A program made the position numbers and the translations under genes. Positions 1 to 64,000 of a stretch of 64,000 nt of DNA are shown here, piece by piece (position 1 is the first letter of the stretch; every line of letters begins with the position of its first letter). Location: assembly GCF_041381155.1 (NCBI RefSeq), contig NC_091145.1, positions 40,005,882-40,069,881 of the forward strand, in the 5' to 3' direction. The notes under the pieces were generated by a model that was not told the DNA's origin, ran no database searches, and was given only the letters and a program-made list of their open reading frames with translations. This DNA comes from Argopecten irradians (lineage: Eukaryota; Mollusca; Bivalvia; Pectinida; Pectinidae).

Positions 1-3000
1 AATTTAATATTTCTAATGATTTTGTTTTTTTAACATTGTCACGTTTAGCAAATTTTAGAAAATTAAACAAATATATTGTGTTCTCCGAGATCTCTATGGC
101 AGTTTTCACCAAGTCCATTCGGATGTTTGAATGTCAGGACTACCAGACTAGTATATGCCTGGTTTATAATGATTATGTACGACAGTGCCTATGAAGACAG
201 TGAGTAATTCAGACTAAATAAAACCTAATGAGAAGCCTTGGCTTTTACTGCGATCCAATTACTTTTTAATTGCGTACTAGTCCAACATAAACTCCTTGGA
301 GAAATATATTAGAGATTGACCTGATCTTGACTTACTATTGACTACCTGTTATGTAAATGATGTAGTACATATTTATTATAAATTACGAATCTAATCTTAT
401 CAGTAAATATCCTTGGTGTAATGAAAGTTCTCGACTAGATTTATTGGTACACGTTATTTATACAAATGCGACACTAGACATTTAGTAAACTTAAAAAATG
501 AAGAAATATTGAATATTTTCGTGTCATTAGTTGGTTGTAAATTAATTTTCCTGATATATCAATATATATGATAATAATTACAGCTGATCACATGCACATC
601 TGCGTTTGCCTGATGGAAAAACAACTTATCAAACATGAAGTTATTTAGATGAGATTCATCAATATATATCGATGAGTAAGAATGTCTATATATGTGTATA
701 TAGATAGACTTATCAAACCTGATTGCACACTTTTTCAATTTTCAAAATGAAAGAGGTCTTTTCTGTCGATGTAAATGTACACCTTGGAGTTAGTGAGGCT
801 TGAAGGAGCGCCCAGTACTTTTAAATGAAATGTGATTTCCTAAAGGATATTTCAATTTCCAAACCATGAACTAACCAGTGTTGATGACAGTCAAATGACT
901 TGTAATATAGAATATATTTCATTACAACAATACGTGTAAGGGCATGTACCAGCTAATGTTTCAGGATGTGAGAAGTTGTATTAGAGTTTTGTGGTATCTG
1001 AATACTTTCACAAACATAAAATCGAACAACCCGTGTCATATGCTTATATAGAACCAGTCAACACTCAACAGCACATCGATCAAATAACATTTCTTATTAT
1101 ACAGAATATATGGTATAGCTATATTTGGAGGAATACCAGCTGTTTCATCTTAGACGATCTTAAATTTGTATTACCACCATGATTATGATTACTTCTTTGT
1201 GGCCATATTTTACCATCAGAAGAATTTTATATTCTACAGACATACGTTTGTAAGGACACCGTGGTACCCGAAACATATAGTTGATATTATTCAATCAGTT
1301 CGCCACATGTTTCTTTTTATCGTGTATTCGAATGTCAAACAAAATGAAAGTCTAATCAACATGACAGCATGAAAGGACCTGTTAATATATGTATCATTTC
1401 ATATCTCACACGTATAATACATTGCTAGATTATGTTTATTGTAAGTACCCATTCGCATAAAGATCAAACGAGCAGGGGCACGTTTATACAATCTAAGAAA
1501 TGGTTAAATAGGTTCGGGAGTTAAAGCAATGGAACAGATTACAAAAATTGTAACGCATTAACAAAAATTACATTTCATAAAGACTTTTTAATAATTTGTA
1601 ATAATTTTCTTTCTTTTTATGAATACACACAAATTTTTATCAATTTTATATACCAGGGGCCGAATGCATGAGAAAGCGCAGTAGATTAACTCATCAAAAG
1701 TTGACACCGTACGATAAACAAATTAACAGTTAGATATGTTAACAATGCTGTCTCCAATCCTTCAAATTCCATCGGTATTGACAGTTGTATCGATACTAAA
1801 TAAATTATATCCAGCTTGGTATCACTTACAATAGTAGGTTTACTTAAACGTTTGTGGTATACAAAAGGGTTTTATACTTGTTATCGAGGGAGTGTGTGTG
1901 TCGCTCTCCCAGGATATACTGATATGCTTCTCGAGTCAATATCAAACCTAAATATCGACAGAGGCCAAGTTTATTGTTCGGTCGTAAAAGAAAGAATTAT
2001 GCAGGATGTCGATGTCGATGTCATGTTCGATGAAGATCATCAAACGTAAACTGCGTCTCAGAATTAAAAGGTATCGGTACCTTACATCCGATTCTGTAGT
2101 CGCGTGGAATCAGTTGTCATGGTGATCGATTCAACTATTAAGCATTGTTTTGAACACCGGAAGTACGCTAATCGACATTTTATTTTCTAAACGGAAGTTC
2201 ACTCCATTTCTGGCTGTTAAAGCCACACAATGTACTTTAAATAGTAGACAGTAAACTGCGGTCTGATTGGTCATTATACGGGGAAATTGTTACTCGACCC
2301 TATTTATCCTGTTCGCTCCGCAGCTGATTAATGCGTTGACTAGTAAAATGTAAGATTTTATTTTACCTCTTTGCTAACAAGCGTAGTTATTCTATTTCAG
2401 CTAAACGCAATTTTATAAACTTATTCTATGTCTACAATTAGTTTTATTCCGAAAGATGAAAGGGCAAAAGCTCACAAAATTTCTTTCCTCGATGTATCTT
2501 CGTAAGACCTTTTCATTGTGAGTTTCCTTGTGGTTCACTTGAAAACACAAGTAAACCCGTACACATTTATAAATATAATTCTCTAGAACAAACCAGAAGC
2601 TTATATACTCTTTGATCGTGTCACTATTGACTGATAGACCATTTAATACTTAGTCAGAATATATGCGGTAGAACGCGAATTGCTCGAGGACTTAAAACTC
2701 ATGTCATTGAGCTAAAAGCGTCTGATCTATCGACAAAAATAATTATATTACATGAAATATAGAACATCTTAGAGTTAAGATATAAAAAATCAAAAATGTT
2801 TATACGGACAAAAGATAAAAGGACATACATGGGTTATGATAAAGCATGACGTTGTGATGTTTAAACATGTTATCTGGGACACCTGCTAATTTAAGCTTTT
2901 CTTACATTTCTAGATAATTATAGACTCCGGTTTAAAGTTCTAATCTTATAAATACTCTCTGCTTTCCTTTTCTTGGAGTTGTTTACTTTTAATATAGTTG

Positions 3001-3660
3001 ACAATAGAAGTTTGACCAACAGGATATAGCGATGATTGTACAGTAAAAGACAAAGCATTGTTAGTTTTGAGTCATATATAATACGTAGGTGTAAAATACA
3101 ATAAACCGACCTGGCGGATCACCACCTGCTTTCACCAGGCGAAATAGACATTAACTTATTAAATCAGATTTCACTATACCCACTAACAAAGGTTAAGGAC
3201 AACTCAAAAAGCATTACAGGATCTAATATATAATCAATCAAATTAAATAACAGAATTAAATTTAAAGTCTTCCTTTCGGTAATAAATGGTGGAACATATG
3301 TTTAATGAAATTGTAAATAAATAGTGTGAATGAAAAACATGCACTAAGATGCCTAAATCAAAGTTATCTCGATGAAATAACATGGCGTTATACTACCAGA
3401 CAAGTGTCACCTCTAACTACATATTTGATATTTTAACATCGTTACCTATTCCCACTAAATGTATGGTTTTAATGTAAGGGTAATTATTTCAGTGACAAGG
3501 AATGCTACACGCCATACATACAGCCATTTTAACACGCACGAGGGTCAGATCAGATTCATAACCAATAAAATCAATAACGATCCCGGCTACTATATATATG
3601 ATTTGTAATCATGATTTAGTCAGGCTTCTGTCAGTCTTTGGCTGCTCTTTTACGCTAGAA
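1..3660. other. AT-rich stretch without a recognised gene
   Basis: No open frame longer than 77 codons, and none shows family motifs or splice-supported exons on either strand. The only local structure noticed is a short run of GATGTC hexamers near 2005-2025. It could be intergenic, or intron of a gene lying outside the window. Confidence 0.5.
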
Positions 3661-3793
3661 AACAAGAGGCCCCGTGGGCCTGTATCGCTCACCTGGTATG
3701 TAATGCCAAGTAATGTTCTATTACATAAAGGGACCAGTGAGGTTGTCACAGAGGATAAAGTTCCTCTATGACAATGACCCCATGGATTCTTTA
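3661..3793 (-). repeat. fragment of the AAGAGGCCC...GGGCCT interspersed element
   Basis: Begins with AACAAGAGGCCCCGTGGGCC and runs into TGTATCGCTCACCTGG. The same block occurs at 25872-26171, 47453-47788 and, shortened, at 52083-52125. Here only the outer ~130 bp is present. The terminal GGCCC/GGGCC pair can fold as a small hairpin. Strand is set so that the GGGCCTCTTG end is the 3' end. Confidence 0.6.
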
Positions 3794-5845
3794 ACATCTA
3801 AATGATAGCGCTTCAAATACTGTGGACCAAAACCGGACAAAACGTACAAACAAATTTATATAAGCTTATCGTATCAAATAAAAGAAGAATATAAATGAAA
3901 ACACCGTCATCTCTAAAACTACTTACATTTACTGCAGTTTAATTTCAAATTACATGTTAAGATTCTATAACACGCGACACCAACTAGATTGTCAAATGTT
4001 TGATCACGACACAGGACTAGTCTTCTTATTACTTACCCATTATATTTCGTACACGTTTTCTCATTTCACATTCACATTTCTTAGTGTTTAAAGCGAAAAT
4101 ACGCTTGTTGAAAGAGATTTGAGTTGGCTATACGTTTTACTAAAAAAATCCACCTGCATCGAGTTCACATCCATAGGAAACAATGCTGTGTTGCGTGTTA
4201 TATTTCCATGATTTTGGTATAAAATACAAACAAAAATATCAAAGATGCCTTTTATGGTATAAGCTGATGTCGAACGGACGAGATAGCTGGTATGTATAAG
4301 TTTGGCCGGGATCCATGTATGTCAGGTGATGGTACTATTATAGTAACTATCTACTGAGGAGGTCTGGCTAGACGTAACTGGAATGATCAATCTGACTGCA
4401 AGACTTGACAATGGAGGTGTGAGGTGTCAAATACATTCCAACGAAACATATCAAAAGCTTATCTATACTTACTGAAATGTCATCGACTTTATTTTAGGTA
4501 ACCATAGCGATGTAATAGCAGACCATTACTTCAAACACATAATATGCGAAACAAGAACTTAGAACACAACAGAGAAGTGTACAAAGAATCGTAAACAAAT
4601 GTTTTTGAAAAGTAAGAGTTCTTTCCTTCATCAGCGACAGACGATGTTCAAGTGTCAGTCAACTGTAACATAAGAACACCCTACACTAGTCAAAACTTAT
4701 CAATCAATAGACTTAAATAAGAAATCGTAAACCTCTTTGGGACCTTGATCAGACTTATAACTTTTGAATGTGCGCGCTTGGAGACACCTGAGAACTCTTA
4801 AGTCGCGAAAACTAGCAGAATTTCTGCAATATTACGTCGGAATGGAATTCTCTTAGATTTTAATCCACTGGGGAGGAGTGATCTACCAAGATATCTAGTT
4901 CTCTTTAAATACTCTAAGATCTCTTCAGATGTGTTTACAATTGTTAATATCAATCGTTCTCGATAGGTGGCGATACCAGTCGGGGATTGTTGCGTCAATG
5001 CTTAACTGATTAAATCCTCTTAAGGAAGAAACCAGACACTGTTTACACAATATTAGGGTACCCGACTTTTAACTTCTCAACAATACCGAGGGGAATAGGT
5101 CTCTCTAATCTTTTGACATGTGAAAATATTGACAGAAAATCTTAAACGACAGGTCCCAGTGTTATTACGGATGTTAGAGTTGTGTGTGGACAATATGGTT
5201 ATAGTGCGGTATCCGCCGTACACAAATTAATTCTGAGACAGGGTTCAACCCCATCCAAGCCACTATTGTGTGTTTACGTTAAAGGGGCGTAGAGACATCT
5301 ACAAACTGATTTTTAGCCCTCAGAATATGAAGGGCATGAATATTCATACAGCTTGAACGATTCAATGCCTTGATTGATGAATAATTGGTAAATGTTCGGT
5401 GTGAGTATATGTATATAGATTGAATTTTTTATGCTCAATGCACATTTAAGATTTGTATTTCTAAACAGTACACAATGTGAACGTATTTTAAGTGTTTGCA
5501 TGCTAGTCCAAATATTGACAATCACAGCAAGTAATAATGCAATAAAAAGGAATATTAATTGAAACATTTGTATCAAAGTTGGAAACTTGTTGCTATTCAA
5601 AATAAATGTATTTTATTTCATAAAATATCTTTTAAGCAAGTACATCAGATTTAGTTAAACACCAACTCATGCTTATCTCATGGTTTCTTTTCAATAGTTT
5701 AAACTCTTTTCATATACTTGTCGTAATATTTATATATTTTTACAATAAAACAAGTCTCTACTTGGTATTCACTTGAATATGTTCAGTAAAATTAAAAAAG
5801 AAAGTAGCTAGATTAATATAAGATCACCAAGTATCCACTAGTCTT
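3794..5845. other. no gene seen
   Basis: AT-rich. An open frame at 5313-5600 (minus, 95 codons) has a hydrophobic run near residues 14-32 that would read as a membrane segment, but composition matches its surroundings and there are no splice or family signals. I do not call it a gene. Confidence 0.4.
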
Positions 5846-5848
5846 CAT

Positions 5849-5975
5849 CCTCGATACTCCAGGGCTTCCGATCCCTTACGAAGTGTAGAGATCGTAAGGG
5901 ATCGGAAGCCCTGGAGTATCGATAACTTGTAGAGATCGTAAGGGATCGGAAGCCCTGGAGTATCGAGGATGACTA
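5849..5975. repeat. triple block of a ~35-bp palindromic repeat
   Basis: The block CTCCAGGGCTTCCGATCCC is present once in this orientation (from about 5860) and twice in the reverse orientation (about 5895-5925 and 5940-5970). The first and second copies form an inverted repeat around AAGTGTAGAGAT. The second and third are direct repeats about 47 bp apart, each preceded by TGTAGAGATCGTAAGGG. The block can fold into alternative hairpins. No target duplication was identified. Confidence 0.75.
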
Positions 5976-6439
5976 GTCGTAAGATTAGTCGAAACTTTAT
6001 ACATACGCTGCTCATACAGGAGAAACATTCAAGTGTTATAACAGAGAAATACACTCTCTGATCCTGACTCGTTATGTACATCATGGATGGAAACTAAAGA
6101 CATAATCGTCATTCGAAAATACCCGTTGAAAGACAAAAGGAGCAGTTGATCCAAGTTAACATTATTATTTGCAGTTACACTTGATTACTGTACAAACAGA
6201 CAAGGTGTGTGAACGTTATATAAAAACATAAAGACTTTTTAAGCTTTTATATGGATGAAACATAGAAATATAAAGATCTGTGGCAAAGGCTGAAGTGCGA
6301 AATGCAATGCTCAAATCATTTTCAGTCGATCATAGTTCGAGGAGGAAGGCGAGGTGTAAAAACGTAACCGCTGAAATGTCAAAGGTTTGAGAAGCATGTT
6401 TTGGCGTTTTTCGTTAGTGGTATTTTAGGAAACGATCAT

Positions 6440-6968
6440 GGCCCTGCAGGTAGGGCGTAAGAATTGTACCTGCTGACCCTATTGCATAATCGTAAAAGGC
6501 GACTAAATTTAGGATATTATCTTTTCTCTTCTTCCTAACTGACTTTATCTTTCTTAATGCCTCCCTTGGCACCGCCTCAGTTTTGGCCTTGAGTTGTTCG
6601 CCTTCAGTGTTCGCCCCTGTGATGAAGGCTCTGGTTTCTGGCCGAGACACACCAAAGTCTATCAAAATGGTAGTTTCTGCTCCTGCTTAACGCTCAGCAT
6701 ACAGGAAGTGGGGCGACTGGTTCGCCCGTTGTCAGTGTAATGTGACCGGGTGGGGTGTGTTGCTTGGTGTCTTCGACGGCATGCGTCAGTTATATAGCAC
6801 TATAAAAAGGGCAACAGTTCCACTATACAAGAAGTCACAACATGAATATGCCACAGTCTCCCAAAAAACGCACATCGCACAACATACACGCAGCACACCG
6901 CATACATGGGAGGTCGTCCTTACATGACCATAGCTGTTAATAGGACATACATTAATCAAACAAACAAA
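6440..6968 (+). mobile_element. SINE-like interspersed repeat, long copy (family A, copy 1)
   Basis: Aligns by eye almost end to end with 8480-8970: shared blocks are TACCTGCTG.CCCTATTGCA, CGTAAAAGGCGACT, CGACTGGTTCGCCCG, GTGTCAGT.TAATGTGACC and GCACACATGGGAGG-like text. It ends in ATTAATCAAACAAACAAA, a CAAA-type tail as in many SINEs. Shorter relatives are at 28390-28535, 39955-40225, 41930-42080 (reverse) and 52733-52810 (reverse). I saw no clear internal RNA polymerase III A/B boxes, so a non-autonomous LINE-mobilised element is inferred from the tail only. An 83-codon open frame on the minus strand lies inside and is treated as chance. Confidence 0.6.
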
Positions 6969-8479
6969 GGTAACGATGAGGAACTAGATTGGACCTAAAT
7001 CACTACTTCATGACATCATCTGGGTCTCTCATTCAGTCGGAGCGTATGAATCATATCTTTGGGTAGATTATATATTATAGTAATCCTCTGTATAACAAAA
7101 GACCTGTTGGATTAACCAAATCTGACCGAAGTCATGGAGGTATGTGGATTAGCCTGTTACAAGTCGTAGGGGTGTTGTTGCGTCACACTGAATAGATTTC
7201 AGGAGGTAGGACAGAGGTGAGGTGCCGCTGTTGTGTATTTCTAATTCTTAACGATATACAGCGGAGTTAGCTACCAACGCACTACAGCAATGCCTCTATA
7301 TACATAGGCAATGTCAATACTTACTCTAACAAATACACACGATTAGATTATCCGTTTATAGGGGTTGTTAATCACGATAATCCAGCCACGACAGTGTACC
7401 TCGACGGTTCCCGTGGCTTATCGGACACTTCAAACCGCTGTCCCAAAGTTCGTCTGATATCTTATAAACATTTTTTACAAACATAATCAAACTAAAACTA
7501 ACATTGAAATAGCTTTAGAAATCTCACAAAAACTGAGTTTAAGGGATGATATCGATTCCATAATATAGGCATTATTTGATGAGTATGTTATACTTTCATG
7601 TAGAGAGTTTCTAATTGTTGTGTTTATTTTCACACCTCTTTGATTCTTCTTTTGTCACTCCATGCCTATATCCGGTCTGCTGCCACGCCACGCTCCCCTT
7701 CATTCTCCGGGTACGACCGTCCGTATCGACCAGCGATATTTACACGCGCTATTAGCTGCTGTTGTCGCCTTTTACATCGTTAAGTACGTGAATGAGTTTT
7801 GATGTAACAAGTTTATAGATTACCAATAATCGTTCTCACACCCGTCTTAATTGTATGTACATTGTCAGACACACTCAGTCGATTGTAGCTATTAATATCT
7901 TCATTATCATTCCATTGACAATGATGTTGATTTTCTTGTAACATCCTGAATAGTGGAACGGGGCCAGAAATGTTTTCTTAAGCGACATTACGTTTCGAAG
8001 ATTATAGAAACAGCAATTTTTTTTTTTTTTTGCAGGAACATTAGAACTTTGGTTTTTTGAGAAAATTTACGGAGCGACAATTTCTTTTTGTGAACATTGA
8101 CGGAGTGGAAATGGTTTTTCACACACTCTAGGAAGCGTCATTTTCTTTCCATGATGAGGAGAAGCAAGTGTCAAGTTGTGTAGCTTGTGTAAGCCATTAG
8201 CTTGGGAAGTTGTAATACTTTCTTTGAAATCCAAATAAGTGATTTCCGAATAATGTGGAATATTAGTTTCCATGTTGCCGTTACTACTATTTGTTTCGAT
8301 TATGTTTATCACTATCGAATGGCATCTGACGGCACTTTGATTTGTTATCCAACTTATCGATGTCGCCAAGCCTACCTACATTTGTCATGCAATAATTGAT
8401 GCATTTCGAGTATTTCCTGATTTACAAACAAACATTCACAGATTTCTAATGCAAACGTGATCTGACTGATCTCTCTAGC
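6969..8479. other. mostly featureless interval with one CpG-rich patch
   Basis: No recognised gene. A CpG-dense patch with a 46-codon open frame lies at 7662-7802 and is listed separately. A T12 run is at about 8018-8030. Confidence 0.4.
7662..7802 (+). CDS. possible small membrane-protein ORF in a CpG-rich patch (46 codons)
   Basis: An ATG-to-TGA frame of 46 codons in a locally GC- and CpG-rich patch of an otherwise AT-rich region. The N-terminal half is basic and proline-rich (MPISGLLPRHAPLHSPG). The C-terminal half contains a hydrophobic segment, about residues 27-43 (YLHALLAAVVAFYIVKYV), that could span a membrane. No family is recognised. The patch has about 15 CpG dinucleotides in 140 bp, which stands out here. 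It could be a small protein, a single exon, or part of an unrecognised repeat; the minus strand contains GTAAAAGGCGAC, which resembles a piece of repeat family A. Confidence 0.2.
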   Translation: MPISGLLPRHAPLHSPGTTVRIDQRYLHALLAAVVAFYIVKYVNEF

Positions 8480-8970
8480 CGAGGGCTTTAGACTTGTACC
8501 TGCTGTCCCTATTGCATGATCGTAAAAGGCGACTCAATTTAGGATATTTTCTTTTCCCTTTTTCCTAACTAACTTTCTTCTTCCTAACGTCTCTCTTGGC
8601 ATCGCCTCACTTTTAGCCTTTACTTGAGCGCTAGCCCCCTTGGTGGTCGACTGATGGTTCTGTCCCCTGGCCGAGACATCTCAAAGTCTTTAACAGTTGT
8701 ACATGTAGTTTCTCCTCCTGTTTAGCGCTCAGCATACAAGAGTAAGACGACTGGTTCGCCCGGTGTCAGTATAATGTGACCGGGTGGAGAGTGTTGCTTG
8801 CTGTCGTCGGCAGCATGCTTCAGTGATATACATTTGTAGTGCTATATAAAGGCCAAGAGTTCCACTTTACAAGAGGACAAAACACGCACTATCCACACAC
8901 TACACATCGCATACATGGGAGGCTTACATGATCATGCCTGTAATAGGATGTTTATTAATCAAACAAACAA
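8480..8970 (+). mobile_element. SINE-like interspersed repeat (family A, copy 2)
   Basis: Second long copy of the 6440-6968 repeat, with many substitutions and small indels. It shares the CGTAAAAGGCGACT core, the CTGGTTCGCCCG.TGTCAGT block, TATATAAAGG, and the ATTAATCAAACAAACAA tail at 8951-8969. Confidence 0.6.
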
Positions 8971-8984
8971 TACATACTCCCCCA

Positions 8985-9180
8985 CCGGACAAGAACTCGT
9001 CTTTGAGTTCGGTTTCTTGAAGCGATGATTGTGGAACTTTGCTGAGCAGTGTTCCAATTGGCGCCAATGTAAGATGGCATCATCCGCTAAGGATCGTACT
9101 CCGGACCTCTGGCTTACTAGTCTTACACTCAACTGATAGTTTTCTCTAGCCGAGAGACATATTTTGCGGATAGCATTCAA
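8985..9180 (-). repeat. degenerate tRNA-like SINE remnant
   Basis: On the minus strand there is CAGTTGAGTGTAAGACTAG followed about 20 bases later by GGTCCGGAGTACGATCC, which resembles a D-arm/anticodon-arm and T-arm (B box) arrangement. The element abuts the tail of family A copy 2. Base pairing is poor, so a functional tRNA is unlikely. Low confidence. Confidence 0.3.
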
Positions 9181-10983
9181 TACGGTTACATTACCCTCAT
9201 ATTTTTATTGAACACTCTTTGCAACTTTATATCTAAATAAGGAACAACTCATCTGATTCATTGGTGCGTTTGATGTACTCGCATAAAACCTCTTATACAC
9301 GCTTTCTCCATTAATACCTCCCTCAAAGCGTTTCCGTGACGTGTTCTCCAGCACAACATGGAGTCATTGCAATAACATTTAATGACAAAACGACACAGTC
9401 CATGTCTGCAGTCATTTGATTCACATTTAAAATCATAGTAAGATATTACAATATAGATTAAAGAGTACATACATGTCCGAGTGCAATACCTCTTTTCTTC
9501 ACAAATTACATTGCTGTATTTTATGTTTATTATTTAAGCTGTGCGTGATTTCCTCGTAAAACTATGTTGGAGTTATTGTCTTTTCATGTATCCTTTGGTT
9601 CATTTATATAATAAATTTTAAGAAAAAAATGAGAGATTTAAGTCAAACGTTTTACACCGTTCGGTACAGCTCGCTGTAGTTTCCCATTGCTGTAGCAATC
9701 CATTTAATTATCAAACCTCGCGCGATGTACCAGAGAAGTATTTTTATTCATTTTTATAATCAGTACATTTATCTGCCTTTAATTTTCTGATGTGTCCATA
9801 CCGTCTCACGCTCATAAAACACCATCAACATCGATGCTACCTTCATTTACATGCTAACAAGCCTAACATCGAATTTGCAGTTTGTGACACATGTAATAAA
9901 TTTTGTGGTACTGTGTGATTTTATTTTTTTATTCTTAGTTTTTTTTTACCCCAAAATGAAATATGTTTTATGAATAAAACAGTCGTGATTAGTTTCCGTT
10001 TTACTGGTGCATACGGAACACATGTCTTAATGCTGAGATACAGAATAATCATACGATTTCAAGCTAGAAAAAAAGGTTAAAATTAACTGGTTCGAGAAGA
10101 GAACATTATCCATAATGGTATAATCTGGATATCGGTATACCTCTACATGTACTTTGGTTTGTTTTTATTTTGAAGAAATTCAAATCATACCTTTACAATC
10201 CGCCTCTAATGTAATATATATTTTATACATTAATTATGATCATATTACATGTGATGTCTATTTTATAGGCTGGATACGTCACCACAACTCTACTTTAATA
10301 TACAATATACAACCACATTTTCTATGTACAAACCAAACTATATTTAGCACCAAAGATTGTACTTACACACATTTTATGACTATCTTTAAAATATTTTTGA
10401 TGGAACAAAAGCATAAATGTTGTTTCATCATATTGATGTGTAGTACACGTAGGTTTTGTCATTATCTACTCCTAGACCTTTTTAAACCACAATTGGTCAC
10501 GTACCACTGCACGTCATTTTATGTTGTCTTTCGTCAAGTTCTTCAGATACACATCTCCTCTGACCCGTTAGTTTATAAACTATGAATAATTAATCGGTAT
10601 CCACGACCCCATTGTCCTGAATAGTTTTGTAGACACAATATCCGAGCATACATTAAAATACCCCATTGTTTTGTACTCAACACATCCTAAACACAGATTA
10701 TATCACGTGCTAAATGTCTGACCCGGTCTATTGTTTTATTATTAAACCTAAAATCTAGGTTTCATAAAACTGATTTAAAATGATGCTTTGAAGCTTGTAG
10801 CGTTGAATTATCACATTGGCAGACTATGAAGATTTGGTAACGAACTTTGGAAAATATAATTTTGGATAACAACACACTATTACTTGTTAAGTGAAAATTC
10901 AGTATATCACTATATGTATTCCAGGTGTGATTTGTAACATCCTCAGATGAAACAAAAGTAAATATATGTATTATTCTGTTATG
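9181..10983. other. no gene seen
   Basis: AT-rich. Open frames at 9258-9470 (minus, cysteine-rich) and 10154-10585 (plus, 143 codons) have no supporting splice or family signal and are discussed among the rejected items. Confidence 0.4.
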
Positions 10984-11329
10984 CTAAAAGATGCTCCACC
11001 GCCGACAGAGCATAAATGATATTCACCATTTTAACAATAATTATATGTCTTATTAACACAAACAATAACATAAAATAATCAATTTTGCCCTTGGTGCATT
11101 GGTAATCAGTACTTCATTCCATGTAGGATATAGTGCCACAGAATTTTTTCGGGATGCAATTAATTATTTTTTGTATTTTTAACTTTAAATAAAATAAGAA
11201 GCTCGTTCTTTTCAATGGTGGTAATGGTGTAAAGTAAGTAACTTATGTAACTGAAGAGAAATACTAAATCGTCTGCTCCTGTTTTTGATAGTGAACAAAT
11301 ACCATTTGTCAGCGGTGGAGCATCTTTAA
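10984..11329 (-). mobile_element. MITE, AGATGCTCCACCGC family, copy 1
   Basis: About 345 bp with terminal inverted repeats AAGATGCTCCACCGCCGAC and GTCAGCGGTGGAGCATCTT, flanked by CTAA and TTAA. Conserved inner blocks are GCATAAATGATATTCA, CTTGGTGCAT, CAGTACTTCATTCCATGTAG and TTTTTTCGGGATGCAATTAA. Four more copies lie in the window (17838-22569 interrupted, 35620-35983, 40845-41208, 54197-54560). No coding capacity. A TTAA target suggests mobilisation by a piggyBac-type transposase (inference). Confidence 0.85.
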
Positions 11330-11985
11330 GGTAATGTGTTTATTTTCCGGGTATAGTATTAGTGGTTCCTCCTGTCTATTTAGTCGGATTATATATAACC
11401 TTTATTTTGCCTTACCACGCCGGTCGTATAGGGAGTATTTTTCTTCCTTTTTGCTTTTTTGGGAGGGGAGGGGGGCTACATGACTCACTTTATAACTCAC
11501 AGGTACAAGCACGATTATTTTCATCATCCGACATGTTTCTGTTTAAAACTACAGATAAGGTACCTATAGCTTATATTTCTCTCTCATCAATAGGTACACA
11601 GCGAAATCGTATTCTCCGGCACGTTTTCATCATCTACAGTATCATAAATCATCCGGAATTTCACTGTATAAAAACTTCATCAAAAATTATGACACAAAAC
11701 TGAACTGGATTTGTACTTGGTATCGTAAACATTATTTGATGACTTTTAACAATTAAAGATATTGTTAATGAAAATTACAGATAAGTTTATTCCAGTTAAT
11801 ATTCCTCTATCATTGCAACTATAGTACAGATATCTTATTCCAGACACGACTACTCAATGATTTACCCAGTATGGTACGTTTGTAGGACTTTACATCTGAA
11901 AAAAAAATGAACTATTGATGTATGAAAAATAACTATGTTAGAGTTCTTCAGATAACAACACAAACAAGGATAATATTATATCTAC
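11330..11985. other. no gene seen
   Basis: A 113-codon plus-strand open frame (11362-11703) has no recognisable motif and contains a G-rich low-complexity stretch. Nothing else noted. Confidence 0.4.
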
Positions 11986-11989
11986 TCAC

Positions 11990-12038
11990 CTATGGACGAA
12001 AAAAGCAGTGCCGCTTCTATTGTCACGCCTGACAACAT
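11990..12038 (-). CDS. candidate first coding exon of an unidentified minus-strand gene
   Basis: From ATG at 12038 the frame reads MLSGVTIEAALLFSSI and ends in phase 1 at a good donor, ATAG|GTGAGTAG (GT at 11989-11988). The N-terminus is mildly hydrophobic and could start a signal peptide. A six-codon upstream ORF lies in the presumed 5' UTR. The support is mainly the promoter-like context at 12120-12215; no downstream exon on the minus strand could be recognised between here and the left edge. No product is proposed. Confidence 0.25.
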
Positions 12039-12119
12039 CCTTGTCCGTTAAAGTTGAAATCACAACTTGTTTATCAATCGTTAATTTCTTACAAAGTTAT
12101 CACTTCCATGTTTACTGTA

Positions 12120-12215
12120 CGGCACTCCAGGTTCGAACTGAACCAACTTTATAGGGAATCAATGCAAATCACGACAGCCGCATTGTGAAATGTGTCGACG
12201 GCTTTGATTGGCTGG
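12120..12215 (-). promoter_or_regulatory. TATA/CCAAT core-promoter-like stretch, minus strand
   Basis: Read on the minus strand: CCAAT in CAGCCAATCAAA (12207-12211), then TATAAA (12148-12153) about 55 bp downstream, then a start region about 30 bp further on near 12120, and an ATG at 12038. Spacing of the CCAAT and TATA elements is what is expected for an RNA polymerase II promoter. Local GC is higher than the flanks. Inference only; no transcript evidence. Confidence 0.35.
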
Positions 12216-12239
12216 GAGATATTGTCAAAAGAGATAATA

Positions 12240-13065
12240 AGCACGCGATTTCAGAATCACACTGTGTCGATTTCAACAGTACTTATATGGCCCATAAATG
12301 AACCATGATGGACATATAATGATATTTTCTTTTTGGATTTAAATATTCTCATTCATGAAGCCAAACGAAGGTTCATATAAAAGGCCGCCAGTAGTAATGT
12401 TTCTCTGTGCTAATCTATTTAACGGTTATGGATAATCACAGAATGGCGAACTATTCGTCAGCATAGTCACTTTTCGGCATTACAAAATCATTACAATTTC
12501 ATATTGGATTATTATTGTAATTCCCTTTAAGACTCTTACTATCTTTATCTTATCATTGTTCCATGAAATGTCATTTTCAAAAGACAGAATGTGATTTTAA
12601 AAGAGAAAAGCTTTTAATTTAAGCGGATTATTTGATTGGTTAAGCTGATCAGTCTTTGGGTAGATGGGCACACTTAAGTACTTTATATACAGGTAAAGTT
12701 TCTTTTACACCTACAGAACATAACGTCAGTTTAAATAGAATTTTAATTCCGGTCTAATAATTAATTTCTTTTATAGCTAAGATAAATAACATGACAATTA
12801 CGTTATGTAGAATGTACCGTTAAGTAGCTTTTAAGTCTTTTATAAATACGATTGTGGAAAACTTTGCTAAATCATAACGCTCTATCTATTTCATTTCCTG
12901 TTTTTTTGTTTTCTTCTTCTTTCTTTCTTCTTCTTCTTTAAAAATATTTGCTTCTTATAGACAATCGACACCCAATGGTTGCTATCGCTGTCGTAATATC
13001 TACCCCTTGCATATATCATAGCAAAATTGAAGTCCAGGAGTGGGTGGATATTAGAACGAATAATC
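12240..13065. other. no gene seen; pyrimidine tract
   Basis: Contains a pure pyrimidine tract on the plus strand at about 12897-12940, rich in TTCTTC triplets. No open frame of interest. Confidence 0.4.
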
Positions 13066-13069
13066 ATAC

Positions 13070-13282
13070 CTTGCCTCCAATCCGTTCCCGGCAGACGACC
13101 ATCTGTCAGAAATCTTCCGTCCGTCGTTCAGAGCTACGTCATTGCTAGTAGCATTCTCATGATGTTTCAATTTTTTGTATTGTAGTGGAAAAAACCACAT
13201 AATCGCATGAACGTGAAAGAATGTCGACTTGTTATACTTTATGTATGCTTTGTTTAATACTCGGTCAAATTCACCCTCGTCC
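13070..13282 (-). CDS. candidate internal exon beside a LINE tail (unidentified product)
   Basis: On the minus strand the frame is open from an acceptor TTATTCTAAACAG (AG at 13284-13283) to a donor GGCAAG|GTATGA (GT at 13069-13068): 213 nt, 70 codons plus 3 split bases, same phase at both ends. The second half (residues like HHENATSNDVALNDGRKI) has a coding-like composition unlike the AT-rich flanks. The acceptor is only ~15 bp from the ATTG-repeat tail of the LINE at 13298-17580. No family is recognised and no partner exon was found, so it may be a stranded gene fragment or chance. Confidence 0.2.
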
Positions 13283-13297
13283 CTGTTTAGAATAATA

Positions 13298-16200
13298 CAA
13301 TCAATCAATCAATATTTTATTTTAGTATCACGCATCGTAAAACTATACAGCCATTGATAAAATAAATGTACAAGCAATGTTTGATACCCAGCCGATATCG
13401 GCTTATGAGACACTTATGAAAATGGTCATGAAGTTAATAATCCTCATTGTTATACATATTAAAACTATGTTAAAAATCACATGTGAAGCACAAAAGTAAA
13501 ATTTCATCACGGTATCAATTTAAAACAATTCTTTATATTCTTAAAATTAGCCTTCTTCGTTTCATCATTTGATAAATTGTTTTAGATAATACAAATTGTA
13601 GAAAATAATAGAAAAAGTCTGATATCGCTATAAACAGCAGTCACAGAGAAAATGAGGTTCATCTTCTCCTTTATCTGGACAAAACGGACATTTACGCTGC
13701 TCCACTGGCAAGTGCGTATATCGCCCAGTTTCTAATAGTAAAGGGAGACAACCGAGTCTAAGCTTGGCGAGGAGGCTCCGATAGTGACGTGGTATACAAG
13801 ATATGATGTTCCGTGGTCCTGTCCTTTTTGTGTATTCTGTATGATCACAATTTACTACCGGTGTTTTTCTCTCCATAATTTGCTGAACCAAACGGTTTCG
13901 TCATTCCTGTTAATAGCGGTAGATATTTTTTGCAATTTGCATTTTACCGATGTTTGGTTATCGACTATATTTAATACGTTGAGGTTTTTGTCCTAGATAA
14001 CGGACTCCCGCTTCTCAAGAATTTCCTCTCCTGAAAGACCATATATACACCCTTTGTAGAAGTCGACCCATATCAACAGTACGTAACCTACAGTAAAGTC
14101 AACTTCCATGTGTTGTTTTGCTTGACATGATTTTCATCCAAAATCTCCAAGAACTCCAACATTTGAAGTGTATTTATTTACATATAAAATAATTGGTTGT
14201 AATAAGGACTCAAACAGTCTGGTATATACAGTGTATGGCATTCCTCCACAAGCGATAGATTTACTTATTACAACTCCAAGTGCCCGGCTGGCTGATTTAG
14301 CTAATTCCTGTATCGCGAAGTTCCATGTAAGATGTTGATCAAACCAGATTCCCAAATATTTATACTTATCTTTGATGTCAATTGGAGTTTTTTCCAAAGT
14401 GGTATTCGTTAAAGGTGCAGAAGAATGCAGAAGTGAACTACGTTCGATTTACTGTTGTTCACAGATAGTTTCCATTTATTAGGCGTTGGAGTTGACGCGA
14501 CTAATACAATATTGCCTAGAAAAGATACTGCATAGAAAAGAGAAGAGATGTTAAAATCATCCACAATGATTCCACTATCGATATCACGAAATTCTTTGAT
14601 CAAGACATTAATATACACAGAGAAAAGTAACGGTGAAGCCAAACAGCCCTGTTTTAATCCCCTTCCTACGCTGAACCAGTCGGTGAGATGATCATTTACT
14701 TTACTACAGCATTTGACTTCATCATAAAGAGACTTTATCGCCTTAATAAACAAGTACCCGTTTACTCCGAAACGTTTAAGTTTTATCAACAGGTGTAATG
14801 TATATTTGATATAGGACCAAAGGGGCATAACTCGAATAGTATTATGTGCTTACTTGGGCATGAGTGCCCATGTGCGCCCAGAGTGTTGGTTTAGTGATTA
14901 TCTTGATGATTGTGTGCCCAATTTCGCATTAAAGGGTGCCCAAAATGTGTCGATAGGGTGCCCAAAATGTGTCAACAGGGTGCCCAAACTCCTGTCAATT
15001 AGGAGTTTGTTAGGGATGTTTTCTGTTCTCGTGAGAACCTTAAAATGATGAGTGGTATAAAAGAGATTGCGTATGAGAGGATGAGCGAGTCTGACGAGAG
15101 CCCGAGTCTGGGTGATAGGCTGGATGTGATACCTCTGTATTCTGTACATGTATATATTCTGCTTGGATTTTAATACACTTTTGGAACTTTACAACTGTGT
15201 TGTTTCTTTACTCAAGTGGTAACCCAACACAAGACGACCCGATAGATGTATTTATCTTTTATGTGACGTGACGGACGACAGCCATCATACTGTAGGAACT
15301 CAGTGATTTGAGAGGAAACACAAGTTACATGGAGTCTGATCAACTTCATGTATTTAATTTATCAATGTGGTAATTATCATCTTGTTTCCTGTCAGGTCGC
15401 TAGTTCCGGATACCACAGTTTGTATTGGCATTGTTAAAGTATTATTACGATCGGCAACTATCAAACACGTACATACGTACGGAATATAACAAAACGGAAA
15501 TCGTCGCACTGGCATTGATTGGAACGTTTCCGATTATATGATCTTGACATCCTCTATTCCTCCGAAATCCGTTCTGTTCGCCTTCAATTAAATTATTTGA
15601 TTCTAGCCATTTAGACAGACGAGTATTCAGTACATCACAGTATATTTTATATGGGGTTGAAAGTAACGTGATCCCACGGTATGAGAGAGGTATTCGGGGG
15701 TTTGTTGATATCGGTTTAATTATAGGATTAACCATGCCCCTTTTCCAATCATCCGGTACAATTCCATTGATAAAACAAGCGTAATATCGAATAACATTCT
15801 CGTGCTTGCGTCGCTTTTCAGAGCTGCACATGGAATGCCGTCGACTCCCGCGGCCTTGTTTTGTTTTGCGCGCGAGACTGCATCAGCAACTTCCTTATAG
15901 GTGATAGGCTGATTAAGGCTGCTCGTGTCGCGTTTTATTGAATAGTTGTCATATGACTAAATTTATTGATCCCTTGACTTCAGAAAATATTAGCATTGTT
16001 AAAAAAAGCTATCTTTGTTCACAGAGCTAATGAAGTTAGAAATTCAATATTATTTGATAATTGATATATTTGATGTATGCATCCTTTCGCTGATTTCTAT
16101 TTGATTTATATATATAAAATGTACATCCTTTTTCCAGAAAAGTCTGTTTGCCATTGTCATGTCTGTATTTGTTTTGCACAAAGGCTTTTAAGCCTATTTG

Positions 16201-17580
16201 CTAAATGAAATAAAGATATAATTTGTGATGTAGATTCGTCCGTGGAGACTCCGTCACTGATGTCATTATACAAATCGCAGTAATTCATTTTCCACCTATT
16301 TAAAACACTTGGAATATCATCACGTATATTACCGTTGTCGTCCACAACCTCCATAGGAATTATATGCTTCCATTCATTTTGTATACCAAATTTGTCAATT
16401 TCCCGCCAAAAATCACGTGAATTATTGCTTTCAAGTTTCCCTGCCATAAATTGTTGTTTCTTTAGTTGATATAATTACGTTTATATTTGCGAAGTAGCTT
16501 GTCAAAAATTTTCCTTTCCCTGCAGTATGCATCCTTGAGCGCGCGCTTTTGGTTTCCAATTCCAGTAAATCCTAGCCATACTTTTTCTTTTTCACAATCA
16601 TTGTCCCACTGTTTCTGTAGCTCCTCGTTCCAGAAGGGTTTACAAAATGATTTCTTTGATTTTTTGTGATTGATCGATGGATTTACTTTCATAGAGGCGC
16701 GTTCCATTTCAGTGTATAAAAAATCCGTGAAGTTTTTTTTGATACCTTGTTGACATTTCGTTGGTCCGAGATTGATTTTTTAATATTAGAGATCGTTTTT
16801 TTTCACAGCCTGGATACTTGCTTCGTCTATTAAGAAGATGGCTATATTTTTCACATTGTATTTATTCGGTATCCGGTACCACAGTCCTAGAGACAACACA
16901 CGCGGGTAATTTATATACACGTACACATTCCAAAATAGAGTGATCCGGGAAACAGTTTGGTGCTCCATGTAACTGCGGAACGACCTCACTCATAGTAACT
17001 ACTTTAAATTCTATAAACCGACCTTATTGTTCGTACGGTACTAATATATAATCGACGACCGACTTCCCTTTCTGTGATATACATGTGAAATTTGTTTTCA
17101 TTCTTCTTGAATCTTCCATTTAAAACGCAAAAATTTGTAATAGTACACAAATCTATGAAATAGCCACCAAAACTGTTTTTACAATTATCTACGATGTCTC
17201 TGATAGGCACACTATCGACTCCTTCTATGTAATCCGATTCATCCCCACATCTCGCGTTAAAATCCCCTCCGATGCAGACAGAACCATTTTTCTGATAAAG
17301 ATATATTTGACCATGTAGAGTATTAAAATAGTTCGCAGGATCAATATGTTTAAATGACTGTACAGGTGGGATGTAACATACACATACCAATAGTTTATCT
17401 CTAGTTTGTTTATTGCAAAAAGTTACCCACAGTATACCTTCTGTAGATTCGTCTGTTATTTCGATGGTATAAAATTGAGACAATATTTCCTTGTATAGGA
17501 TGCCGATGCCGCCTGATCCACGTTTGGCATTGTGATGAAGATTTTGTCTATTTTGTCCTATAAAAATACATCGCTCAACG
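13298..17580 (-). mobile_element. degenerate 5'-truncated LINE (non-LTR retrotransposon)
   Basis: Minus-strand pieces in LINE order. Endonuclease: 17004-17550, with GGIGILYKE, CVCYIPP and GGDFNARCGD. Linker: 16157-16710. Reverse transcriptase: 15540-15831 (PLSYRGITLLSTPYKIYCDV, EQNGFRRNRGCQDHI) and 14409-14828 (GLKQGCLASPLLFSVYINVL). Post-RT: 14134-14397 (YKYLGIWFDQHLTWN). C-terminus: 13628-13891, with RLGCLPLLLETGRYTHLPV then CPFC...HFLCDC, a zinc-knuckle-like end. The 3' end is a run of ATTG repeats at 13298-13312. The frame is broken in several places and the YADD catalytic pair is not legible, so it is dead. Clade not settled (I/Nimb- or RTE-like possible). The 5' end is lost inside the endonuclease. 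An LTR-like sequence interrupts the RT region. Confidence 0.85.
14838..15230 (+). mobile_element. possible solo LTR fossil inside the LINE
   Basis: A ~390-bp block that interrupts LINE homology. It starts TGTG, holds short direct repeats of GTGCCCAAAATGTGTC, then a TATAAAAGA box, and ends AACCCAACACA. The order (TG start, TATA box, CA end) is LTR-like, but no matching target duplication was confirmed and no internal retroelement sequence is present. Family not assigned. Confidence 0.3.
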
Positions 17581-17584
17581 TATA

Positions 17585-17837
17585 TCTTTTTTTCGAATAT
17601 TTTAATTTTTTCAACAAAAATATTTATTCAGTATAAACATTTCCCATCCGCATATATTGGGCTCTCATTCAATTTCCATATGTGTTATCTTTTAGATCAA
17701 ATTTACTTCACTCTTTTCTCTTACCTAATTACAGATGTATTAAGAATATGCGATTGCATACATTTCAATCATTCCTCGCATCCGCTCAAAAAAGTGTATA
17801 CAATGAAGTAATTTCAATGTATCAAGGGAGACAACTC
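17585..17837. other. short spacer between two transposon insertions
   Basis: AT-rich, no open frame of interest. It separates the LINE at 13298-17580 from the MITE that begins at 17838. Confidence 0.4.
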
Positions 17838-20800
17838 TTAGAGATGCTCCACCGCTGACATTTCCCTATCAAAAACAGGAGCAGATCATCATTGAAAAGT
17901 TTGAGCTCCTAATTTTACTTCAAATTAATTAAATATATAAAATACAAATAATTGCATGCCGAAAAAATCCTAGGCACTATATATCCTATTACCTGTTACC
18001 TGTCGTCGAGGTCTTTAAATATGCCGTAGGCATCTCTGACCCATTTGAATATTGTTCATATTGTTTGGCGGTTGTGTTCTCATAGCAGGTATGGTTGAAC
18101 TTCTCTTGCTTGAATTTCCAATGGCTGTTTAGTCTTGACTTAAACTGGTTTAAAGTTTCTGATGATATGACATTTTTAGGTAGAGAGTTCCATTGATTTA
18201 CTACTCTTTGTGAGAAACTATTTTTCATGGTGTTAATTTGGAATGTCCCTTGACAAGTTTTTTTACTATGACCTCTTGTTTGAGTATGCGTTCGGGGAAG
18301 TAATTTATTTTTATCACATTGTCTATGTCGTTCAGAATTTTGTATACTTCCACCATATCACTCCTGAGACGTCTGTATTCTAGGATTGGTAGTCCTAAAT
18401 CTAGTAGCCGTTCTGGGTAAGATTTGTTTCGATATTTTTGATGAGTTTTGTTGCACGCCTCTGTACTTTTTCAAGTGTGATTTTATCTTTGTTTTGTATT
18501 TGTTGTCCAAGCGGTAGATGCATATTCCAGATGTGATCTCACCATGGCTTTATAAAGGTTACAGTTCTACGATCTTTCAACACTCCTAGAATTTGGTTTG
18601 CTTTTTTAGCTGATGCTTCGATATGTCTTGTGAATTTCAGTTGTTGGTCAATAGTAACGCCTAGATCTTTTCTTCAGTGACTTGCTGGATTGATGAATTA
18701 TCCATGATATAGTCCCCAGGAATTTGATTATTTGTTCCTAAACGTAGGTGTTTACACTTTTTTGGGGTTAAATTTCAGCTGCCAGTCGTTGGACCATGTC
18801 ATTAGATTGTTTATGTCACTTTGTAGCTTTTGGTGATCGTTTACATTATTGACAACAGAGAAAAGTTTTGTGTCATCAGCAAAAAGTCTAACAGCGTTTT
18901 TCAACAGCCTCTGGTAGGTCATTGATGTATACTAGGAATAGGGTGGGGCCTATCACACTGCCCTGAGGGATTCCACTTGTTACCGAAGACCAGTCAGAAT
19001 TTCCGCTATTTAATACCACTCGTTGATTTCTGTCAGTTAGAAAGTCTTCAATCCATTTTAGTAGATTTCCTGTGATTCTGTATCCTGATAATTTTTGAGT
19101 AGTCTCTGATGAGGTACAGTATCGAAAGCTTTTTGGAAATCTAGGTAGACGATGTCAATATCATTTTTGTTGTCTAGTTCTCCTGTCCAATTATCTACCA
19201 TTTCTATTAGTTGGGTTGCACATGAATTTCCTTTTCGGAAGCCATTTTGGTATTCGCTAAAGAGGTTATTAGTTTCCATGTGGTTTACGATGGCATCTCT
19301 CACAAGGTTTTCCATGATTTTTTTATGTTATTGAAGTGAGGCTAATGGGACGGTAATTTTCAGCTAGATTTTTTGGTCCTTTCTTGTGGATGGCAGTGAC
19401 GTTAGCCTCTTTCCAAACTTTAGGTACCTATGCATCATCGATGGATTTTTGAAATATAATTGACAGTGGCTTGGATTAAGTGTCAGCTGTTTCTTTTAAT
19501 AGTCTTGGATGGATGTTGTCAGGTCCCTGTGTTTTCGTTGGATTGGTATTATTTAGAAGTTTTTTGACTAGTTCTTCTGTGATATTCAGGGTAAGAGAGG
19601 TTATTTTCAATGTCCTTCGCTGGAACCTCAGGGATGAATGACAGGTTTTCCTTAGTAAAAACACTTGTGAAAAATCTATTTAGTTCTGCTGCCTTTTCTT
19701 GATTGTTAGTTATGGATCCTCCTGTTGGTGTTGATAGGTTCCCGATCTTGTCTTTTAGTTTCGTTTTGGATTGTACATAGTTCCAGAATGCCTTGGGATT
19801 TTGCTTGATGTTTTCAGCCAGCTCCTGCTCAAACACTTTCTTTGCTTTCCTTACTTCTACGCTTGATGTATGTTTCGCTCTTTGATAGTTTTCAAAGTTT
19901 GCATTGTTTTTACAGTACTGAATTTTTTCCATGGTTTCTTTTTTGATCTAATGACTGTCATTGCTTCTACAGTCACCCATGGTGTTCTGTATGTTCTTTG
20001 GACTGTTTACATTCTGGTACGTTTTCTTCTATTTCTTTATCTAGGATTTCAGTAAACAGACCCCATGCATCACATATGGATTTATTGCTAAGGAGCAGAT
20101 TCCAGTCAATAGCATTGATGTTTTCTTTGATTTTGATATAGTTCCCCTTTTTGTAGTTTTTGTTCATGGTTGGTTTACTTTCGCTGTTGGTAACGTACAT
20201 GGTCGCTATTTCCCAAGGGGCTTGACGTTTTGACTTCACTTATGAGATTTTCTTCATTTGATAAGACAAGATCTAATATAGATGGTCTATCATTGTTTCT
20301 CATCCTCGTGAATTCCCTTACATGTTGGAACAGGTAGTTGTCTTGTACGATTTCTATGAATTTGGATGCCAGATGGGTTTGACCAGTGCTGGTAGTTGTG
20401 TTCTCCCAATCAATCTCTTTTAGGTTAAAGTCTCCCACGATAGCCCTGAATGTGTAATGGTGGTTATTTAGATGTTGTAATTCCAGGATTGCTTCTGATT
20501 CTTCTATACAATTTTCGTGGCTTGGACTTCTGTACACACACTGAAGAATTAGCCAGTCGGAATTGTTAATTTTTAGTTCTATCGCAATTTGCTCCAGACC
20601 AATGTCCCGTGATGTTTTAATAATTGTAGAGGCGTATAATTCAGACTTAGTGTATATACATATGCCACGTCCTTGATAGTGTTCGATTGGTTTCATGTGT
20701 AGATTGAAGCCTGGTAGTTGGTATTCAGACAGCTGTATTTGAGAATTAGTCCTATTTTTGGGGAGTACTTCAGTTATTGCGATTATGTCATAACTATCAG

Positions 20801-22569
20801 TAATTGTATTTTCCAGTTCATCCATCATATTTAGTAGACCATCAGCGTTTGTATATAGTACTTTCAGGGGTTTAGTTTGATCTCCATTTGACACATTTAA
20901 AACAGTCCTATTTACGCCTAGGTTAAAATGGGTAAAATTGTTTATGGGTAATGATTCAGCACATGTGAGGTGTCTGTTGCATCTAGCCTCTGAGTTTGTC
21001 CTTGGATGGCACTTATATCAGTTAGACGTTCTTCCAATGGGGCCACAGAGCAATCTCTATTGCCTACACTGGAAGTGTCTATGCTCGTGGAGTTATGATA
21101 GTTGTCGGGGTATGTCCAAGTTGAGTTTTCGTCTGCTGAGATTGGGCTACCTATTAGCGATGATGCATTTTGATAATGTGCGTTTTCTGTTGTAGGTACA
21201 GAAATCGTGGAGTTTTATCTGTTTTCTGGTGGTTGAGTTTGTTTTCTTACAGGTTGATGTTTTTTCTCTTCTCTCCTTTTCTTATTTTCAAGTCTTTGCC
21301 TAAGAGTTAGGTCTTTAACTATGATGACTTTTTTGTTTAACGGTACACGTTGAACTGATAGTTCTTGCTTTTTGTAGGAGTTCGTATCGTCCTCTTTTGT
21401 TGTCTAATATGGCTTTCACCGGTCGTGTCCTTTGCGGGTTTTGTTCACCAAGCCTTATTGCTGTTTCTATTCCTACTGCAACTTCCAATTCTTCAAAAAT
21501 CATTTTTAAGGCTTTAATATCATCTTTTCTTCTTAGTTCCCCTGTAGTTTTGTTTGATTCGGGAAGGTTGAAGGCGACTACGTTGAGTGAACGCTGTTTT
21601 TGATCGTCTATTTTTTTAACTTTCTCCATGACTTGTTGAGACAGATTGTCTGGATACTGATTTTTCACTTCTTTTTGAACCTCTAATTTGATGTCTTTTT
21701 TAACCTCAGTTTGTATTTGTTTTTTAACTAGTGACATCTCTTCTTTGATCTGTGTCATTTCTATTTGGTTCATTTGGTTCTGCAGGGAATCAAAACTGGT
21801 GGTAGTATTGGTGTCTAGCCTGTCTAGCGTAATTTTCATAATATGCAGATTTGGGAAGGTGGTTTTACAATGATGACAAGTCCACATGAAAGCAGCTGCA
21901 CATTCTTCATTTTTCATCAATTTGAAAAAGGCTTCCGAGATGTGTGCACAGTTTAGGCAAAAGTTCATCTCACAGATTGGGCAGCTCGTATAAGGGGTTG
22001 ATTCAGTTAAATCCTTGTCATAGTTTGTGCAGGTCTCACTGCCACGCCTTGGTCTCTTATCAATGCAGCCATAGTTAATTCACAGTGGTTACTCGCAGAG
22101 TCTATCCAACAAACGTTTGATTTTAGTAGCCCAAAGATCAATCAGGATTTGGCCTGGGTGGATACCATCTTTATATAAAGACCAGTCTTTTTTTATATTT
22201 GATTTTCTTGTTCTTCTTTTTTGACACTTTATTATATCCTGTGAAAACCTTGGTCCTTGTGTTTCACCATTGATGTTCTTAATTTCCACGTTCAGGGTGT
22301 CGATAGCTTGATTAAGGCACAGGTTAGATACATGTATGTCATTTACTTCTGAATAGTGACTTGTTGTTTTATTCCAGATGTTGACATTGAGATAAGGAAC
22401 ATCCAAATAGATTATTACAGCGAAATGATTCATGGAATGAAGTACTGATTGCGCATGCACCAAAGGCAAAATAAATTATTTTATATTATTTTATATACTT
22501 GATTAAACACCAATTATTGTTCAAATGATGAATGTCATTTATGCTCTGTCGGCGGTGGAGCATCTTTAA
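17838..22569 (+). mobile_element. MITE, AGATGCTCCACCGC family, copy 2, split by a LINE
   Basis: The left part is 17838-17989, starting TTAGAGATGCTCCACCGCTG. The right part is 22432-22569, ending GGCGGTGGAGCATCTTTAA. Joining them restores the order seen in the intact copies at 35620 and 40845 (...ATCCTAT then ATGGAATGAAGTA...). The LINE at 17990-22431 therefore landed in this older MITE. The outer flanks are TTAG and TTAA. Confidence 0.85.
17990..22431 (-). mobile_element. CR1/L2-like LINE, nearly complete but broken
   Basis: A 4442-bp minus-strand element. From its 5' end: (i) 22089-22431, the tail of an SGNH-esterase-like domain ending DGIHPGQILIDLWATKI; (ii) 21315-21968, an ORF1-like protein with CxxC...CxxC fingers (residues 4-7 and 31-34), a coiled coil (~55-115), then an RRM-like part (LNVVAFNLPES); (iii) 20175-20894, an APE-type endonuclease (ITEV, GDFNLKEIDW, SILDLVLSN, GNSDH); (iv) 17989-19932, reverse transcriptase in several frames, with [24 protein letters not shown] (18946-18978), FADDT (18871-18885) and a C-terminal VVNQWNSLPKNV. 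The RT is split by several frame changes, so it is inactive. The 3' end is short AACAGGT-type repeats. Motifs and the lack of a target duplication fit CR1/L2. Confidence 0.9.
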
Positions 22570-23099
22570 ATAAAATAGTCAGAAGGGAGACTTTCATTCC
22601 GTTTCATTCTAATATTGTAGGGAAAAAACCAACAACACATTTACGCATAAGGGACACCATATTCACCTATTTTTTTTAAATTTTTTTTTTAACTTGCTCC
22701 ACTCTCTGTCTCTTTTATACAGATATATTCAACATTCACACATAATAAATACTTATTGTTACAGTAAAATAATATACTTCATAGTAGTTGTTTTTCGACA
22801 TTTGGATTTTTTGTGTAATTAAATAATAATAATGATAATAACTATAGAAGGACACATAAAATCATTCTCTGAAGGACATTTTGGGAAATATATATTCCAA
22901 ATGTACAAGACATAGAAAGGGAAAACCTTTCATAGATTAGAAATTATAATCCTACTTTGAAAAGAAAAAAAAATTCACAGCATGATATATTGAAAAAGAA
23001 TTCGGTGCATTGGCAACTGTATGAAGAAAAATGAAGGCTTGTCTGCAAAAAAATCAGTGGTCCGCAATCATTTCGGGTTCGAATATTATCTTTCAGTAT
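22570..23099. other. AT-rich spacer upstream of UBL4A
   Basis: No gene. It includes T-rich runs at 22665-22695 and probably the distal promoter of UBL4A at its right end. Confidence 0.4.
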
Positions 23100-23185
23100 C
23101 TTACTTCCTGTATATCGTACGGAAAACGGAAGTGACGTTTTTCTGGAAAATCCCTTTCCCGAGGCTGGTGTCTGAGAATACAACA
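23100..23185 (+). promoter_or_regulatory. proximal promoter / 5' UTR of UBL4A
   Basis: Within 85 bp upstream of the start codon there is an ETS-type site on the minus strand (ACTTCCTG, 23103-23110) and an adjoining ETS plus CRE-like pair CGGAAGTGACGT (23127-23138). No TATA box was seen. ETS and CRE sites without TATA are usual for housekeeping genes. The transcription start is not defined, and some of this is likely transcribed. Confidence 0.4.
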
Positions 23186-26100
23186 ATGCATATTTACGTC
23201 AAAGTTCTGAAAGGAAACGAAATAGAAGTAGCAGTAAGTATTCATACATGAACATTATCATATCAAAATTTACATTCCAAATAAAACAAAACAACAAAAT
23301 TTCGCCGAGAACATGTAGGCCTACCATGGCACAGTACTGAGCCTCTAACAGATTTAACAGTAAGGCTTACTGTACATATTATGTAGCCTATTTCAGTAGT
23401 CAGTAGAGCCTTTAGAAAGTAGGTGAACTTTCTACTCATGACAGCATAAGATTGCACTTTCTGATGTTATTCTATTTAGATCAGTTGTAAGTCTTACTAT
23501 TTCTTACAAATAGAGTTTATTTTTTAAAATAAAATAAAGAATTTTGTGAATCCTATGCTAGCTACTTGTGAATGTAGCACGGGAGTCAGCCGAGACCAGG
23601 GTTTTAACTTAGAACTTCCGAACAATAGCAAGAGTGCTACCTTTTCGCCAGCAGTCGACACAATCCAGAACTGTTAATTAACTCATCATTTGAAACACAA
23701 CCCAGGTTTAAGTATCCCTTTACCTGAAATACTCTGGACACCAGACTTAGACATTATGACATTATAACAGATAGATATCAGTTGGTTTAGGGCCAGAGCG
23801 CACTACTACATGAAAAGATGGAATTGGCCAACACTGTTTGGTATCAGTCATATCCTATTCAGAATGCTAACAAAATATTACCACCAAGAATCTCGCCACT
23901 TACCTTGGTCTTTTCAACAAATAAATAATTTATCTACTCTGTCTCGTAGCCATCCATTTTATCATGCATGCTCTATTGTGTCAACACAGTGGTTTCTTTT
24001 TTGCAACTTTATATATCCCTCTTCATCATCGCCATTTTCTCATAGTATGCAAATCACTTCTAATCTTAACAGATTGCTATATTTGGGTAGATAAATTATT
24101 CATTTGTATTGGTATTGGTCACAGCACTAAATAGAAGAGCGGCAAAAATGCACAGCCAATTGATCTACCTGATGGCTCCATCGCTGGCGATCAACCTGAT
24201 CCACATCTTTAAATACAATACCTACAAATTACAGAATAATTTATTTATGTTCTGCTTCAAAAAATCATGCAAGACATAACTTTTGATTACCATCTAAGAG
24301 CTGAGTTAGCTAGCATTATGTCAGCAGTAGTACATCACCAAGTTGAGTTTTATATATATGCCGGGGAGGGGGTTGCAGGAGCATATATATAGCGAGAGGA
24401 AACGTAAGCAGTGGATTTAGCTATAGACTCTTCCTGACAGACATATGCCTATTCGTGGATGACTTTATAGTAAGATAAAATCTTAACCATTGTGAGGTGC
24501 TATTGAAATTTTTTCTATTAAATTTACCTGATTTGACAATCTTTATTTAGCATTCAAAGTTAATTACTGGAAACCTATTCTGTCTTTTAGTGTTACAGGG
24601 TTATCTTCATTATATTGTGATGTCATTATTTGTGAGTAAAAGTTACGATGTTTTCTCTTTAAAAAACAAAATGTTAATTAATACACTCATAAAAACATGT
24701 TTGTCATATATATTAACAATCTCTATACCTACCAGCAAGGGCAGATAAGTTGCATATTACAAACTCTTTATATTATGCAAATATATAATAATCTATTCAT
24801 ATAATAACATATACCGTGATATGGACTCAGATAAATAATGTGACAACAGTTTGACAATTTTGGTTTGATGAAGAGAATATTATCTTACTTACAATCTTCT
24901 GCTTATTGCAGGTATCTCCAAGCCATACCATAGAAGATGTCAAAGGGATATTGGAAATGCAGTTTTGTATGCCAGCTGCTCAACAGAAACTTGTTTACAA
25001 AGGGAAAACACTTATAGGTAATACTAGATATCTTGTTTATACCTCTAGGTAGGTAATAGAATATGGGTTCTTGTTTCTTTAGTTTCTTTTAAAATTAAGT
25101 AATTGTTTCTTATAGATAATACAAGGTCTCTAGTTGACTTGTTACTTTTAGGTACTACAACACCTTTGTTTCTTATTGGTAAATAAAAGATTTTTATTTT
25201 TATTTTACATAGATAATAAAAGATATAGTTCTGATATATAATATAGTCTTATCTGGTAAGATCTGAGACATTGTCTATTAATTATATATCAATGATTGAA
25301 ATTTTAACTAATCTCAGCTTAATTTCTGATATCATAACATTTAATTCAATGAAAATTTTGGAATAGCAAAGAAGTGTGCTTAGATAAATCACAGGTTTTC
25401 GTTTCAAATTAAGTATGTATATATTATATTAGAAATAAAAACCTCTGAATAAATAGAATAGCTCTTACTTTTAAATCATTAAAATGACAACCTATTATTA
25501 TTTCAGATGGAAAGAGACTGTCAGACTACCACATATCTGATGGAGATAAGTTGTTTTTATTCCAAAAGAAGGGTGATATGTCTGGGGCGAGTACCCCCAT
25601 AACACCGGGCCAGGTAGTCAGCCCACTCAATGTAACAGGGTCCACAACTGTTCTATGGGACAAACTTTATACCTTCTTACAGAGACATTTTACTAAGATA
25701 GACGCACAGAAAGTCTTAGAAGAATTTCAAAAGGTAAGTTAAATAATTCATCGAAAAGGTTGCTAGGCAGTTCAAGCATCAATCTTATTAAAAATAATTT
25801 TGACAGATTCTTGGAATATTAATCTGTACTGTACCAAAATGTTTAAAACCTTTCTCTGGATTCCATTTTTTAGCTCACATGGTGTGTCGTCCTTTCATCG
25901 GTCCGTCAACATTTCCTTTAAAACGCTACTAGTCATAGGGTTCTACATAGATTGTAACCAAATTTAGCCAGCAACATCCTTTGGGGAAGGGGAATAGAGT
26001 TTGTATAAATTTTAGCTCTGACCCCCTGGGGGCAGGAGGGGCGGGGCCTGATAGGGGAAATAGAGGTAAATATTAAAATTCCTTTAGAAAAGAAATAATG

Positions 26101-26631
26101 AACCTGTATTCAGAACATGACTTAGCATTACAAACCAGGTGAGCGATACAGGCCCTCTGGGCCTCTTGTTTTATATTTAAACTGAACATTTGAATGATAC
26201 TTCCTTGAAACAACCCCCTCCCCAACATTTCTCATTGATACAAATTACCTGCCTTAATAACCACCTGTGTATCAAGACCACCTGTTATTAAAACAACTTT
26301 ATGTGGACCTCAAATTGCCAATTTCAACATAATTTGATCTGGTATGAAAGCTTCATTTTCATTGTACACATTTGTATTTTCAAGAACGCTTTCCTCCCTT
26401 GTTTTTGATACTTCTGAACTGTAGGTTTAGTCATGTTCAGCACCAGAATTTGTACATACTACAATAAATAATACATGTACCCTACAGTACTATTGTGGTT
26501 TGTTTGCTGTCTTTCAGGATTTTTATGCCCAGCTGAAATGTTTAAGCCTAGATGATATAGAGAGACTTGCTGCCAACAAACTTCGAGTGAATGCTAACGG
26601 CAATTTGAATGGACATGAACAAATGACATGA
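23186..26631 (+). CDS. UBL4A: ubiquitin-like protein 4A (Get5/Mdy2 homologue)
   Basis: Four exons in phase: 23186-23233, 24912-25017, 25507-25733, 26518-26631; 164 codons (human protein 157). Residues ~1-72 are a ubiquitin-like fold: MHIYVKVLKGNEIEVAV, then PSHTIEDVKGILE, QQKLVYKGKTL, DGKRLSDYHISDGDKL. Residues ~97-150 match the C-terminal Tugs domain: LWDKLYTFLQRHFTKIDAQK and CLSLDDIERLA. In the known animal pathway UBL4A sits with BAG6 and GET4; its ubiquitin-like part recruits SGTA and its C-terminus binds BAG6, passing tail-anchored proteins to GET3 for insertion in the ER. All introns are GT-AG. The frame stays open upstream, but homology begins at this ATG. Intron 3 carries a repeat element (25872-26171). 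Intact as seen. Confidence 0.93.
23560..23690 (-). repeat. degenerate tRNA-like SINE remnant in UBL4A intron 1
   Basis: On the minus strand GGTAGCACTCTTGCTATTG is followed by AGTTCTAAGTTAAAACCC, a weak A-box/B-box-like order with GTTAAAACCC in the T-arm position. Pairing is poor. It is more likely SINE debris than a tRNA gene. Confidence 0.3.
25872..26171 (+). mobile_element. interspersed element ending GGCCCTCTGGGCCTCTTG, in UBL4A intron 3
   Basis: Starts TTAGCTCACATGG and ends CAGGCCCTCTGGGCCTCTTG. It matches 47453-47788 in reverse orientation (shared blocks: TTTAAAACG, ATAGGGTTCTACATAG-like, CCAAATTTAGCCA, GACCCCCTGG, CCTGATAGGGGAA, GGTGAGCGATACAGGCCC). Both ends have GC-rich mini-hairpins. 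No coding potential; a non-autonomous DNA element or SINE is possible. Confidence 0.7.
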
Positions 26632-28389
26632 TATTCATTCACATTTTATCTTTATAATTCTTTGAATTTGAATTTTTTATCATAAATTATGTCATCTGGA
26701 ATAGTTCAAGATGAATTCTATACACAGTAAAGATTGATGTTGAAACTGTCCAGTGAGTTTATTTTACCGGTACACCTTTCTCATTTTAATACAAATGCGC
26801 TAATTAAAGACTACAACAATTGGAGTGAAACCTGTTACTTTGTGATAAACCATGATATTGTGTGTTATAAATAGAGTAGTGATTTAATATTTTGTATAGA
26901 AATTGTAATTGGTTCTAATCTGATGGATACAACAATGTTTCTTATCCATCAGAGATACCAAGTCTGTAACCATTTTGGCCCCGGCACATTAGAAATACTG
27001 CTGCATCTTTTTCTGATTGATTAGACGTATCATTATATATATCTTTAATGTATTTCAAATAACATTTGTTTCACGATTACAATGTATTGTTATTTCAAGT
27101 AAACATCTTGTACGAGGTATTCTGAAATTATCCACATGAGAGGGACGTGAGGCATTAGTATAAAAATGATGGGTAGTAGGGTATTTCCCCATTGTTCTAT
27201 CATTTCTTTAAAAGTATTCTGATATTTTCATGGGTGATGGGGTCTCAAAAAATTGCCTTCCATCCCTCCCATGTGGATAATTTCAGAATGGCCCTAAACA
27301 TCCTGTATTTGTGTCTAACAGTTGTAAAATGTTTGAGTGACAATTACCATAATTGGGAATGCTGTGATTTATATATATACTGTAGTGTAAAACAGTGCAT
27401 TACAGTTCCAACCAGAATTTGTAGATTTGTGAAAAGGCAAAGAACATACAAAAATGTATCACACTTTGGTGGCAATATATTATAGGTAATGTTTTACTAG
27501 TATATCAATGTTTAAAGACCAACTGATCTGTATTGATTTTATTGGGCAAGACTTATAATAAATTGATAGTTATGTCCATTTCACCTAATATTAACTACAT
27601 TTTATATAATTTTGTTATGGTGTGTATTTAAAATACTATTATATAAGGATAGACAAATTTCACATTGTTATGAAAATGAATTTTTCTATATAAAAAAACA
27701 TTGTATTTCACAAGATATTTGTAAATGTTGTGTATTTGAATTCCTGAAGTATTCAAGTTTTAATTTAAATAATAAAATCCTTGAGATATATTAACCTAGT
27801 GCATTGTATTTTATGCATATTTCACCTGGAGACTGTGATCTACCAAGACACTACTGGATTACAGCAACTCTTAGTTCTCCATCATCACCTTTCATCTGTG
27901 ATCCGTCAAACTTCTGTAAACAGTTCTTGTTACTGCTGTTTCTCAGTATCAAATAGAAATGTCGATATGTGCTGGACAAAACATTATTGACATGTTTTCC
28001 ACATGCTTAGTCTCGAGGTGATTGAAAAGTATTTGGAGCTTTCGGCATATTTGACCCGTGTGTCAAGGTCATTCATTTCAACAAACTTTTTCGTCCTTCA
28101 TCCAGACCATCGTCGGTTACCCATGTAATCAGCCAACACTAGGTTGCGGTCTAATAAAGCGTAGCAGACTTTAGACACTGGGTTTTCAAGCGTGCCCAAT
28201 ATCGGTAATTTTATCTTTATCATTGATAAGAAATTGTTGAAAGGTAAGGATATATGACTGTTCTGACCATGAATGAAGATCTGGGTAATTTATTAGAAAT
28301 ATCTTTATATATATAGGTTTTATCATTATACCTACTCCCCTGATCTTATTCTTATTTCCAGCAATAGTGCACAGTATTTATTACTTCAA
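26632..28389 (+). other. UBL4A 3' UTR and downstream region
   Basis: No further exon. Candidate poly(A) signals AATAAA are at 27557-27562 and 27771-27776; which is used cannot be told. A short inverted-repeat element lies at 27120-27288. The rest shows no gene on either strand. Confidence 0.4.
27120..27288. mobile_element. 169-bp MITE-like element with 26-bp terminal inverted repeats
   Basis: The left end TTCTGAAATTATCCACATG and the right end CATGTGGATAATTTCAGAA are inverted copies, extended inward by AGAGGGA / TCCCTCC. The core has no coding capacity. Only one copy was found in the window, so mobility is inferred from structure. Confidence 0.6.
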
Positions 28390-28535
28390 TATAATATGAC
28401 CAGGTTGGGTGTGCTTGTCTTTGGCAGCATGCTTCAGTGATATAGTTCCACATCAATGGAGACACAACACCAATATCCTTATTCCTTAAATCATCCTGGT
28501 TGTTAATAAGATGTTGATCTAATGAACCAAACCAA
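28390..28535 (+). repeat. family A repeat, partial copy 3
   Basis: Shares TATGACCAGGTTGGGTGTG, GGCAGCATGCTTCAGTGATA and GTTAATAAGATGTTGATCTAA with the same-order blocks of 8760-8960. Degenerate and 5'-truncated. Confidence 0.5.
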
Positions 28536-28616
28536 TACCTCATACAAAACAACACAACATTCTCTACAAACAAAATTTTATTTTATTTGATGGAATAAGT
28601 GTGTTACAATCTCCCG

Positions 28617-29455
28617 CACCAACATTAGTTAACAGTAATGTGTATTACACCGACATTAGTTAACATTAATGTGTATTACACCGACATTAGTTAACATTTG
28701 TGTGTATTACACTGACATTAGTTAACATTAATGTGTATTACACAGACATTAGTTAACATTAGTGTGTATTACACAGATATTAGTTAACATAAATGTGTAT
28801 TACACTGACATTAGTTAACATTAATGTGTATTACACTGACATTATTTAACATTAATGTGTATTACACCGACATTAGTTAACATTAATGTGTATTACACAG
28901 ACATTAGTTAACATTAATGTGTATTACACTGACATTAGTTAACATTAATGTGTATTACACAGACATTAGTTAACATTAATGTGTATTACACCGACATTAG
29001 TTAACATTAATGTGTATTACACAGACATTAGTTAACATTAATGTGTATTACACCTTCATAAGTTAACATTAATGTGTATTACACTGACGTAAGTTAACAT
29101 TAATGTGTATTACACCGACATTAGTTAACATTAATGTGTATTACACCGACATTAGTTAACATTAATGTGTATTACACCGACATTAGTTAACATTAATGTG
29201 TATTACACAGGTATTAGTTAACATTAATGTGTATTACACCTTCATAAGTTAACATTAATGTGTATTACACAGACATAAGTTAACATTAATGTATATTACA
29301 CCTTCATAAGTTAACATTAATGTGTATTACACTGACATTAGTTAACATTAATGTGTATTACACAGACATTAGTTAACATTAATGTGTATTACACAGACAT
29401 TATTAACATTAATGTGTATTACACAGACATTAGTCAACATTAATGTGTATTACAC
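28617..29455. repeat. 31-bp minisatellite, about 27 copies
   Basis: Unit TTAGTTAACATTAATGTG followed by TATTACACCGACA; the period measured from coordinates is exactly 31 bp. Variants change the CCGAC block (CAGAC, CTGAC, CTTCATAAG) while TTAACATTAATGTGTATTACAC is nearly fixed. It runs directly into the 45-bp array. Confidence 0.95.
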
Positions 29456-30042
29456 GGGATGACACATGTTATATAAACCTCAATAACAATGGGATGACAC
29501 GTGTGTTATCATGTTATATAATCCTCAATAACAATGGGATGACACATGTGTTATCGTGTTATATAATCCTCAATAACAATGGGATGACAGATGTGTTATC
29601 GTGTTATATAATCCTCAATAACAATGGGATGACACATGTGTTATCGTGTTATATAATCTTCAATAACAATGGGATGACACGTGTGTTATCATGTTATATA
29701 ATCCTCAATAACAATGGGATGCTACATGTGTTATCGTGTTATATAATCCTCAATAACAATGGGATGACATGTGTGTTATCGTATTATATAATCCTCAATA
29801 ACAATGGGATGACACATGTGTTATCGTGTTATATAATCCTCAATAACAATGGGATGACACATGTGTTATCGTGTTATATAATCCTCAATAACAATGGGAT
29901 GACACGTGTGTTATCATGTTATATAATCCTCAATAACAATGGGATGATACATGTGTTATCGTGTTATATAATCCTCAATAACAATGGGATGACACATGTG
30001 TTATCGTGTTATATAATCCTCAATAACAATGGGATGACACAT
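29452..30042. repeat. 45-bp minisatellite, about 13 copies
   Basis: Unit GGGATGACACATGTGTTATC plus GTGTTATATAATCCTCAATAACAAT in two parts; 45 bp is 15 codons, so a spurious 221-codon frame runs through it. Variants include a CATGTG/CGTGTG change and single substitutions. The first unit is truncated where the array meets the 31-bp array. Confidence 0.95.
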
Positions 30043-31496
30043 TTTTATACAAGTACATGTCTAATGAGTATTGAGAATAACAATAGATTTATAAAGAAGT
30101 TATATTGACAGTTGTAGTGGCATATCATACCACGAAGCACTGGGGAAATGTTAAATACTCAAATAATGAGGTTTAATGTAAGTCTAAATACTGACTGAAA
30201 TGATTTCATACAAGATCACCTGAAAATGTTCAATATAAAACAGAATGCAGTAAGGATGAGGCACCCACATGTATACATATTTAGTACTGTTTTATTTGTT
30301 TACAAGGAAGAAATGGGTATGTAAATTGACGGGTATCAATATTTCCCCATTTTTTAAAATTCACTAAGAAACAATCACCTAAATTTTAAATTTTCAAGTA
30401 AAAATAAAGTACATTGGTGTAATACAAAAGTACATTGGTGTAATACAAAAGTACATTGGTGTAATCTTTTGCCTCACATTAATTATAATACAGAAAGCTT
30501 TAGCAAACCACTGCCTGGTATGTACTGAAAACCACTTTATTCTCTCAATACTTTGGGTCATTGTTATTTTCGACATACACTTACAACCGAATGCTCTTAA
30601 CGACAATTGTGCATTAATATGTACAGCTGTACACATTTTACATTATAGTTATTCTGGAAAAATTTAAATTGGCGTCTGAGCTAGCTCCCAAAATTTGTAT
30701 CTTATGAAAATAAGTTGGTTTAGAGTAATCTGCAGTATATTTAGGTAACAATAGATCCATGATATAATGTAACAGCAACAGACAGTGAATGTACATAAAA
30801 CAGTAATGTATACAAGATTTAACAATTATTGCATTATAATACAATAGCCAAAAAAATCTGAAGTCTTTGATTCTCTCAGACGTTAAACTTTTACATTCTC
30901 ACAATCCATTCAGGTCACACACAACAAACTTAACATGAAATATAATCCTCCATTAAATGCTGATTTCATGCATTCCTTACTTAATTATCTAAATGCTACC
31001 TTATTTTTCTATAAGATCAATGGGTCATTTGTGTGATGTTTCATGAAAACTTGATGATTCAATCAATTAAATTGATATGTTGCTAAAGGATAAAGAGATG
31101 GTGTTAAATACATTTTCATATTTTTATTCTATAGAGAATGAAAAATGTGGACTGATGTGTTCCAGGAGAAACTAACAACAATAAGATCCTAATGAAATGA
31201 TTAGATATGACAGAAGTCGATGTTTAAATGTTTTTCTCTACATCTCTTCCTTGTGTATATTCTGACCAAAACTCACCGAGATCCAGGATGAAAACAGATA
31301 TAACAGAAGAAGCTGAGGTACGACGATGAGCTGATATTTCTGATGGCACACATAGACTACTTCAATAAGCTGCCAGTCATCACATAGTTCTAAGCTTTGG
31401 TTTACACTCTACCACAAGTTATCAATGTTTTACAAATTCTTTTACATGACAACACAAGCAACCTCATTTATTGCAGGCAATCTAAATAAGTATTCA
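30043..31496. other. no gene seen
   Basis: AT-rich, with a three-fold 21-bp direct repeat at 30408-30465 (unit GTACATTGGTGTAATACAAA). It may be part of the far 3' side of the converging genes; no exon is recognised. Confidence 0.4.
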
Positions 31497-32070
31497 TTAA
31501 AGAGACAATTCAGTCTAAGAGAACATTAAAATTTGTACATATATAGGAAAAAACCACGTCTAATGGAAATTAGACCAGTCGGTTTTACTGCAATACGCCT
31601 GAAAAGCGCATGGTTGTGACATGTGCGTAGATGTTCAAACTCACTCGCTGTCCGCCATAACATATTGTGGTCGAACTTCTTGTAAGCCGAACCCTGTCCC
31701 TTGCTCGTAGAGTAATGCAACCTTTGTCTGGAACTGCTCAAATCGCTCTGACAGTAGTGTGTTAACCTTATTAGGTGAATTGTCTTGCCTAAAAATCATT
31801 TTATCACCTTCTCAGTGGTTATGTAGTTTATTTGTTTAACGTGCGTGACTTTGACTCGGGTATGGGTACATCGTCCATATTGTACCTGCTTAATCGTATT
31901 GATCAACAATTTGATATTTCAACGATATTAATTAAAATACTAAACAATGACGTGGAATTTGTCAATATTTTATGTTATATGTTTCATTAGAAATGTAGAA
32001 CAATACATTTATGCCATATTTTGCTTCTTGGATATGTAAAAGAATTAGCCTGAGTGAATTGTCCCTTTAA
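31497..32070. mobile_element. TTAA-flanked inverted-repeat element (TTAAAGGGACAATTCA family), copy 1
   Basis: 574 bp. The left end is TTAAAGAGACAATTCAGT and the right end is TGAATTGTCCCTTTAA. A second TGAATTGTCTT-like motif at about 31775 suggests an internal end or composite structure. The right half (31760-32070) recurs in reverse at 63680-64000. No transposase is encoded; a TTAA target suggests piggyBac-type mobilisation (inference). Confidence 0.8.
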
Positions 32071-32634
32071 CTCTGCCACACACAAATATAGTATGTCAAA
32101 AAGGAATTTCAGCTAAAGTGCTTCCAAAATAATTCAAGCAAAGCACACAGATCAAATATATGTCAGAGACGGAGAGAGTTTAACTGAGGTAAGTCTGTGA
32201 TACCACTGTGTGTATGCTCAGTCCTCTCACTCATACATAACATGGATAACACATAAAGACACATGAGTATAATGAGTAACTGTCTGTAATAATATCATAT
32301 AACACTGCTCCATATATAAAAGGAAAATGTGTGTGGAGGTGGCACATCTTCACTACTGTCCAACAAGTGCACACTTGTCCCAAGATTGGACCAATATTGG
32401 TCACATGTGGCCTAATAAGTGACACATGTCACTATTTATAGTACATTTGGCATACACAGTCACATGTACTCATAAGGACACAGTTGTCACTGTACAGCTG
32501 CTATTATAGAGTACATTTGTCATCATAATACCATAAAATACATCACTAAAACATTAGTTTGTAAATGATCACATGTGCTTACTGTCATAACATGTATGTT
32601 CACTGAACAGCTGATTCATTCACACATGTCACCT

Positions 32635-33995
32635 TCATCATCATTAATGCAAACACATCACCATGAGGGCATACACACCAACATGAGGGCAAGTATGTCA
32701 CCATGAGGGCAAGCATGTCACTATGAGGGCAAACACATCAACATAAAGGCAAGTATGTCACAATGAGGGCAAACATGTCACTATAAGGTCATATGCCACC
32801 ATGAGGCCATTTGTCACCATGATGGTAAGTATGTTACCATGAGGGCATACATGTCATCATGAGGGCATGTGTTACCATAAGGGCAAGCATGTCACCATGA
32901 GGGCAAACATGTCACCATGTTGGTAAACATGTCATCATGAGGACAAACATGTCACCTTGAGGGCAAACATGTCACAATAGGGGCAAACATGTCACCATGA
33001 TGGCAAACATTTCACCATGAGGGCAAAACATATCACCATGATGGCAAACATGTCACCATAATGGCAAACATGTCACCATGAGGGCAAACATTTCACCATG
33101 AGGGCAAAACATATCACCATGAGTGCAAAACATATCACCATAATGGCAAACATGTCACCATAGGGGCAAACATGTTACCGTGAGGGCAAAACATATCACC
33201 ATGAGGGCAAACATGTCACCATAATGGCAAACATGTCATCATAGGGGCAAATATGTCACCATGAGGGCAAACATGTCACCATGTTGGTAAACATGTCATC
33301 ATGAGGGCAAACATGTAAACTTAAGGGCAAACATGTCATCATGAGGGCAAACATGTTACCATGATGGCATGTGTTACCATGAGGGCAGGCATGTCACCAT
33401 CGTGGTTAACATGTCAACATTTGAGCAAACATCCCACCACGAGGTTGTGTATGTCACCATGAGGGTACATGTTATAATGGAGACAAAGATATCGTCATGA
33501 GGGCAAAACATATCACCATGAGGGCAAACATGTCACTATGGTGGCAAACATATCACCATGAGGGCAAAACATATCACCATGAGGGCAAACATGTCACCAT
33601 AATGGCAAACATGTCACCATGAGGGCAAAACATATCACCATGAGGGCAAAACATATCACCATGAGGGCAAACATGTCACCATAATGGCAAACATGTCACC
33701 ATAGGGGCAAACATGTCACCGTGAGGGCAAAACATATCACCATGAGGGCAAACATGTCACCATAATGGCAAACATGTCATCATATGGGCAAACATGTCAT
33801 CATGAGGGCAAACATGTCACCATGTTGGTAAACATGTCATCATGAGGGCTAACATGTTACCATGATGGCATGTGTTACCATGTGGGCAGGCATGTCACCA
33901 TCGTGGTTAACATGTCAACATGTGAGCAAACACCCCACCATGAGGTTGTGTATGTCACCATGAGGGTACATATTATAATGGAGACAAAGATATCG
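32635..33995. repeat. ~20-bp minisatellite, over 60 units, with higher-order copies
   Basis: Basic unit CACCATGAGGGCAAACATGT with 19-22 bp spacing and many variants (AGGGC, TGGCA, TTGGT). Longer blocks are repeated within the array: the section near 33180-33470 closely resembles 33720-34000, including the unusual CGTGGTTAACATGTCAACAT and GGAGACAAAGATATCGTCAT stretches. This shows a segmental duplication inside the array. Confidence 0.9.
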
Positions 33996-34945
33996 TCATG
34001 AGGACAAATCTGTTGCCATGATGATACACCTAGAGCATACCCAGGGTATGCCTTTATAAGATCACATTCACAGGTAGTCTGGTGAAAAGATTGATGAAAG
34101 ACAAGGTATGTAAAATGTCCCCAACACATTCCATACAAACATTTATATATAATCAGATGTAAACAATACAAAATAGAAATATGTTCACAACATGTAAGGC
34201 AGTGACTCTTCTATGAAATTTTATCAAATGTTTTATCTTTAATCTAAATACATTTCAAACAATATTGTAAACTCCATACATTTGTATTTTCCCATTTTTT
34301 TGATGACAGGGTAAACTATTTTTATGTGATACTTCTGGTACTTTGTAGAATTGTGTATTCCAGGATAAACGTCTTTCCAAGGTTGGGATTAGACACAACA
34401 GAACAATTTAACAGATCGGACACAAGCCAATATTATGATACATTGTGATTAATGAAATTTTTCATCCAAATAGGAAAACTGAAAGTTAAGCATAAAGGAA
34501 GCGCTATAAGTACAATGTATTATTACTACATGAAAAATAAGTACACTGTTTGTTTCAAATCTTCACAGACATTGAATTAAAATTGCAATGTTCTTTGGAG
34601 TTTTTTCATACTTCAAGACACACCCTATTTTTGCCCTTTTCAAAACAAAAACTGCAATATATTGTATACAATGTATAAGACACAATCTGTTTTTGCCTTT
34701 TTCAAAACAAGAACTGCAATACATATCAAAGCCAGTATAAATAATATGATTAGTTGCATGTTCACTTCTTGTATAAAAAACAGAACTTAACTGTTGTGTA
34801 AACATACTGAACATAATTCATACACATAAACAGTGAATTACAAAAACATTTTCATTCCTCAGAAATATTTTTGTGATTTATGCAAGTCATTGACATACAA
34901 ATTTGACTTGAGAAAGAATCATAGGTACATTATTATGTAATTTTA
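33996..34945. other. no gene seen
   Basis: AT-rich. Two similar ~60-bp stretches near 34610-34720 (CAAGACACACCCTATTTTTG... and TAAGACACAATCTGTTTTTG...) form an old tandem duplication. No exon. Confidence 0.4.
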
Positions 34946-35150
34946 TACCCATACAAGTAAATATACAATACCCATACAAGTAAATATACAATACCCATAC
35001 AAGTAAATATACAATACCCATACAAGTAAATATACAATACCCATACAAGTAAATACATGTATATCATACCAATACAAGTAATTATACAATACCCATACAA
35101 GTAATTATACAATACCCATACAAGTAATTATACAATACCCATACAAGTAA
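34946..35150. repeat. 23-bp minisatellite, about 9 copies
   Basis: Unit CCCATACAAGTAAATATACAATA (as CCCATACAAGTAAATATAC plus AATA). The last three copies carry AATTATAC instead of AAATATAC, so the array has two sub-blocks. Confidence 0.9.
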
Positions 35151-35619
35151 ATTTATATCAATATGTTAAACTTATTTTCAGTACAGAAAATGCTCTACAT
35201 CTATGATTGATAATGACAAACATGGCACATTTTTGGGTGGCAGCGAAAAATGCATAGATACATGGCTATATCCCAACAACATAAAGATTCCAATTTCACA
35301 GGATGTGGGTTTTGATATACCGCATAAATGGTCATTTTTACGGGATGAAAATTTTGCAATTTTGCAGGACATTATCAAGCTAGTGAAAATTTAATCAGCT
35401 AAAAAACAAGTACGTGGTAATGGGTAATGTTTTACCTGTATCAACCACAGACTCAATAACTCCGTCGTAGCTTTTGGCAAAATAATGGTTGGAGGAATGT
35501 TAGCTCAATCAAAATAAGACATTAAACAAATAAATGACAGAAGTACAGAGATATAATGTAAGGAAAACATGTAAAGTAATTAAAAAATTCAAATAAGAAA
35601 CATAAAATACAAAGTATCA
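35151..35619. other. no gene seen
   Basis: Short overlapping open frames on both strands (60-66 codons) only; no motif. Confidence 0.4.
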
Positions 35620-35983
35620 TTAAAGATGCTCCATCGCTGACAAATGGTATTTTTTCACTATCAAAAACAGAAGCAGACGATTTAGTATTTTTCTTCAGTT
35701 TCAATAGTTATTTACTTTATGCCATTACCATCATTGAAAAGTTTAAGCTTCTAATTTTACTTCATATTAAAAAGATGAAAAATAATTCATTGCATCCTGA
35801 AAAAATTCCGTGGCACTATATCTTATATGGAATGAAGTAATGATTGCGCATGCACCAAAGGCAAAATAAATTATTTTATGTTATTTTTTGTGTTAATTAG
35901 GCATATATATACACGATTAAACACCAATTATTGGTCAAATGATGAATATCATTTATGCTCTGTCGGCGATGGAGCATCTTTAA
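35620..35983 (+). mobile_element. MITE, AGATGCTCCACCGC family, copy 3
   Basis: 364 bp, TTAA on both sides, ends AAGATGCTCCATCGCTGACA and CTGTCGGCGATGGAGCATCTT. This intact copy shows what the LINE-split copy looked like before insertion. Confidence 0.88.
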
Positions 35984-37805
35984 TTAAAATTCATTAAATA
36001 CAAAGTAATTAAAATTTGATTAGAAACAAAGTAATTAAAATTTAATTGGAGAGTATGATTAAAATTTAAATGAATACCAACACCTAACTGTCTGTCTGTC
36101 TGTCTTCAAATGTAAAGTTAGTTTGTACATGTATGAACCTGACATGATTTACACTGGCGGATACGACTGGTAACGTAAATAGAACCATATAAACATCTCC
36201 CTTTATCCAGGAAAGACTAGAACCATTAAATATGAGCAATTATACATATAAAATATAAACACATGCATAGCATATCGGGCAGGGATTGCCCTTAATGGAA
36301 GAATCAACACACAAAACCACAGCATGATCACATTCCTAACAAATTAAGTGCCACAAGGATTTCTATCAATCATCAGTTACCATAAAAAGTGAAACAAGCT
36401 TGATAGGAATAAAAGTATATATGCACATACCATAATTAAATGAAAGTAAGTGGGGCATGCTAAACAAAGATTTTAAGTCCATTTCTTTGAAAACCATTTT
36501 AAAAACTGGTATCATTGTGTTAAGCATCCATAAAAACTCACAAAAATTGGAAAATAAAAAATTCTGACTAATTTGTTACCATGCCAAAAGATTTTCTTTA
36601 AATTAGTTAGACAACGCCTCGTAATAGAAATTTGATAATGGGTTTTTGAAATAGCTGTTATAGCCTAAGTATGTGTAGAAAACTGTTAGTGAGGCTCCGG
36701 CAGCCATCTAAGATCACTAGGATTCCACATCTACATATTATAGGCTATCTATCATTAACATTGAACTTGGCTTCTAGTCAACAAGACACAATGGTTTAAT
36801 ACAACAGAACTCCCTCATCAGAGATTTGGGTCCTAAAAATATACCAAATCTACATTAATGTTAACTGCACGTTCCAAAGCTACTAGTTTTAGATTATTAT
36901 TCACTAGAAATACAAAAAGAACATATTGTGTTAGAAAATTTCCTTATTTGTAATGAACAGAATCAGATAGTGACAGTAAATGAGCTGGAATTTTTAAAAA
37001 CGGAATTGTTATCACTTGGAGAAAGAGTAAAATATATATTATATCACTCGGTATAAGACGATAAGTCTTGTGAAATACATATAGAATGCAAATGAAATGA
37101 AAATAAGATAAAAAATGAATATGTCAAACCTTATTTACAGATATGTACATCACAACAATGTAACGTGAACAGTTATAACACCCTATCAGTTTTATAGGAA
37201 TCTCTAAAAGTTACCGCGTATATAGCCTCAAGCTCAATATCAGGACAACGCAACTTGGTATAGGAGATACTGGTAATATCTAATGATAAAGGTACATTAA
37301 ACTTTATCATGGGAAAAAAAACACCCAAATTCTTTGTCAGATGAAAAAGAAAAATGTTGATAACAATAAATTGCTTTGAGAAATCAAAGTCAAATAGGTT
37401 GTACTATATAGGCAAAAATAGCAAGTCAGACTAAAATTCCTGTTGAAATGATATGGTAATGTTAGATCATTCTCACAACAGGGACCTGACTCGAATTACC
37501 AACCAATAGTGTATATACCATACATTGCTATGTATACTTTTGTTGGATGGAAATCTGCCAGGCCCCTGTGAATGATGTAGAGGGGAGCATGTGATGACTA
37601 GAACCACAAAGACTAATTCTCTGAGGATAATATTAACTAGTGTGTATTCTATCAAACTTACAGTACACCATGATAATTACCTTGGTATGATTATGTTTTG
37701 CACCAAATACATATATTATATAAATTTTGATGAAGATTTCTACATTTCTCTTCAAATAATGTAGCTTTGAAATTATTCTAATGAAAGACTTTCATCCTGT
37801 TATAT
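35984..37805. other. no gene seen
   Basis: AT-rich with a small TCTG run near 36090. No exon was recognised on either strand. It may include KLHDC10 3' flank. Confidence 0.4.
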
Positions 37806-38376
37806 GCCAAGGGAGGTACTGTAGTAATGTTTACTGTAGGTGAAGGGAGGTAAAAGGTACTGTAATAATGTTTACTGTAGGTGAAGGGAGGTAAACGGTA
37901 CTGTAGTAATGTTTACTGTAGGTGAAGGGAGGTAAAAGGTACTGTAATAATGTTTACTGTAGGTGAAGGGAGGTAAACGGTACTGTAGTAATGTTTACTG
38001 TAGGTGAAGGGAGGTAAAAGGTACTGTAATAATGTTTACTGTAGGTGAAGGGAGGTAAACGGTACTGTAGTAATGTTTACTGTAGGTGAAGGGAGGTAAA
38101 AGGTACTGTAATAATGTTTACTGTAGGTGAAGGGAGGTAAACGGTACTGTAGTAATGTGTACAGTAGGTGAAGTGAGGTAAACGGTACTGTAGTAATGTT
38201 TACTGTAGGTGAAGGGAGGTAAAAGGTACTCTAATAATGTTTACCGCAAGTGAAGGGAGGTAAACGGTACTGTAGTAATGTGCACTGTAGGTGAAGGGAG
38301 GTAAACGGTACTGTAGTAATGTGTACTGTAGGTGAAGGGAGGTAAACGGTACTGTAGTAATGTTCACTGTAAGTGA
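37806..38376. repeat. 41-bp minisatellite of alternating A/B units, about 14 copies
   Basis: Unit GGTGAAGGGAGGTAAA plus AGGTACTGTAATAATGTTTACTGTA, period 41 bp from coordinates. For most of the array, units with AAAAGG...GTAATAATG strictly alternate with units with AAACGG...GTAGTAATG, giving an 82-bp higher-order repeat. The right end has only B-type units. Confidence 0.92.
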
Positions 38377-39218
38377 AGGAGACCCTCATTTTTTTAGCCT
38401 GATTTTTGATTTGCCAGTGTTTCTGAAAAATTATAAATATTTCGATAGCATTAGACATTTCATATCATTGATATTTATATGAAATTCCCCAACATATCTG
38501 TAGTTTAGATTTATGAGGAGGATGGGTACTACTACATCTTCCAGAAACTGATCCCAAACACTCCAGTTTGATTTAATCACAACTCAGCAGCTTCCTCATA
38601 CACTTTTCTTGGAATCAAAGAATTACTACAATTATACCTAAATGGTAAACAAGATCCTTTTTTGACAGAAACTTGTCATCATCAATACCATATGAGTCCC
38701 CATAAGTTTTGAGTTTTTAAACATAAAAATACACAAGTCTCATAAGTGTTGAATTTCTTATTAGGTATGAATGCCCATAGAGAGTACTTGAAAACAATAA
38801 CAACCCTGCAGCTCTATAAATCTGACCTACTGGTAATATTCTATCCATCTTTTGTTTCCTTTTAATGTGTTTTGGTAAGCCAAAGTGAAAGTAAAGCAAT
38901 CAACCAAATACTGATACTGATGTAACATAGATATGTAGGTCATTATGTGTGATGCTTCAATATACCAAATTTGTCAAAAGCTTTTAAAATTCTGAAATTC
39001 TAAAAATGCTTAAAAACTTCCTCATAAATTTGCTTCATATAGAAGCTTGCTGCTGAATTCTGTAGATGAAATATTACCATCGTTAATTCAAAAATAAAAT
39101 GAAGGTTAAAACTGCAATAAAATAAGTTTAAACTTACGAGGTAGGCCAGAGGCATCAACAAATATGTTATTTCACCTATACATGAAAGACTTCTACATAT
39201 GTTATTATTGCCCACTTA
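38377..39218 (-). other. 3' flank / presumed 3' UTR of KLHDC10
   Basis: Directly downstream of the KLHDC10 stop codon. No unambiguous AATAAA on the minus strand was found close to the stop, so the end of the transcript is unknown. No other gene is seen. Confidence 0.35.
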
Positions 39219-42200
39219 TCATAACCGATCCACGAAGTGCATAGGTACACCAACACTGAGCAGATGTTTCTTGTCATGTTGGTATTTTCCGATGTCCATC
39301 TTGGTACACATATAATCCCAGCAGAGTCCGCTCAGTGTCGGTACTTGTAACCATATCCTCTGTATAGCATTTGTCCTTATATTATCGATCTGTGTCACGC
39401 CCCCGAACACGTACATACAACCCTCCTGCAAGTGAAAAAAAAAATTGATAAGAAAATAATATCACAGGAAAGCCAACACATCATAGAATATTGTGTTAAA
39501 TGAAGAAAAAAAAATAATCAAAGTACTGACAGTACTGAAGGAGGCGTAGCTCAGATTCTAGACAGGGTAAAGATATATTGAAATATTAAAGATAGATCAT
39601 AATAGAGGTAATAGTACATGTTCAGGTTATTTGCAATCAATATTGATTGAAATAACAGATTGAAAATTTGTGCTTTCGAAGAATGACTGTTGTTTATAAT
39701 AGGATAATGTGGATCAAATATTTGCAAATTAGTTAAATCATGGAAATGTTTAATCTCATAAGATTGTTAAAAATAAATGCTCCAAAGATCTTGAAAATAT
39801 TGTATGAGAAATATATATGAACAATGAATAATGATATATAGAATAAAAATGATGCACGACTAATGTATATTCCTTTTAAAAGTTTGTGTTGGTTTTTACA
39901 TGTTTTAAATTTCAATCATGGTTTGAACTTTCTACCATCTGGGCAAAGTGTATGAAAGTGGTAGTTATGCTCCTGCTGAGCTCAGCATATACTGGCAGTA
40001 AAATGACTGGTTGACACTTTGTCAGTTTAATGTGACCAGGTGTGTTGGGATACTTGGGTGTCTTCAGCGGCATGTTCCAGTGATATCATTATACATTTAG
40101 CACAATGAAAGGGCAAGAGTTCCATTATACAAGAAGACCCAACAAATACAATGCAGTCTGTGCATGCTACACACAACATACATTGGAGGCCGTCCATGCC
40201 ATTCATGAACCCAACAATCAACTACTGCCAAATCCAGTGTCAATCTATCAATGTTAACAGTGTAAGGTGATGTTGAAATCAATGTCCAACAATTTTCTCT
40301 CAAGGGATATTCCATTAAAACATCTAACCCAACTCAGGATATTAGGTATAAACATTGATACCCCTGATTTCAATTTACAGAAGTTAAAACTGGATTGGAA
40401 TATTACATTTTGTTGCAATAAAAGTACTAGTTAATATTTTAACGGAATATCCCTTTGTATATTTAGAATATACAACATCTGCAAATAAAGAAGAGATTAT
40501 CTTCACAGTTTTACAGATCAAGTGACTCTTTTAGACAGATGAAACTTTTAACTTATCATATAACATTCAAGCATACCATGTATCTACATCAACTCTCAAG
40601 TGAACACATAGCAGATAACCCTTTACCACATTCAAACTCAACCGGAGCTGACTGGGCGCGCTGCTGGCTACAACCGTAATATTACCAATATTTTTATAGT
40701 GCTTCAATTATTATTTTAATGTAATAACCAACTTTCAAATTTTTATTCCAAGACTAGGGATGGTGTGAATTGTCGGTTTAGGGATCGTCCCAAGGGTGAG
40801 CCACATTTATACTTTTCCCGCCAATCTATTACGACTATGTTATGTTAAAGATGCTCCACCGCTGACAAATGGTATTTTTTCACTATTAAAAACAGACGCA
40901 GACGATTCAGTATTTTTCTTCAGTTACAAAAGTTACTTACTTTAGACCATAACCACCGTTGAAAAGTTTCAGCTTTTAATTTTAATTCAAGTTTAAAATA
41001 TAACAAATTATTAATTGCATCCCGAAAAAATTCCTTGCCACTATATCCTATATAGAATGAAGTACTGATTGCGCATGCACCAAAGGCGAAGTAAATTATT
41101 TTATATTATATTTTGTGTGAATTATATATATACACACACGATTAAACACCAATTATTGTTCAAATGATGAATATCATTTATGCTTTGTTGGCGGTGGAGC
41201 ATCTTTAAGTAATTTTTATCGTGATAATATGTAAATATTTATATTTTTGATAGAATCAGTTTTATGCTTAATAGTGTCTCGTAAGTCTTATAAAGCTGGA
41301 TGTTGATATTAGTTTTATTATGCATTTGTGTATTATATGCTTGATCGTTTTATGTACATATTAACATGTGACACTTAAATAAATATTATTGATTGATTGA
41401 TTGATTGTATTTCGCTTAAAACAATTTTCCTCAACATTATGTCTTAACCTTGTAGCAATATTTGCCTGAGATATATGCCGTGATAGGTGGTTTACCTAAT
41501 TATAAACCAAAATAACTGAGAATTTTGATATATTTTTATTACAATTTTTAATTTTCTTTTATTCTTGATTTTTTGACAGCATTTGCCTCCCTTTAATCGT
41601 TCATATATATCTCAGACATACATCTACATGTGTACGCTTGTTACATGTTTAACTTGTTACAAAATTTAACAAGACAAAGAAGAAAACAAATAAAAGTGGA
41701 AAATCAATCTTGAAGAAATATATGAGATATGTACAAAGAACATTTTTTTAACTTTCTTTATATATATATACATGTATAAGCAATTTTACATTTTTTTACA
41801 TTTACAAAAAGTGAAGTGGATATATACTTGTAAACGTAGCAATAGGTCAAATTAACAATGAACCAAATATCAATTTTAAGTGATACGTTATTACTAGAAC
41901 CTTACAGATAATTGGCACAAGCTTTGAATTTTGTTTGTTTGTTTGTTTGATTAATTAACGTCCTATTAACAGCTATGGTCATGTAAGGACGGCCTCCCAT
42001 GTATGTGGTGTGTTGCGTGTATGTTGTGCGAGGTGCATGTTTTGGGAGACTGCGGTATATTCATGTTGTGTCTTATAAAGAAATATAATTTTAGAGTACT
42101 TTAACATTACAAATAAAAAAAAAATACTTATTGAAATGTTAGAGCTGAGACTTTGTCAGCATGTATTTAAAGTGTTTAAAATATTTTCATAAGTTTAAAA

Positions 42201-45200
42201 TGATTTCTTTATTTCAAAACAATTTTGCCACAGTTTAAAAAAAAATTTTTTTTTTCTTTTTCTCTTTAGCGTTAAAAACAACAAGAACACAAAAGGACGG
42301 AGTCAATTGTTAATTCATTTGAAAACATACATTGGTATATCAGTCAGCGGGAACGTTGATGAAAATGCAAGAAAATAGAAACAACTATCAGTAACATTCA
42401 GATAAAGCTACAAAATATAAAATACATAATATCAATATACACTAAATCATTTATTTTAAAAATCAGGTTAACCTCGATATATTTTAACACATGTGTATAA
42501 TATCTGTATACAGCACTCGTATACAGTAGACATATAGACATAAAGCTCTAAGTATAGACGAGCTATCTATCTTTAAGGGCCCCACCAGCGCCGGTCCCAG
42601 TCAGTCCCGGTCCCAGTGAGGGACAGCTCAGCTGTTTAATGCCACTCTGCAAAGTAGTAGACTGCATCATCGTGCTTCCATGAGGAAAGTATACAATGTT
42701 CAACACGAACATTGTTGCAACATCTGTCAACTGTATGCACCATCTCAATGGCACTTTGTGAAGTTTTCAGTCTGGATTGATAATACTTTTTTTAAAATGG
42801 ATTTATTTACTTTCATGTTTATTTTTGAGAAATATTTTGTTAATAATGTTGCTTCAGAATTAATAAAAAAGGTTTATATGTCAGAAAATGGGCGATTTTC
42901 TCTGTCGGAAATACTCAGAATATTGCCGATTTTTTATAACTTCAAAAAAATATGCACAAATTACTTGAAATATCGTAAACAAACTAATTAATATCTGTAT
43001 CATGGGATTCATGACTCCATCAATATATATGCTCTGTAAAACACTGTTATTTCTGCTTTGTCCGTGCCGGTTCATCGCCCGTTCACCGCTTCTTTCACTT
43101 TCTATCGTTCCGAGTAGTGTGTTTGTTGTAGGATGTTAGTACATTATTTGCCGTTGAAAAATGCACGAAAATAATCTATCAATATTGAAGTTTTGACAAC
43201 AAGTTTTTGACAAAATTATCAACACTCACTGTAAACTCGCCAGCCATTCCACGACCAACACGGCGTCAGGTAATGGCGATAGTACGGGACCTCGCCGTTC
43301 TTGATGAACGTCAGATTATCGTCTAAATAATTGTCAGATTATATGCTTTTAGGTCTGTGATATTTAAATATCATGACATCGCACTTATAATTACAAATAT
43401 ATGCCGTAATATCAACAACAGAAGCCATGATGGCGTCCCCGGTAACGTCCCCGGTAACATCAACATGAGTGAAGCAGTGAACACATGTGTGATTTTCTCG
43501 GTTAATTTATTCAGAACACTGTGCATTGTAGTGCGTCGGTAGGGTTTGTAACAGTTGTCTCCCTTTGTACGGGCTGTTTGACATGTTCGTCAGTTTGGGG
43601 GAATTCTAGTTCATTTTTATAGAATATTAGTGGACAGGCCTAGCAATATTCGATTAAATACCCGTAATTGAAAAGGCATTTATTGTCAGTTTTATTATTT
43701 ATAATTACAAACAAGATTATATGCAATTACTTTTAGATTCGCGGTTTGTAAGTTAGTCTGCCGTAGGTTAGTAAGGCTAACAGTTGCAGCGTACTTACTA
43801 GGCCTACTGTAGTAAAAGTACCGATATTGAGACACACTTTCGGTGAGAATAATTAATACCTTATTGTAACATTGAAAATAAGTCTGAAGTAATTAAGTGG
43901 GAAATTATAATGTGACTGAAACATGAATGTGACTGAAACATGTGATAAACGAAGAACCTCTGACAGTTAGTATAGACTGCTGTACAATACACAACGTACG
44001 CTGCAATACACAGTATAAAATTATCTCCCGTAGTTCCAGAAACTGTCGATAGGATTACCAAGGTATAGTGTTCCGGTGATGATTGAAAACCAAAGTGATC
44101 CCATAATGGCAGGCGTGTATTACACACGCCTCCATAAAAACAAAAACAAAAACTTTACATGCAAAACATTTTTTATCAACTCACATCAAACTACAATCGT
44201 TTCACAAGCAAACTTAAATTGGAGCTTGAGATTAAGTTAAATCCCTAAATAGATATTCTTCGAAACCACATAACTTATCAAATCAATTCATTAAGAATCA
44301 AAAGTAATGTATCTGCCACTACATATATTGGACCTTTATGATGTCAATATATATTTATAATATTGGAAATTACACTACATGTCTTATCCATTATCGACTG
44401 TTCTCTGACTTTAAGCTTGAAATCAATTTCAATGATGAGATGAAATAAACCAGTTACTATTAACTGACCTTTGTAACATCTGCGGCGTGGAAGTAAACAG
44501 GTATGTTCAGGCTAGCCATGAGTTTAGTCCATGTGTATGTCACCAGACATAACTTCCATATATCGCTAAAAATCTCATGGGAATCGAACCCTCCGCAAAT
44601 GTATGCTCCTGAAAACATTCAAAGATATGTTGATATAAAACAATTGTCCAGAAGGAGATATTACAGAAATAAATCAAAAAGAATGTCTCTTCTTTTGCAA
44701 TTTTTTTAGCATCTTCCAATCTCACGGCAAAATGAATGGATTTTACGAAGCTCACAGATGTGTCTGAAAATTTGCAGAAGAGACATTCAAATTGATAAGT
44801 TTCTACAAATTTCATTTATTTTAACTTTATTCTAAACATACTATACAGTGACATAAATATGTATATAATGGTCCACATGGAGGATCTTACATGTATGGCT
44901 AGGCAAATATGAAATTTGTTAAATATCAGTTCAATAACTTGTAAGGCTCGTGCCATATATCAAATTATTTAAATAGTTTAATAATTTCTAAATTACAAAG
45001 CCATGAGTGTAAGATTCTAACATAACTAGTGGGCCTATTTATGAAAATATACACAAAACTTTCAAGTCCGTTTCTGTATAAGAGAGCCAAAATCAGACTT
45101 GGATTTGACACTTCCGTCTACTGAGACAATCGTACGATGTCATATTTTGACTACGACATCATTATTACCAGTGATGTCACAGTACACATGTGTCTTATGA

Positions 45201-45605
45201 TATGACATGACTGTATGACATTGCCGAATAGGCCATTAATATTTATTTTCTTCACATCTCTACTTACCTTGCTCATAATAAACACAACTATGGCATTTCC
45301 TTGGTCTTGGGTAACCTTCAAATACGAAAACAATCTCAAATCAGAAATAAAGAAAGCAAAAAGTTAATGTTCTACTTTAAGAAACGGTGGCCATGATCTT
45401 TGGCCATCATCAATCCCAGGCTATTTTGATAGGAATGTGTGTATTTAAAAATTGATATCTTAGATTATCATAAGGAAACATTATTGAAGATGAAACTGCT
45501 ATAGTGATGTGTGTTGAACTAAATTTAATTCCGAGTACAAAGGTAAACAGACTGTTTTTTGATGGTTTTAACTTTAAATCCTTAATGTCTAAATAGTATA
45601 CATGC

Positions 45606-45636
<31 letters not shown>

Positions 45637-48600
45637 GACTGGCTACCAGACCCTACCTTTCAGGAATTCTAATACTAGATAGATTATCTCCCCTTAGTTT
45701 GATACTTAAAATCGCACATGCTATAGAGACAAAAATCATCAGGCCATTTTATTGGTTTAAGATATTTTGAAATTCAAGAGTCTGGTTGCTAGTCTATTTT
45801 TGCAATTCAAAACTGTCTTATCGATAGACTTTTTCATTTTTAGAATCTCTGAATATTTTTTTTTTCCTTCTAAAATTCAATGAATTGATTTACTGATTGA
45901 TGAGCAAAATTAGAACTTGCACTTTGAGAGCTCCCTTCCTTTTTAATTACATCTAAACTTACCACTTTTTGGATCTGGTTTTGTCTTGATTTCATCCCAC
46001 ATACATCGCTCAAAATGGAATGCTGGTACTTTTTCAAACCCGAATGAGTTGACGGCAGTTCCCCCACCAAACAAATACAGTCTGATTCCATCACTGGCTA
46101 CTTCATGTCTATACCTGGTAAACACAACAATTATATCTACACACACCTTCATTTGTATTGTTAGTGTATATTCTATGTAATTTAAACCAAAGGACAGACA
46201 GTCATTGACTACATGTAACTTTATAAGTTTATTTTTATTTTCATTATTCCTGATGATTTTGGCCGTACCTATACTTAAGTAACACCAGTACAGGACTTTT
46301 ATACTACAAACATACACACCTTCCAGATTTACTGGTTAAGTGATGTATTTGATTACACCCGATATAAATCATTTTAGTATTTTTTCTTCAAGAATTTTAC
46401 TATTGGTGGGAATAAAACATATCAGATAATATTTATGAGAAATGAAATTATAATTGTTTGCTGTTGTAGGTGATATATAAAAACATTGTGAACTTAAGTA
46501 GAATTTAGTTACTTAACCACAGGGTGATAAATTACATAACAATGTGATACCTGTCAGAGCTGAATTAGGTGGCTAGTACTGTAAGTAGATTACAAAACCT
46601 TTTTGTTAAATGGCACAGATTATTTTATAATTAACCTGAGGGTGGGATTATCAAATGTTACAAACCTGCTTTCAGGCATATATTTATTGTCAATGCTTTC
46701 AATTCGGGTCCATGTGGCTGTCCGTAGGTCTAGTCTGTGGATATCCATGTTGTAAACAAACCCCGATGTTCCTCCAACAATATACAGGTGATGGCCAACT
46801 ACATTCATAGACTACAACAACACAATATTAGATATATCTCAGGTATCCCATGTACAGGGTAGAGCTTAATCAACTACATGTAGCTAATAAAGTTGTACTC
46901 TATATACAGGGTAGAGTTTAATCAACTACATGTAGCTAATAAAGTTGTACTCTATATACAGGGTAGAGTTTAATCAACTACATGTAGCTAATAAAGTTGT
47001 ACTCTATATACAGGGTAGAGCTTAATCAACTACATGTAGCTAATAAAGTTGTACTCTATATACAGGGTAGAGTTTAATCAACTACATGTAGCTAATAAAG
47101 TTGTACCCTATATACAGGGTAGAGTTTAATCAACTACATGTAGCTAATAAAGTTGTACTCTATATGCAGGGTAGAGCTAATCAACTACATGTAGCTAATA
47201 CCCCCCCTCCCCCCGGCTCCTTAACTTTGTTGCGGTGGTTATAATGAGTGATATCTATTGCTTACTATTAGAGATGAATGTAACCACACTGGCCACTTTA
47301 ATTTAGGTACTGCCTCTTGCACCCCTAGGGCCAGGAGTTTGAGCCAACAATCATAAAATTTAGTGTTTTTCTCTAAGCCTATAAGATATATAATTAAAAG
47401 AAAAGTGAAGTTTACAACATTCACAACCAGGTCATGGTCACTGTAAATCTATAAAAACAAGAGGCCCAGAGGGCCTGTATCGCTCACCTGGTTTGTAATG
47501 CCAAGGAATGTTCTGAATACAAGTTCATTGTTTCCTTTCTGAAGGAATTTGAATATTTACCTCTAATTCCCCTATTAGGCCCCACTCTTTCTGCTCCAGG
47601 GGGTCAGTGCCAAAATTTATACAAGTTCTTTTCCCATTCCCTAAGGATGTTTGTGGCCAAATTTGGTTACAATCCATGCAGAACTCTATGACAAGCAGCG
47701 ATTTAAACGAAATGTTGACGGACGGACGGACGACGGATGCTGCGCCATGACATAAGCTCACCGGCCCTTCGGGCCAGGTGAGCTAAAAAACCAACCATGT
47801 CCCCAATAGCAAATGTCACAACTAGGACACTAGTCTAAATATACAGAAAGGTTTGTGAAGTTGTAGCTGTTGTACTATTCGGATGTTAAAGCCTGGGAAA
47901 GTAACTCGGACGGACGGACAGACAGATGGAGTCCAATTTATATAGCGCTCTAGCCTACAAATGTGATTCACTGAGGATGGATTTGTAATAATTGTGTAGA
48001 TAATGTGTCAGCCTTCTCACTTCCTTTATTACACACCTGTCCAACAGACATAGCCAACAGGTAAAACTCAGGTGTAATTACAGGTGTACTAATCTTATAC
48101 AGGTACAAACATGTGTCCCCTTCAGGCACATGACCTGTCCCAAGTATTCATCCGACTGTCATTCATCTTTTGGAGTTAATCTCTCATGTTTTTCTTTTAA
48201 TTCTAGTTTAGTATATTTCTTGTGAATATGTCTTTTTAACAATTTAAGCATGTGAAAAAGCCTTGTTATGATAACTAACAAGTGAATATTTTAGAGGAAT
48301 TTCATATAAAGAAGAAGATTTTTATATAAATTTTTGTGCATACTGAGCCATTTGCTTGTATTAAGTGATGTTTGAATATCAACGAAAATCATTAAGATAA
48401 ATGTTTCAGAAAACTCGCTCAAAGGTCAAAGTAAAGGTCACATTGAACATGACCTAGCTATAGTTTTGTACAAGACAAATATCTCATCTACATGAACTCA
48501 TACCAATAGTGAAGTTCTAATGCCTTAAAGTATATAGGAGACAGAGTCTGGACAGAATAATGTACATGTGTGGAAAGACAAAAGGATAGACAGACCGATG

Positions 48601-51600
48601 GATACAAAAAAAACCTATACAGTCCCTTTCAGTTCCTAAAGGATGGACAGACCGATGGATACAACAAAAACCTATACAGTCCCTTTCAGTTCCTAAAGGA
48701 TGGACAGACCGATGAATACAACAAAAACCTATACAGTCCCTTTCAGTTCCTAAAGGATGGACAGACTGATGAATACAACAAAAACCTACAGTCCCTTTCA
48801 GTTCCTAAGGATGGACAGACCGATGAATACAACAAAAACCTACAGTCCCTTTCAGTTCCTAAGGATGGACAGACCGATGAATACAACAAAAACCTACAGT
48901 CCCTTTCAGTTCCTAAAGGGGGACTTTTACCAAGGACTGTTTACAAACAATCAGAAATGATTGACAATCAGCATCAACAGAAAATTTGATAAAGACACAG
49001 GGTTATGCAGGACGAAAATTTCACAAACTTACATGGCCATATTTTTTCTGTGGATGTTCCCCGGTACAGTTGAGTTGACGCCACTTCATTGTATCAAGGT
49101 TACAGATGTGAAGCTGGTTACTGCTACTCTCACCGAACGGTACACCCGTCCCTCCAAAACACAACAAGTTCCTACCGCATCGCACAGCTAAAAAAAAAAA
49201 AAAATTATAATAATAATTGTTTCTCTCTCACCAAATGGTACATCCGTCCCTCTGAAACACAACAAGTTCCTACCACACTGCACAGCTAACAACAACAAAA
49301 TTCTAAATTATAATGTTTTCTCTCTCACCAAATGATACACCCGTCCCTCTGAAGCACAACAAGTTCCTAACACATTGCACAGCTAACAAGAGGCCAAAAG
49401 GTGTTAGCGGGCATCTGACATCCTTGGAAATAGTCATAAAGGAAATTAATTAGATTACGTGTCATAATAGCCATCTTTGATTTGGGATCAACCGGAGATG
49501 TAACAACACTTTGTCGAGACCATGTAAGAATCATTTCAGGCAAGTTTCAGCCAAATCACATCGGCAGAACTTGAGAAGAAGTTCAAAATGTTTTGTCAAG
49601 GTTGCCACTGTGGTTGCCATCTTGGATTTCAGATTGCCCAAAAAATAACAACACTTTGTTGGGACCATGTCAGAATTATTTCATGCAAGTTTCAGCCAAA
49701 TCGCACAAGTTGATCTTGAGAAGAGTTCAAAATGTGTTTTCAAGATTGTGGCTGTGGTGGCCATCTTGGATTTGGGATCAATCCGAAAAATAACGACACT
49801 TGCTTGGTCGGGACCATGTCAGGATCATTTCAGGCAAGTTTCAGCCAAATCATACTGGTGAGATGATGACTATATAGGACATCCTAACCCTTGGGGCAGA
49901 TGACCTAAAAACAAAAAACCTAAAACTGTTTCTCTCTAACCTACCTGTTCACCCGTCTGAAACACACAAGTCCAATGATTTATACCACTGGGATCAGAAA
50001 GATTGTGATGAAGAAACACAATTGTTGAGACATTTAGATACATGTAGCATGGAAATATATTTCACGCTTAGTTTTTCTTAAAAGTTTCTTTGTGTTGTAA
50101 AATAACAGTTTTATACTATTCAGTTTATAGTTTTAGTTTATATATATGCAGTATGTATAGGGTATGTATACATACATAGGACAGTTAGAGACCAGGTGGC
50201 CACATGCACGTGCCCATCTGGGGTAGTTACCAGTATACGTAGGGAGCTAGGGCACTGCATTCTGTTCTCCATATAAGGAGTTGTTTACGACTATGGCTGT
50301 GTATTGGTGTCTAGTTTGATTGACAGGTTGCGTAAGGTGTTCGTAATTATAGTATCAGAATGCTAAACAAGTTAGTGGTCACTCCAGCCAGCCAATTAGA
50401 GTGAGGTGGGGAGAGGGGATGGAAGTAGGTAAAAACCCTAACCCTAGTAAGATTCAGCCAATGAACATGAGTGACTAAAGAAATATAGGTCGGAAGAGCG
50501 GGGTTTTAGCCAATTAGAGAACAGTATCGACGGTACATATGGGGGTATAAGTGACCCAACGACAGAGTACATGAAAACTTTGGGACTTACTCCAAGTATC
50601 TCAGGATACTTTGATCTCTTAATACTTTGAATTATTCTACCACACTTAGTGTTCTTGTGACTATGGGATTTGTACTTGGGATGTACTGTCCAGATATTTC
50701 CTACATGTATCAGTGATGTGAAATACCTGGATTACTCTACAAAACAGTGTACTTACCCGTGTGAGATGCCAGTTCTATAGGCATGTTGCCCTCGGTCTGT
50801 AATAATGTCCATTTCTTCAGAGAAATGTTGAACTGCCATAGCTAGAATACAAAAAGGAAAACTTTAACATACTCATAGCTATGATATTGTGTCAAGATAC
50901 TTTCTCTTGCTGCGCATGATCTTTTTTGATCTTTTGCCCCAAATCATTTGGTCATACATTTACAAGGTAATTAATGCAGGCCCATTTCTCGCCTGATTCT
51001 TCAGTAGAATTCAGGACTCGCCTGGCTATGTATTCACTTGTACTTGGTCTATACAGGATTTCATCTGATTCTTCAGGAATCTCGCCTGTCAACCATCAAA
51101 ATTTCATGTACCAGATCATAATTTTCTCTCACCATATCTCACTTGAAGGTTTTTCATGCAGCAGCCTAGACAGCCCTGAAGGCAAAATATGTTTTTTTGT
51201 TTTTAATTAGTTTTAGTTTTGAATTACTAATGATATTTCTATATTATCCTTGTGTTTATACTAAAATGGGCCATCTTATTTTGTATGACATGTTTCTTTG
51301 ATCTCTTTAAGTTAATACACTGTTGCATTTTACATTCTCTTGTTTGTTGTGTTTTATAAAGTTGTGATTCATTCACCAGATTTGAAGTGTTTTACTACAT
51401 CTAAGTTGTACCAATGTTAATACCTGTCGGACTGACAGCTTTTATGACAATGACAGATGTTCTGAAATCCAAGATGGATGCCCAATACTGTATTCAACCC
51501 AATATTGCCAATTAGGACCCCCCCATCCCTATAAGCATCCCTCCCCCCATTTTGAAACCTCAATTTCACTTATTTCAAATTAAATGCTGATTGAAAATAT

Positions 51601-54600
51601 GAAAACTGTGTATGTTTCTTTATTCAATTTCTTTGACAAACTGGTGATTTATGGCTTACTTTGTGTAACACCTAGTAATTTTATGAAAGGTTAGAGAGAA
51701 TTTGGTTCTACTCACTGGTAGATACTGTTACATACTGTTACATACTGGTACATACTGTTACAGTACAGTACATACTGCCCCCTTATTTCTTAATTTTTAA
51801 GTGCCCTTGGTGCATTATGACAGCTAAAGAGACACTGATAAATAAAACATGCAGCCGATTTCAGTTGAACGCCTAAAATTGTTACTCCTTTTTATTCCTT
51901 CGAAGTACTATAAGAATAAAAGTTGTCCAAATACCTCTTTAAACAGCGGGTAGTAGGTATCCTCTGTATTTTCTACATCCCAGAATCGAGGATTGTAGCC
52001 GCCCAACACGTACATGTTCTTCTCATCAACAGCAACGCGATGACCACTTCTGGGATAGAGGAAGTCATAATCTGTAAAAACAAAACAAGAGGCCCATGGG
52101 CCTTAACGGTCACCTAACATTAGATAGAAATTAGTTATGCCATTTACTAGTCAACTGATGTCTTTTGTTCCTTTTGACACAAAAAAATTACGAAAAAGGA
52201 AACAATTCTATGTGAATGCAAAAATATTTAGAGAGCATATGGTAATCAAGAATATCAAAATACAATTAAGTTATTAATTTATCTTGTCATTTTTATTTTG
52301 TAGTTTCATTAATCTTGATGAATATTTACTCAAGTTATCGTGTTCACAAGGTGCAATAATAATAAATATTAGTACTAAGGGCAATAACTCTGTAATTTAG
52401 AGTCAATTCAAGTTGATTTTTGAACTCACAATGACAGACAAAAGACTATTGCAGAAAATCTGAAGAATTGTTAATCTGAAGGTCCTAAAGATTTAAGGAC
52501 TATTAATCTGAAGGTCCAAAAATCTGAAAGTATGATAGTCCTTTTAGGCCCTAAAAGTATATCGGCCTGTTAGTCCTAATTTAAGGCCTAAAGAATTTGT
52601 AGTACAAATCACTATAACAATATTATACATGGATAGTAATAGTCCTTGAGAGTAGTTTTATTTCATTATACATGAAAATTTGTACAAACAGACCGTTTAT
52701 TATTTTATGTTTTAGGATCTGTAAACGTTTGGGTTTCATTAGTTTATGTCCTATCAACAGCCAGGGTCATGTAAGGACGTGCCAGGTTTGTTGGTGGAGG
52801 AAAGCCGGAGTGGATAAACACCTTTATAAGTACAATGTAACCCTGATGCAACAATGTTTACATTATGTATAAGCCACCTTCCTGTAAAAGCTCTTGGTCA
52901 TAGATACTAATCATGTCTGGAATATAAAGATGATCCAAAATATTCTGACAATCAAATTATGTAAACAGACATCTCATTTATTATGAAAATGATTTGATAT
53001 GGTCTATTATAATCATCGCTAAAATAAATATAATTATCTCTTTAAAAATAAAAAAGAACCTATCTGTAATATTAAAATTGGAAGAGAACTTTGGAAACTA
53101 ATATAACTGAACAACAAATAATCATCATTTACTTTTCTCTGATTAAAGTTACACTATACCATACACATAGCTATCAACAAAAAGTCAAGTTAGATTCAAC
53201 CCTGATATTGTTAGTATTTGTAGATATAGTTGAAATTAAGTTCTATCAAAGAATATTCATAATAATTTCTTAAAGCGTTTGTGACACAAAAACCTTTTTA
53301 TAAATTTTCTAATAGTTTGACCCATCAATGTTGGCTGACACACGTTTCACAGCACTCCGCAAAGCTATTTATCTACTTTAAGGGCAGTAAGGGTAAATTG
53401 CTGCGACTGAGAAAACTTTAATGAGCTAGCTATTTAGCTGGTCATGTGGTACCAACGCGTCATCTGTTTCACCATGATCTGCTGTCTGCTGTAGATACTG
53501 TATATTTATAGAGAAAAACTACAGAGTATTAGCATTAAATATGGATGTGGATGCCTTCATGGGTATTCATCAGATAATTTCTTTTTAATAAGTGAATAAT
53601 ATAATCTGTAATATATCTTACATAATTATACTTTTAAATTAAAATCATCCATTGAGAATAATTAATTTCTCCTTTTATTATATTATAAATGCATTAACCC
53701 AAATGCATTTGTATGATTGATATCAGTGACTTACGTCTTATAATTACTACATTAATTTTACATACCTACATATTACAAACATACATGTATCTCAATAACA
53801 TATCTTCTATAAATCAACATCAATGACAACAATTTGTAATATACTTTAATTTATTACTATGTCAATAAACTATTGAAGAATTCAGTAAACAAGGATTATA
53901 TTCTTACAACAGAGGAATGTATAATAATGACAATGGTTACTACTGTGAGACAAAGCTAATTACATGGTTCAATTACCAAAAGTCAATTTTTCCATTTTAT
54001 TTTGTGATATATATTTAGTTATATTTTTTAATTTCCAACAGGTGCTCGTGTGGTTTCTGTGATCCTAAGGTTACGGAATTGGAATCTATGGTCTGCTGTC
54101 GTGAGACAAATGATGTCAGTTCTATAGTTTTCAATAAAAAACATCTCTGTAAATTGTTTATATTGTTATTAATTTAACCTATTGATATGCTTATTATTAA
54201 AGATGCTCCACCGCCAACAGAGCTTAAATGATATTCCTCATTTGAACAATAGTTGGTGTTTAGTAGTGTATATTTATGTCTAATGAACACGAAAAATAAT
54301 ATAAAATAATTTATTTTGCCTTTGGTGCATGTGCAAGCAGTACTTCATTCCATATAGGATATAGTGCCATGGAATTTTTTCGGGATGCAATTAATTATTT
54401 TTTCATATTTTTAATTTGAAGTAAAATTAGAAGCTCAAACTTTTCAATGGTAGTAATGGTGTTAAGTAAGTAATTTTGTAACTGAAGAAAAATACTAAAT
54501 CCTCTGCTGCTGTTTTTGATATTGAAAAAATACCATTTGTCAGCGATGGAGCATCTTTAAAGAATGTTACTTTTGTTGTAATATTTATATAAATTATATC

Positions 54601-56641
54601 AATCCTCTTCTCGATATAATGTATTCATATGACTATACAGCCAGATACTATTACTGATATTATGCAATTTTTTATTTAATAATGTGCACTGTAGCATTTG
54701 TATGAGTAATCAAGTAACAGGCAATGGTGATGATAATTGTCCTTAAGTTGTTACAAGCAAACACACATTTGAAAAAGGAACATTTCATGTATAATGTTTA
54801 CTAACAAACAGGGCTGAGAAATTATAATAAAAATGTACAATAAATACCATTATCAGGTCATAGCTCATAGGTCACCTTTTCAAACATGCATTAAATTGAC
54901 CCTGAAGTAATTTAATTGCCTCCATATAAAACCCCATTCACACAAATGATGATTTTCTGTCAGCTCCAACTAGACACTTCAGTAATGCAACCATGCATTT
55001 GAATGCTCTTCTTCTTTGAAAAGCGAAAGAACTTGTTTTAAGAAAAAAATTATTTTATTTTAACTTATTTTATTTCTGTGATTTTTATATCAGCCATAAG
55101 CATCACATTGCACTACACTGAATTTATAATGACAGTCTGTAATTATTTCATGTGACACACAGGATAAGATGACTGTAAGTTTGGGTGTTTAGCTCTAATG
55201 GTGTCTGTCTCATCAGCAGCGGTGAGCCAGTCGGTGAACCAGTGACGCGTGCTGGCTAACAGCCTCGTTATCGGCTTATCGCAATAAATTTTTGCATATT
55301 GGTCAGCTGCCCAGATGGCCCTATGTCTAGCCTGGTATCTTGGTGTGTGTATTTGCCATCCCCATGGAGTGGGCTATTTCGGTGAACTTAAAGATGGCCC
55401 AATCTATAGGCGACTTATCATTTTTTGTGTCAAAAACTCTTTAATAACTTTGGTAAAGCAGTTGTTAAAAGTTGATACTTGTAAACATGCCTTTTTTTTC
55501 AAACTGGTCGACATAGACGTTACAATTATTGTCAAACGGAAGTCGAAAAGTTCATGAACTGTTCTCAGAAGAGTTCAGACCGACGTTACATAGTTACGAT
55601 GGTCACATGACTTTCTTGGCAACAACATTACAATGTCGGATAACTTCGGCTAGTTTGACTTTATTGGACCCACCTAGCGATGTTCAATATTATTTTTGAT
55701 TTATCAAAAGTTTCTGAATGATTATCGCTCATCTTGACTTCAATTTAGTCCTGTCTCTGTGTAATTTACAACAGGATTCTTTTTTCAAAATTCTTCTTAT
55801 CATGAAAAAAATTAGACAGATACAGATATTGGGACTTTTGAGTTGATTAAGCCATCTGACCTGATCAGTGTTGCAAACCTATTTTCCTCAAGCTCTTCTT
55901 TCTTATTTTTGAGGGGAAAAAACTAAAAACTGGTTACCCATTTACTTTGGTTTTGGTGAACATTATTATTATCGTATTTCAATCCTAAAACATAAAATCT
56001 TTTATCTGGCCTTTATAGCGTAGTTTTTTTTTCAGTATGGCATTTTAAAATTAACTAAATTCTCTGATTCAAATCATAATTAGAATTATTTTTGTTAAAA
56101 AGTTTGTAAACATGAATCATAATCTGCAACAATCATACACGTGAACACTTGTGTCATTATAACTTTACAAAGATGGTTCATCCTGGCCATAACATCGGGT
56201 ACCACAAGTTTAACTATATTAGTAGCTAGGAATATTGTGATTTGATAAATATGATCTAAATATATTTGCTTATCCCATTGGTTCAATAGGCCTACCAATT
56301 CAACGATTCTAATTAAGCATGTGATTAATGATGGGCAACTTTCCCGACGAGCTTTATTAAATGAGGGTACTAGCGCACGGATGTCAATAAATGGGCTGAC
56401 GCTTGGCTATTTATGGTAATGTTGACATCTCGGATCAGCTGGGTCGTGTTCGATCCCTTAGGCAAGGGCAAATTCCAACACAAAATACACTGATAAATGT
56501 TGCACAGAAAATGCATCTGAAGAAGAAAATGAATCATTAACATGCATTCTCACCAACATTGTCTTCGACTAAATTTTCTGTCGATTCGTCATCATATTGC
56601 GTTGGTCCAAATCTTTCGAAAGCCAACAAGTTTCCTGCCAT
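39219..56641 (-). CDS. KLHDC10: kelch domain-containing protein 10 (Cullin-2 E3 substrate receptor)
   Basis: Nine exons, all phases agreeing and all GT-AG: 56554-56641, 51935-52071, 50757-50841, 49033-49187, 46666-46811, 45963-46114, 45268-45315, 44469-44608, 39219-39425; 385 codons. Six kelch blades show GG pairs near residues 53 (YVLGGYN), 115 (LLCFGGTG), 168 (LYIVGGTSGFVY), 220 (LYLFGGGT), 276 (YICGGF) and 325 (MYVFGGV). The C-terminus has a BC box, TLSGLCWDYM (347-356), and closes on VPMHFVDRL, matching vertebrate KLHDC10 throughout. Human KLHDC10 has a longer N-terminus. In the family it joins elongin B/C-CUL2 to recognise C-terminal degrons, including alanine tails from stalled translation, and affects ASK1 stress signalling. 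The start is the ATG in the divergent promoter. Introns are rich in repeats, including broken tandem copies of exon 4. Intact as read. Confidence 0.95.
39955..40225 (+). repeat. family A repeat, partial copy 4 (KLHDC10 last intron)
   Basis: Shares GTAGTTATGCTCCTGCTGAG, TCAGTTTAATGTGACCAGG, GCAAGAGTTCCATTATACAA and CATACATTGGAGGCCGTCC with 6690-6930. Lacks the 5' part and the CAAA tail. Confidence 0.6.
40845..41208 (+). mobile_element. MITE, AGATGCTCCACCGC family, copy 4 (KLHDC10 last intron)
   Basis: 364 bp, TTAA on both sides, ends AAGATGCTCCACCGCTGACA and TTGGCGGTGGAGCATCTT. Same orientation as copies 2 and 3. Confidence 0.88.
41209..41407 (+). mobile_element. LINE 3' tail with ATTG repeats
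   Basis: Contains TAGTGTCTCGTAAGTC...AAGCTGG and ends AAATAAATATTATTGATTGATTG. The LINE at 13298 has the matching order near its own 3' end (AGTGTCTCATAAGCC...GGCTGG, then AATAAAATATTGATTGATTG). It is a severely 5'-truncated copy of the same family in the opposite orientation, abutting MITE copy 4. Confidence 0.65.
41930..42080 (-). repeat. family A repeat, tail copy 5 (reverse)
   Basis: Starts with TTTGTTTGTTTGATTAATTA (the reverse of the CAAA tail), then ACGTCCTATTAACAGC, CATGTAAGGACGGCCTCCCA and TGGGAGACTGCGGTATATTC, which is the reverse complement of the 3' part of 6440-6968. Confidence 0.7.
42440..43260 (-). other. possible nested minus-strand transcription unit in KLHDC10 intron 8
   Basis: At 43246 on the minus strand ATGGCTGGCGAGTTTACA runs straight into GTGAGTGTTG, a good donor, in a locally GC-rich patch. 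Further down, 42563-42780 is another GC-rich block that stays open in more than one frame, followed by AATAAA near 42452. The order ATG, donor, GC-rich block, poly(A) signal suggests a small gene or an alternative KLHDC10 exon, but no protein family is recognised and no acceptor could be fixed. Confidence 0.2.
45605..45635. repeat. TA dinucleotide microsatellite
   Basis: About 14 uninterrupted TA units between KLHDC10 exons 6 and 7. Confidence 0.95.
46849..47199. repeat. 52-bp minisatellite in KLHDC10 intron 4, about 7 copies
   Basis: Unit TACTCTATATACAGGGTAGA followed by GTTTAATCAACTACATGTAG and CTAATAAAGTTG; period 52 bp from coordinates. Copies are nearly identical, so the array is young. 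It begins only ~40 bp from exon 5, on the acceptor side. Confidence 0.92.
47453..47788 (-). mobile_element. interspersed element starting AACAAGAGGCCCAGAGGGCC (reverse), KLHDC10 intron 4
   Basis: Reverse-orientation copy of the 25872-26171 element and the most complete in the window. It ends GCCCTTCGGGCCAGGTGAGC, a perfect GC-rich mini-hairpin, after a GGACGGACGGACGACGG run. Confidence 0.75.
48583..48919. repeat. 57/53-bp minisatellite in KLHDC10 intron 4, about 6 copies
   Basis: Unit AAAGGATGGACAGACCGATG, AATACAACAAAAACCTATAC, AGTCCCTTTCAGTTCCT. The first three copies are ~57 bp; the last three have lost bases (CCTACAG for CCTATACAG, one A fewer). Open frames of 67 and 139 codons through it are by-products. 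Confidence 0.9.
49221..49289 (-). pseudogene. pseudo-exon: tandem copy of KLHDC10 exon 4 (first duplicate)
   Basis: On the minus strand it repeats the exon 4 acceptor and first ~65 bases: TAGCTGTGCAGTGTGGTAGG against TAGCTGTGCGATGCGGTAGG in the true exon (acceptor at 49188-49189). The acceptor lies 98 bp upstream of the true one. The kelch diglycine becomes arginine-glycine (FRGT for FGGT). The copy stops where exon 4 would continue past GGTGAGAG, so it cannot replace the exon. Confidence 0.85.
49317..49386 (-). pseudogene. pseudo-exon: tandem copy of KLHDC10 exon 4 (second duplicate)
   Basis: Same unit 97 bp further upstream: TAGCTGTGCAATGTGTTAGG, again with FRGT instead of FGGT, and a stop shortly after the copied part. 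A worn third fragment, TTTCTCTCTAACC..GTTCACCCGTCTGAAAC, lies at 49928-49970 beyond an inserted repeat. Confidence 0.85.
49387..49910. repeat. tandem ~140-bp repeat module in KLHDC10 intron 3
   Basis: Three diverged units each carry GGCCATCTTGGATTTGGGAT (or close), AACAACACTTTG, GGGACCATGTCAGAAT, AGGCAAGTTTCAGCCAAATC and TTGAGAAGAAGTTCAAAATG. The block starts AACAAGAGGCC, like the other AAGAGGCC elements. It appears inserted among the exon 4 duplicates. Confidence 0.75.
52083..52125 (-). repeat. short fragment of the AAGAGGCC element beside KLHDC10 exon 2
   Basis: AACAAGAGGCCCATGGGCC then AACGGTCACCTAAC, starting only 12 bp from the exon 2 acceptor, so it provides part of that intron's 3' end sequence. 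Confidence 0.6.
52733..52810 (-). repeat. family A-related SINE tail fragment
   Basis: GTCCTATCAACAGCCAGGGT, CATGTAAGGACGTGCCAGG and GGTGGAGGAAAGCCGGAGT. The first block matches the reverse of the 6440-6968 3' end; the rest belongs to a related subfamily. Confidence 0.55.
54197..54560 (-). mobile_element. MITE, AGATGCTCCACCGC family, copy 5 (KLHDC10 intron 1)
   Basis: 364 bp, TTAA on both sides, ends AAGATGCTCCACCGCCAACA and TGTCAGCGATGGAGCATCTT. Orientation as copy 1. Confidence 0.88.
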
Positions 56642-56803
56642 TATTTTGGTTTCATTCCAAGCGTCTGCACTGACAGCAACAGTTAAACACATTGGGGATC
56701 CAGATTATGTGGTCATATGCTAAATCTAATCCGATTGGTAAATGCTGAAAAAATAAGCCAATGAACGAACCGGAAAGAAACTTCCTTTGGTTTCATTTAC
56801 AAA
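56642..56803. promoter_or_regulatory. bidirectional promoter of KLHDC10 (minus) and ZC3HC1 (plus)
   Basis: Only 162 bp separate the two start codons. It holds an inverted CCAAT box (GATTGG, 56733-56738), a direct CCAAT box (GCCAAT, 56757-56762) and paired ETS-like sites (ACCGGAA at 56769-56775; CTTCCT at 56781-56786), with no TATA box. CCAAT plus ETS sites without TATA are typical of bidirectional housekeeping promoters. Both 5' UTRs must lie in this interval unless upstream non-coding exons exist. Confidence 0.7.
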
Positions 56804-59800
56804 ATGGCTTCAACTGAAAAAGTTACACCGGAGCGTGTCAAGACACTTTTATCTTCGTTTTTAGCTGCAGTATCGACAGAGCACAATTGTGAAAGGTTTT
56901 AAATGACTATTTTATTCATTGGCAAGTTTGTAGGAAATGAGTTTCAATGAATAGTTAATTGCTCTCTAGTTTTAGGTCGATAGTAGTCTACGAGTACAAC
57001 CACAGGGCCTCGTTACTAATGTCATGATGATATATATAAGATAGGTCACGTCTATTTACATACATTGTATGTAAATAGACGTGACCTATCTTATATACCG
57101 GTATATCATTATTAGTAACGAGGCCCTGTGGTATAACTGTAAGGCTGTTTTCGTTTGTAAAAGTCTTTATTTTAAGGTTCATGTAATGGCTTTAACCAGT
57201 GATATTTTGCAAGCCTAAAACGCATTACTGTGCTGCTATTGAACAGAACTAATTTCATTAATTGTTGGTATATACCCTGGCTAACTGTCAGTCTTACTGT
57301 TGATAAGTAATTTGTGAAGCTGCTTGTAAATTTCAGTAAAATAAGAGAAAAATGTATATTTCTGGAGAAGACATAGAACTCGTGTGAATTGCATTGATGG
57401 CACCAAATAAACATGCTATCGTGTTCAGTAGTGACTATGCCAGGTACTCCAACAGTTTGTTTGGCAAAATCGGACCAGCGAATAGCGCAGGAGCCTATTG
57501 TTGTAAATGCAAATGGCTGCTTTAAATGGCGGATCACAAATATAGCATATAAGAAGACATTTTAATTGATACAAGTGCTCTTATATACACTATAAGGTAC
57601 TCTGAACATGACAAGAAGAATATTTACGAAAAAAATAGCTAAAATGGACTTTGAGGCTCTTTCCGGAAATTTGCATTTTTCGCGCCAAACAGATTGTTTG
57701 AACTATTTTTTTCGTGAAGAGTCTTCTTGTTCTGTTCAGAGTACCTTATGGTGTCTATAAAAACATTTGTATCAATTGAGATGGCTTCTTATATGCGATA
57801 TTTTTGATCCGCCATTTATAGCAGCCATTTGCATTTACTACACTAGGCTCCTGCTCTATTTGCTGGTCCGATTTTGCCAAACAAACTGTTGGAGTACCTG
57901 GCATATTCACAACTGAACACGATGGCATGATTATTTGGTTCCATCAATGCAATTCACACGAGTTCTATGTCTTCTCCAGAAATATACATTTTTCTCATAT
58001 TTTACTGTATTTTACACGCAGCTTCACAAATTACATATCAACAGTAAGACTGACAGTTAGCCAGGGTATATACCAACAATTAATGAAATTAGTTCTGTTC
58101 AATTGCAGCACAGTAATGAGTTTTAGGCTTGCAAAATATCACTGTTTAAAGCCATTACACAAACCTTAAGTATAAATCCAGACGGACCTGCAGTTTATGA
58201 TACAGACTTGTGAGGGCTTTGTCAAGGCTCGACTGAAAACAATATAAAATCACCTGGTCTGTCTTTAATCCATAAACGAACTAGGTTCAACCAGTCAAAC
58301 CGCATAATTGAAAACGGTCTTACTCGGGGCTCGTGTCAGATTACGAGAAAATCATATGAAAAAATATGACGGCTAAGAAATGGAGTCAGTAATCTAAATT
58401 CCGACAGATTTAATGATCATCTAATTGAAAGTGCCCAATGTATTTGTGGCTACCAAAACGAAAACTTAAAGGGACATGAACCTTAAATAATTTGTTCTGT
58501 ATGCTTAGATATGGTTTGCAGATGTATTGAATATTTTATTACAATGATTGGTTATCTAAAACGACAGGAAAACGTGGGGAATACCTACCTCAAAAATGAT
58601 AAAAATAGACTGTCATATTCTATTTTTGGAACACAAAACGAAAGATGGCCGAAAGTGAGGTTATAATGAACAACAAACTTGCTGACATGACAAGGAATAT
58701 TAGTTTTCCACATTTTAAGATTATTTTCTAATTTACGATGGTTGACAAATGAAGTTTAAGCCATATTTGTTATAAAACAATTTGTATTTAACGTAAGAAT
58801 GATAAGTCAAAAGTCAAACGAGACTTTTCATTCGACAGGGTACCGCGAAGGGAGGTTCCTGACTTATTGCACATATGTACATCACGCAAGTATAAAGTGG
58901 GGAGTTGCTCCTGTGTCATGCATTACAGTGATCCATTTATATTTACCTACTTTCCCAATCGCGCACGTTACTGACTCTTGACCTACACTGTTTTCTATCG
59001 GAATTCGTTTGTGTTCGCTTCACCCACATTTTTGACCCACCATTTTGTTTACATATGCAGTGCATTGTGGGAGGTCACTAAAGTTCAACACTACTATACT
59101 ATCGTTACAAAATTCGACCGGGCCGGTTCAAAATACAGAAAGATGGAATTTCCATTATAATTATTTTATTTGCACAATAATTGATATATATTACTTAGTA
59201 AGGTATCTGACACGTCTTAAATATGTATTTTACTCAAATTTACATGGTTTATTTAGGTTCATGTCCCTTTAAATCATTTCTTTTTCTCCTGTCCACTCTT
59301 TCATTAATACCGCCATTACTTATTTTTAATCTTCAATAGGATTGGCTACATCTCTGCCAATATTTTAACAAAAGGTAGTTTAAGACTTTCCAATGAAGAC
59401 AATTAATTCATTTTAGACAATGTATCAAAATTTATTATTGAATCAAATCGACTCATGTAAACTTTCTTTACACCTTAAATTATATATATATTATATTCAT
59501 GATTTACAATGTACTTAAGTTTATACCCTATCGAAAGGTAAAAGGGCTATTCATAATCTATTTTCTCACTTTAATAGCAATGGAAAGGGCTTAACTCATT
59601 CTATTTCTTTACATTCTATATATACTATTTATGTTTGTATGTGTGTAGGTTGCAAGAGGTGAATGTATATAAGTAAATGTATGATATATACATGTACTAA
59701 GTATTCAGCATGTATTTAAACTTTTAAAGTAATATATAAATAATTATATGATGAAATATTATGCTAATTAACTCACATATGTATTGTTGCTAGAGATGGA

Positions 59801-62800
59801 AGTAGTATATTTAGGTATATTTATAAATATACTGTAGATAAGTATATAATATTCTACCTATAGAAATAATTTATCTAAATCTAAGTAAATAGTACATAAT
59901 TAACAATAATATTATAATGTATACCATTGTACCGGGTTCAGGAAAGGATCAATATAGGCACTACCTGCCTGTTATCCAATCCTTTTGTTTTCAATAAAAT
60001 ATTTTGAATTGAATTGAAAATGAAAAAATAGGCATCAAATTTGATAAATGTATAAAAAAAGAAAAAATGTCTCCAATTTTTTTTCTCTCATTCGAGCACC
60101 TGCATTTGAGTAAGATTTGTAACAGGATGAGAGTAGTGTGCCGCCAGCCGGGCACGAACCTGTGACCCTGGACTTACTGGTCTGTCGCTCTACCAAATGA
60201 GCTAAAGGGAAATTCCCTCTAGTGCGAAGCTAGAAGGCAACTATATCACTATATGCAATTAAAATCTGCTACACAGTTATTGTATCTATTTTAGTAACAA
60301 TAAGTTAGCCAAATGCAGGATTTTTGTGAAAGTGCATGAAGTTGTTTTTAAACATGTTTATCAAAAATAATGATAACAATATTTACATGGCAGCATTGAT
60401 TACTAACATAGCTAAGTACATTTAATTTATTAATTAAAATGGGACAAACTTCATTGTCTCAGTTTTGGTAAGTCACATCCATTACTTACTATGAGGCTTG
60501 AAATAGAACACAGGTTAAACTCATTCAGCTATGACATTTGCATTAAATTTCCCTGATGGCTATACAATGTAGTCAATTGAGAACACCTAAATAGCCATCT
60601 CTCAAAAAAGCGATACAACAAAATTCAATAGTTCTTGAATCAGTTGCAAGGCATTCTAAGAATTATGACACTTTTTTTAATAAACAATTTTTAAATCATT
60701 ATGTGTTTTAGTGCTAATAAATAATGGTGGATAATTGAAATCATTATATGATATTGTTGGATTATGCTTTGACTTTATCAGGTCACCTAGGAGTAGGTAC
60801 AATGTTTCCAGTGTCTTTCATGCTTTGTCTGCTGTGTGTCTAAACAATTAACATGTTTAATACCAATGAATTTCTCTTTGTTTAAGGGATCCAATACACA
60901 ATGGAAATGGTCAAGAATCCATGGACAGTAGAAATGGACAAGATCAGACAAACCAAGAGGAATCTTCTTCCCGACAGAAAGGTCCACATCCTTGGAGCAG
61001 GGAAGCTTACTTCCAAAGAGTCTCTACATTCACAGTATCCTTTTCATCACTATCACAAGAATTTATGAAATTATCATATATTCCACATTTATCAGTCATC
61101 AAACACGCATTCAGTCCCAATCAGCCTAATACTGTCTCAGTCTTCAGTTAGAATGAGACTTTATAGAAGAAGTCTTAAGAAGATGTTTTGGGGAGCAGGA
61201 GTTAGAATTTCATTTTTACTGCCGTTAAGATTGCACGATTGTGCTACAATACTAGTGTATCGACTCACTGTAGTAGATTTCATCGCTACATGTTACAGGT
61301 TAAGTGTCTATTTAAAACGCATTGTGATTGGCTGACAGTCTGTGTATGTTAATTATTGTTACATAACCTAATTGTGCGCATCCACGAATAAACACCCCAG
61401 TTTAAAATGGCTCCTTTTTGTGAAACCGAGACAAATGCTCAAATAGATAAACCTCGGAAATGTTACACAGTGTTACACTCACTTCGATACTGTTCCCTGA
61501 TTGGTCAACCAATCAAAAACGTTTTGCAAACTGATCGTCGCCGAGCTGTGTGGGAGATCAAAGGGACCCAAACTATTTACTGTTACAATTTCTGCTAAAT
61601 AATAAGCGGTATGGCTATATTTTATGTACTATGTAATGTTAATAAACCTTTATACAGTTTGATATTTTAGTGTACTATGTAATATTTATAAACCTTTATA
61701 CAGTTTGATATTTTATGTACTATGTAATGTTTATAAACCTTTATACAGTTTGCTATTTTAGTGTCCTATGTAATGTTTATAAACCTTTATACAGTTTGCT
61801 ATTTTAGTGTACTATGTAATGTTTATGAACCTTTATACAGTTTGATATTTTATGTCCTATGTAATGTTTATAAACCTTTTTACAGTTTGATATTTTAGTG
61901 TCCTATGTAATGTTTATAAACCTTTATACAGTTTGATATTTTAGTGTCCTATGTAATGTTTATAAACCTTTATACAGTTTGATATTTTAGTGTCCTATGT
62001 AATGTTTATAAACCTTTATACAGTTTGCTATTTTAGTGTACTATGTAATGTTTATGAACCTTTATACAGTTTGATATTTTATGTACTATGTAATATTTAT
62101 AAACCTTTATACAGTTTGATATTTTAGTGTCCTATGTAATGTTTATAAACCTTTATACAGTTTGATATTTTAGTGTACTATGTAATGTTTATAAACCTTT
62201 ATACAGTTTGATATTTTAGTGTACTATGTAATGTTTATAAACCTTTATACAGTTTGATATTTTAGTGTACTATGTAATGTTTATAAACCTTTATACAGTT
62301 TGATATTTTAGTGTACTATGTAATATTTATAAACCTTTATACAGTTTGATATTTTAGTGTCCTATGTAATGTTTATAAACCTTTATACAGTTTGCTATTT
62401 TAGTGTACTATGTAATGTTTATGAACCTTTATACAGTTTGATATTTTATGTACTATGTAATATTTATAAACCTTTATACAGTTTGATATTTTAGTGTCCT
62501 ATGTAATGTTTATAAACCTTTATACAGTTTGCTATTTTAGTGTACTATGTAATGTTTATAAACCTTTATACAGTTTGATATTTTAGTGTACTATGTAATG
62601 TTTATAAACCTTTGTACAGTTTGCTATTTTAGTGTCCTATGTAATGTTTATAAACCTTTATACAGTTTGATATTTTAGTGTCCTATGTAATGTTTATAAA
62701 CCTTTATACAGTTTGCTATTTTAGTGTACTATGTAATGTTTATAAACCTTTATACAGTTTGATATTTTAGTGTACTATGTGGAAATGTTTTGGAAAAAGT

Positions 62801-63465
62801 TGTATTCTTTAACATGTCAGACATTTAACTGGTTTGCAAAACCAGTAGATTTATCTCCCCTTGTTTGTGCACGGTATGGCTGGCAGGTAATTGAAACAGA
62901 CATGCTTGAATGTGTCGGTTGTAAAGCTAAACTTAGTGGACAGTTACCCAAAACAAGAGATAAACAAATATGTAAGTAGCAGATTGCTTCATCAATTTTA
63001 AGTGAAGTTTAAGTTTAGTTTATTGCTGAGGTTATAAAGATTAATTCTGAATTATAATTACTGACTCGATCCCTATTTTAATTGAACAAGAAAGCAAAAA
63101 TTATAACATATATCAGGATATATCACTTTATTTATCAGACATGTATGTTAAAAATTTTAAAATTAATATGCCATATATATATGCAATATTTCACAAATTG
63201 ATATTTTCACTAGCTAGTAAATCCTCTGGGTAAAGGCAAATCAATGAATCACTATATTTATTAAACATGATGATATTTTCACTAGAACATGCATTAAATC
63301 ATAGTTCTCGTGATATTTTACTTTATCTTTGTGGTAAACATAACTGCTGTTTGAACATCAATATGATTTATCAACATTTAGACACGGATTGCTGTAAGAA
63401 ACTAAAGCATGGTCTCACTTGGTCCCATAAGAAGTCGTGTTCCTGGTCGTCTAATCCTAGTCCAG
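56804..63465 (+). CDS. ZC3HC1: zinc finger C3HC-type protein 1 (NIPA), 5' part; gene runs off the window
   Basis: Four exons in phase: 56804-56895, 60887-61034, 62821-62971, 63382-63465; 158 codons so far, the C-terminal two thirds missing beyond the edge. Exon 2 ends HPWSREAYFQRVSTFT and exon 3 continues TFNWFAKPVDLSPLVCARYG, aligning without gaps to vertebrate ZC3HC1. The C3HC zinc ligands are visible: C111 and C114 (ECVGC), H146 and C150 (SHKKSC), then WSSNPSP. Family members lie at the nuclear pore basket, where they bind and anchor TPR; human ZC3HC1 was first described as an F-box-like cyclin B1 regulator. The exon 2 acceptor is AAG rather than CAG/TAG. Intron 1 holds a 134-bp hairpin, a 1-kb foldback, an 807-bp TIR element and a tRNA-like SINE; intron 2 holds a 46-bp array. 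Confidence 0.92.
56999..57132. repeat. 134-bp near-perfect hairpin in ZC3HC1 intron 1
   Basis: ACCACAGGGCCTCGTTACTA at the left is mirrored by TAGTAACGAGGCCCTGTGGT at the right, and the centre is TTTACATACATTGTATGTAAA. Arms are ~65 bp with almost no loop and only a few mismatches (GTCATGATG/ACCGGTATATC region). Probably a tiny foldback element. Confidence 0.88.
57172..58169. mobile_element. 998-bp foldback element with ~465-bp arms, TTAA-flanked
   Basis: The left arm (57172-~57640) and the right arm (~57705-58169) are inverted copies over their whole length: GGTTCATGTAATGGCTTTAA / TTAAAGCCATTACACAAACC at the outer ends, GTACTCTGAACATGACAAGA / TCTTGTTCTGTTCAGAGTAC near the centre. The loop is ~65 bp. 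TTAA sits at both edges. Each arm carries the same reading frame, ending at the outer edge: 57172-57537 minus and 57927-58169 plus, sharing QCNSHEFYVFSRNIHFS and RLTVSQGIYQQLMKLVLFN. No transposase is recognisable. Confidence 0.88.
58466..59272. mobile_element. 807-bp TTAA-flanked inverted-repeat element in ZC3HC1 intron 1
   Basis: The left end is TTAAAGGGACATGAACCT and the right end is AGGTTCATGTCCCTTTAA, perfect over 18 bp. The start TTAAAGGGACA is shared with the elements at 31497 and 63680, suggesting one transposase family. The inside has no convincing coding region, with open frames of 60-75 codons only. Confidence 0.85.
60087..60232 (-). repeat. tRNA-derived SINE
   Basis: The minus strand has an A-box-like TAGCTCATTTGGTAGAGC (60188-60205), an anticodon-arm-like stretch, then a B box GGTTCGTGCCC (60150-60160). 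The A-to-B spacing is tRNA-like. The T stem pairs poorly and the acceptor ends do not match, and tRNA-unrelated sequence continues to an A-rich end near 60087. This fits a SINE head better than a functional tRNA. Confidence 0.55.
61615..62780. repeat. 46-bp minisatellite in ZC3HC1 intron 2, about 25 copies
   Basis: Unit TGTACTATGTAATGTTTATA, AACCTTTATACAGTTTGATA, TTTTAG; a 44-45 bp variant lacks AG/T at the end. Variants alternate TGTAC/TGTCC and GATATT/GCTATT. Longer blocks of five to six units recur (for example around 61980-62110 and 62330-62470). The array ends 40 bp before exon 3. Confidence 0.95.
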
Positions 63466-63679
63466 GTTTGTACACCGTATCACAATTAAACATTCTACTG
63501 TTACAAATCAATGTATTGTACATATATGTGTTTTACTGAGATGTATATATAAACTAGGACTTCTGTATAATGTCTAAAATGTGTAGAAGCTTTGCTAAAA
63601 ATGAAACAAATCAGATTCTTCTTTAGTTTGGGCATTTATATATCAGTTTGATGGACAAGGATATTTTGACATTAAGATA
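63466..63679 (+). other. start of ZC3HC1 intron 4
   Basis: AT-rich intron sequence after the donor CCAG|GTTTGTAC; no further exon was recognised before the window ends. Confidence 0.5.
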
Positions 63680-64000
63680 TTAAAGGGACAATTCAGTGAG
63701 GCTAATTCGTTACATAACAACAGAGCAAAATATGACATAAATGTATTGTTCTACATTCCTTATGAAACATATGACAAGAAATAGTGACAAATTCCACAAC
63801 ATTGTCAAGTATTTTGATTAATACCATTGAAATTCCAAATCGTTGATCAATACGATTAAGCAGGTACAACATGTACGCTGTGTCCTTACCCGAGTCAAAG
63901 TCACGGAGGTAAAGCAAATGCAATATATAACCACTGAGGAGTTGATGAAATTATTTTTAGACAAGAACATGCATCTAATAATGTTAACACAACTGTAAGA
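63680..64000 (-). mobile_element. TTAAAGGGACAATTCA element, copy 2, cut by the window edge
   Basis: Starts TTAAAGGGACAATTCAGTGA and follows the reverse complement of 31745-32070 to the last base (shared: GCAAAATATGACATAAATGT, ATTGTTCTACATT, CGATTAAGCAGGTACAA, CCGAGTCAAAGTCACG, TTAACACAACTGT). It lies in ZC3HC1 intron 4. Confidence 0.82.

Follow-up and report, generated by a model that had tools for sequence, protein, structure and literature searches.

KLHDC10 and ZC3HC1 lie head to head in the genome of the scallop Argopecten irradians, and this arrangement raises the question of whether the two genes are held together by a shared promoter of ancient origin or have merely remained neighbours on a slowly rearranging chromosome. 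We analysed a stretch of 64,000 nucleotides around the pair, called the window here (C12:40005882-40069881), within an assembly of 846 Mb. Positions without a chromosome label are counted from the first letter of the window.

The two genes and their identity

KLHDC10 is encoded on the minus strand from 56641 to 39219 in nine coding exons, which together specify 385 aa and agree in phase at all joins.

56554-56641, minus strand: KLHDC10 coding exon 1 (88 nt, ends in phase 1, donor TTG/GTGAGA)
51935-52071, minus strand: KLHDC10 exon 2 (RSGHR..., where the kelch propeller begins)
50757-50841, minus strand: KLHDC10 exon 3 (from splice sites and phase)
49033-49187, minus strand: KLHDC10 exon 4 (from splice sites and phase)
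46666-46811, minus strand: KLHDC10 exon 5 (from splice sites and phase)
45963-46114, minus strand: KLHDC10 exon 6 (from splice sites and phase)
45268-45315, minus strand: KLHDC10 exon 7 (from splice sites and phase)
44469-44608, minus strand: KLHDC10 exon 8 (from splice sites and phase)
39219-39425, minus strand: KLHDC10 exon 9, stop codon included (from splice sites and phase)

Residues 37-384 of the translation match PDB 9d8p (Kelch domain-containing protein 10) with an E value of 1.7e-106, and the second-ranked PDB match is LZTR1 (E 1.1e-22). When the protein was searched against the genome, 8 of the 13 matches, the best six among them, were its own exons. The other five, on C14, C4, C2 and C3, showed 28-35% identity at E values of 8.5e-12 or worse. 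The similarity to KLHDC10 is the closest among kelch proteins and extends over the whole propeller, as expected of a KLHDC10 orthologue, which the gene is thus predicted to be.

ZC3HC1 is encoded on the plus strand from 56804, with phases that agree at the joins of exons 1-4. Exons 5 to 8 were read by eye beyond the window, and the final exon was not found in this reading, which extended up to 69693.

56804-56895, plus strand: ZC3HC1 coding exon 1 (92 nt, ends in phase 2, weak donor AAAG/GTTTTA)
60887-61034, plus strand: ZC3HC1 exon 2 (from splice sites and phase)
62821-62971, plus strand: ZC3HC1 exon 3, with the C3HC zinc finger (zf-C3HC match)
63382-63465, plus strand: ZC3HC1 exon 4 (from splice sites and phase)
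66533-66660, plus strand: ZC3HC1 exon 5 (by eye, locus L002)
67344-67462, plus strand: ZC3HC1 exon 6 (by eye, locus L002)
from about 68938, plus strand: ZC3HC1 exon 7 (by eye, locus L002)
69397-69693, plus strand: ZC3HC1 exon 8 (by eye, locus L002)

Two domains scored above their cut-offs, zf-C3HC (PF07967, E 5.5e-32), which corresponds to the N-terminal NuBaID domain, and NuBaID_C (PF08600, E 6.5e-15). The only match reported in a genome-wide search with zf-C3HC was the ZC3HC1 locus itself. The presence of both domains suggests that this gene is the orthologue of ZC3HC1/NIPA. A relative was also sought in PDB, where the best match (E 0.044) was not credible.

The interval between the start codons

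The start codons at 56641 (minus strand, KLHDC10) and 56804 (plus strand, ZC3HC1) face away from each other, and the segment 56554-56895 consists exactly of the two first exons and the 162 bp between them. The sole match of the region 56440-56960 in the 846-Mb assembly was the region itself. A gap of under 1 kb between divergent genes was taken as the mark of a candidate bidirectional promoter, and the KLHDC10-ZC3HC1 pair with its 162 bp lies within this spacing, a placement that depends on both exon-1 assignments. An in-frame ATG at 56692 on the KLHDC10 side would, if used, shorten the interval to 111 bp.

56642-56803, no strand assigned: candidate bidirectional promoter between both start codons (162 bp)
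56758-56762, plus strand: CCAAT box (pattern scan)
56734-56738, minus strand: CCAAT box (pattern scan)
56691-56695, minus strand: CCAAT box, the second on this strand (pattern scan)
56770-56776, plus strand: ETS-like site CCGGAAA (pattern scan)
56781-56786, minus strand: ETS-like site AGGAAG (pattern scan)
56645-56656, plus strand: 12-bp direct repeat TTTGGTTTCATT, copy 1, adjoining the KLHDC10 start
56786-56797, plus strand: 12-bp direct repeat TTTGGTTTCATT, copy 2, adjoining the ZC3HC1 start

The first-pass annotation had described a head-to-head pair with a 162-bp gap, two opposed CCAAT boxes and two ETS-like sites. Gene models and start codons confirm the divergent arrangement and its spacing, and the motifs are present, with three CCAAT boxes in all, one on the plus and two on the minus strand. 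The pattern [AC]GGAA[AG], used for ETS-like sites, occurs once on each strand of the interval, and the pattern TATA[AT]A was absent from the 162 bp.

When overlapping 162-bp windows were taken across the 200 kb around the interval, 42 of 28,549 (0.15%) had at least one CCAAT box per strand together with at least two ETS-like sites, as did 0.285% of 20,000 Markov sequences built from the interval's own dinucleotides. These statistics are post hoc, the motifs having been picked after the sequence was seen. Taken singly, the features are more common: opposed CCAAT boxes occur in 1.7% of the local windows and 8.5% of the Markov sequences, and two ETS-like sites in 3.8% and 4.1%, respectively. We regard the combination as suggestive of a promoter.

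Two further features were considered and set aside. A repeat like the 12-bp one is present in only 0.47% of Markov sequences, yet 844 of 3771 local windows have one. The observed/expected ratio of CpG is 1.01 over the exons and the interval, a value that 14% of windows reach, and 0.72 over the interval alone; the window median is 0.59.

UBE2H and the 7q32 linkage group

In human, the published gene list runs NRF1, UBE2H, ZC3HC1, KLHDC10 and then TMEM209 (PMC3441634), and in cattle SMO, AHCYL2, NRF1, MIR183, UBE2H, ZC3HC1, KLHDC10 (PMC13244917), both of which we assumed to follow chromosome order. UBE2H adjoins the pair in A. irradians as well. Four exon matches on the minus strand, spread over C12:40090373-40097658, are 79-86% identical to the human protein and place UBE2H tail to tail with ZC3HC1. 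They begin 14.8 kb past the last ZC3HC1 exon found, and UBE2H is the next gene recognised, the reading frames across this gap having been judged by eye. Placed at random, UBE2H would come this near with a probability of about 7e-4 on the chromosome and 3.5e-5 genome-wide. Its orientation is inverted relative to the one presumed for human.

Six human 7q32 genes, all reported here, were sought through Pfam families as stand-ins or, for UBE2H, through the human protein. Five of the six (NRF1, UBE2H, MKLN1, STRIP and COPG) are on C12, which makes up 5.07% of the assembly. By the binomial distribution, the chance of at least five out of six is 1.9e-6, and that of at least four out of five without UBE2H is 3.2e-5.

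C12, 37.5 Mb: COPG, 2.5 Mb from the trio
C12, 28.4 Mb: STRIP, 11.6 Mb from the trio
C12, 27.6 Mb: MKLN1, 12.4 Mb from the trio
C12, 25.2 Mb: NRF1, 14.9 Mb from the trio

Additional NRF1 matches lie at 0.2-0.4 and 15.3 Mb of C12 and on contig C112. Human paralogues of STRIP and COPG exist on other chromosomes, which makes the evidence for linkage weaker for these two. TMEM209, which follows KLHDC10 in the human list, sits on C11 and was rejected as a linked gene. COPG, STRIP, MKLN1, NRF1 and TMEM209 are presumably close together in human. With four of these genes 2.5-14.9 Mb away and TMEM209 on another chromosome, gene order around the trio is thus scrambled relative to human. Since the 7q32 genes are mostly on C12, the linkage group appears to be an ancestral one that has survived with its local order scrambled and the trio intact.

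RNA genes were also searched for. An Rfam scan of the window plus loci L002-L008 (134 kb) returned three tRNAs only; none of miR-183 type reached the gathering score in this region.

Age of the neighbourhood

A search for COX1, made to identify the species, gave no match. A Hox search returned ten homeodomain matches within 1.05 Mb on the plus strand of C4. KLTGP (Lox5 type) follows one of the homeodomains and IKELNE (UbdA type) follows two; we take these peptides to be lophotrochozoan marks. They point to Spiralia, in line with the invertebrate origin that had been supposed from the letters of the window, so that a comparison with human takes in both protostomes and deuterostomes. Since the pair are neighbours in mammals and in so distant an invertebrate, their adjacency probably goes back more than half a billion years. 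The first-pass annotation had proposed such an ancient linkage for the two genes; this is supported and can be extended, UBE2H adjoining the pair and five of six 7q32 genes sharing its chromosome. An ancestral block was defined as a set of three or more orthologues, with no more than five genes between one and the next, occurring in a protostome and a deuterostome. UBE2H-ZC3HC1-KLHDC10 fits this definition and is a candidate ancestral bilaterian block, with human and cattle gene order assumed from the lists.

We take human ZC3HC1 and KLHDC10 to be arranged divergently, as the first-pass annotation had also stated. Its further statement, that the interval in the present DNA is the shorter one, fits the 19 kb reported for human, where KLHDC10 is called the "next gene downstream" of ZC3HC1 in an account that leaves the orientation unstated (PMC4965579).

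Shared promoter or passive retention

The explanation that we favour, and hold to be rather probable, is a TATA-less bidirectional promoter of housekeeping type within a bilaterian-ancestral UBE2H-ZC3HC1-KLHDC10 block. From one short accessible stretch, the interval would drive KLHDC10 leftward and ZC3HC1 (NIPA/NuBaID) rightward, with transcription starts inside it, short 5' UTRs, and NF-Y (at the CCAAT boxes) and ETS-type factors as the likely activators. Binding of these factors and co-expression of the two genes are predicted. The block would have been present in the bilaterian ancestor and its compact arrangement kept in this spiralian, while the vertebrate starts would have drifted about 19 kb apart, with the genes still neighbours. 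The pair may be held by shared regulation rather than by luck.

A more specific history is offered tentatively, and we think it doubtful as a whole. KLHDC10 and ZC3HC1/NIPA are proposed ubiquitin-ligase adaptors and UBE2H is an E2, as we understand these proteins. The bilaterian ancestor might have had the compact promoter beside UBE2H, selection for co-expression might have kept this ubiquitin-pathway trio together, and vertebrates might then have split the promoter and left the block intact.

The main rival to a bidirectional promoter is passive retention, in which the chromosome rearranges slowly, each gene relies on promoter elements of its own, the short gap is a by-product and the pairing is under no selection. 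We consider this possible, if unlikely. The 7q32 linkage group is largely kept on C12, and UBE2H has been retained too, although its tail-to-tail arrangement with ZC3HC1 means that it shares no promoter with that gene. The human genes have remained a pair although 19 kb apart (PMC4965579), which suggests that the linkage can last without a shared core promoter. Conserved pairs in Metazoa tend to be co-directional, and close divergent pairs are reported not to be enriched in fishes and invertebrates (PMC2871058). The vertebrate ancestor is credited with 70 inherited blocks, fewer than the 110-124 in shuffled genomes (PMC8851819), and one trio retained in mammals is therefore, by itself, no proof of constraint. 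Passive retention is harder to reconcile with the scrambled order around the trio, including TMEM209 on C11, and with the local rarity of opposed CCAAT boxes combined with two ETS-like sites.

Improbable, in our judgement, is a reading in which the 162 bp are not a promoter at all, one or both genes having distal untranslated first exons or a misassigned exon 1, so that the interval would be intratranscript or incidental. Scored against a consensus, the ZC3HC1 exon-1 donor reaches -0.6 bits and ranks below 25th among 75 in-phase candidates, and an in-frame ATG inside exon 2 is a possible alternative start; ZC3HC1 exon 1 could therefore be wrong. KLHDC10 exon 1 lacks support from homology: its peptide is unlike the human N-terminus, and of 5000 shuffles, 4736 reached at least its score. 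Against this reading, the peptide of ZC3HC1 exon 1 is the joint best of 65 candidates when compared with the human N-terminus, its TPERVKTLL resembling TPQKIRQLI (132 of 5000 shuffles as high). The KLHDC10 exon-1 donor, at 7.0 bits by the consensus, ranks second among the 59 distinct donors that are in phase from 52072 to 60000, the sole better one sitting within ZC3HC1 intron 1, and both start codons carry A at -3 and G at +4. That the pair was joined independently in the scallop lineage and in vertebrates is scarcely credible, as UBE2H adjoins it too and four more 7q32 genes are on the chromosome, making an independent assembly of the trio improbable.

Comparison with known systems

Whether ZC3HC1 and KLHDC10 were ancestrally co-regulated bears on how the coronary-disease locus at ZC3HC1 is read. 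A contribution of KLHDC10 expression, as an additional factor, has been suggested for this locus (PMC7320185), although editing of the lead variant changed the expression of neither gene in one cell study (PMC4965579). No description of KLHDC10-ZC3HC1 order across phyla was found in the article listings and passages searched, and the pair may already figure in published tables of conserved pairs.

Many ancient gene pairs are known, and ancestral microsyntenic blocks and bidirectional promoters have been published by the hundred; the present pair is a good example of this known class. Ancestral bilaterian microsyntenic blocks were reportedly described by Irimia et al. in 2012. Robert et al. (2022, PMC8851819) assigned 256 new blocks to the bilaterian ancestor, as against 45, 48 or 56 in shuffled genomes; the trio resembles such blocks, for which collinearity is not required, in that its three orthologues are near neighbours both in mammals and in a spiralian. 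By its divergent arrangement at less than 1 kb, the A. irradians pair also resembles the human bidirectional promoters of PMC2871058, a definition that the human KLHDC10-ZC3HC1 pair, 19 kb apart (PMC4965579), falls outside. In arrangement it is also like the bidirectional promoters that were disentangled in vertebrates, which are divergent and compact in an invertebrate and far apart in a vertebrate (PMC6292497). In that account, 25% of neighbouring genes in amphioxus are in bidirectional promoters, with housekeeping functions enriched, and 54.5% of 372 putatively ancestral bidirectional promoters were lost in stem vertebrates. Those 372 pairs were traced within chordates, with CAGE for some, whereas in the present case the transcription starts are predicted and housekeeping expression is assumed. 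What it exemplifies is a divergent pair that is compact in a spiralian and 19 kb apart in human, within a block of three genes.

Repeats in ZC3HC1 and KLHDC10

Both genes contain repeated sequence, and further reading frames were seen beyond the 3' end of KLHDC10 in the window. The features are as follows (window positions):

57033-57097, second inverted repeat, adjoining the next, with perfect arms of 32 nt
57172-58169, inverted repeat in ZC3HC1 intron 1, arms of 473 nt, 92% complementarity, spacer of 52 nt
61617-62780, minisatellite, about 25 copies of a 46-bp unit, ending 40 bp upstream of ZC3HC1 exon 3
49127-49389, tandem repeat, period 97 bp, 2.7 copies, covering the acceptor and initial part of KLHDC10 exon 4
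25488-25742, plus strand, UBL4A-like reading frame, convergent with KLHDC10
13600-22100, minus strand, several reading frames resembling, by eye, pieces of LINE reverse transcriptase and endonuclease

The longer inverted repeat, 0.3 kb downstream of ZC3HC1 exon 1, resembles an element of the fold-back or MITE type. Upstream of KLHDC10 exon 4 lie two partial copies of this exon, each with an AG acceptor and a GTGAGA donor-like site, and it is possible that they act as decoy or alternative mini-exons.

Flanking reading frame and transposon-like sequence

The UBL4A-like frame matched PDB UBL4A (7ru9) over residues 5-82 (E 1e-4); ubiquitin-chain constructs outranked it (E 1e-9), but over residues 5-31 only, and Pfam at 0.001 gave no match for the frame. 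Beyond the window, a long direct repeat (loci L005-L006, about 91716-106412 in window coordinates; spacing 5.17-5.18 kb, also 11.7 kb) surrounds and extends past the furthest-5' UBE2H exons found, and contains reading frames that by eye are Ty3/gypsy-like.

NRF1, COPG and Hox genes

Several matches to the NRF1 DNA-binding domain were found on the chromosome carrying the window (0.2-0.4, 15.3 and 25.16 Mb) and on contig C112, some with stops inside the matched stretch. COPG is present on the same chromosome in two copies of opposite orientation, about 85 kb apart (37.47 and 37.55 Mb). The multiple NRF1 matches and the two COPG copies may represent duplications or assembly duplicates.

On contig C4, ten homeodomain matches, one of them Lox5-type and two UbdA-type, span about 1.05 Mb (46609414-47663691), all on the plus strand. 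Together they make up a Hox cluster that is compact and one-directional.
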